Origin: a virus
Virus record (IMG/VR): IMGVR_UViG_3300040810_000354
Span: 1 to 29,781 of that record
DNA length: 29,781 nucleotides
Direction: 5' to 3' (one strand)
A model generated the notes under the pieces. It saw nothing but the letters and a program-made list of their open reading frames with translations. It was not told the DNA's origin and made no database searches. Made by a program: the position numbers and the translations under genes. This document shows, one piece after another, positions 1-29,781 of this stretch. Every line of letters begins with the position of its first letter. Position 1 is the first letter of the stretch.

Positions 1-415
1 ACAGAGCATATGCACTGATTGCTGCAATAGCATAGCCCATGATTGATTTCATAAGCATCTTTTCTAATACAAACGTACTAGCAAATGCACTTAAGACTAA
101 AAAGGACGTACTAACTGGTACGCCCACCCTTGTCATTAATAACAGTACTGCTGGTGCTACTGCATGATACCATTGCACCTCAATAAATGGAATTTTAGTT
201 AGTCGCCCGTAACTAATATCCCCACCATTGACGTACCATCCGTACCACAATGCCCATAAAAGAACCGCCGAAGAGGCGGCCCAAAGAATTTTATAATTAA
301 AACGTTCGTGATTGCTAGCAATCCAAGTGCCTAGCGTTTGTACACTGTCATTTGCTATTACTGAATAGGCGGCCATTAAAAAGCCCAAGGCCATCCATAA
401 TGTTACTTGATCCAC
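1..415 (-). CDS. PiT-like inorganic phosphate permease, N-terminal part
   Basis: This reading frame begins at a GTG at 415 and runs off the left edge of the window, leaving about 138 residues. It is very hydrophobic, with several predicted membrane helices. Two stretches resemble the inverted-repeat signatures of the PiT (PHO4) phosphate transporter family: an AND-containing segment (YSVIANDSVQTLGTWIASN) near residues 16-34, and a G-V-P-V-S-T-S segment in the second half. If correct, it would move phosphate, possibly with Na+ or H+, across the host inner membrane during infection. A purine-rich stretch (AGAGGGA) lies about 10 nt upstream of the GTG, and a sigma70-like promoter lies just beyond it. 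The frame has no stop codon in the window. The family call is fairly likely; the substrate is inferred. Confidence 0.68.
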   Translation of the reverse strand, partial: MDQVTLWMALGFLMAAYSVIANDSVQTLGTWIASNHERFNYKILWAASSAVLLWALWYGWYVNGGDISYGRLTKIPFIEVQWYHAVAPAVLLLMTRVGVPVSTSFLVLSAFASTFVLEKMLMKSIMGYAIAAISAYAL

Positions 416-442
416 TGTTTGTGTTCCCTCTGTTATTAGTTG

Positions 443-471
443 AGTATACTATGTTTGTATACGTTCTTCAA
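443..471 (-). promoter_or_regulatory. sigma70-like promoter for the PiT-like gene
   Basis: On the minus strand TTGAAG (466-471) and TATACT (443-448) are separated by 17 bp, close to the bacterial housekeeping consensus and about 28 bp upstream of the GTG at 415. The -10 box sits in an imperfect dyad built from two GTATAC copies (444-449 and 457-462), which could be an operator. It suggests transcription by host polymerase, separate from the operon upstream. Confidence 0.5.
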
Positions 472-520
472 CTTTATTTACAAAAAAGGGTGTGGAAAAA
501 GTGTTAAAGTTTTGTTACAG

Positions 521-796
521 TTATTTTTCTAGTTCTTGAATACGCTTTTCAAGCTCATCAATCTTAGCAGTAATCTTTGGATAGCGTTTACGCCAAGCAT
601 CCTCTGGTTGCTCTAGCCAGGTTAGTCCCCAGCGTTCTACTAGAAAATCAACAATCTTATCAAACTTTGCATATCCCCATAAGCCTACTCTTGTAGTACT
701 TAAATAGGCTAAACAGGCAGCACCTGCAATACTACCTGCTATACTTGTATAAATCCATAGACGATCGCTCGCCATACGTTCAATCATTTCCCACAC
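521..796 (-). CDS. Small single-pass membrane protein with C-terminal coiled coil
   Basis: I do not recognise this protein of about 91 residues. It has one hydrophobic segment near the N terminus (WIYTSIAGSIAGAACLAYL), an aromatic middle part and a charged heptad-like C terminus (IDELEKRIQELEK), so a membrane-anchored, possibly oligomeric protein is likely. The open frame extends to a TTG at 811, but a GAGGAG sequence lies just upstream of a GTG at 796, so I chose that start; ATG at 787 is another option. It is the last gene of the unit carrying the Paa-like genes, and its start region adjoins the stop of the PaaD-like gene, suggesting translational coupling. Confidence 0.6.
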   Translation of the reverse strand: MWEMIERMASDRLWIYTSIAGSIAGAACLAYLSTTRVGLWGYAKFDKIVDFLVERWGLTWLEQPEDAWRKRYPKITAKIDELEKRIQELEK

Positions 797-807
797 ATTC
801 CTGCTCC

Positions 808-1119
808 TCAAATTTGAATGCCGTTAAGACGCATTTTTTCCTTTACTTCATCTGTTACCATGTCTCTATCCCACGGCAAATGAAATGCTAGCTCTACATC
901 TACAGTGCCTATGCCTGGTATAGCTGATAGGCAATCTCGAATGTCTTGTACTAGTCCTCCTGTGCCCGGGCACCCCATACATGGTATACAGACTTCTACG
1001 TGAACATTATTGTTGTCAACTGTAATGTCGCGTAACATGCCCATACTACTTATCGAAACAGGTACATGTGGATCGTTTACTTGTTCTAGTGATTGGCGTA
1101 TTTGTTGCTCTGTGATCAC
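808..1119 (-). CDS. PaaD-like MIP18/DUF59 family protein
   Basis: A protein of about 103 residues with the MIP18 (DUF59) fold pattern: an N-terminal helix leading to a V-N-D-P-H-V-P-V motif, a central Cys-rich C-I-P-C-M-G-C-P-G-T motif where PaaD proteins have T-P-T-Y-S-G-C-P-A, and a C-terminal segment (W-D-R-D-M-V-T-D-E-V-K-E-K-M-R-L-N-G-I) closely resembling the PaaD tail. Family members help install or mature metal centres, and PaaD is needed by phenylacetyl-CoA epoxidase. The GTG start at 1119 overlaps the TGA of the diiron gene (GTGA), which supports coupling; the frame could extend to a TTG at 1137. Being next to the PaaA/PaaC-like gene strengthens the call. The extra cysteines relative to PaaD are unusual. 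Confidence 0.78.
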   Translation of the reverse strand: MITEQQIRQSLEQVNDPHVPVSISSMGMLRDITVDNNNVHVEVCIPCMGCPGTGGLVQDIRDCLSAIPGIGTVDVELAFHLPWDRDMVTDEVKEKMRLNGIQI

Positions 1120-2036
1120 CAGAGCTCTGTACCCCAAGTTTCTGTTTGAACTTCTGTGATACTTGGAACTTTATGCTTACTACCACGTTTCCAAATAGCT
1201 AGTTGCTCTTCCCAGGTCATTGTGTCTTCATAGTCCCATTTACGTGTATCTTCATTTAAACGTATAGGAGCAGTATAATCTAACACAAACTTGCCCTGCT
1301 CTTCGTCATAGTGAGCTGGGACTTTAATTCCAACTTCTTCACTAAAGGGAACAACACGACTTAACCAAATCTGACGCATTTCGTCATTCGTTCCGCCACG
1401 AATTCTGTAAGTCTGTTGATCTGTTCTTGTCTTATGTTCATCGGGCAAACCAAACCATGCAGCGCATAATGGGAAATAAAAGTCAACGCACTCCTGCACC
1501 CTTCGTCTACTGTCTTCATCTTTATTCCAAAAGAACTTTGTCCAGCGTTCTCCATGACTAACATGGAAGGTTTCTTCAAAGTTTACTTTGCGTAAACCAC
1601 GTGCAAGAGGTGCGTAACTGCAATTCTCTTCTAGGTCAACAGTTGTAATGTATCCTGCTCTATCGCCGTAACACATACTTACTACAGTTTCGATATAGTC
1701 TTCGTGGGGGAATTCTAACATTTGGAATGTACGCCATTCTTCTGGATCACGCTCAAACAAAAATTCGTGTGTGTCATACCCGAAGTCTTCTAGCAGTCTA
1801 TACATTACCTGTGCATGACCTAGTTCGTCCTGACAAGCTGCTGCAACTGCTAGTTTATCTTCTAGTGTAGGTGAGTTTTTAATAGCAGGAAAATATGTTG
1901 GTAGTGTTACTACTTCCAAGTCTGCTGCGATATGAATAGTATTAACAAGTACATCCTTGTACCTGGTTGTCATTTCGTCCGGATCTTCTACTTTATATCC
2001 TGTTGCTAATTTTTCTTGCAATCCTTGTTCATTCAT
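1116..2036 (-). CDS. PaaA/PaaC-family ferritin-like diiron protein
   Basis: This 306-residue protein matches the phenylacetyl-CoA 1,2-epoxidase PaaA/PaaC family. It has a helical ferritin-like core with a candidate ligand Glu near residue 41, a first E-x-x-H in Q-D-E-L-G-H (E71, H74) and a second in F-E-E-T-F-H (E155, H158), plus a further acidic helix around 111-125. PaaA is the catalytic diiron subunit and PaaC its metal-free partner; retention of both E-x-x-H pairs favours an iron-binding, possibly catalytic, protein. The frame reaches an earlier ATG at 2090, but those 18 codons overlap the upstream microprotein; the ATG at 2036 follows a GGGG stretch and the family-like sequence begins there. 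No PaaE reductase or second large subunit is visible in the window. The true substrate is unknown. Confidence 0.82.
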   Translation of the reverse strand: MNEQGLQEKLATGYKVEDPDEMTTRYKDVLVNTIHIAADLEVVTLPTYFPAIKNSPTLEDKLAVAAACQDELGHAQVMYRLLEDFGYDTHEFLFERDPEEWRTFQMLEFPHEDYIETVVSMCYGDRAGYITTVDLEENCSYAPLARGLRKVNFEETFHVSHGERWTKFFWNKDEDSRRRVQECVDFYFPLCAAWFGLPDEHKTRTDQQTYRIRGGTNDEMRQIWLSRVVPFSEEVGIKVPAHYDEEQGKFVLDYTAPIRLNEDTRKWDYEDTMTWEEQLAIWKRGSKHKVPSITEVQTETWGTELW

Positions 2037-2037
2037 C

Positions 2038-2175
2038 TTAACCCCAATCTGGAAATCGTACTTCCTCTTCTTCATGCAAGCAACCACCACAGTGACAATC
2101 TGTGCATACTAGTGTATCACAGTGACAGGGATGGTTACAGTTTTTACAGTAAATTCTTTGTTCTTCGCTCAACAT
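2038..2175 (-). CDS. Cys-rich microprotein, 45 aa, probable metal binder
   Basis: A 45-residue frame from ATG 2175, ending one base before the ATG of the diiron gene. It has eight cysteines in close pairs (C-K-N-C, C-H-C, C-T-D-C-H-C, G-G-C) with several histidines, followed by an acidic tail (E-E-E-E-V) ending in P-D-W-G. The spacing suggests one or two bound Zn2+ or Fe ions, or an Fe-S cluster. Its start overlaps the stop of the upstream Cys-rich gene by 7 nt. Its YCKNC-N-H-P-C-H-C core resembles YCNNC-G-R-P-S-H-C in that neighbour, suggesting a duplicated pair. I cannot assign a family. A role delivering metal or electrons to the diiron protein is speculation from position only. Confidence 0.62.
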   Translation of the reverse strand: MLSEEQRIYCKNCNHPCHCDTLVCTDCHCGGCLHEEEEVRFPDWG

Positions 2176-2348
2176 CCATTATCCTCTGGATGTGGCAAAT
2201 CTATTTTACATTTTTCGCAACGACAACATTTGCAGACTTCAATTTGTCCTAAATGTTTGTCCCAAACACTACGAAAATCTTCGAAAACTGGTGTGCCACA
2301 ATGGCTCGGGCGGCCACAGTTATTACAGTATGGTCCGCCCAAGATCAT
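2169..2348 (-). CDS. Cys-rich microprotein, 59 aa, probable zinc ribbon-like
   Basis: A 59-residue frame from ATG 2348. It has an N-terminal C-N-N-C with a following H-C, a charged middle region, and a second cluster C-K-C-C-R-C-E-K-C before a proline-rich end. Two C-x-x-C knuckles about 30 residues apart are typical of small zinc-ribbon or rubredoxin-like folds, though I cannot tell zinc from iron. It starts two bases after the stop of the exported Ala/Lys-rich gene and overlaps the 45-aa microprotein by 7 nt, so it belongs to the same transcript as the spanins and the Paa-like genes. Function unknown. Confidence 0.62.
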   Translation of the reverse strand: MILGGPYCNNCGRPSHCGTPVFEDFRSVWDKHLGQIEVCKCCRCEKCKIDLPHPEDNGC

Positions 2349-2350
2349 TG

Positions 2351-2689
2351 TTACTTGCTTTCTGCTGCTTTGGCTGCTTCTGCTGCTGCTTTCTTGGCTG
2401 CTTCTTTCTCAGCCTTTACTTTTGCATCTAGATCCTTAATGGCTTGTGCTTCCTTTTTAGTGGCTGCATCGCCCCATTTACCTAAACGCTTGGCTACTAT
2501 TTCTGGTAGGATACCCTTGGCCGCACATGCTTGAGCATCATTCATTGTACCCATAGCATAAACCTTGCCGCCGCTGTGGAAGTAGCCTTTATCATCATAG
2601 CCGCAATCGTCTCCCATTGCTGCATAGGTTGCGCTGCCTGCTGCAATAACTGCTGCTGCTGCAATTCCTGTAATTACATATTTTTTCAT
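2351..2689 (-). CDS. Exported Ala/Lys-rich protein of unknown function
   Basis: A 112-residue protein with a clear N-terminal signal peptide (M-K-K, then an Ala/Ile-rich core ending near A-T-Y-A-A). The mature part begins with an acidic Cys/Gly/Tyr region (D-D-C-G-Y-D-D-K-G-Y), has a second Cys in the D-A-Q-A-C-A-A-K-G-I-L-P-E segment, and ends in a long Ala/Lys/Glu helix that is probably extended in the periplasm. The two cysteines could form a disulfide after export. Its ATG overlaps the TGA of the o-spanin (ATGA), placing it in the lysis operon. I do not recognise a family; a periplasmic or cell-wall role during lysis is an inference. Confidence 0.65.
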   Translation of the reverse strand: MKKYVITGIAAAAVIAAGSATYAAMGDDCGYDDKGYFHSGGKVYAMGTMNDAQACAAKGILPEIVAKRLGKWGDAATKKEAQAIKDLDAKVKAEKEAAKKAAAEAAKAAESK

Positions 2690-3186
2690 TTAAATAGTCC
2701 TTTTATGCTGATCCCAGAACTTTTTTCAGTCTCAGACTTTGTCTTTTGATCTTCTGCGCTCTGCTTGGCATCGTCGATCTTCTTTTGCTGTTCGTCAATC
2801 GCTTTGTTTTGATCTTCGTAATAGTTCTTGTATGCTGCTATTACTGCTTTCTGTTGCTGTACTAGCTTCTTTAGTTTCGCAACGTTTACACTTAGATCTT
2901 CGTAGCCTTTGTCAGTAAGTCCAAATATTACTACGCTGTACTTTTTCTTTTCGAGGTCTTCCCAAACAGATTGAACATTCTCTTCTGTTACAATTATCCA
3001 ATTGACATCGTCTAACTTTAACACATCTACTGGTGGTAAGTCAAGTGGAACACGCTCTAGTGGTGCACTAACTATTTGAATTGGCTTTACACTTGAGCCA
3101 CACGCCGACAAACTAAGGAGTAGGAATGTAGTGAGGATTGGCCACGTCAGGGCACATACTGTTGATCTGACTCTTCTTCTCAGCAT
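2686..3186 (-). CDS. Outer-membrane lipoprotein spanin (Rz1-like o-spanin)
   Basis: A 166-residue protein with a signal peptide ending in a lipobox (L-S-A-C-G, Cys near residue 29), so the mature protein should be lipidated. It then has a Pro-rich start (P-L-D-L-P-P-V-D), a compact domain (V-N-W-I-I-V-T-E-E-N-V) and a long coiled coil from about residue 105. Its first 74 bases overlap the end of the i-spanin gene in another reading frame, the classic Rz/Rz1 arrangement. The two proteins would bridge the periplasm and fuse the membranes at the last step of lysis. It is longer than lambda Rz1, as is common for separated or partly overlapping o-spanins. The exact start within the overlap is uncertain. 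Confidence 0.75.
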   Translation of the reverse strand: MLRRRVRSTVCALTWPILTTFLLLSLSACGSSVKPIQIVSAPLERVPLDLPPVDVLKLDDVNWIIVTEENVQSVWEDLEKKKYSVVIFGLTDKGYEDLSVNVAKLKKLVQQQKAVIAAYKNYYEDQNKAIDEQQKKIDDAKQSAEDQKTKSETEKSSGISIKGLFK

Positions 3187-3601
3187 TGTCTTCTTTCTCT
3201 GTTAGTGGAGCACCACTTAATATCTCAAAACAGCGCATTACATTATTACTGCCTTTGCTTATAACCTTTTCTATAAGTCCAGGCTTTGCAATAGCACGTT
3301 CTCCAATGTCACGCTGACCAAGTAACTTACTTGTTTTATTAAACTTACCTCTGAGATCTTCAACCTGTTGTCTGCTAGCTTGGAACTCAGCGTTAAGTGC
3401 ATTTTTTTCTGCATTAACAGCGGCTATGTCTTTCTTCTGCTGTTCTATAGCCTGCTGTTGTGTTTGAACAGCAATCTCTAGCTTGGCATTGTTTTCTGCA
3501 AGAACACGCATGCGCTCTTGTGTATCCGTATAATACCAATAAGCACCTCCGCCCATTGCGAGCATTAGTATAAACATTATGCCTGCTAGTTTAAATCCCA
3601 T
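3113..3601 (-). CDS. Inner-membrane spanin (Rz-like i-spanin)
   Basis: A 162-residue protein with one N-terminal membrane helix (about residues 5-24) followed by a long Gln/Lys/Ala-rich coiled coil to about residue 95. The C-terminal part has cysteines and a Pro-rich end (H-Y-I-P-T-P). An N-in, C-out topology with a periplasmic coil is the i-spanin signature, and the overlapping lipoprotein gene supports it. Its ATG overlaps the stop of the upstream gene (TAATG). The endolysin lies two genes upstream on the same strand, so the lysis functions are grouped. No obvious holin is seen in the cluster. Confidence 0.72.
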   Translation of the reverse strand: MGFKLAGIMFILMLAMGGGAYWYYTDTQERMRVLAENNAKLEIAVQTQQQAIEQQKKDIAAVNAEKNALNAEFQASRQQVEDLRGKFNKTSKLLGQRDIGERAIAKPGLIEKVISKGSNNVMRCFEILSGAPLTEKEDNAEKKSQINSMCPDVANPHYIPTP

Positions 3602-4113
3602 TACTTTAATCCTGTGGGTGTTTTACCTTGGGCCATTTGCTGTATCTGTTGTTGATTAATTTTATTCTTACCAGCCTGGTATGACGCTGTAGATGCTTGT
3701 CCTTGAGCCTTATTAATTGTAAATCCACCTCGTTTAATTTTAAGGGCATCAGGTTGATCGCCTTGTGCGATAGCACCTATGTCCTTGTTATAAGTTGCAC
3801 TAACCTTTGTTTGATCGCCTGGCTTTCCAAATTTGCCTTGAACATTTGTTTGAATGCTAGTTGGGTCATCTCCCATTGCATCAACATCAGCAGTTGGAGC
3901 ATTTTTGTCAATAGTATATTTGACTTGTGCGCCGCCAATTCTTGGTGTTGTAACTGTGGTAACATCACCCTTTGTTTGTACTTTATCTAAGTCGGAGGCA
4001 ATCGCTGGTCTAGGTGCAGTAGTAGCAGGCCTAGCTGGTGCTGGAGGTTTTACTTGGGTAGCACTTGCTGGACCATTGCCAGGTGTTGCTTCCATTATTT
4101 CTTTTATACGCAT
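3601..4113 (-). CDS. Unknown late protein, low-complexity, Ala/Pro/Thr/Gln-rich
   Basis: A 170-residue protein I do not recognise. It starts M-R-I-K-E-I-M-E-A, a short amphipathic segment, then has a disordered Pro/Ala/Thr linker, a Thr/Val/Asp-rich middle that could form beta strands, and a Gln/Lys-rich C terminus. AGGAG lies 8 nt before the ATG at 4113, so that start is preferred over the TTG at 4119. A late-promoter-like TATAAATA sits about 25 bp upstream, making this the first gene of the spanin unit. The composition suits a flexible virion or scaffold-associated protein, but nothing specific can be claimed. Confidence 0.65.
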   Translation of the reverse strand: MRIKEIMEATPGNGPASATQVKPPAPARPATTAPRPAIASDLDKVQTKGDVTTVTTPRIGGAQVKYTIDKNAPTADVDAMGDDPTSIQTNVQGKFGKPGDQTKVSATYNKDIGAIAQGDQPDALKIKRGGFTINKAQGQASTASYQAGKNKINQQQIQQMAQGKTPTGLK

Positions 4114-4137
4114 TAGCAATGCTCCTAAGCTATGCAG

Positions 4138-4145
4138 TATTTATA
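4138..4145 (-). promoter_or_regulatory. T4-like late promoter (TATAAATA)
   Basis: The minus strand reads TATAAATA, an exact match to the T4 late promoter -10 element, about 25 bp upstream of the ATG at 4113. It falls between the endolysin stop and the next gene and has no -35 box, as expected for sigma-gp55-type late transcription. Confidence 0.55.
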
Positions 4146-4148
4146 GGA

Positions 4149-4592
4149 TTATGCTAGTGCACGGATGCGATCTACAAGCCTTTGTGCACGATTAGTAACC
4201 TGCTTGTACCAACGACTGTCGATCATTTCGTCTGCTGCACGATTCCAATCTCGTGCATCAACACCCGCTTTCATGCCTTTGAAAGCACTTAAACGTGGAT
4301 AGCCTAGATTAAACATCATGTTAGCAATCACTTGTTGAGCTTCCTCTGGCAACTCCTCGAAGTCCGAATAAAGTTTGGCGCAGTCAGACAATACTGTTTG
4401 GACATCTTGCTCGAAGGCTTCAGCCACTCTAGACTCTGATACTTCTGTGCCTGTGGCTTGGCCATGTTCGGGGTCATCTTCGCGAATAAGATGCCCGATC
4501 CCAAAAGTAGGATAGCCAAGATGGTCAAGGTAAATTTCGTATTTAACACCCTCGTCAGTCTCGAGGTCTTCTCTCAAACGCTGTAAATCCAT
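4149..4592 (-). CDS. T4-type lysozyme endolysin (glycoside hydrolase 24)
   Basis: A 147-residue muramidase that aligns by eye with T4 lysozyme. The N-terminal L-E-T-D-E-G holds the catalytic Glu (E14); Y-L-D-H-L-G holds the Asp (D23) and P-T-F-G-I-G-H the Thr (T29), reproducing the E/D/T catalytic triad. The C-terminal lobe has the family-like W-Y-K-Q-V-T-N-R-A segment. It cleaves the MurNAc-GlcNAc bond of peptidoglycan at lysis. There is no signal peptide, so it should need a holin to reach the wall. AGGAG precedes the ATG by 6 nt. The gene overlaps the end of the upstream gene and lies just ahead of the spanin unit. Confidence 0.93.
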   Translation of the reverse strand: MDLQRLREDLETDEGVKYEIYLDHLGYPTFGIGHLIREDDPEHGQATGTEVSESRVAEAFEQDVQTVLSDCAKLYSDFEELPEEAQQVIANMMFNLGYPRLSAFKGMKAGVDARDWNRAADEMIDSRWYKQVTNRAQRLVDRIRALA

Positions 4593-5106
4593 CGATGTCT
4601 CCTTGTTTTCTTGATATACGTGCTGAATTTAACATACTCTCTAGTACGTTCTTTGTACCCTTTGCTTCACGATAGTTGCGTGGGCTAAGAGGTACAATTT
4701 GATTTAAACTCTTGGTGTTTAGTTTGTAGGTAGGGTTACGCTTGTCTTGGAAGTACATAACCTGCCAAGAATCTTGTTCATGCTCAGTGAGATTGCTTAG
4801 ATCACCGATCAAGCTCATTAGTTTTTGAGGATACCAGCTACGACGCTCGCACTCTACAAACACTAGATATTCATCTTTGGCAATTTCACCAGGTGATGTT
4901 TCTGCATCAAGTATCCAACTGTAACCACGCTCTAGGAAACGTTCCAAGTCGTTTGCAGGTTGTTTTCCAAATACTTTGAATGTAGTAACAATTACATCAC
5001 TGTCGTCGCCCATCTTACTTGAGAACTCGTCAATGTGTATTTTCTTACTTACTCTTCCTGCAAGATCCTGTGTTTCTAGTGCTTCGTTAAGCTGTTGGGA
5101 GGGCAT
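4555..5106 (-). CDS. Conserved-looking phage protein of unknown function
   Basis: A 183-residue protein without a family I can name. It has a predicted alpha/beta core: K-I-H-I-D-E-F-S-S-K-M-G-D-D-S-D-V, then a strand-rich central part with W-I-L-D-A-E-T-S-P-G and E-Y-L-V-F-V-E-C-E-R-R, and a basic C terminus. The ATG at 5106 follows AGGAG by 7 nt and is preferred over an upstream in-frame start at 5127. It overlaps the 3' end of the next gene upstream by about 20 nt and the endolysin by 38 nt, so it is part of the same late unit. A virion-associated or assembly role is plausible from position only. Confidence 0.7.
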   Translation of the reverse strand: MPSQQLNEALETQDLAGRVSKKIHIDEFSSKMGDDSDVIVTTFKVFGKQPANDLERFLERGYSWILDAETSPGEIAKDEYLVFVECERRSWYPQKLMSLIGDLSNLTEHEQDSWQVMYFQDKRNPTYKLNTKSLNQIVPLSPRNYREAKGTKNVLESMLNSARISRKQGDIDGFTAFERRPRD

Positions 5107-5629
5107 CTGGATCTCCTGGCATAGCACCCTGTTGTGCTGTCATTGCTGTTGTGTCTTGCATGTTTTGATCGTAAGCATCATCTAGATCCTTGAGATCAAT
5201 TTCCTGACCTTCAAGTTCAATAAAGCCTTCTCTAATATCTTGCATAACTTCTAGGGGCATTTGAATACGCACTGTCCAAACAGGATCTTCTTTTAGTTTG
5301 GGCTTTTTAGTACCTGGACGGAAATCACTGTATGATTGAATTTTGACCGGTGTACTAAGTTTGTCCTTTTTATACTCAACTTTTGAACGATACTCTAACA
5401 GTCTCTTAGCACCGTCTGGATCAGGCATTAGCTTGTGTGGCCACATAAATGTAGCTTCTACCCAATGTCTGTGTTTAATGGGACCTTCAATAAGTTCGCC
5501 CTTTTTCCAATTCTTAAATGCATAAAGATCGAGCTCGTCTAGTACACGCTCAAAGTCCATGAGAGTTTGTAGAGCACTTTCGCTCATATAAATCTTCTTG
5601 CTGTTTTCAACGATGTCTTTGATATCCAT
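5087..5629 (-). CDS. Conserved-looking phage protein of unknown function
   Basis: A 180-residue, mostly soluble protein. The N-terminal third is helical and acidic (S-E-S-A-L-Q-T-L-M-D-F-E-R-V-L-D-E-L-D), the middle is rich in Lys, Trp and Pro (R-H-W-V-E-A-T-F-M-W-P-H), and the C terminus is an acidic tail (D-L-K-D-L-D-D-A-Y-D) then Gln/Met/Ala-rich. I cannot assign a function. It is the first gene of the unit that continues into the 183-aa protein and the endolysin, with TATAAATA about 19 bp before its ATG and an AAGGG ribosome-binding site. Late expression points to morphogenesis or lysis. Confidence 0.72.
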   Translation of the reverse strand: MDIKDIVENSKKIYMSESALQTLMDFERVLDELDLYAFKNWKKGELIEGPIKHRHWVEATFMWPHKLMPDPDGAKRLLEYRSKVEYKKDKLSTPVKIQSYSDFRPGTKKPKLKEDPVWTVRIQMPLEVMQDIREGFIELEGQEIDLKDLDDAYDQNMQDTTAMTAQQGAMPGDPDALPTA

Positions 5630-5647
5630 ATTAATACCCTTATATTG

Positions 5648-5655
5648 TATTTATA
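5648..5655 (-). promoter_or_regulatory. T4-like late promoter (TATAAATA)
   Basis: Exact TATAAATA on the minus strand, 19 bp upstream of the ATG at 5629 and followed by an AAGGG ribosome-binding site. It drives the 5629-4149 unit if functional. Confidence 0.55.
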
Positions 5656-5811
5656 ACAAATAAAGGTATACTAGCATAGGTACGATTATCAGTACCTGTG
5701 GCATAAAGTTAAGTAAAATAGCCTTTTCATTCCACTTAAAGCCTACATAAGTCCAGCCTGTGGGCTTGTTTGAAGCATATGTTCTACTTCATTGAGAATT
5801 TTAAGGTTCAT
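5651..5811 (-). pseudogene. Possible frameshifted small membrane protein
   Basis: An ATG at 5811 with a good ribosome-binding site (GGAG, 5 nt) and a TATAAATA box 16 bp further upstream opens a frame of only 22 codons, ending at 5743. Directly afterwards, the -1 frame is open to 5651 and reads W-T-Y-V-G-F-K-W-N-E-K-A-I-L-L-N-F, then a hydrophobic stretch ending in L-V-Y-L-Y-L-L, like a membrane protein, but without an ATG of its own near its beginning. Joining the two would give about 53 residues. This may be a real frameshift, a sequence error or chance. Confidence 0.35.
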
Positions 5812-5826
5812 CTTAACTCCACTAAA

Positions 5827-5834
5827 TATTTATA
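5827..5834 (-). promoter_or_regulatory. T4-like late promoter (TATAAATA)
   Basis: Exact TATAAATA on the minus strand, 16 bp upstream of a well-placed GGAG/ATG at 5811. It lies in the divergent gap before the plus-strand SGNH-like gene and is part of the near-palindrome AAATATTT, so use in the plus direction is also possible. Confidence 0.45.
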
Positions 5835-5862
5835 ATAGTAGCATATAATGGTTACATAATCA

Positions 5863-6645
5863 ATGACAATTTTAATCGCAGGTGGTGACAGTTTTACCTA
5901 TGGTAACGAACTAGACGACTGTACTCCAAAACGTTTTAGTGAATATACATGGGCTGCTAACCTTTCAACTCATTTAGGCATGAGCTATGACTGTACTGCC
6001 TGGGGAGGACATGGTAATAGTGCTATAGCACGTAGAACTATGACAGCATGTCAAAAACACATAGAACAAGGGCACGACATATTTGTAACTGTAATGTGGA
6101 GTTATCCTAGTCGCTATGAGTTTCGTTTTAGATATGATACACACGAACGTGACGCTCCGTGGTATACAGTTACTCCATGGACGCATGAGCGTGACCAAAG
6201 TGTTATACTAGATGCGTTCAAAAACTTTAAAGAAACTGTGTTTGATCACTACAAACGCAATCAACTTACTGCTCAATCTACAGGGCTAGCAGACTTTAGT
6301 GAGCACTTCTTTAAGGATGTAGGTGATAGCGAATACTACGAACTGTACACCACTGTAAAAGAAATGGTTTTCTTACAGGACTGGTTGAAACAGCGTAAGA
6401 TAGAATATATATACACCTACGTAGATGACTGTATATTTGATCACAATACCAAACTAGACAGCACACTCGATACACTATATAAGAGCTTGGATGAAAGTAG
6501 AATATATTATCCAGGAGAGTTCGAGGGGTTTTACAAGTGGGCACAACGTTTGGACTATCCCATGGGTGCTACTCATCCAATTGAGCCAGCGCACACAGAT
6601 TTTGCATTAAAAATATTACCTTTTGTAGAGCCTTTTGCAAAATAG
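5863..6645 (+). CDS. SGNH-hydrolase-like protein (DUF6071-type)
   Basis: A 260-residue protein with SGNH/GDSL-hydrolase blocks: block I G-G-D-S-F-T-Y-G with nucleophile Ser at residue 10, a G-G-H-G-N segment near 48-52 supplying the Gly/Asn positions, and a C-terminal G-A-T-H-P region where the catalytic His would lie. Such enzymes remove acyl groups, often acetyl, from glycans or lipids. It has no signal peptide, so it should act in the cytoplasm or be packaged. It is the first plus-strand gene of the block with PhoH and has only a weak ribosome-binding site. Given the sugar- or amine-tailoring genes nearby, an esterase acting on modified surface glycans is conceivable, but the substrate is unknown. 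Confidence 0.68.
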   Translation: MTILIAGGDSFTYGNELDDCTPKRFSEYTWAANLSTHLGMSYDCTAWGGHGNSAIARRTMTACQKHIEQGHDIFVTVMWSYPSRYEFRFRYDTHERDAPWYTVTPWTHERDQSVILDAFKNFKETVFDHYKRNQLTAQSTGLADFSEHFFKDVGDSEYYELYTTVKEMVFLQDWLKQRKIEYIYTYVDDCIFDHNTKLDSTLDTLYKSLDESRIYYPGEFEGFYKWAQRLDYPMGATHPIEPAHTDFALKILPFVEPFAK

Positions 6646-6698
6646 TAGTATATATCTCAAAGGACCGACTCTTAAATATATATATGAAAGGAGGCACA

Positions 6699-6803
6699 AT
6701 GCCTCATGTAAAATTTGTAGACTTGCGTGTCATTGTGTCTCTTCTTACTCAGGAGGAAACATTAAATGAGTCGCAAAAATGCAAAACGTTCATACAAGAA
6801 TAA
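6699..6803 (+). CDS. Possible 34-aa leader peptide overlapping phoH
   Basis: An ATG at 6699 preceded by a near-perfect AAAGGAGG at 4-5 nt spacing opens a 34-codon frame (starts M-P-H-V-K-F-V-D) that ends 38 bases inside phoH in another frame. GAGGC (6691-6695) and GCCTC (6701-6705) can pair, placing the ribosome-binding site and start in a short hairpin. It could couple or attenuate phoH translation, or be an independent microprotein. It is short and has no recognisable family. Confidence 0.33.
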   Translation: MPHVKFVDLRVIVSLLTQEETLNESQKCKTFIQE

Positions 6804-7494
6804 CAACTCTAACGTTGTTAACATCGAGTCTTTTATCGAAAGAAAAAAGCAGGTAGTTCTTTTACCTCGCAACCTAAATCAAGAAACATATATTCAATCA
6901 CTATTGAACGAACAAAACGTTATTGTATTTGCAACAGGACCAGCTGGTACAGGTAAAACCATGCTGGCTGTACAGGCAGCAATACGAGCACTGCGACAAC
7001 GTGACATAGATCGAATAGTTATCACACGCCCTGCTGTGGGCGTAGATGACGAACGACATGGCTTTTTACCAGGCGATATCAACAGTAAAATGGAACCATG
7101 GACACGCCCAATCTTTGACGTATTCCAAGAGTATTATTCACCCAAAGAGATCAAACACATGATAGATGAAATGATCATTGAAATTTCACCACTTGCATTT
7201 ATGCGTGGTCGCACCTTTAAAAATGCATTTATCATTGCGGATGAAATGCAGAATGCTACACCAAATCAAATGAAAATGCTGCTAACACGTATAGGCGATG
7301 ACAGTCGTATGGTAGTAACAGGTGATGTACAGCAAACCGATCGTAAAGAAGCACAGAACGGTCTGTTAGACTTTAGTAGACTGTACAACGGGTACAAGGA
7401 CAGTCAGTTTATTGATTTTGTAACATTTGACTATGCTGATATCGAAAGACACCCTGCTGTTCGTGAGGTGTTAGACATATACGGTGATAAATAA
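6766..7494 (+). CDS. phoH: PhoH-like ATPase
   Basis: A 242-residue P-loop ATPase of the PhoH family, the core NTPase domain without added KH or PIN domains. Walker A is G-P-A-G-T-G-K-T (58-65) and Walker B A-F-I-I-A-D-E (154-160), followed by the family-typical M-Q-N-A-T-P-N-Q-M-K-M and a sensor region V-V-T-G-D-V-Q-Q-T-D. The basic N terminus (R-K-N-A-K-R-S-Y-K) could bind nucleic acid. PhoH is very common in marine phages; its role is unsettled, with RNA-related ATPase/helicase functions and links to phosphate stress proposed. AGGAGG lies 8 nt upstream of the ATG. Its stop overlaps a GATAAATA late-promoter-like site for the next gene. Confidence 0.95.
   Translation: MSRKNAKRSYKNNNSNVVNIESFIERKKQVVLLPRNLNQETYIQSLLNEQNVIVFATGPAGTGKTMLAVQAAIRALRQRDIDRIVITRPAVGVDDERHGFLPGDINSKMEPWTRPIFDVFQEYYSPKEIKHMIDEMIIEISPLAFMRGRTFKNAFIIADEMQNATPNQMKMLLTRIGDDSRMVVTGDVQQTDRKEAQNGLLDFSRLYNGYKDSQFIDFVTFDYADIERHPAVREVLDIYGDK
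7486..7493 (+). promoter_or_regulatory. Late-promoter-like GATAAATA
   Basis: GATAAATA overlaps the last two codons and stop of phoH, about 39 bp before the ATG at 7532. Two 10-bp palindromes follow, TACATATGTA (7498-7507) and CCTAATTAGG (7511-7520), the latter next to the ribosome-binding site; they may be chance or operator sites. Confidence 0.42.
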
Positions 7495-7531
7495 AGTACA
7501 TATGTAATACCCTAATTAGGAGAATTTAAAA

Positions 7532-8173
7532 ATGGCTGATGTAAAATTTGAACTGTATCTTTATCAGGATTATGCCGGCGATGAAAACTCTACTGTCGAT
7601 ATTACTATCGACGGAACTACAGAACTGTCTAGCGTAGAGATTGCAGGCACTAGTGCCTCACCACAGAAGGTCGAGTTTACTAAAACTGGTTTGACTGAAG
7701 GTGCTCATACTATGGAAGTAGTGTTCACTAACCCATATTATGTAGACGCAGACAATGACAGAAATGTTATTATTAATACAGGCAGAAGTGTCTATATAAC
7801 CCAATACGATACGTATAAAACTGGACTTCAAAGGGTAAATCAAAACAAAATGTCCGACGCAGGTTTGTATCCAGCAACTTCACGTGATTTTGCTAGTGCA
7901 TGGACTGCACTAAACATCGATGGCAATGATATTTCCAACAGCGGAGATACTGCATGGACAACCCAGGATCAAAAGATCTGGCAGGATCGTGCTACAATTT
8001 CATTTAACTACGCAAATAACGGATATAATGAGTATCCATATCGTAATTTTGTTGATGCAGACAGTACACCGCCAATACTTAGTACTACACTGATTATCCC
8101 ATGGGGCGATAACGTTGTAAGTGATCCTTCCGATCGATCAGATGCTACACTAATTCAATTTGCAGCCGAGTAA
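7532..8173 (+). CDS. Probable virion protein with CBM60-like xylan-binding-type domain
   Basis: A 213-residue protein rich in Thr, Ser, Asp and Asn with alternating beta strands and no signal peptide. The N-terminal 85 residues resemble calcium-dependent carbohydrate-binding modules (CBM36/60 type): V-D-I-T-I-D-G-T, then G-L-T-E-G-A-H-T-M-E-V-V-F-T-N-P-Y-Y and D-A-D-N-D-R-N-V-I-I-N, matching the F-x-N-D-Y-Y...D-R-N signature. The C-terminal 120 residues (W-T-A-L-N-I-D-G-N-D-I through R-N-F-V-D-A-D) are of unknown fold. A surface glycan-binding decoration or appendage protein is the simplest reading. It has a strong AGGAGA site and a late-promoter-like element, and is followed by a clear terminator, so it is probably highly expressed. 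Confidence 0.68.
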   Translation: MADVKFELYLYQDYAGDENSTVDITIDGTTELSSVEIAGTSASPQKVEFTKTGLTEGAHTMEVVFTNPYYVDADNDRNVIINTGRSVYITQYDTYKTGLQRVNQNKMSDAGLYPATSRDFASAWTALNIDGNDISNSGDTAWTTQDQKIWQDRATISFNYANNGYNEYPYRNFVDADSTPPILSTTLIIPWGDNVVSDPSDRSDATLIQFAAE

Positions 8174-8192
8174 AAACTAATTACAGCCACAT

Positions 8193-8221
8193 AAAAAGGG
8201 AGCCTTGCGCTCCCTTTTTTT
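8193..8221. terminator. Bidirectional rho-independent terminator
   Basis: GGGAGC (8198-8203) pairs with GCTCCC (8209-8214) around a 5-nt loop CTTGC, with AAAAA before and a run of seven T after. The flanking A/T tracts extend the stem and let it work for both convergent genes ending at 8173 and 8220. Confidence 0.88.
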
Positions 8222-8834
8222 AATGCCAACGTGTATGACTATGTAAGTTACCAGTTATAGTCTCGTACACTTCTTTCCAGTTCTTAACAAACGGAGCATC
8301 GCCTTCGTAGTGTAGGTTGAACGCATGCTCCATAACCAAGCTCTTAAGTCCCATACGCAAACCTAGTTCTGCGTTAGTAGGCTTGTCCTCAATCCAGTAC
8401 AAGCCACTGTCCTTGTACTCTGCTAGGACAGCATCTTTGTCTTCGCCCGTGTCAAGGAATATGAACTTCTCAAATGTATCTTCACCAAACAGTTTGCCTA
8501 GGTTACGGATACGCAATTTCTGTGCATGAGCATTCTTTGTCATGCTAGTAATAACGTGGAACTTGTATCCCAAGTTAGCTAGTAGCCTAACATAGTGTTC
8601 ACTGTCACGTAGCGCCGGCAGGAAGCCCTGCACAGCACTCTCGTTAAAGAAGCGTACCAGTTTGCTACCTTCCTCACGCTCTAGTCCATAACGCTTTGCA
8701 ACGTTATAGATAAAGTTGCCGTTCTCAACCATAGTATAACCATGGTCTTCCATCCAAATATTAAAAGCGTATTCCCAGTTAAGCAAGACGCCGTCGCAAT
8801 CGGTGAGTATTAGTTTTTTGCTATTTTCTATCAT
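8220..8834 (-). CDS. HAD-superfamily phosphatase-like hydrolase
   Basis: A 204-residue haloacid-dehalogenase-fold protein. Motif I is T-D-C-D-G-V-L-L-N-W with nucleophile D12 and acid/base D14; motif II is V-I-T-S-M-T; a Lys-rich helix (K-N-A-H-A-Q-K-L-R) supplies the motif III position; motif IV is Y-W-I-E-D-K-P-T-N-A. The helical insert after motif I suggests a C1-type cap, as in 5'-nucleotidase-like members. A role in nucleotide salvage or dephosphorylation of sugar phosphates is plausible; the substrate is not visible. It has its own sigma70-like promoter (8840-8867) and so may be expressed early, unlike the late virion genes. Confidence 0.87.
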   Translation of the reverse strand: MIENSKKLILTDCDGVLLNWEYAFNIWMEDHGYTMVENGNFIYNVAKRYGLEREEGSKLVRFFNESAVQGFLPALRDSEHYVRLLANLGYKFHVITSMTKNAHAQKLRIRNLGKLFGEDTFEKFIFLDTGEDKDAVLAEYKDSGLYWIEDKPTNAELGLRMGLKSLVMEHAFNLHYEGDAPFVKNWKEVYETITGNLHSHTRWH

Positions 8835-8839
8835 ACTTT

Positions 8840-8867
8840 ATAATAGCACGTATCTACTTCTTGTCAA
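8840..8867 (-). promoter_or_regulatory. sigma70-like promoter for the HAD gene
   Basis: Minus-strand TTGACA (8862-8867) and TATTAT (8840-8845) with a 16-bp spacer ending in GTGC. The -35 box is a perfect consensus. The -10 lies only 6 bp before the HAD start at 8834, so the transcript may be nearly leaderless or initiate translation at a slightly later start. Confidence 0.6.
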
Positions 8868-9027
8868 CCGTTTTTGGCCTGCCTGGTTTTTTACGACCCC
8901 AAGGATTGCGGTCTTCTTCTGCTAGCCCACTATCGCCTCTAGCACATACGGTAATCTTACCGCCATTTTCCAGATACTCTTGGATTGCCTTATCATATTC
9001 TGTTTGCTCAGTTTTGGTTCTTTTCAT
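8854..9027 (-). CDS. Small basic AT-hook-like protein
   Basis: A 57-residue protein starting M-K-R-T-K-T-E-Q-T-E-Y, with a helix (Y-D-K-A-I-Q-E-Y-L-E-N-G-G) and a C-terminal W-G-R-K-K-P-G-R-P-K-T, whose P-G-R-P-K core is an AT-hook that binds the minor groove of AT-rich DNA. The start at 9027 follows AGGAG by 6 nt and is preferred over the in-frame codon at 9045. It lies between the hairpin array and the HAD gene. A DNA-binding or regulatory role is likely, but no target is visible. Confidence 0.68.
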   Translation of the reverse strand: MKRTKTEQTEYDKAIQEYLENGGKITVCARGDSGLAEEDRNPWGRKKPGRPKTVDKK

Positions 9028-9045
9028 AATATCTCCTGCTTGCAT

Positions 9046-9197
9046 TAAAAAAAAATAATGTGGCCCGCAGCTTCAATACGTTTCCGCTCCACCACGGGCC
9101 ACTCTTCCTACAGCCTGTTGTTGTGGGCTGGTAAACCCACTTCTCATCATGGGGTAGCCGTAAACCCCACTAGTCCGCACTCCCTACGGACTCGTCT
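9046..9197 (-). ncRNA. Candidate structured RNA: four consecutive hairpins
   Basis: Immediately after the stop of the 240-aa gene, the minus strand can form four adjacent hairpins: AGTCCG/CGGACT with a 9-nt loop; GGGGT/ACCCC (about 7 bp counting the flanks) with an 8-nt loop; GTGGG/CCCAC with an 8-nt loop; and the 8-bp GTGGCCCG/CGGGCCAC. Hairpins 2 and 3 share the sequence GGGTTTAC across stem and loop. CAGCC/GGCTG offers a pairing that competes with hairpin 3. No long frame explains the region. It could be a 3'-UTR-derived small RNA, an RNA-stability element or a switch controlling the AT-hook gene. Confidence 0.42.
9050..9102 (-). terminator. Terminator-like hairpin at the end of the structured RNA region
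   Basis: In the minus direction GTGGCCCG (9095-9102) pairs perfectly with CGGGCCAC (9060-9067), then ATTA and an uninterrupted run of nine T follow. The 27-nt loop is long for a classical terminator but can form an inner AGC/GCT stem. The AT-hook gene lies just after, so termination may be partial. Confidence 0.5.
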
Positions 9198-9920
9198 CTA
9201 TATCTTCTTCACATAGTTAAGGACGGTTTCTTTACCGCCGTGGTAGTTGCTGGTCTGATGCCGCTTGACACGACCTTTAATATTACCACAGCGCATGCCG
9301 TCGAAGTCGTTAGCATTACTAGTAAAGAACACAATCAGATCGTTGCCTGCTCTAGCGTTAACAACGTGACAGTTCAACTTCTGAATGAAGTTACAACGAA
9401 GGACATCAATAGCAAGCTCTACAGTATCGCCAATCTTACCAACATACTGGCTATCATCTGATAGAGCTCGCTGTTGTGCTTCAACTGCATCACGCTCTAC
9501 ACTACGGAAGTAGCTCTTGGGCAGGCTAGCAACGATGCCAAACTCGTTGGCTGCTACATTGCCTGCTTTGACGAGACCCAACACCTTCTGCTCGAAGTCG
9601 TTGATAGTAGCACCCATTGCCTTGAGCATGAGTCCAGTGTAGTAGCTAATGATAGTATCAGCAACCTCATAGTCCTCCTCGTCAGCAACATTCTCAAACC
9701 AAAAATCCTTATCATTAAAATTGCGAGGCGGAGTTGCATCTGTAACCGTGAACATCATGAGATGCTTGTTAGCATGCTTGCGGATGATGTGATTATCGTC
9801 CTCATCGTATTCGCTTACAGTATTTGTGATGTATTCATCACCGTTGAGGCGGTAGGCCATCACACTCGCAGCCATCACATCACGGAGCGGATAAGTAGTA
9901 GTATAATCAAATCGGGCCAT
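9198..9920 (-). CDS. Conserved-looking soluble phage protein, unknown function
   Basis: A 240-residue protein with mixed helices and strands and no membrane segment. Visible features are an acidic patch (E-Y-D-E-D-D-N-H), an aromatic stretch (D-K-D-F-W-F-E-N-V-A-D-E-E-D-Y-E-V-A-D) and a basic C terminus (G-N-I-K-G-R-V-K-R-H-Q-T-S-N-Y-H-G-G-K-E) that may bind nucleic acid. I do not recognise a family. It has its own sigma70-like promoter, so an early or middle role is more likely than a virion role. GGATC precedes the ATG at modest spacing. The hairpin array follows its stop codon. Confidence 0.72.
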   Translation of the reverse strand: MARFDYTTTYPLRDVMAASVMAYRLNGDEYITNTVSEYDEDDNHIIRKHANKHLMMFTVTDATPPRNFNDKDFWFENVADEEDYEVADTIISYYTGLMLKAMGATINDFEQKVLGLVKAGNVAANEFGIVASLPKSYFRSVERDAVEAQQRALSDDSQYVGKIGDTVELAIDVLRCNFIQKLNCHVVNARAGNDLIVFFTSNANDFDGMRCGNIKGRVKRHQTSNYHGGKETVLNYVKKI

Positions 9921-9958
9921 GTTCTGATCCTTTTGGTCCTTGTTAAACTTACTCTCTT

Positions 9959-9986
9959 ATAATAGCATAGGATACACTTGTGTCTA
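9959..9986 (-). promoter_or_regulatory. sigma70-like promoter for the 240-aa gene
   Basis: Minus-strand TAGACA (9981-9986) and TATTAT (9959-9964) with a 16-bp spacer ending in ATGC, the same layout as the promoter at 8840-8867. It overlaps the first codons of the divergent gene at 9980. Confidence 0.55.
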
Positions 9987-10594
9987 CCGTTTCTTGGGAA
10001 AAATATCAAAAATATACAGTAAATCAGATAAAAAATGCTGAAGTTTGCTGGGAACCCTACTGGCATGTAGTGGTAGAAAACACACTCCATCCTGAGTTAT
10101 ACGAACTGTGTATGCAACATTGGCCCAATATGGCTACTAAAATGAGCCGTACCAACCCTGAGGGATTTAACCAAAACCGTGCAATCTACATACCCGAAAG
10201 TGGTAGTATAGACTTTTGGCAAGAGTACTACCATAACATTATGGAACATACAGATGTACAACGTGCAGTATATAGTTTAGAGGGGTTAGAGTACGAAGGT
10301 GATCGTTTGACAACCAGTGGCCTATGGGAAGATTATAAGGGCTACGGTGTAAACAATCATTATGACGGACATACTATTAACACTGCTTGGCAGATCTATA
10401 TGTACTGTGATGGTGGGGAACAGTGGGGGACTAGTATCACTGATGAACATGATAACGAAATAAAAAGGTTTCCGTTCCGTCCTAACTTTAGTTGGCTAAT
10501 GCGTGTAGATGCTTACAGTTGGCATCGTTGTGATCCTATACCTTGCAACTTGCGTCAGAGTATTATGACACGTTACATGTACAAACTTTTATAA
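9980..10594 (+). CDS. 2OG-Fe(II) oxygenase-like protein
   Basis: A 204-residue protein beginning at a GTG (AGGA about 8 nt upstream). The C-terminal half shows the double-stranded beta-helix pattern of 2-oxoglutarate/Fe(II) oxygenases: N-N-H-Y-D-G-H gives H-x-D (H127, D129), the distal His is in Y-S-W-H-R (H182), and R192 in L-R-Q-S-I-M-T-R-Y could bind 2-oxoglutarate. Such enzymes hydroxylate proteins, nucleic acids or small molecules. It stands alone on the plus strand, and its last 22 bases overlap the end of the convergent radical SAM gene. With the PhyH-like protein it gives two Fe(II)-dependent oxygenases near one cluster. The substrate is unknown. Confidence 0.68.
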   Translation: MSTVSWEKYQKYTVNQIKNAEVCWEPYWHVVVENTLHPELYELCMQHWPNMATKMSRTNPEGFNQNRAIYIPESGSIDFWQEYYHNIMEHTDVQRAVYSLEGLEYEGDRLTTSGLWEDYKGYGVNNHYDGHTINTAWQIYMYCDGGEQWGTSITDEHDNEIKRFPFRPNFSWLMRVDAYSWHRCDPIPCNLRQSIMTRYMYKLL

Positions 10595-11541
10595 ACTGTT
10601 TTAAGAGCAGATTCTGCTTGCTGATTGGTTTGTACACATTGATTTATCCATAAATTTTTCCAATTTGGAACACCCTTGTAAAGACTGTAATGATATTGTT
10701 CAGGTCTAGTCAGCACAGTCACATGCCAGTTCGATATATTTTGGCTATCGATCCAATTGGCAATATTTGGCACATCGTCTATGTTATCTTTTTGTAAAAC
10801 AGTATTAACCATAAAATTAGGATCTAGTTTATTCCTAAGTTTTATTATATTATCTTGTATTGTTTTCCAATTACAGCCTGTACGTATTTTTTCTATTACA
10901 GGCCCTATGCCATCTATGCTTAAGACAAAGCAAACATTTGAAAATCTAGCTAGTGCTTCTATCATATGATCAGTTAAAATAGTAGCATTTGTGTTTACTA
11001 CAATTTCACAATCTGTATTGGTAACATTGTTCAGAGCTTTGCTAAAAGATTTAATAAGAAAGGGTTCACCACCTGCAAGATAGATGCGTTTAGCATCTAG
11101 ATTTATGTCAATACTGTCTGGTTCCCAACTTTTATACACGTCGTTTTTTTGTAAAAATTCAGCCCAAGCACTGCTAGCATAAGGCCCACATGTTTGGCAT
11201 CTAAGGTTACAAAGATTACTATATCTTAAATCGTAACTTACCTCAGTGCAATTTTCAATCCAGTTTTGTATATCTAGATGTTTTAACCAATCCTTGGACT
11301 GATTTTGTCTTTCGCTTATTCTATTACTGGATTCACAAGCTACACATTTTACACATTCACGTACTGGGTTTCCTGCCAGCATGAGCTGGCGTACCTCATT
11401 TATCCTATCTTGTGTGACAGTTTCGTCAGAGTTACAGCATAACCGTTGTTTACCTCCTAAATCTACGTGCTTGTGTATAAAAGGTAAAACACAGAAACTA
11501 TCGCCAAATTTTAACCGGTTAAAAAGACTCATATTTGACAT
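10573..11541 (-). CDS. Radical SAM protein with Cys-rich N terminus (twitch type)
   Basis: A 322-residue radical SAM enzyme. The cluster motif is C-N-L-R-C-Q-T-C (C111, C115, C118), followed by the A-G-G-E-P SAM-binding motif near 156-160 and a partial TIM barrel (S-I-D-G). Before the core, residues 17-69 contain C-V-L-P-F-I, L-C-C-N and C-V-K-C-V-A-C, as in radical SAM proteins with extra N-terminal cysteines. Substrates of these phage enzymes are unknown; related proteins modify peptides or sugars. The start at 11541 overlaps the clamp-loader gene; an ATG at 11532 with ATGA overlap is equally possible. It is the last gene of the 18329-10573 chain. Confidence 0.86.
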   Translation of the reverse strand: MSNMSLFNRLKFGDSFCVLPFIHKHVDLGGKQRLCCNSDETVTQDRINEVRQLMLAGNPVRECVKCVACESSNRISERQNQSKDWLKHLDIQNWIENCTEVSYDLRYSNLCNLRCQTCGPYASSAWAEFLQKNDVYKSWEPDSIDINLDAKRIYLAGGEPFLIKSFSKALNNVTNTDCEIVVNTNATILTDHMIEALARFSNVCFVLSIDGIGPVIEKIRTGCNWKTIQDNIIKLRNKLDPNFMVNTVLQKDNIDDVPNIANWIDSQNISNWHVTVLTRPEQYHYSLYKGVPNWKNLWINQCVQTNQQAESALKTVYKSLYM

Positions 11542-12446
11542 AGCTCTACCAATGTTGCTGCCAAGTTGATCTCTTGATCCGCTACCATTGGAATGTTACG
11601 CAGGCCCTTGGCAATGATTAGCACTGCTTGGTCCTGTCCTTCCTGCGTATCACTCCACAGTTCTAAGTTGTCATACATCCAGCGAAACAGTTCGTCCATT
11701 TCATCTGCACGTACCTGACTACACAGGAGTTTACGTGCTTCCAACAGTTTGCCTTCTTTAAACAGGTCCACAACAGCCAGTCTGTAGTCTGCCATGGCAC
11801 TGTCGGACTCTTGGGGACGCACTAGTTTACCATCCACACTGTTCATCTGCACTAGGTTGATGCACTTGCGTAGATCAGGATATGTAGCCTTTACATAACT
11901 GTCCAGTGTATCAATGTCAATCTCAACGCCTTCAGTTACCAGCACTGTAGCAATACGTGCTGTGAACTCTGTGGTATCAATCTTTTCAATATGAAAACCC
12001 TGGCATCTACTGTGTAGCGCAGGAATAACCTTGTTAGGATAGTTACAAGTTAGGATAAAACGTGCAGTGCTTGAATACGTTTCCATTACACCACGTAGTG
12101 CTGCCTGTCCGTTTGGTGAAATATAATCTGCCTCATCGAGTAGTACAACCTTAAACTCACCAAAGGGCATAGTTGCTACAAAGTTAGTGATACGTTCACG
12201 CACGTTGTCTACACTATTCTCACGACTGGCATTGATCTCTAGTACATCAACATCCTGCACACCCAATTGATTGATTAGGATCTTTGCTAGTGTAGTCTTG
12301 CCTACACCCGGTGCACCGCTAAACAACAAATGCGGAATAGCACCACTCGTAATCCAACTTTCTACCTGATGCTTTTGATCGTTATCACGAAACACATAGC
12401 CTTCTAGTGTATCGGGTCTATACTTTTCTGTCCAAAGTTCTTTCAT
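11529..12446 (-). CDS. 44: Clamp-loader large subunit (T4 gp44-like AAA+ ATPase)
   Basis: A 305-residue AAA+ protein of the RFC/gp44 family. It opens E-L-W-T-E-K-Y-R-P, typical of the family, then Walker A G-A-P-G-V-G-K-T-T (44-52), Walker B with D-E-A-D (104-107) and the S-R-C arginine-finger motif (146-148). In T4, four gp44 subunits with one gp62 load the gp45 sliding clamp onto DNA. Neither gp62 nor gp45 is found next to it; it is wedged between an FkbM methyltransferase (ATGA overlap) and a radical SAM protein (13-nt overlap), an unusual place for a core replication gene. Confidence 0.95.
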   Translation of the reverse strand: MKELWTEKYRPDTLEGYVFRDNDQKHQVESWITSGAIPHLLFSGAPGVGKTTLAKILINQLGVQDVDVLEINASRENSVDNVRERITNFVATMPFGEFKVVLLDEADYISPNGQAALRGVMETYSSTARFILTCNYPNKVIPALHSRCQGFHIEKIDTTEFTARIATVLVTEGVEIDIDTLDSYVKATYPDLRKCINLVQMNSVDGKLVRPQESDSAMADYRLAVVDLFKEGKLLEARKLLCSQVRADEMDELFRWMYDNLELWSDTQEGQDQAVLIIAKGLRNIPMVADQEINLAATLVELCQI

Positions 12447-13210
12447 CTAAGTACTGCTTTCTCTATAGTGTCTGTACGATCTTGTACTGGCTTTAGATCT
12501 GTTTGTATTGGTGTAGGTGTACATAACCAATTTAGCACACCATGCTGCGGTCCAAACACATCCTCGCTGTTATGCTTATGATTGTTTGGATTGAACGTTG
12601 CACATGCTGCCCAATACATATTATAACTTAGATTGTCCAAGAAGTCAAACACCAAGCTGTTAAGGCTTGAGTCCTGCATTTCAATAAACAGTATAGGTCT
12701 GAAGTATGTAATAGTATTTTGAGCACCTTTGAGTACATTATACTCCATACCTTCTACATCAATCTTAATTAAATCAATGCGAGGAAAGCCCTTTATGTTA
12801 TCTAGTTTGGTTTGTACTATTGATCCACCGGGTCTTACTTTTGTTTTACCGTAGTCAAACTGTGTGCTAACTTCTTGTACGCTGTCGCTGAGGGCAATAG
12901 GATTAACACTGATCTTATGTGCAACGCCACGGTCCTGCATACCTATGTTTTTTACTAGTAGGTCATGGCATTCTGGATCAGGTTCAAATGCTACAACTTT
13001 GCTTACATGGGGAGCAAAGCCTAGTGTGTGCGAACCAACATTCGCACCTACATCTAAAACAAAACTATCCTTGTCTAGTAGTGCTAGCAGCAGATCAACT
13101 TCAAGGTAACAGTATTCTCCATAACAATCTAAACTCCGACCAATGGTAAGGTCATCACTAAAGATATACATGTTACCATGGCGAGTGTTAACTAGTTTTT
13201 GATTTCTCAC
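12443..13210 (-). CDS. FkbM-family SAM-dependent methyltransferase
   Basis: A 255-residue protein with a Rossmann methyltransferase core. Motif I is V-L-D-V-G-A-N-V-G-S-H, followed by an acidic strand end V-A-F-E-P-D-P, a later I-D-L-I-K-I-D-V-E-G-M-E-Y segment and L-F-I-E-M, which are hallmarks of FkbM proteins. FkbM-type enzymes O-methylate sugars, polyketides and other small molecules. It overlaps the coiled-coil microprotein by about 23 nt at its start and the clamp-loader gene by 4 nt at its end. It may methylate the product of the neighbouring aminotransferase and oxygenase genes, or cap glycan chains. Confidence 0.88.
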   Translation of the reverse strand: MRNQKLVNTRHGNMYIFSDDLTIGRSLDCYGEYCYLEVDLLLALLDKDSFVLDVGANVGSHTLGFAPHVSKVVAFEPDPECHDLLVKNIGMQDRGVAHKISVNPIALSDSVQEVSTQFDYGKTKVRPGGSIVQTKLDNIKGFPRIDLIKIDVEGMEYNVLKGAQNTITYFRPILFIEMQDSSLNSLVFDFLDNLSYNMYWAACATFNPNNHKHNSEDVFGPQHGVLNWLCTPTPIQTDLKPVQDRTDTIEKAVLR

Positions 13211-13340
13211 GTTCTAGTTCTTCAGTAAGTTCTTTGATTCTAATGTATGCTCGCTGTAGTTGTTCTTGTAGTTCGCCAACATTACGTTTAAGAATATCTT
13301 CTCTAACATGCGGAGGGGCTGCGATAGGCATATCAACCAT
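13188..13340 (-). CDS. 50-aa coiled-coil microprotein
   Basis: A 50-residue frame from ATG 13340, overlapping the stop of the Cpn10 gene by 8 nt and the start of the FkbM gene by 23 nt. After a Pro-rich start (M-P-I-A-A-P-P-H-V) it forms one continuous amphipathic helix (L-Q-E-Q-L-Q-R-A-Y-I-R-I-K-E-L) with heptad spacing, so it is probably an oligomeric helix. Coding potential is supported by the tight overlaps on both sides. Function unknown. Confidence 0.6.
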   Translation of the reverse strand: MVDMPIAAPPHVREDILKRNVGELQEQLQRAYIRIKELTEELEREKSKTS

Positions 13341-13704
13341 CCACTGCCTCTAGTGTTTGATGTCCCATGCTTGGTGCAAATACTTCGTCTTGTGGACGTT
13401 CATCGCTGGTCATTAGAATGTCCTTTGGATCTACTGTACGATGTGTTTCACCGTTTAGTTCAAAACCTCTGCTCCAACGGCCATGTGCTACTAGTACCCA
13501 TTCTCCTACACTAACATCAGTTTGTTCGTGCCCAATCTCAACTACCTGTGCCCAGCGTGGATGAATACCTCTTAGTGTTGCATCGTCGCCCGGGATAATA
13601 AGTCCACTAGCAGTGCGTACTTCATCAAACTTCATTTCTTTAACTAGTACCCCATCGTGTAGTGGACGGAACGTACCTGTAACTCTAGTATTGCTAATTG
13701 GCAT
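13333..13704 (-). CDS. Cpn10/GroES-like co-chaperonin
   Basis: A 123-residue protein with the Cpn10 fold pattern: F-R-P-L-H-D-G-V-L-V-K near the start, a mobile-loop-like T-A-S-G-L-I-I-P, a G-x-V-V-E-I-G-H segment and V-G-E-W-V-L-V-A-H-G. It would cap the host GroEL chamber, as T4 gp31 does when folding the major capsid protein. No GroEL is present in the window. GGAG precedes the ATG, and a sigma70-like promoter lies inside the end of the PP-loop gene upstream, so it can be expressed apart from the late chain. The C-terminal 30 residues extend beyond the usual Cpn10 length. Confidence 0.83.
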   Translation of the reverse strand: MPISNTRVTGTFRPLHDGVLVKEMKFDEVRTASGLIIPGDDATLRGIHPRWAQVVEIGHEQTDVSVGEWVLVAHGRWSRGFELNGETHRTVDPKDILMTSDERPQDEVFAPSMGHQTLEAVDG

Positions 13705-13723
13705 TTATAAATCTCCTTTTTTA

Positions 13724-14842
13724 CTATTCTACACTTGACAAGCAATATTGTCTACCTTTGATTTTATTCATATCCATTTTATCTTTATTAATTAATTGCC
13801 GTTGCCGGCCTTCTGCAATAATGGGTATTACTACTCCATACATGTATTTTTTAAACAGATCTGGTACATATTTTCTTAAATGCTGATATACTAAACTGTC
13901 TTCATTGGCTGCACTTGTAAGAACATCATGTCCAAGTCCCTGCATTTTGTTTGGTTGCCAACTTTGATCAAATCTTAATCTGCAACTTGCCTCTAAATGT
14001 TCTCTAAGCGTTCGACCTTTTACAACTAGGGTAATACCCTCACTTAATCCGCCTATAGATGCTACGTTTATCTTGTGTCGAGTAAAATAGTTTTTGACCA
14101 TATGACATTGTTTTACATGTAATTCCGGCATATCTTTACTTGTAAAAAACCATTCTCCTACTAGGTTAGTTGCTGTTCCCCAGTGTGTTAGCAGTGTATA
14201 CCACTTTTTTTCCTTGTAAGACATCACTGGCTTCAAGTCGCCAAATATGTGAGCAGTTGTGCCTTTACGTATCATTAATCCCTCGTCATATTCACTAAAG
14301 TCTTCAACAGTGAAACGGCGCATCATACCTATTGTGCCATTATAGGGAGTATCTATCCATTGCTGTTTATTGCTAAAATCACTTAGTATTCTATCAGTTA
14401 TATTGTTAACTGTCATTTTTGTTAGCGGTATTATTTTGCTATAACTACGCATTTTTTGAATTGCTAGTTCAATATCTTTTAATGGTGCGTCATTGTTATT
14501 AAAACACATGCGGTTAACAACTACTTCGTCCAAATGCACACCGCTGTTAATAAAACTCTGTAATACAGTATCACTATCACTACCACCACTATAGTAAAGG
14601 ATAAGATAGTTATATTTGTCTCGAAGTTGTCTGCACCTCCTGCCCAGCAGTTCTTCAAATGTTTCAGTAGGTTCCTTAGTCCAGTTCACAGTATCCCAAA
14701 ATCCAGCATCATGAACAACTTCTAGATCATTCATGTTTTCTCCGCTTGTCATTACCTCAAGTTTTGTAGAGTAGTATTTTTTTGTAGTTCTACTATAAAC
14801 CTGGATTCGCTTGTCATCCTGGATGTTGAAAATATTCTTCAT
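13724..14842 (-). CDS. PP-loop (asparagine-synthase-like) ATP pyrophosphatase
   Basis: A 372-residue protein with a PP-loop motif L-I-L-Y-Y-S-G-G-S-D-S-D at residues 79-91 (S-G-G-S-D-S at 85-90), which binds ATP and adenylates a substrate. It lacks the N-terminal glutaminase domain with catalytic Cys seen in full asparagine synthetases, so it may use ammonia, a sulfur donor or another nucleophile. The C-terminal 200 residues do not match a family I can name. It overlaps the DegT gene by 4 nt. Together with the degenerate paralogue at 16731-17852 it suggests an amide- or amidine-forming step in the cluster. The substrate is unknown. Confidence 0.78.
   Translation of the reverse strand: MKNIFNIQDDKRIQVYSRTTKKYYSTKLEVMTSGENMNDLEVVHDAGFWDTVNWTKEPTETFEELLGRRCRQLRDKYNYLILYYSGGSDSDTVLQSFINSGVHLDEVVVNRMCFNNNDAPLKDIELAIQKMRSYSKIIPLTKMTVNNITDRILSDFSNKQQWIDTPYNGTIGMMRRFTVEDFSEYDEGLMIRKGTTAHIFGDLKPVMSYKEKKWYTLLTHWGTATNLVGEWFFTSKDMPELHVKQCHMVKNYFTRHKINVASIGGLSEGITLVVKGRTLREHLEASCRLRFDQSWQPNKMQGLGHDVLTSAANEDSLVYQHLRKYVPDLFKKYMYGVVIPIIAEGRQRQLINKDKMDMNKIKGRQYCLSSVE
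13726..13754 (-). promoter_or_regulatory. sigma70-like promoter for the Cpn10 gene
   Basis: Minus-strand TAGACA (13749-13754) and TAGAAT (13726-13731) with a 17-bp spacer, 22 bp before the ATG at 13704. It overlaps the 3' end of the PP-loop gene. TAGACA is the same -35 hexamer used upstream of the 240-aa gene. Confidence 0.55.
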
Positions 14843-15978
14843 ACTTTATTTGCAACACTAATGATTGTTTGTTTGTTCTCTTCTGTTAGGTACTCATGTA
14901 AGGGGACAATAACAAGTTCGTTAGACAATCGCCGTGCATACGTATAGTCTACACTTGCACACTTTTCAAAGGCTGGCATATCAGGAAAACAAGGATAAAC
15001 ACTCACTCCTATACCTGCCGCACTGAACTCTGCGGCCGCTTCTCTTGCACTTAGATTCTTTGTAAAGAATCCAAATCCTGTACAGACAGTGTTTTCGCCT
15101 TCTAGTGTTTCACGTTTGATTTCTTCATTAAACAACTTGTTATTCATTCTGCGTATTGCACGTACACCTGTTTCATCCATGATAGTCATGTCTTCTGCAA
15201 TAATACGTGCAGTAGTGTCATCCATACTGCTCTTGGTAGCAGGTGCAACAAATCCATTACGGTTCTTGTTAAAGCCCTGTTGTGTCACTTCCTTCATGCG
15301 ATCCAACAAACGCTTGTTACTAGTTGCTACTGCACCGCCTGTGCCTGTGCTTGCAGGATGCTTGGCAATGTCAAAACTGTAGCAGACAATATCACCATAG
15401 CCTGGTTTACATCCTGGATCATCCATGTAAAATGCGTTGGCTGCATCTTCAATAACCACCATGTCGTCTGGAATTACTCTACACAAGTCTTCAACGTCCT
15501 GTACTCTGCCTAACAGGTGTACAGGCATTACAACTTTTGCATCTGGATGAGTATCAATACATTCAGCAAGACTTTCAGGACACATCATCGCATCCGGGCC
15601 ATTATCACAGAATACTACTTCTCTGCCAATCCATTGAATATTTTCTGGAGTTGCAATAAATCCCCATGCAGGAATAATAACTTTATCGCCAGGTTTGGTT
15701 GTTACTGCAAGAGCTGCTTGAATAGAGTCACTACCACAGTCAGTAAAATGCCAGTAAGGTATACCGCTGTAGTGTACACAACGATCAGCTAGTGCTTGTC
15801 TGCTGGGTGTATATGTATCACTACTAGGGCCGGCGCTTAACCAATCACTGATAGTATCTAATCCTAGACGATAGGCTTCTGTGTACCTGTCCTTGTACTT
15901 GTCGATACGCAGTTTGTAGGCAAAATATGGTACGCCGCCTCCTGTATTCTTCTGGTGTTTGTCAGCTGGTTGGTTCAT
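14839..15978 (-). CDS. DegT/DnrJ/EryC1/StrS-family aminotransferase
   Basis: A 379-residue PLP enzyme. The fold I pattern is visible: D-C-G-S-D-S-I-Q-A-A-L (phosphate cup, around 80-90), P-A-W-G-F-I-A-T, V-I-E-D-A-A-N with D178 contacting the PLP ring, and Y-S-F-D-I-A-K-H with the Schiff-base Lys at K206, followed by G-T-G-G-A-V. The family makes amino sugars from keto-sugar nucleotides. Start and end overlap PhyH (17 nt) and the PP-loop gene (4 nt). No sugar dehydratase or glycosyltransferase is in the window, so precursors must come from the host or from elsewhere in the genome. Confidence 0.9.
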   Translation of the reverse strand: MNQPADKHQKNTGGGVPYFAYKLRIDKYKDRYTEAYRLGLDTISDWLSAGPSSDTYTPSRQALADRCVHYSGIPYWHFTDCGSDSIQAALAVTTKPGDKVIIPAWGFIATPENIQWIGREVVFCDNGPDAMMCPESLAECIDTHPDAKVVMPVHLLGRVQDVEDLCRVIPDDMVVIEDAANAFYMDDPGCKPGYGDIVCYSFDIAKHPASTGTGGAVATSNKRLLDRMKEVTQQGFNKNRNGFVAPATKSSMDDTTARIIAEDMTIMDETGVRAIRRMNNKLFNEEIKRETLEGENTVCTGFGFFTKNLSAREAAAEFSAAGIGVSVYPCFPDMPAFEKCASVDYTYARRLSNELVIVPLHEYLTEENKQTIISVANKV

Positions 15979-16738
15979 TTTTAAAATCCTTATTCATAGT
16001 ATAACGGATATAATCTATTCCTGCAATATCATAATCTTCTACAGGTATGTAATCTTCTTGCCAATAGTCTGTGTTTGTGTTGGAGCCACGTGCAGTAATA
16101 GCACTTGGATTACTAAACATTTGTATTCTACAACTAGGCTTACAATATCGTGCTACTACTCCAACTCTATACTGTGAGCTTTGATTTGGCCCACTACGGT
16201 GTAGTAGTTTTATATGATGCATACTAAACTCTCCAGCATCTAATTCTGCATGTACTGTAGGGTAGCGTCCTTCTACTGTTTGTCCGCGTGGTAGCAGATT
16301 GTTATGATCTAAATTGTGAATATGATCGTAGTCTTGTAAATGACTTTCGGGGACATATTCCAAACAGCCTGTGGTTTTGTTTGACCCGTTAAGTGCTATC
16401 CAAACACTTGCCACATTGTCAGGCTCTGTTGGATCAAAATACAAACTATCTTCGTGCATGCTCACGTATTGTCCTAGCCTAGGCTGCTTTACAAAAAAAG
16501 TGCTGCTGAAGCACAATACATTTGGTCCTAAAACAGTTTCTATCACATCGAGTACACTTGGTAACAAACAAATATCTCTCACCCATGGCAGAGCTGTGTG
16601 TGTTTTAAATGCAACGTTATCTCTAATATAGTCTGCTCCTAGTTCGTTTTCGGCTTCAATATATTTTGCAAAGTAAACCTGAGCCTGTTCATCTGACATT
16701 GCGCGATGAGGAAAACTATATCCTTGTAAGCTATACAT
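15962..16738 (-). CDS. PhyH-family Fe(II)/2-oxoglutarate dioxygenase
   Basis: A 258-residue protein of the phytanoyl-CoA dioxygenase family. Iron ligands are H95 and D97 in Y-V-S-M-H-E-D-S and the distal His in L-L-H-R-S-G-P-N (H180), with R191 in Y-R-V-G positioned for 2-oxoglutarate. The middle part (V-W-I-A-L-N...G-C-L-E-Y-V-P-E-S-H) is typical of the family. Such enzymes hydroxylate or halogenate small molecules. It overlaps the asparagine-synthase-like gene by 8 nt and DegT by 17 nt, so all three should be co-translated. It probably hydroxylates an intermediate of the cluster; the substrate is unknown. Confidence 0.88.
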   Translation of the reverse strand: MYSLQGYSFPHRAMSDEQAQVYFAKYIEAENELGADYIRDNVAFKTHTALPWVRDICLLPSVLDVIETVLGPNVLCFSSTFFVKQPRLGQYVSMHEDSLYFDPTEPDNVASVWIALNGSNKTTGCLEYVPESHLQDYDHIHNLDHNNLLPRGQTVEGRYPTVHAELDAGEFSMHHIKLLHRSGPNQSSQYRVGVVARYCKPSCRIQMFSNPSAITARGSNTNTDYWQEDYIPVEDYDIAGIDYIRYTMNKDFKNEPTS

Positions 16739-17852
16739 ATCTGTTTAAAGTTTCTCTGAGGGTGCTTGTCCAACGTCCACATTCAAATTGAGCCAGTGTC
16801 TTAATAGCTCCATTACTAAGGTTAAACTTTTTTAGATATCGAATGTTATCGAATATTTGTTTACTTTCAATTTCAGGGTGTATAATATCACTAGAGTCTT
16901 CACTGCTGATGAATGAAGTATCTTGGCATAACATTTTTTGCAGGCTGCGATTCTTGAGATCTGTATTACCTGCTAGGACACTTGAGGTAATTGTTAGGTT
17001 ACTAAACGGATCAATCCACTTGGTATAGGTATTTAGTTCAAATATACTGTTACGGGTGGTATTCCTTGTTATTACATTTGTTGTATTGGAGTACCCAAGC
17101 TGCCAAAATTTACTATGACATTCATATATCTCCGCATCGTTACCCCTTAGAATAACATCAAAATCCAAAGGACTAGATGTCATATACATATGCTGTATGT
17201 TAAAATGGTTATAATCATGCACACTATAATCTTTTACACGACTACAAACATTGTCCAATAATATTACATCTTCTGAGATAGTTTTAACTTTCGTGGGCGT
17301 TTTACTTTTAACATTTACTAATGTAGTTTTTTTGCCGAGAATATTACACGCATTTAGAATTGCATGACTATCCCACCCGTCGCCAAACATAATTGCAATA
17401 GATTTATTTCTAGTGTTTATTTCTATAGTCTCAAGGAACTGGTTTACTAGTTCTTCAGTTGTTCTAAAGAGAGGAACAAGTTCTTCTGTTGTTTGCACTA
17501 ATTCACAGTTATCAAAACAGTCATAGTACTTTGGATCAAAGGGCACTAAATTTTCTGATAGTAGAGTAAGCAAAACATATAATTTTTCATAATTAATTTT
17601 TGCTTTAAGATCTAACGGATCGTTGGAATAGTCTACGCCGTTTGTATATAATGGATAACCTAAATTATAACTTACGCCGTGCTTTACAGTCTTGTCTAAG
17701 TAAAGGAAACTATATTGTCCGCGTATACTACCTAAATCGTCAGACTGTATCTTTTTTATAACCTCTGAAATTTCTTCCGTGAAATAACCTTCCCAGAAAA
17801 GTTTTCCAGAATTATTTGTTGCGACAGCAGTGCCATCTATGTACTTGAGCAT
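16731..17852 (-). CDS. Degenerate asparagine-synthase-like protein
   Basis: A 373-residue protein whose architecture recalls asparagine synthetase: an N-terminal beta-rich part (G-S-I-R-G-Q-Y-S-F-L-Y-L-D-K) like a class II amidotransferase but lacking an N-terminal Cys, then a PP-loop position at 156-162 reading F-G-D-G-W-D-S instead of S-G-G-x-D-S. Loss of the first Ser/Gly suggests altered or lost ATP binding; the conserved D-S argues that some binding function remains. It starts three bases after the stop of the virion-like gene and heads the enzymatic part of the chain. It may be an inactive partner of the PP-loop protein at 13724-14842. Confidence 0.66.
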   Translation of the reverse strand: MLKYIDGTAVATNNSGKLFWEGYFTEEISEVIKKIQSDDLGSIRGQYSFLYLDKTVKHGVSYNLGYPLYTNGVDYSNDPLDLKAKINYEKLYVLLTLLSENLVPFDPKYYDCFDNCELVQTTEELVPLFRTTEELVNQFLETIEINTRNKSIAIMFGDGWDSHAILNACNILGKKTTLVNVKSKTPTKVKTISEDVILLDNVCSRVKDYSVHDYNHFNIQHMYMTSSPLDFDVILRGNDAEIYECHSKFWQLGYSNTTNVITRNTTRNSIFELNTYTKWIDPFSNLTITSSVLAGNTDLKNRSLQKMLCQDTSFISSEDSSDIIHPEIESKQIFDNIRYLKKFNLSNGAIKTLAQFECGRWTSTLRETLNRYV

Positions 17853-17855
17853 TAG

Positions 17856-18329
17856 TTAAAGACGTTTTAGTCCTGCTGTTTCTTCAAAGCCTGTTTTATC
17901 TACTTCCTGTGTAACAGTCTTTGCACCTGCGACACTGCTTGCCAAACTACCTGATGGAGTGCTTGTTTGCTCTTGTGAACGTTCGGCGACCATTTGTGCA
18001 ACGTTTGTGGCTGCAGGCTTTTGTGGTTCATCTGCTTGTGGTTCTTTTGCTGGTTCCCAATCTGCCCAATCATCTTGGGGAATTTCACTATCTACTTGTG
18101 CATTGTTACTTTCTGGAATAGGTGCTTCTGTGGGAACAGGAGTATTCATATTATAATACTCACGCATTAGTTGTTCGCGAGTTCTTGTAATAGTACCATC
18201 TGGGAGAATCTCGTCCCCTCTAGCATTTACATTCATGTTACCTAGTGCTGGTACTAGTTCGTTGTTAGTAAGCATAGCACCAAAGTCTACCATCTTACCT
18301 TGTGCTGTTCTATACTTCTTTTGAGCCAT
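17856..18329 (-). CDS. Unknown, probably virion-associated protein
   Basis: A 157-residue, low-complexity protein. The N terminus (Y-R-T-A-Q-G-K-M-V-D-F-G) and the segment L-G-N-M-N-V-N-A-R-G-D-E-I resemble, from memory, a small conserved protein of marine T4-like phages; the rest is a disordered Pro/Glu/Gln/Thr/Ala-rich region. I cannot name a function. It has a strong ribosome-binding site (AAGGAG) and a GATAAATA late-promoter-like element 26 bp upstream, so it is the first gene of the late chain that runs into the enzyme cluster. Confidence 0.68.
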   Translation of the reverse strand: MAQKKYRTAQGKMVDFGAMLTNNELVPALGNMNVNARGDEILPDGTITRTREQLMREYYNMNTPVPTEAPIPESNNAQVDSEIPQDDWADWEPAKEPQADEPQKPAATNVAQMVAERSQEQTSTPSGSLASSVAGAKTVTQEVDKTGFEETAGLKRL

Positions 18330-18354
18330 ATCAATCTCCTTAATATGCGTATAT

Positions 18355-18362
18355 TATTTATC
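18355..18362 (-). promoter_or_regulatory. Late-promoter-like GATAAATA
   Basis: GATAAATA on the minus strand overlaps the TAA stop of the DnaE-like fragment and lies 26 bp upstream of the ATG at 18329. If used, it drives the whole 18329-10573 chain, placing the enzyme cluster late in infection. Confidence 0.5.
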
Positions 18363-18882
18363 GTAAAAAATCTGTGACGTCTAAATCATAATACAGACTG
18401 TCAATCTTGTGTACACCGATCAAGTATAGCACATAACTTGCTACGCTTGATCCTCTACCAACACCCCATACAATATTATTGTCACGCATTATTTGTACCA
18501 TATAGCGTAGGAAGTTTAATAGATCAAACAAGCCACGCTCCAAGTACATCATTAGTTCTTGTCCTACACGCTGACGTTGTTCATCTGTTTCACATTGATC
18601 TAGCAACCACTTAGCAATATCAAACTCTGCATACTCTGCTGGCATATGCCATGTTTGTTGATTGCGCCTGTGATATTCTTCAGGTGTACAATCAAGCGTA
18701 CCTGCTAGTTTTAACTCTGCATATCCTGTATAAAGTAGTTCGTTGGCACGATTAAACTGTTCTACTTCTTGTAAATCTAATGTGCTCAAATCAATACTAG
18801 GATTTACATATAGTGCATGCACTGCATCATCCTGTGTGTAAATCTGTCTGCTAAAGGCGTCAAGCGATATCTGGCCCGTCAT
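18358..18882 (-). CDS. DnaE-like fragment (bacterial Pol III alpha), lacks catalytic aspartates
   Basis: A 174-residue protein whose C terminus matches the start of the C-family polymerase palm: V-W-G-V-G-R-G-S-S-V-A-S-Y-V-L-Y-L then K-I-D-S-L-Y-Y-D-L-D-V-T-D-F-L-R, corresponding to G-x-G-R-G-S-A-A-G-S-L-V-A-Y...Y-D-L-L-F-E-R-F-L of DnaE. The helical part before it resembles the DnaE linker between the PHP and palm domains. The frame stops right after the F-L-x motif, just before the P-D-I-D-x-D catalytic aspartates. It therefore cannot polymerise alone. The ATG at 18882 has AGGA 5 nt upstream; the frame is open to 18960 in the overlap with the next gene. Confidence 0.72.
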   Translation of the reverse strand: MTGQISLDAFSRQIYTQDDAVHALYVNPSIDLSTLDLQEVEQFNRANELLYTGYAELKLAGTLDCTPEEYHRRNQQTWHMPAEYAEFDIAKWLLDQCETDEQRQRVGQELMMYLERGLFDLLNFLRYMVQIMRDNNIVWGVGRGSSVASYVLYLIGVHKIDSLYYDLDVTDFLR

Positions 18883-19507
18883 CATTATCCTTTGGCTTTG
18901 TAGGTTTAATTTTACTTCTAAACGTATCCAATGATACAATATCTCCGGGTCGTTTGTCAAATCCTAAATCAAACTTGTCCCAACTCAGTGATTGTAGTTT
19001 CATTCCAGATTCGTCGAAGTCAAAATACTTGATCCTGCTATCATACCAATACTCTGCAAAAGCCTCATCTTCATCACTAAAGATCTTCCTAATAGTTTCA
19101 GGTTCACCATCCTCTAAACCATGACTGTGTTCAATACCAGCACCTTGATAGCTTTCTAACTTAACCTTTGTAACAATACAACGACCTTCTACGATGTTTG
19201 AGAATTTAGTGTAGAGGCATAATGTTAAGATATGATCATAAGGCATATCAGGTGTAGTATGTATAACACCTTTGAGAGGAACGCCTTTCATAAATGATTG
19301 AATATGTTCAGGTCCAATAAACACACTGTTGTCTAGAATACTTTCAATATAGACTTGTATTCTGTCAACTGCCTTATTGTAACTGGACTGTTCTTCTACA
19401 AATGCTGGATTAGGTTCTAGTGCTACAGTGACATCCCAAAAATTAGGAAGTACTAGATTATCATCTAGTACAAGAGCTGCACCAAACTTTTCTTTAAGTG
19501 TAATCAT
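18860..19507 (-). CDS. Conserved-looking phage protein of unknown function
   Basis: A 215-residue soluble protein I do not recognise. The N-terminal half alternates strands and helices (A-L-V-L-D-D-N-L-V-L-P-N-F-W-D-V-T-V-A-L), the middle has G-V-I-H-T-T-P-D-M-P-Y-D-H, and the C terminus is acidic then Lys/Pro-rich and probably disordered. Its start overlaps the 84-aa gene by 4 nt (ATGA) and its end overlaps the DnaE-like fragment by about 23 nt, so the three are probably coupled and may act together in DNA metabolism. That link is inference. Confidence 0.72.
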   Translation of the reverse strand: MITLKEKFGAALVLDDNLVLPNFWDVTVALEPNPAFVEEQSSYNKAVDRIQVYIESILDNSVFIGPEHIQSFMKGVPLKGVIHTTPDMPYDHILTLCLYTKFSNIVEGRCIVTKVKLESYQGAGIEHSHGLEDGEPETIRKIFSDEDEAFAEYWYDSRIKYFDFDESGMKLQSLSWDKFDLGFDKRPGDIVSLDTFRSKIKPTKPKDNDDGPDIA

Positions 19508-19758
19508 ATGTCTATAATATCATCCCAGGTAGATTTACCATCCTCAGACTCATTGGCCTGTTTCATAATCTTTTCCATCTTTTCTTGATCCCTGCGCCTG
19601 CGTTCTAGTTGCAGATCTTCCATCATCATCTGCATCTGCGGAACGACTGTAGGACTACTACGATATGCAAAAGTTATTTTTTTAGCTAGATCCTTAATGC
19701 GATCATCTAATACTTGATCTTCTAAGTCTCTTAAATTGCCTGCAAGTGGATGGTTCAA
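19504..19758 (-). CDS. Small helical protein of unknown function
   Basis: An 84-residue, almost entirely helical and charged protein: L-R-D-L-E-D-Q-V-L-D-D-R-I-K-D-L-A-K-K, a Met/Gln-rich M-Q-M-M-M-E-D-L-Q, an Arg-rich R-R-R-R-D-Q-E-K-M-E-K and an acidic C terminus (W-D-D-I-I-D-I). It starts at TTG (TTGA overlap with the MazG stop; AGAGGG about 6 nt upstream). I cannot assign a family; an adaptor or small structural role is possible. Confidence 0.68.
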   Translation of the reverse strand: MNHPLAGNLRDLEDQVLDDRIKDLAKKITFAYRSSPTVVPQMQMMMEDLQLERRRRDQEKMEKIMKQANESEDGKSTWDDIIDI

Positions 19759-20159
19759 AGGTCGCCCTCTTGTCTGTTTTCACTGTAGTAAGCATCAAAC
19801 TCACCGCCGGGATAACGTGCTTTTAACTTGTCTACATTCATACTTATAATCTCATTGGGATCAACATTAAGAGCACGACAGCCCTGAATCCAATACCAAA
19901 TAATGTCACCGAGTTCGCGCTTCATATGAAAGATTGTTTCCTCGTTCATTGGCTTGCCTTGGAATAGACACTTCTTAACAATTTCACTAAACTCGCCTGT
20001 TTCACTAGCAAGCCCAATACTCGCTGTAAGTAGGCGTGGAACAACCACATGTTTAGTTAGTTCACGATAGCTCTTATCTAGAGCACCGCTATCTTTGCTT
20101 TCATCGCTGGTAACAGCGTCTACAAATTCTGCGTATTTGTTTAGGTCAATTTGTGTCAT
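19755..20159 (-). CDS. mazG: MazG-like nucleotide pyrophosphohydrolase
   Basis: A 134-residue all-alpha NTP-PPase. The metal-binding motif is E53-x-x-E56 (S-E-T-G-E-F) and E82-x-x-D85 (R-E-L-G-D), with the family-typical W-Y-W and N-V-D-K-L-K-A-R-Y-P-G-G-E-F-D near the C terminus. It hydrolyses nucleoside triphosphates to monophosphates; phage MazG proteins have been proposed to recycle host nucleotides or tune (p)ppGpp or dNTP pools. It is the first gene of a unit with two unknowns and the DnaE-like fragment. Its ATG follows AGGAG buried in a strong inverted repeat that also holds its promoter. Confidence 0.93.
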   Translation of the reverse strand: MTQIDLNKYAEFVDAVTSDESKDSGALDKSYRELTKHVVVPRLLTASIGLASETGEFSEIVKKCLFQGKPMNEETIFHMKRELGDIIWYWIQGCRALNVDPNEIISMNVDKLKARYPGGEFDAYYSENRQEGDL

Positions 20160-20165
20160 AAAAAA

Positions 20166-20207
20166 ACTCCTGTAGTGTTATTATACTACAGGAGTCTTTA
20201 AAGTCAA
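20166..20207 (-). promoter_or_regulatory. Inverted repeat enclosing the mazG promoter and ribosome-binding site
   Basis: Minus-strand ACTCCTGTAG (20186-20195) and CTACAGGAGT (20166-20175) form a perfect 10-bp inverted repeat around TATAAT (20180-20185); TTGACT (20202-20207) is the -35 with a 16-bp spacer. The second arm contains the mazG AGGAG, and a run of seven T then leads into the ATG at 20159. Read-through RNA could fold into a terminator-like, RBS-hiding hairpin, whereas RNA started here would lack the 5' arm. As DNA it could also be a repressor operator. Confidence 0.6.
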
Positions 20208-20216
20208 ATAAAATTA

Positions 20217-20399
20217 TTAAACGTCGTATAAATCTGAGATTGCTTGCTCTAGGCTACGCATGGTATTGTCCTTCGCATCCTCGTCGATGTCTGCTTGAGA
20301 AACCATATCGATAATCTGCTGAATTGCGGCTTCAATTTGTTCAGCATTGACTACTGGAGCTTCATGTATACGATCTAAAGATTCTAGTAATTCTCTCAT
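20217..20399 (-). CDS. 60-aa helical protein of unknown function
   Basis: A 60-residue, acidic, helical protein (M-R-E-L-L-E-S-L-D-R-I; then I-E-A-A-I-Q-Q-I-I-D-M-V-S-Q-A-D-I-D). The N terminus resembles short amphipathic starts found in other proteins of this genome. It begins 11 bases after the stop of the fibre gene, with AGGAC at good spacing, so it is probably co-transcribed with it. It could be a small chaperone or assembly factor for the fibre; this is inferred from position only. Confidence 0.62.
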   Translation of the reverse strand: MRELLESLDRIHEAPVVNAEQIEAAIQQIIDMVSQADIDEDAKDNTMRSLEQAISDLYDV

Positions 20400-20409
20400 T
20401 GTTTAGTCC

Positions 20410-21141
20410 TTAATATGCACTCACTGCCGCACGTTTCCAAATAACAGTTGAACCGTCATATGTACCTGTGCAAACATAAATGTAACTTGTGTCAACTACT
20501 ACCAAGCCTGCTTTATCGCCACTTTGTCCAGTGTTAGCTGGTGTACGCTGTTCCATAATACTTCTATTACGTGTTAGATCGCTAACTGCGATTGTTGTTC
20601 CTTGGTCATCTGTAGTAAACTCAAAGATATATGTACCAACTTCATCAAATGTAATTACACGAGTGTTGCTGTTGATACCCATTAGACTTGCTAGTCCAAT
20701 AGTCACTGCACTTGGTAGTGTTAGTGTATGTGCAACGTTCTGTACGTCGATCTCAAAACGGATACGACCTAGCTTACCGCTTGCTGGAAAGTTAGTAAAT
20801 GCTAATGAAACACTGCCGCTTGTTGTTACTGTAACATAGGAGCCTTCAGTGTAGTTAAGGGTAACTGTACCACTAGTTGTGCCCTTAGCAACACGAGTCT
20901 CACTCATATCACGTAATTCAAAGTCTGACATTAGCGCACCAGCACCTGCGTTATCTAGGCTTGTGCCTGATAGTGCACTTTTAAGTACTACCTTACCTTG
21001 TAGGTCTTCAATTTCTGTTTTTGCATTACTAAAATTAGTTTTAATGTTAGTAAAGTTATCGCGGAAGCCTTGACTGTCGTTGTCTTGTCCTGCAATAGGA
21101 AAGGTTCCGTCTATGTTATTAGCATTGATATTACTGGCCAT
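20410..21141 (-). CDS. Tail-fibre-like virion protein sharing its C-terminal module
   Basis: A 243-residue protein. The N terminus (I-D-G-T-F-P-I-A-G-Q-D-N-D-S-Q-G-F-R-D-N-F) is a variant of the start found in the two fibre proteins at 24210 and 26188 and may anchor it to the particle. A coiled coil (N-I-K-T-N-F-S-N-A-K-T-E-I-E-D-L-Q) and a Thr/Ser-rich beta region follow. The last 35 residues (G-D-K-A-G-L-V-V-V-D-T-S-Y-I-Y-V-C-T then Y-D-G-S-T-V-I-W) are closely related to the C terminus of the 655-aa fibre. A late-promoter-like GATAAATA lies 27 bp upstream. Confidence 0.78.
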   Translation of the reverse strand: MASNINANNIDGTFPIAGQDNDSQGFRDNFTNIKTNFSNAKTEIEDLQGKVVLKSALSGTSLDNAGAGALMSDFELRDMSETRVAKGTTSGTVTLNYTEGSYVTVTTSGSVSLAFTNFPASGKLGRIRFEIDVQNVAHTLTLPSAVTIGLASLMGINSNTRVITFDEVGTYIFEFTTDDQGTTIAVSDLTRNRSIMEQRTPANTGQSGDKAGLVVVDTSYIYVCTGTYDGSTVIWKRAAVSAY

Positions 21142-21167
21142 TTATATAAATCTCCGTGGTACGCACT

Positions 21168-21175
21168 TATTTATC
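21168..21175 (-). promoter_or_regulatory. Late-promoter-like GATAAATA
   Basis: GATAAATA on the minus strand, overlapping the end of the 1001-aa gene and 27 bp upstream of the ATG at 21141. Confidence 0.48.
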
Positions 21176-24100
21176 TTTGTATATTATCTCTAAAGGCATT
21201 TACTCTTGGGAATTTAATCCATGCATCATTGGTGTCTAAGCCGTTTGTCCACTTATCAATGTCTTTGAAGAAACGTGTACCATTACCGTCAAAGACACTT
21301 TGTACACCTGAGGTTGATAAGTCTACACCTCTAACATCAACATATTCAGGTGATTTGCCGACTGCGCTACGCTCATAGTAGTAAATGATATTATCATAGG
21401 TTACCTTAACCTGATCGCCGTTGAGTATTTCTCTAGTGAATGTAAATGTTACGACATTTGCGCTGTTTACACTTATTGTCCATACACCTGCTTGTTTGTT
21501 TACAGTAGCATTTCCTACAAGTTTGTCAACATAACCTGGTATTTCTTGTCCACCGTCATAACGTCCAGCGCCGCTGTTTTCGTTGTCATAACCTATCTCG
21601 TCGTAGATATCTAACTGCTCGATCCATCCATCATTATCGTTGTCAGGATCAGTCATGCCTTCGTGTCTCAACCATATCACAGTCTTACCGTTCAATTCTG
21701 TAATATCAGTCACACCGTTTATGCAACCACTAGCAACAACTTCGCTAGCAAGTTTCTTGTTTAGACTGTCAAATCTACAATCGCCATCCACACTATAGTC
21801 TACTGTTGCAACTACACTACTACCAATATCCGAACGATCAAATGTTGTTTCGGCAGTTGCTAGGAACTTCTGATTCTGTTTATCATAGAAGTTACTTAGG
21901 TTGTTATCAAGAATAAATCTATCTACTTCAAAACTAATAGCTTTCAAATCAAACTCGGTACGCTGTTTTAACCTAAATGCTGTGCGTAATCCTGTACCAG
22001 GCTTCATATATACAATAGGTGCTGCAAGTGTCCAACCTAGCACCTCACCATTAGTCTGTTTGTCTTGCATCCAGTCTGGTAACACAAAACGTTCTAGTAT
22101 TGTACTACCAATACTTTCTTTCATTCTATTACGCATATTTTGTATAGCATTTGGATAAACTTCAATCTCATTACCTTGATCTGCGTGTTGATTTCCTGTG
22201 CTTGTTTTAGGGAAACCTGCATCAGCAGTCATTGCTTTTACAAAACTTGACATTGCTGTAATGCTGCTCTGTTCTTTAAGTTTTATTGTGTCACTTGCTG
22301 GCGCAGGATTTTTAGTAGAAGGATCTACGCCCATTGCACTGTCTACTAATTCAATATAGACAATGTCATACTTTGCTACATTGTTAGAATCGTAACTAGT
22401 TGCCACCTTGATATCGCCAAACTTTAATGTGTTATTAAAATGGTTTTTAGCAGTTGCTTGCACGTATGCACTTGCAGTCTTAGGAGCAAGACCAGTTGCA
22501 ATTAATGCTCTAATATCTTTTTGTAGTCCAAAATAGAAATCTGTAGGACGATATATATCCTCAACAGGTATGTCGTCACTGTTGTTAATTAGATTGTTAT
22601 AAATGTCTCTTTGTGCTTTGTTTGGCAGAGCACGAATGTATAATGTTTCGTAAGGATCTGTTGTCTCAGGTTTAATTTCAATATTAAAAGTATTATATGT
22701 GTCAATGACACCATCTGCGCTATAGGCTCTTACAGTAAAGGTATACTTGTGCTCAAAGGTAGTCCAGTCTGCAAACTCTCCTTTGTTATACATTTCTACA
22801 TCAAATGTAGTCCTACCATTGTCGAACATCATGTGTTCAAAACTTACACGACCTTGTACAAACCCATCATTGGTAATACGTAAACCTTGTGGAAGTTTGT
22901 CATTACTAGGAGTGTTAGCTAAAGAACCACTACGCAATTCATATTGCACAGGCTTACCACTTCTAACAGTAGCGCGGATATCAATTTCACTTACATCACC
23001 TGTTCTAATTGTGCCAAGATTAGCAGCAGGCCAAGTAATTTCTTTGTCAATGTCGCCTTCTATTGTTAGTGTAAAAAATACCCATTCGCTGACAATAGTA
23101 GGTTTGTCTTTCTTATAACAGCGGACAGCAAAACTATAATCACGTGTGGTGACATTAATAATAGGAATATATCCACTTAGCCAGCCTGTTTCTGTGTCCA
23201 TTACTAGCCCTGGAGGAAGTTCTTGGTCGCCTCTATCAAACAGATCCATATCAAAATTAGTAGCATCAAAACCTGTAGCATCTCCAACACTAATAGTAAA
23301 CTCTACAGTATCTCCGTCTGGATCATATGCTGTAAACTGAGTTGCAAAGAAGTTATCGTGTTTAATTGTACCAAAGTCTGTGGGCGTTGTTAGCAACGCT
23401 GGTGGACGTTCTGTGCTTGTTGCTGCATCAACTAAACTATCTATTGTACTAGCACTGGCTGTATCTTTAAAGCTATCAGCAGTAATAATATCGGCGTCTG
23501 CGGTGCCACCGTTACGACTTGCTACAAACAGTGTGTAATTTTTTACTGCAATGTCTTTACCATCAGATGCTTCAACTACCCACTCATAAGTTTTACTCTC
23601 TGCGATTGTACTAAAGTCAAATGTACCAATATCAAATGCATTTACATCATAACCTGGAGTTCCTGTTAGAGTTGGAACTGGTTGAATATAACCGCTAATT
23701 AAACCGCTGGTGCTAATACTAAGTCCGGGAGGTAAGTTGCCGCTCTGCAATCTCCAAGTCGTAACATCGCCTGGATCTGGATCAAAAGCTGTGAGTTGCG
23801 TTTCAAAATAACTACCATCCCATGCTGCACCCAGGGCAGCGGAAGGTAAACTGTCAATAGTAGGAGCATCATTGCCTGTAACTGTAAGTTCAAAGACTCT
23901 ATCTGCTACAGTGCCTTCCGTGTTATTAGTTGCACGTACAACAAATCTACTTGTTACGTTAAATGCAACTTCTACAGGTACGCCCTGAATATAATCTTTT
24001 GCATCTGGGTAGCCTTCGCACTTACCAAACGGCGTAATACGAATACCGTTAGGCAGTTTTCCACTGATATGTTCATAATAGTCAGCGTTTCCTGCGTTCA

Positions 24101-24176
24101 ACTGTACTTGATAGAACTCTTGTTCTACAATAGTACCCAAATTACCGGGCGGTGTTATCCAATAGGGCGCAGCCAT
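21171..24176 (-). CDS. Large virion protein with putative Ig-like (He_PIG) repeats
   Basis: A 1001-residue protein, probably a tail or baseplate appendage. The first 450 residues contain four repeats resembling putative Ig domains, each with an L-P-x-G-L-type motif (near 41-45, 148-152, 320-324 and 428-432) followed by G-x-[IVL]-x-G, and L-G-T-I or F-G-T-I strands marking domain starts. Residues from about 520 on are mixed alpha/beta with an R-P-T-D-F-Y-F-G-L-Q segment, and the C-terminal 300 residues are Asp/Asn/Gly-rich and beta-like. There is no signal peptide. GAGGAG precedes the ATG and a GATAAATA site lies 22 bp upstream. It sits between fibre genes, fitting host attachment. Confidence 0.8.
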   Translation of the reverse strand: MAAPYWITPPGNLGTIVEQEFYQVQLNAGNADYYEHISGKLPNGIRITPFGKCEGYPDAKDYIQGVPVEVAFNVTSRFVVRATNNTEGTVADRVFELTVTGNDAPTIDSLPSAALGAAWDGSYFETQLTAFDPDPGDVTTWRLQSGNLPPGLSISTSGLISGYIQPVPTLTGTPGYDVNAFDIGTFDFSTIAESKTYEWVVEASDGKDIAVKNYTLFVASRNGGTADADIITADSFKDTASASTIDSLVDAATSTERPPALLTTPTDFGTIKHDNFFATQFTAYDPDGDTVEFTISVGDATGFDATNFDMDLFDRGDQELPPGLVMDTETGWLSGYIPIINVTTRDYSFAVRCYKKDKPTIVSEWVFFTLTIEGDIDKEITWPAANLGTIRTGDVSEIDIRATVRSGKPVQYELRSGSLANTPSNDKLPQGLRITNDGFVQGRVSFEHMMFDNGRTTFDVEMYNKGEFADWTTFEHKYTFTVRAYSADGVIDTYNTFNIEIKPETTDPYETLYIRALPNKAQRDIYNNLINNSDDIPVEDIYRPTDFYFGLQKDIRALIATGLAPKTASAYVQATAKNHFNNTLKFGDIKVATSYDSNNVAKYDIVYIELVDSAMGVDPSTKNPAPASDTIKLKEQSSITAMSSFVKAMTADAGFPKTSTGNQHADQGNEIEVYPNAIQNMRNRMKESIGSTILERFVLPDWMQDKQTNGEVLGWTLAAPIVYMKPGTGLRTAFRLKQRTEFDLKAISFEVDRFILDNNLSNFYDKQNQKFLATAETTFDRSDIGSSVVATVDYSVDGDCRFDSLNKKLASEVVASGCINGVTDITELNGKTVIWLRHEGMTDPDNDNDGWIEQLDIYDEIGYDNENSGAGRYDGGQEIPGYVDKLVGNATVNKQAGVWTISVNSANVVTFTFTREILNGDQVKVTYDNIIYYYERSAVGKSPEYVDVRGVDLSTSGVQSVFDGNGTRFFKDIDKWTNGLDTNDAWIKFPRVNAFRDNIQR

Positions 24177-24197
24177 AGCAACTCCTCTGCTTACGAG

Positions 24198-24205
24198 TAT
24201 TTATC
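24198..24205 (-). promoter_or_regulatory. Late-promoter-like GATAAATA
   Basis: GATAAATA on the minus strand in the short gap between the 655-aa fibre stop and the ATG at 24176 (22 bp). Confidence 0.52.
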
Positions 24206-24209
24206 GCTA

Positions 24210-26177
24210 TTACCAAGTAGCGTGGGCTGCTCGTCTCCAGATTGCAGTGCTACCATCATAATTTGCAGTACATGTATAGATGTAACTGCTATCCCAGGCC
24301 ATATCGCCTTTTCTATCGCCAGTAGCACCTACTGCACTTGCAGGTGTATATTCTCTTGGTGCAATAGCAACTGTGTTGCCGTCACTATCTGCATGGAATG
24401 CTCTCGTAGTACTTGCAAATGTTCTAGAAAATACTGTGGAAAAACCTGAAACTGAAACTGGATCAGCTATTTGTGCTTGCAATGATAGGTGTTCATCAAC
24501 TCTAACATTTCCTAAACCGTTTGTAGATAAAACCAATGGTTCGTTACTAGTAAGTGTTGTAATAGTATTTTCTCGAATACGTATTCTGCTATTACTAATA
24601 TCACCGCTAAAAGTTGCATCGCCAGTCACGCCTAGTGTTGAACTTAGTGTAGTGGCACCAGTTACGTTAAGTGTCTCGTCTACGTCAAGACTTGTTCTAA
24701 CAATAATACGACCAGTTCCGTTAGCATCAAGTACAAGGTCTGCATTACTAACTATTGTCTTGATATCAGTTTGATTTATTTCAATAGTATCATCAATTAC
24801 TACTTTATCGATCTTTAAACCGGCTAGCCCTGGTACTGTTCTTGTATTTCTAGTAAAGAATGTGTCCCATGTATCACTATTAGTGATAGTAATAGTAGCT
24901 CCGCCGCCCGATGTTGTAATACCAACGCCGCCACTTATACTAATTGTTTCGCCTAATCTTGCTTCGATAATTGTACTAGTATCATCACTGAATGTGATAG
25001 GCTGATTTGTTGCTGTATCAACATAGTCTTTGGTGGTTGCATGATCACCTAGTGTAGGATTAGCTAGATTGTCAATTACTGCGTTTTTAACATCGATAAT
25101 ACCACTAGCAGGTTGTAGTTCAATGTTGCTTGTACTTGTGATATTATTATTATCAATTGTAAGATCATTGATTCTTAAGTTCTCTATAGTAGTTGTGACA
25201 CCACTTTGTGTTAGGTTACTGTTACTTGTGATATTACCTAGTGCATCAGTAAAAAGAACTTGGGTAGATGTAAATGTTCCTAAACGTAAACTTGGCACAA
25301 CTACTGTACCAGTTCCTAGTGGATCAAGTGTAATGTTTTCATTGCTTACTACATTGCTAATACTGTTGCCGCTGAATGACAAGTTACCAATACCAAAGGT
25401 AGTTGCACCTGTAACACTAGCTGCGTTAATTGTATCAGCATATACAGTTGCCCATTTACGTGATAGGCTACCTATGTTATATGTACTATCACTATTTGGA
25501 ATAAGATTACTTGTTAGATCTGCATTAACTGTGATGCTATCTGTATCAGCATCTCCTATAGTAATATTACCGCCTAGTGTAATGTTTCCGCTGAAGTCAC
25601 CATCTTTAGCATAAACAGTTGCCCAACGTAATGTGCTACTGCCTAGGCTACTTGTTTCAGTAATACTAGGAACAATACTACTGTCTACACGCCCAACAAA
25701 TGTGACCGTATCTGTTGTGGTGTCACCTAGGTCAACGTCGCCAATAAAACTTGCTGCACCATTAGCACTTAGCGTGCCAGTAAATGCTGCATTACCTCCT
25801 GACAAATCGCCTGTTAGAGTAGTTGTACCACCTACAGTTAGGTTGCCGCTAATAGCAACATCATCTAGGTCTGTGTTTCCATCTACGTCTAATGTACCAG
25901 TTAGTGTGGTATTACCTGTAACTGCAAGTGTTTCACTTATGCTCACAGGACCTGCTAGAACAATCCTACCAGTAGAGGTAACATCGATAGTAATGTCTGC
26001 TCCACTGGTATCTGTACCAATGGTGGTTCCAGTATAACTTAAACCTGAGAGTGTTACGCCGCCAAGCTCTGTGTAAATCTCATCAAAGTTCTCGTTTATC
26101 TTATTGAACGCATCTCTTAGTACATCACCTGTACCATCGTCTTGGTTGGTACCAATGTTTACAGTTTGTTTAGCCAT
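24210..26177 (-). CDS. Repetitive tail-fibre protein
   Basis: A 655-residue fibre. It opens M-A-K-Q-T-V-N-I-G-T, with D-D-G-T-G-D-V-L-R-D-A-F-N-K-I, almost the same as the neighbouring 278-aa protein. The body is Thr/Gly/Asp-rich with degenerate T-L-T-G-x-L-x-V-x-G-x-T repeats typical of triple beta-helix shafts, and two R-W-A-T-V-Y-A / K-W-A-T-V-Y-A motifs. The last 35 residues (G-D-R-K-G-D-M-A-W-D-S-S-Y-I-Y-T-C-T and on) match the C terminus of the 243-aa fibre, suggesting a common tip, trimerisation or chaperone-binding module. AAGGAG lies 8 nt before the ATG. It probably binds a host surface receptor. Confidence 0.87.
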   Translation of the reverse strand: MAKQTVNIGTNQDDGTGDVLRDAFNKINENFDEIYTELGGVTLSGLSYTGTTIGTDTSGADITIDVTSTGRIVLAGPVSISETLAVTGNTTLTGTLDVDGNTDLDDVAISGNLTVGGTTTLTGDLSGGNAAFTGTLSANGAASFIGDVDLGDTTTDTVTFVGRVDSSIVPSITETSSLGSSTLRWATVYAKDGDFSGNITLGGNITIGDADTDSITVNADLTSNLIPNSDSTYNIGSLSRKWATVYADTINAASVTGATTFGIGNLSFSGNSISNVVSNENITLDPLGTGTVVVPSLRLGTFTSTQVLFTDALGNITSNSNLTQSGVTTTIENLRINDLTIDNNNITSTSNIELQPASGIIDVKNAVIDNLANPTLGDHATTKDYVDTATNQPITFSDDTSTIIEARLGETISISGGVGITTSGGGATITITNSDTWDTFFTRNTRTVPGLAGLKIDKVVIDDTIEINQTDIKTIVSNADLVLDANGTGRIIVRTSLDVDETLNVTGATTLSSTLGVTGDATFSGDISNSRIRIRENTITTLTSNEPLVLSTNGLGNVRVDEHLSLQAQIADPVSVSGFSTVFSRTFASTTRAFHADSDGNTVAIAPREYTPASAVGATGDRKGDMAWDSSYIYTCTANYDGSTAIWRRAAHATW

Positions 26178-26187
26178 TGGTTGCTCC

Positions 26188-27024
26188 TTATGATACTGCG
26201 TAGTATGGAATTACGTATTCTGTGTCGCCAATTTTAAACTTTGCGTATCCTGTTGGAGTTGCTGGTAGAGCACTGGCACCACCTGCCGCACCTACAGTAG
26301 ATTGTGTAGGAACACGGAAGTTAATTGTGCCTGTGCCACTTGGATCCATGTCAATATCGCTGTTTGACAACTGTGTTTGGATTTTATTACCTTGTAGTGC
26401 GATATTGCTATCAACTCTGATAAACCCTGCTTCTAGATTCTGGCCAGCTGCGACAGTAACATTTCCAGTAAATGTTGTAGTCGATGCGCTTACTGAGAGA
26501 GTATCACCGCCTGTATTAATTGTATCAACATTCAAATCGCCTGTTACGTCAACACCAGCAGCAGTTGTTTCAATCTTTTTACTATTATCATAATATAACG
26601 ACACTGCACCATCAGGTGTAGCAACAACCATATATTCGTTACCAGTTCTTTTTAAGATTCTTATTTCTGTATCACTTCGTAAAACTAAAGCACCAGTTCC
26701 AACATCATCAATTAAACTATTTCCACCATCATGGTAAATCTGTAAATCATCCGCATCACCAAATTGTGCTTTGATACTATCGCCGTGTGATGTATTACCT
26801 AAGAATACAATCTCACCAGTACCATTTGGATCTAGTTGAATGTTTCCGTTTGAGTTGTCACTGATAATGCTTTGTCCGCTGATGCTGATGTTCTGTCCAC
26901 TACCTGCACCTGTTGCGGAGTAAAGCTCGTTAAAGTTGTCGTTAACTTTGTCAAAAGCAGTGCGTAGCGGATCACCTGTTCCGTCGTTTGCACTACTACC
27001 AATATTAATTGTTTGCTTGGCCAT
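26188..27024 (-). CDS. Tail-fibre-like virion protein
   Basis: A 278-residue protein beginning M-A-K-Q-T-I-N-I-G-S, whose first 40 residues are paralogous to those of the 655-aa fibre. It continues with an S-I-S-G-Q-S-I-I-S-D-N-S-N-G-N segment, a beta-rich body with two D-P-[NS]-G-T-G motifs (L-D-P-N-G-T-G and M-D-P-S-G-T-G), and a Tyr/Ile/Pro-rich end. It lacks the shared C-terminal module. The start at 27024 matches the paralogue and has AAAGGA at suitable spacing, so the five upstream in-frame codons are excluded. It heads the fibre block, with a late-promoter-like AATAAATA 25 bp upstream. Confidence 0.8.
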   Translation of the reverse strand: MAKQTINIGSSANDGTGDPLRTAFDKVNDNFNELYSATGAGSGQNISISGQSIISDNSNGNIQLDPNGTGEIVFLGNTSHGDSIKAQFGDADDLQIYHDGGNSLIDDVGTGALVLRSDTEIRILKRTGNEYMVVATPDGAVSLYYDNSKKIETTAAGVDVTGDLNVDTINTGGDTLSVSASTTTFTGNVTVAAGQNLEAGFIRVDSNIALQGNKIQTQLSNSDIDMDPSGTGTINFRVPTQSTVGAAGGASALPATPTGYAKFKIGDTEYVIPYYAVS

Positions 27025-27048
27025 TATGTGTCCTTTCACATTATAACT

Positions 27049-27056
27049 TATTTATT
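27049..27056 (-). promoter_or_regulatory. Late-promoter-like AATAAATA
   Basis: AATAAATA on the minus strand, 25 bp upstream of the ATG at 27024, in the divergent gap between the fibre block and the plus-strand zinc-ribbon gene. The first base differs from TATAAATA. Confidence 0.42.
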
Positions 27057-27076
27057 TTATATATCAAGTAAGCCGC

Positions 27077-27382
27077 ATGCTAAATAGTTTTATGCTTATA
27101 GAAAGTTATACATCATATGGGCATCACACTAGAGTACGTAATGGTCGCAAGGAAACTGTTAGGACCCTGGCAACATACTACAGGTTAAAGTGCGATCAAT
27201 GCGATGCTGAGTTTAGTAGACCTAGCAAACAATACAAGCATCGCACACAAACACATTACTGTAAAGAATGTTACACTAAGAATCTAGCACAATCAAAGAG
27301 TGCTCAGTCAAGGAGAATAAACAGATATGTCGATGCGTTTGACGCTAGTAGCGGCAAGCCTTTGGGTACTTTCAAGTTATAG
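27077..27382 (+). CDS. Small zinc-ribbon protein
   Basis: A 101-residue basic protein. A C-D-Q-C pair and an H-Y-C-K-E-C pair about 22 residues apart, with further His residues between them, form a zinc-ribbon or HNH-like metal site. The N terminus has Y-T-S-Y-G-H-H-T-R-V-R-N-G-R-K-E, which I believe is shared by a small family in marine T4-like phages but cannot name. Nucleic-acid binding is likely from the basic charge. Its 3' end overlaps the protease gene by 56 bases. The start is uncertain: ATG 27077 or the in-frame ATG at 27092, neither with a strong ribosome-binding site. Confidence 0.68.
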   Translation: MLNSFMLIESYTSYGHHTRVRNGRKETVRTLATYYRLKCDQCDAEFSRPSKQYKHRTQTHYCKECYTKNLAQSKSAQSRRINRYVDAFDASSGKPLGTFKL

Positions 27383-28376
27383 TACTGCACAGGCTAGTTT
27401 TGCAGACATTGTAGATAAAACTATTAAGAGTGTTTGCTTAGTAACCTTTGGAGAACCAACTGTAGTTATAGACAGTGAGGGCGAAAGAAAAGAAGACTTT
27501 CCTAATAGTCCATTCAATGAATATCTAAAGAAGAAACAAGAGCAACGTCCACAAGGCGGTTCTGGAACTTGTTTTGTCATTGAAGCAAATGGGAAAAAGT
27601 ACCTACTAACTAACCAACACGTTGCCAGTACAGCGTCTCAGTCATACAAAGTAACCTTTTACAAGATGATAAAACATCATCCTGCAAAATTAGTTGCTAA
27701 TGATAAGTTAACAGATCTTGCACTTCTTGAGATGGAGAAAACTGAAGGTCAACGTATTCTAAAGACAACACCCGCACTACCTTGGGGCGATAGTTCCGAA
27801 CTACGTAGTGGCGATAGTGTTTACGCTATTGGCCATCCTCTTGGTATGGAATGGAGTGTAAGTAGAGGAATTGTTAGCAATCCTAGTAGACGCTTACAAA
27901 ACACTTGGCAACCTGTAATACAAACAGATGTTGCTATTAATGTAGGTAATAGTGGAGGACCGCTGTTTAATCTGCAAGGAGAAGTAGTAGGCGTAAACAC
28001 CTTTATATTCACACCAGGACAAGGCGGAAGTGTCGGCGTTAACTTTAGTGTAGACGGTAATCAAGCTCAGTATATTATAGACAGCCTATTAAAATATGGA
28101 AAAGTAAAACGTAGTAGGATGGGTCTTGCTTACATTGTTGACAAGGACAAAGGTGTATTACGTGTTGAAATGGTAATGACTGATAGCCCTGCTGAACGTG
28201 CTGGAATTGAAAAAGGTGATGTTCTTCTTGGAATCAATAAAAGGCTTATCAAATCTAGTAGAGATATAGGCAATGTATTAGATAAAGTAGAAGCTGGAAC
28301 TGCTATTGACATAATAGTAGAACGCAATGGTATGGTAATGTTAAAGGAATTGATTACCGGAGAAATGATTGATTAG
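27327..28376 (+). CDS. Exported HtrA/DegP-like serine protease with PDZ domain
   Basis: A 349-residue protein. It has a signal peptide (cleavage near A-Q-A-S, residue 23) and a trypsin-like S1C domain with catalytic His98 (T-N-Q-H-V-A), Asp130 (K-L-T-D-L-A) and Ser209 (V-G-N-S-G-G-P-L), followed by one PDZ domain (about 250-345: G-L-A-Y-I...S-P-A-E-R-A-G-I-E-K-G-D-V-L). HtrA proteases degrade or remodel misfolded proteins in the periplasm. A complete exported copy in a phage is unusual and could help virion assembly at the membrane, lysis, superinfection exclusion or envelope stress. GGAG lies about 11 nt before the ATG. The gene overlaps the A-type carrier gene at its 3' end by 4 bases. Confidence 0.92.
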   Translation: MSMRLTLVAASLWVLSSYSTAQASFADIVDKTIKSVCLVTFGEPTVVIDSEGERKEDFPNSPFNEYLKKKQEQRPQGGSGTCFVIEANGKKYLLTNQHVASTASQSYKVTFYKMIKHHPAKLVANDKLTDLALLEMEKTEGQRILKTTPALPWGDSSELRSGDSVYAIGHPLGMEWSVSRGIVSNPSRRLQNTWQPVIQTDVAINVGNSGGPLFNLQGEVVGVNTFIFTPGQGGSVGVNFSVDGNQAQYIIDSLLKYGKVKRSRMGLAYIVDKDKGVLRVEMVMTDSPAERAGIEKGDVLLGINKRLIKSSRDIGNVLDKVEAGTAIDIIVERNGMVMLKELITGEMID

Positions 28377-28735
28377 GCAGAAAATGATTCGCCACAGCCG
28401 CATTGTGCTGTAGCCATTGGATTTTTTACTTTAAGGAAACTGCCGCCTAGTTCTTGTACGTAATCTATTTCGCTACCAAGTAAAAACATTTCAGCTATAG
28501 GGTCGACTACAAGGATACCCTCAATAGGGTCGCTCCAGACCACACTATCATCTGTGCAATCCTTACTTAACCCCCAAACATACTGCATACCCGAGCAGCC
28601 ACCACCTTTTACAGTCAATGTAACATGCCCTTCAGGACATACTGACTTCAAGTAGTTCTTCGCTGATTCTGATACTGTTACTAGCATGTTTGCAATCTTC
28701 TCCGCATACACATTGTGGTAAAAACTCTGGATCAT
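28373..28735 (-). CDS. A-type Fe-S cluster carrier (IscA/ErpA/HesB-like)
   Basis: A 120-residue protein of the HesB family. The three conserved cysteines are present: C47 in G-G-G-C-S-G-M and C112/C114 in Q-C-G-C-G, with V-T-V-S-E-S-A-K near the N terminus. It would bind and transfer an Fe-S cluster, perhaps to the radical SAM protein or to host enzymes. The ATG at 28735 has AAGGA 7 nt upstream; an ATG at 28687, matching the usual family start, is an alternative without a clear site. The gene overlaps the 56-aa Cys protein by about 100 bases in another frame and meets the HtrA gene end to end. Confidence 0.88.
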   Translation of the reverse strand: MIQSFYHNVYAEKIANMLVTVSESAKNYLKSVCPEGHVTLTVKGGGCSGMQYVWGLSKDCTDDSVVWSDPIEGILVVDPIAEMFLLGSEIDYVQELGGSFLKVKNPMATAQCGCGESFSA

Positions 28736-28802
28736 TAAATGATCCTTCTAAAGCATTTTCTAATCCGTAGATTCTACCATTTTTACAAACGTATACATTC
28801 AT
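28632..28802 (-). CDS. 56-aa Cys-containing microprotein
   Basis: A 56-residue frame from ATG 28802, whose start overlaps the TGA of the IF-1 gene (ATGA). It has C6 and a C-V-C-G-E-D-C-K-H motif near residues 31-39 that could bind metal, in an acidic protein. The last two-thirds overlap the A-type carrier gene. The perfect overlap with IF-1 supports real translation, but the large overlap with the carrier is a reason for caution. Function unknown. Confidence 0.5.
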
Positions 28803-29029
28803 TTGTGTCTATACGTAATACGTCCTTGAGTTATATCATATGGGCTTACTTCGACTGTAACTCTATCGCCCACAAGTATGTTAATTTTATTTAACCGCAT
28901 CCTGCCGCTAATATGTGCAAGTATTTGGCTTGTTTTTTGTTCGTTTAAGTTAAGAACTACACCAAACTTTCCGCCTGGGAATATTTCTACAACTTCGCCT
29001 TCAAATTCAATATATTCTTGTTTTGCCAT
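28799..29029 (-). CDS. infA: Translation initiation factor IF-1 homologue
   Basis: A 76-residue OB-fold protein nearly the same length as bacterial IF-1. Matching segments are the start [14 protein letters not shown], the central [20 protein letters not shown] and the C-terminal [15 protein letters not shown]-1 sits in the ribosomal A site and helps select the initiator codon. A phage copy could bias host ribosomes towards phage mRNAs. No Shine-Dalgarno sequence precedes the ATG, and an AATAAATA late-promoter-like site lies 6 bp upstream, so it may be leaderless. It overlaps the microprotein by 4 nt. Confidence 0.92.
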
Positions 29030-29035
29030 TTGTGT

Positions 29036-29043
29036 TATTTATT
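29036..29043 (-). promoter_or_regulatory. Late-promoter-like AATAAATA next to the infA start
   Basis: AATAAATA on the minus strand ends only 6 bp before the ATG at 29029. T4 late transcripts begin a few bases after this box, so an mRNA started here would begin at or near the start codon. Confidence 0.38.
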
Positions 29044-29051
29044 GAGGTAGA

Positions 29052-29072
29052 GGGGGGCACAAAAGGCCCCCC
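29052..29072 (-). terminator. GC-rich hairpin between the wHTH and infA genes
   Basis: GGGGGGC (29052-29058) pairs with GCCCCCC (29066-29072) around a 7-nt loop, giving a 7-bp all-GC stem just after the stop of the winged-helix gene. There is no T run on the minus strand, so it may protect the RNA 3' end or pause polymerase rather than terminate efficiently. Confidence 0.45.
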
Positions 29073-29078
29073 ACACCA

Positions 29079-29342
29079 TTAAAGACCCTGTGCTAGTGCA
29101 CGGTAACCGGCAGCAATAACTGCGCGGCTTGGTGTGCCTAGACGATAGAACATCTTAACACGACCCTTTGTATCTACACGCTCGTTGCAGTAGATTGGAA
29201 AGCCCTTCATACGTAGAGCTGAAACGGTGGCACGTGGATTGCCAACGCCAAAGCGGGCACGGATCTGTGCACCGGTTAGTTCATTGCCCTCTGATAGGGC
29301 AGCAAGGACACGGTCCTGCTTGGTTGCTGTTGCTGTAGTCAT
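29079..29342 (-). CDS. Winged-helix DNA-binding-like protein
   Basis: An 87-residue basic protein with a winged-helix layout: helix K-Q-D-R-V-L-A-A-L, then E-L-T-G-A-Q-I-R-A-R-F-G-V and recognition-helix-like N-P-R-A-T-V-S-A-L-R-M-K-G, followed by a wing (I-Y-C-N-E-R-V-D-T-K-G-R-V-K-M-F-Y-R-L). The C terminus (A-V-I-A-A-G-Y-R-A-L-A) is helical. It is probably a small transcription regulator or DNA-binding accessory protein. GGAAA lies before the ATG, about 50 bp downstream of the tRNA. Its sequence looks more GC-rich than its neighbours. Confidence 0.8.
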   Translation of the reverse strand: MTTATATKQDRVLAALSEGNELTGAQIRARFGVGNPRATVSALRMKGFPIYCNERVDTKGRVKMFYRLGTPSRAVIAAGYRALAQGL

Positions 29343-29394
29343 TGATAATTTCCTTTCATTGATACAGTCGTTTATTAGACACCACGTCTAATTA

Positions 29395-29484
29395 TGGCGG
29401 TGAGGGTGGGATTCGAACCCACGGAACCTGTTAAGGTTCGCACATTTAGCAAACGTGTACTTTCGGCCTCTCAGTCACCTCACC
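29395..29484 (-). tRNA. tRNA-Ser(GCU) with encoded CCA
   Basis: A 90-nt class II tRNA on the minus strand. The acceptor stem pairs GGTGAGG (29478-29484) with CCTCACC (29399-29405); position 8-9 is TG. The anticodon loop TTGCTAA gives anticodon GCT (Ser codons AGC/AGU). A long variable arm (GAACC/GGTTC) and a TTCGAAT-containing T arm are present, followed by discriminator G and genome-encoded CCA. It is the only tRNA recognised in the window. Confidence 0.95.
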
Positions 29485-29489
29485 TAACT

Positions 29490-29696
29490 CTAAAATGCAA
29501 TCTCGTAACCATCATCTAGCAATTTCACATAAAGCCTGTCTGCTTCTTCTGCGGGAACTGCTATCGATTGCATTAAACTTGTGCCCTTGTACAAATCAAC
29601 TTCGGCTCTGCCTGACTTTCTTTTTACAGAAAAGGCAGCACTTTCATCTGTTGATTTACGTACAAGAACTTGATTCTTAACCTGTAGCTTAGGCAT
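29490..29696 (-). CDS. Small basic beta-rich protein of unknown function
   Basis: A 68-residue protein that looks like one small beta sheet: V-K-N-Q-V-L-V-R-K, A-A-F-S-V-K-R-K-S-G-R-A-E-V-D-L-Y-K-G and a helix A-E-E-A-D-R-L-Y-V-K-L-L, ending D-G-Y-E-I-A-F. It is acidic and basic in turn, with no cysteines or membrane segment. The start overlaps the end of the upstream gene by 8 nt, so the two are coupled. No family recognised. Confidence 0.65.
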   Translation of the reverse strand: MPKLQVKNQVLVRKSTDESAAFSVKRKSGRAEVDLYKGTSLMQSIAVPAEEADRLYVKLLDDGYEIAF

Positions 29697-29781
29697 TCAT
29701 AGCCTCGGTATCAAGTGGACCTATACGACTATCGTCACTGCGGTCACGTAACCAGATCTCAATCTTATCTGGTTCATCGTC
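29689..29781 (-). CDS. C-terminal end of an unknown gene
   Basis: The last 30 codons of a frame that enters from the right edge and stops at 29689, overlapping the next gene's ATG. The visible end is charged (D-D-E-P-D-K-I-E-I-W-L-R-D-R-S-D-D-S-R). Too little is present to suggest a function. Confidence 0.55.
   Translation of the reverse strand, partial: DDEPDKIEIWLRDRSDDSRIGPLDTEAMNA

Follow-up and report, generated by a model that had tools for sequence, protein, structure and literature searches.

Marine T4-like phages were found to carry the catalytic subunit, in some cases with a helper, of an oxygenase that in bacteria is built of several parts, which suggests that what these phages contribute is a single functional component of a multi-part enzyme of the host. 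The subunit, PaaA', and its helper, PaaD', probably form an auxiliary metabolic module (we put the probability at about 0.6) that provides a catalytic A subunit and a maturation factor for host PaaB' and PaaC' acting on acyl-CoA.

The PaaA' locus

The window analysed is an entire IMG/VR viral record of 29,781 bp and has the genes of a large myovirus, amongst them tail-fibre-like, clamp loader, lysozyme and spanin-like genes. Behind its lysis cassette, and all on the minus strand, are found PaaA', PaaD', two Cys-rich microproteins and a transmembrane (TM) protein. PaaA' (1116-2036) is a protein of 306 aa, assigned as a PaaA-type ferritin-like diiron catalytic subunit from its PF05138 match, predicted structure and six iron ligands, and its gene overlaps by exactly 4 nt (1116-1119) with that of PaaD' (808-1119), a MIP18/DUF59 (FeS_assembly_P) protein of 103 aa with a GTG start. 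Both microproteins have 8 Cys, with Cys45 (2038-2175, 45 aa) separated from PaaA' by a gap of 1 nt and Cys59 (2169-2348, 59 aa) overlapping Cys45 by 7 nt. On the other side of the pair a small TM/coiled-coil protein ends at 521 and starts at either 775 (ATG, 84 aa) or 811 (TTG, 4-nt overlap), and beyond this neighbour a membrane protein, also on the minus strand, is incomplete at the record end. The lysis-cassette side, outside the module, has a signal-peptide protein of 112 aa (2351-2689), o-spanin-like (2686-3186) and i-spanin-like (3113-3601) genes that match Rz-like spanins in PHROGs (phrog_812 and phrog_739 for the pair), and a phage lysozyme (4149-4592, PF00959, 4.2e-11), again all on the minus strand. 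The earlier note had read this region as a PaaA/PaaC-family protein with both E-x-x-H pairs, overlapped over 4 nt by a PaaD-like MIP18 gene, with two Cys-rich microproteins before it and a membrane protein after it, behind lysis genes, and each of these elements was borne out. A search of PHROGs gave no meaningful match for PaaA', PaaD' or either microprotein.

Family, fold and active site of PaaA'

PaaA' scores 170.6 bits against PF05138 (PaaA_PaaC; E=5e-50, cut-off 28.5), which places it in the family, and 114.2 bits against the PaaA equivalog TIGR02156 (5.7e-33), below the 280-bit cut-off. The predicted structure (AF2, 21-sequence alignment) has a pLDDT of 83.8 and a pTM of 0.85; an earlier prediction from 19 close homologues had a pLDDT of 56, which rose to 84 once paralogues were added. 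The best PDB matches of the model in Foldseek are chains of the phenylacetyl-CoA monooxygenase PaaA, 3pwq_D (E 2e-13, TM 0.78) and 3pw8_C (TM 0.79), in keeping with the diiron oxygenase first suggested for this gene, followed by PaaC and then BoxB (TM ~0.57, query-normalised), and a viral structure library gave no match at E 1e-3 or better. PaaA of the E. coli paaABCDE epoxidase (3PW1, 3PWQ, 4IIT) has the fold and the six ligands in common with PaaA' at ~25% identity. The benzoyl-CoA epoxidase BoxB shares the diiron CoA-ester oxygenase fold and works without a structural partner subunit, but is ~470 aa in length compared with 306, and the single-domain PaaA_PaaC protein SSO1313 of Sulfolobus (4mud) matches in both sequence and fold, but is archaeal and shorter than PaaA'.

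E. coli PaaA binds its iron through E42, E72, H75, D126, E155 and H158 (PMC4498308), and all six are kept in the alignment with PaaA', as E41, E71-x-x-H74, D125 and E155-x-x-H158. They are present throughout the PaaA' sequences compared, both phage and bacterial, with the exception of L020, a truncated or degraded phage copy that is missing 14 residues, H74 among them. The lysine bridge K68/E49, which canonical PaaA sequences keep, is replaced by A67/Y48 in the window, and every PaaA' checked, phage and bacterial, has A (S in one phage) and Y at these sites. With the ligands kept and the bridge replaced, it appears that the oxygenase site is intact, with details of substrate or electron transfer that are probably unlike those of the phenylacetyl-CoA epoxidase. 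The loss of the bridge, taken with the TIGR02156 score, indicates a substrate that is probably other than phenylacetyl-CoA, which supports the caution in the earlier note on this point, and judged by its sequence PaaA' is not a phenylacetyl-CoA epoxidase. Conservation is otherwise spread over the protein, with 128 of the 144 sites that are invariant in seven bacterial orthologues (identity down to 57%) also kept in all 19 phage PaaA' and no region relaxed; within the C-terminal arm 15 of 19 bacterial-invariant sites are kept.

Distribution and genomic context in phages

Besides the window, at least 22 viral contigs have a PaaA' gene, with 83-98% identity; L022 and L073 are pieces of a single contig amongst them, which also bears PaaD'. 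An alignment-based scan for distant viral copies found no PaaA' contigs outside this set. In an annotated collection of 50,697 records no phage PaaA was left once two matches to 'Acinetobacter phage MD-2021a' were removed, these being mislabelled bacterial DNA in which the entire paa operon is present. In the tree PaaA' groups with oxygenase A subunits, and all its phage copies form one clade (UFBoot 94) that is sister to marine alphaproteobacterial copies (100). The GC content of PaaA' is 0.41, close to the 0.40 of the phages, compared with 0.49 for the bacterial loci, and phage-to-phage comparisons with unsaturated synonymous sites give a dN/dS of about 0.01-0.07 (L030 rows, being out of frame, were left out of the comparison).

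PaaA' occurs in at least four genomic contexts. Context I, lysis cassette-Cys59-(Cys45)-PaaA'-PaaD'-TM, is that of the window, L002, L003, L004 and L021, with the order lysozyme-spanins-Cys59-(Cys45)-PaaA'-PaaD'-TM recurring in L002, L003 and L004, and in L021 as far as the contig end, which falls inside PaaA'. Context II has the order NrdA-Grx/NrdB-PaaA'-zinc ribbon ZnR67 (L005, L006, L007, L016, L020, L023), and here a 37-42% homologue of the small TM/coiled-coil protein is found four genes downstream of PaaA'. Context III consists of a divergent NrdB (47%), PaaA' and ZnR64 (L018, L019), and in context IV PaaA' follows UvsW (L008-L012, L014, L015, L017, L022/L073, and L013 with lysozyme next), the UvsW being closest to that of T4-like phages of Methylophilales and Pelagibacter and of cyanophages. 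The recurring order of context I, the conservation of PaaA' in 22 contigs and the low dN/dS together point to an arrangement beyond chance.

PaaA' has the marks of an auxiliary metabolic gene, being of bacterial origin, surrounded by phage genes and under purifying selection. One degraded copy (L020, with the 14 residues including H74 missing) is what might be expected of a passenger gene, picked up by chance and unselected, but such an origin is scarcely credible for a gene with dN/dS values this low that has been kept in at least four contexts and for which PaaD' has been recruited repeatedly. The ferritin-like fold and the adjacent NrdB in contexts II and III could also be taken to mean that PaaA' is not an oxygenase, and instead stores iron, scavenges O2 or peroxide, or guards the diiron centre of the neighbouring NrdB. 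This is very unlikely, since half of the contexts are away from nrdB, the protein has the PaaA-specific C-terminal arm and is conserved over its whole length with an orthologue from a catabolic operon, and the nearest structures are those of PaaA, neither ferritin nor rubrerythrin.

PaaD' and the small Cys-rich proteins

In vivo, PaaABCE depends on PaaD, whose presumed role is to aid iron insertion (PMC4498308). PaaD' matches PF01883 (FeS_assembly_P) at 1.8e-17 and 63.8 bits (cut-off 23.5), and its MIP18 part alone gives 60.8 bits against TIGR02159 (PaaD), short of the cut-off of 108; PaaD and SufT profile models all score it below cut-off. It has a CxxCxxC motif (C44, C47, C50) and, in the alignment, no zinc-ribbon tail. 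PaaD matches in Listeria and Staphylococcus, at ~29% identity and unannotated, were set aside.

Viral PaaD' was found solely on contigs that also bear PaaA' (window, L002, L003, L004, L015, L017, L073 and G002), which lends support to the proposal that an oxygenase subunit and a MIP18 gene are functionally linked. The two genes adjoin in context I alone, G002 separates them by 22 kb, and in the majority of PaaA' contigs, which are short, no PaaD' was detected. In a tree built on ~105 sites the context-I genes fall outside a clade of marine-bacterial and other phage PaaD', a placement suggestive of at least two acquisitions of PaaD' into PaaA'-carrying phages.

The microproteins had been counted as part of the module. 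Cys59 is kept beside PaaA' in L002, L003, L004 and L021, is the sole small protein of G001 with two CxxC motifs besides PaaD', and is a possible zinc- or metal-binding partner. The membership of Cys45 is doubtful because its homologues in L007 and L018 lie ~5-6 kb away from PaaA'. A small double-CxxC protein adjoins PaaA' in contexts I-III, such genes being otherwise almost missing from G001 and G002, and these proteins may substitute for the zinc ribbon missing from PaaD'.

A bacterial operon of origin

The closest cellular PaaA' (74-82% identity) come from marine alphaproteobacterial MAGs, an Acidothermales MAG and Amycolatopsis alkalitolerans, with two more bacterial genomes having PaaA' at 71% and 57%. 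In 8/8 bacterial genomes, from two phyla (some marine Alphaproteobacteria, and Actinobacteria), PaaA' lies within an operon of the order TetR-PaaA'-PaaD'-PaaB'-PaaC'-zinc ribbon-[nitroreductase]-enoyl-CoA hydratase-[acyl-CoA ligase], the order past PaaC' being read where the sequence extends, as the downstream part is missing in L027, where the sequence ends. PaaB' (~90 aa) belongs to PF06243, PaaC' to PF05138, the bacterial PaaD' is a MIP18 protein, and the zinc ribbon is a separate gene (PF23451, Zn_ribbon_PaaD) that is the counterpart of the C-terminus of canonical PaaD. The nitroreductase is found in the marine genomes and G716, and the acyl-CoA ligase (AMP-binding) in some genomes. The operon has partners that match PaaB, PaaC and PaaD of E. 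coli paaABCDE, but differs from it in a PaaA' that is without K68/E49 and below TIGR02156, in the division of PaaD between a MIP18 gene and a zinc-ribbon gene, and in having PaaE unlinked, whilst the phage has A and D only.

PaaC' has K, N/S and T/A at three of the glutamate positions, and this loss of ligands, set against the six kept by PaaA', indicates a split into catalytic and scaffold subunits as in canonical PaaA/PaaC. A canonical-strength PaaA/PaaC pair is missing from all four marine genomes examined, and both systems occur together in the two actinobacterial genomes, therefore the operon appears to be a separate paralogous system. The genes for a CoA ligase and a hydratase within it make an acyl-CoA substrate likely. 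No description of a bacterial PaaA'B'C'D' operon was found in the open-access literature searched.

A lone A subunit

Exactly one PF05138 protein was found per record, in 11/11 PaaA' records and in 8/8 viral records with canonical PaaA. PaaB was found in 0/20 viral records (about 1.1 Mb) with the PF06243 profile, a search that does find PaaB in bacteria, and a scan of the viral collection gave no PaaC'. A viral scan for canonical PaaC also found none, although it is a weak scan, PaaC being poorly conserved, and the per-record PF05138 search is the stronger of the two. A Fer2 reductase or ferredoxin was found in 0/13 viral records searched. The phage contigs are fragments and missing subunits could be encoded elsewhere.

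The eight further viral contigs, one of them 281 kb, have canonical PaaA alone with K68/E49 kept, and were judged to be phage from neighbours such as ribonucleotide reductase, a head-tail adaptor, a homing endonuclease and dCMP deaminase; no PaaB or PaaD was found in them. In L076 and L079 the canonical PaaA is extended at its N-terminus by a CxxC-CxxC stretch, and a longer open frame in L080 suggests likewise. Together the phages with PaaA' and those with canonical PaaA imply that a lone A subunit has been captured at least twice independently, and the capture of canonical PaaA alone in 8 viral contigs is an independent parallel that supports supply to a host complex.

The lack of PaaB/PaaC (0/19 viral records) would also fit a compact oxygenase that stands alone, as the earlier note proposed. 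In this case PaaA' would work without PaaB and PaaC in the manner of BoxB, a monomeric homologue (PMC4498308), with PaaD' loading its iron, a small Cys-rich or zinc-ribbon protein replacing the PaaD zinc ribbon or passing electrons, and a possibly phage-specific substrate (nucleotide, tRNA, lipid or acyl-CoA). It is consistent with this that a Cys-rich or zinc-ribbon gene adjoins PaaA' in three contexts and is otherwise very rare there, that the PaaA of L076 and L079 has its CxxC-CxxC extension, and that in several phages nrdAB is followed at once or at a short distance by PaaA' or PaaA. Yet E. coli PaaA needs PaaC to be soluble, PaaB acting as the bridge of the complex (PMC4498308), phage PaaA' is still ~82% identical to the operon-borne bacterial PaaA' without any region relaxed, and the phages of context IV have no adjacent Cys-rich gene. 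We hold a PaaA' that works alone to be unlikely, and a shade less likely again the broader form in which lone PaaA' or canonical PaaA is self-sufficient, the places of PaaB, PaaC and PaaE are taken by PaaD' and a small Cys-rich or zinc-ribbon protein of the phage, and the substrate is one of relevance to the phage. What stands of the proposal is a Paa-type diiron subunit with a linked MIP18 gene; the complete bacterial PaaA'D'B'C' operon, the insolubility of lone PaaA and the 128/144 sites kept make it look like a subunit of a host complex.

A proposed supply of a subunit to the host complex

The supply of a part to a host complex is the simplest reading of PaaA' conservation; the docking, the host, the acyl-CoA substrate and the benefit are inferred. 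The gene pair would be derived from the bacterial operon of this second Paa-type acyl-CoA oxygenase, with phage-made PaaA' as the diiron catalytic subunit and PaaD', in some lineages, as a MIP18-type maturation factor that aids iron loading. During infection PaaA' would dock onto the host PaaB'/PaaC' scaffold, replacing or topping up the host A subunit, and would receive electrons from a host reductase. The oxygenation of a CoA thioester, by epoxidation or hydroxylation, could in this way be sustained during infection, with products passing by way of enoyl-CoA hydratase to central metabolism, either to provide carbon and energy or to clear a toxic or CoA-trapping intermediate. Cyanophages that carry psbA and psbD, the genes for photosystem core subunits, provide a host complex of many subunits with nothing but part of its catalytic core. 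In a similar manner the phages here would supply just the catalytic and presumably damage-prone subunit, although the enzyme and pathway are different.

Counting against supply to a host complex are the rarity of the operon, which among sampled genomes was carried by 2/385 Alphaproteobacteria, 1/297 Actinomycetia and 5/27 in one order, the finding of no PaaE-type reductase linked to it, and the lack of a detected PaaD' in most PaaA' contigs, short as these are. A PaaE-like reductase of the marine bacteria was considered as a partner and rejected, as it adjoins two small genes that in our reading resemble a benzoate-dioxygenase (BenABC-type) locus.

As the phages bear only the subunit with the active site, PaaA' might instead displace host PaaA' as a dominant interfering protein, diverting or blocking the pathway, or deoxygenating, for instance to prevent a toxic epoxide or to release CoA. 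PaaABCE is able to deoxygenate its own epoxide, and epoxides are toxic (PMC4498308). Such interference is distinctly improbable, since the retention of the ligands and of almost every invariant site makes a loss of catalysis unlikely, and an altered direction is favoured by nothing observed.

Relation to previous reports

PaaD was named as a new auxiliary gene of T4-like marine viral genomes in 2017 (Nishimura et al., PMC5332604), and a listing from freshwater viromes includes single CDS for PaaA (one) and PaaD (four) (PMC9554406). The earlier note knew of no described phage system of this kind, and no account of PaaA' with PaaD', or of the capture of a lone A subunit, was found in the open-access literature searched. 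In the 2017 paper the viral MIP18/PaaD is placed with Fe-S genes and read as Fe-S metabolism, with no mention of PaaA in the text consulted (PMC5332604), whereas here PaaD' is tied to PaaA', a link that suggests why, in functional terms, T4-like marine phages had been seen to carry PaaD.

In two sets of phages that are unrelated, the catalytic subunit alone has been acquired from a multicomponent CoA-ester oxygenase, and an apparently undescribed bacterial oxygenase operon has been brought to light. Should that subunit dock onto PaaB/PaaC of the host, replacement of a core subunit of the psbA type would extend to aromatic or acyl-CoA oxidation. The window also encodes, on the minus strand at 28373-28735, an A-type Fe-S carrier of 120 aa (ErpA/IscA-like; PF01521 9.9e-13, TIGR00049 above cut-off), which may represent related iron metabolism.

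Distribution of PaaA-type genes

Within bacteria, the diiron catalytic subunit PaaA' is encoded in an operon for a second Paa-type CoA-ester oxygenase, apparently not described so far, that is carried by marine Alphaproteobacteria and Actinobacteria (4236-9199 in locus L025, 4108-9999 in L030, and also in L038 and L069). The operon comprises a TetR gene, PaaA', PaaD', PaaB', PaaC', a zinc ribbon and a hydratase, with some copies adding a nitroreductase or CoA ligase.

PaaA' lies a few bases downstream of nrdB in two groups of phages that have diverged from each other, and a small zinc-ribbon gene (ZnR67 or ZnR64) comes after it, the region spanning 6797-9103 in contig L016 and 6998-9107 in L018. 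The phage PaaA' at 814-1689 of L020 is missing 14 residues including the ligand H74; either the allele has degraded or the assembly is at fault.

Canonical PaaA occurs as a lone copy in eight other viral contigs of up to 281 kb (6001-6825 in L074-L080, 2757-3581 in L081), none of which has PaaB, PaaC or PaaD. nrdAB is upstream in L076, L079 and L080, and the protein has an N-terminal CxxC-CxxC extension in L076 and L079. The records named Acinetobacter phage MD-2021a (CAKLQH020000001.1 and CAKLQF020000001.1) contain a complete bacterial paa operon, were rejected as phage and look like a mislabelled chromosome.

Cys-rich microproteins and other genes

Microproteins resembling the Cys-rich Cys45 are found apart from PaaA' in L007 (2565-2711, on the spanin side) and L018 (1568-1732), this separation suggesting a different role.

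The window also has a minus-strand block (10573-17852) encoding a radical SAM protein, clamp loader, FkbM methyltransferase, DegT aminotransferase and PhyH dioxygenase, together with two unassigned proteins of ~370 aa, possibly a sugar or small-molecule modification cluster. The phage also encodes a secreted, DegP/HtrA-like trypsin-PDZ protease (27327-28376, plus strand). An A-type, ErpA/IscA-like Fe-S carrier (28373-28735, minus strand) shares the phage contig with PaaA' and PaaD'.
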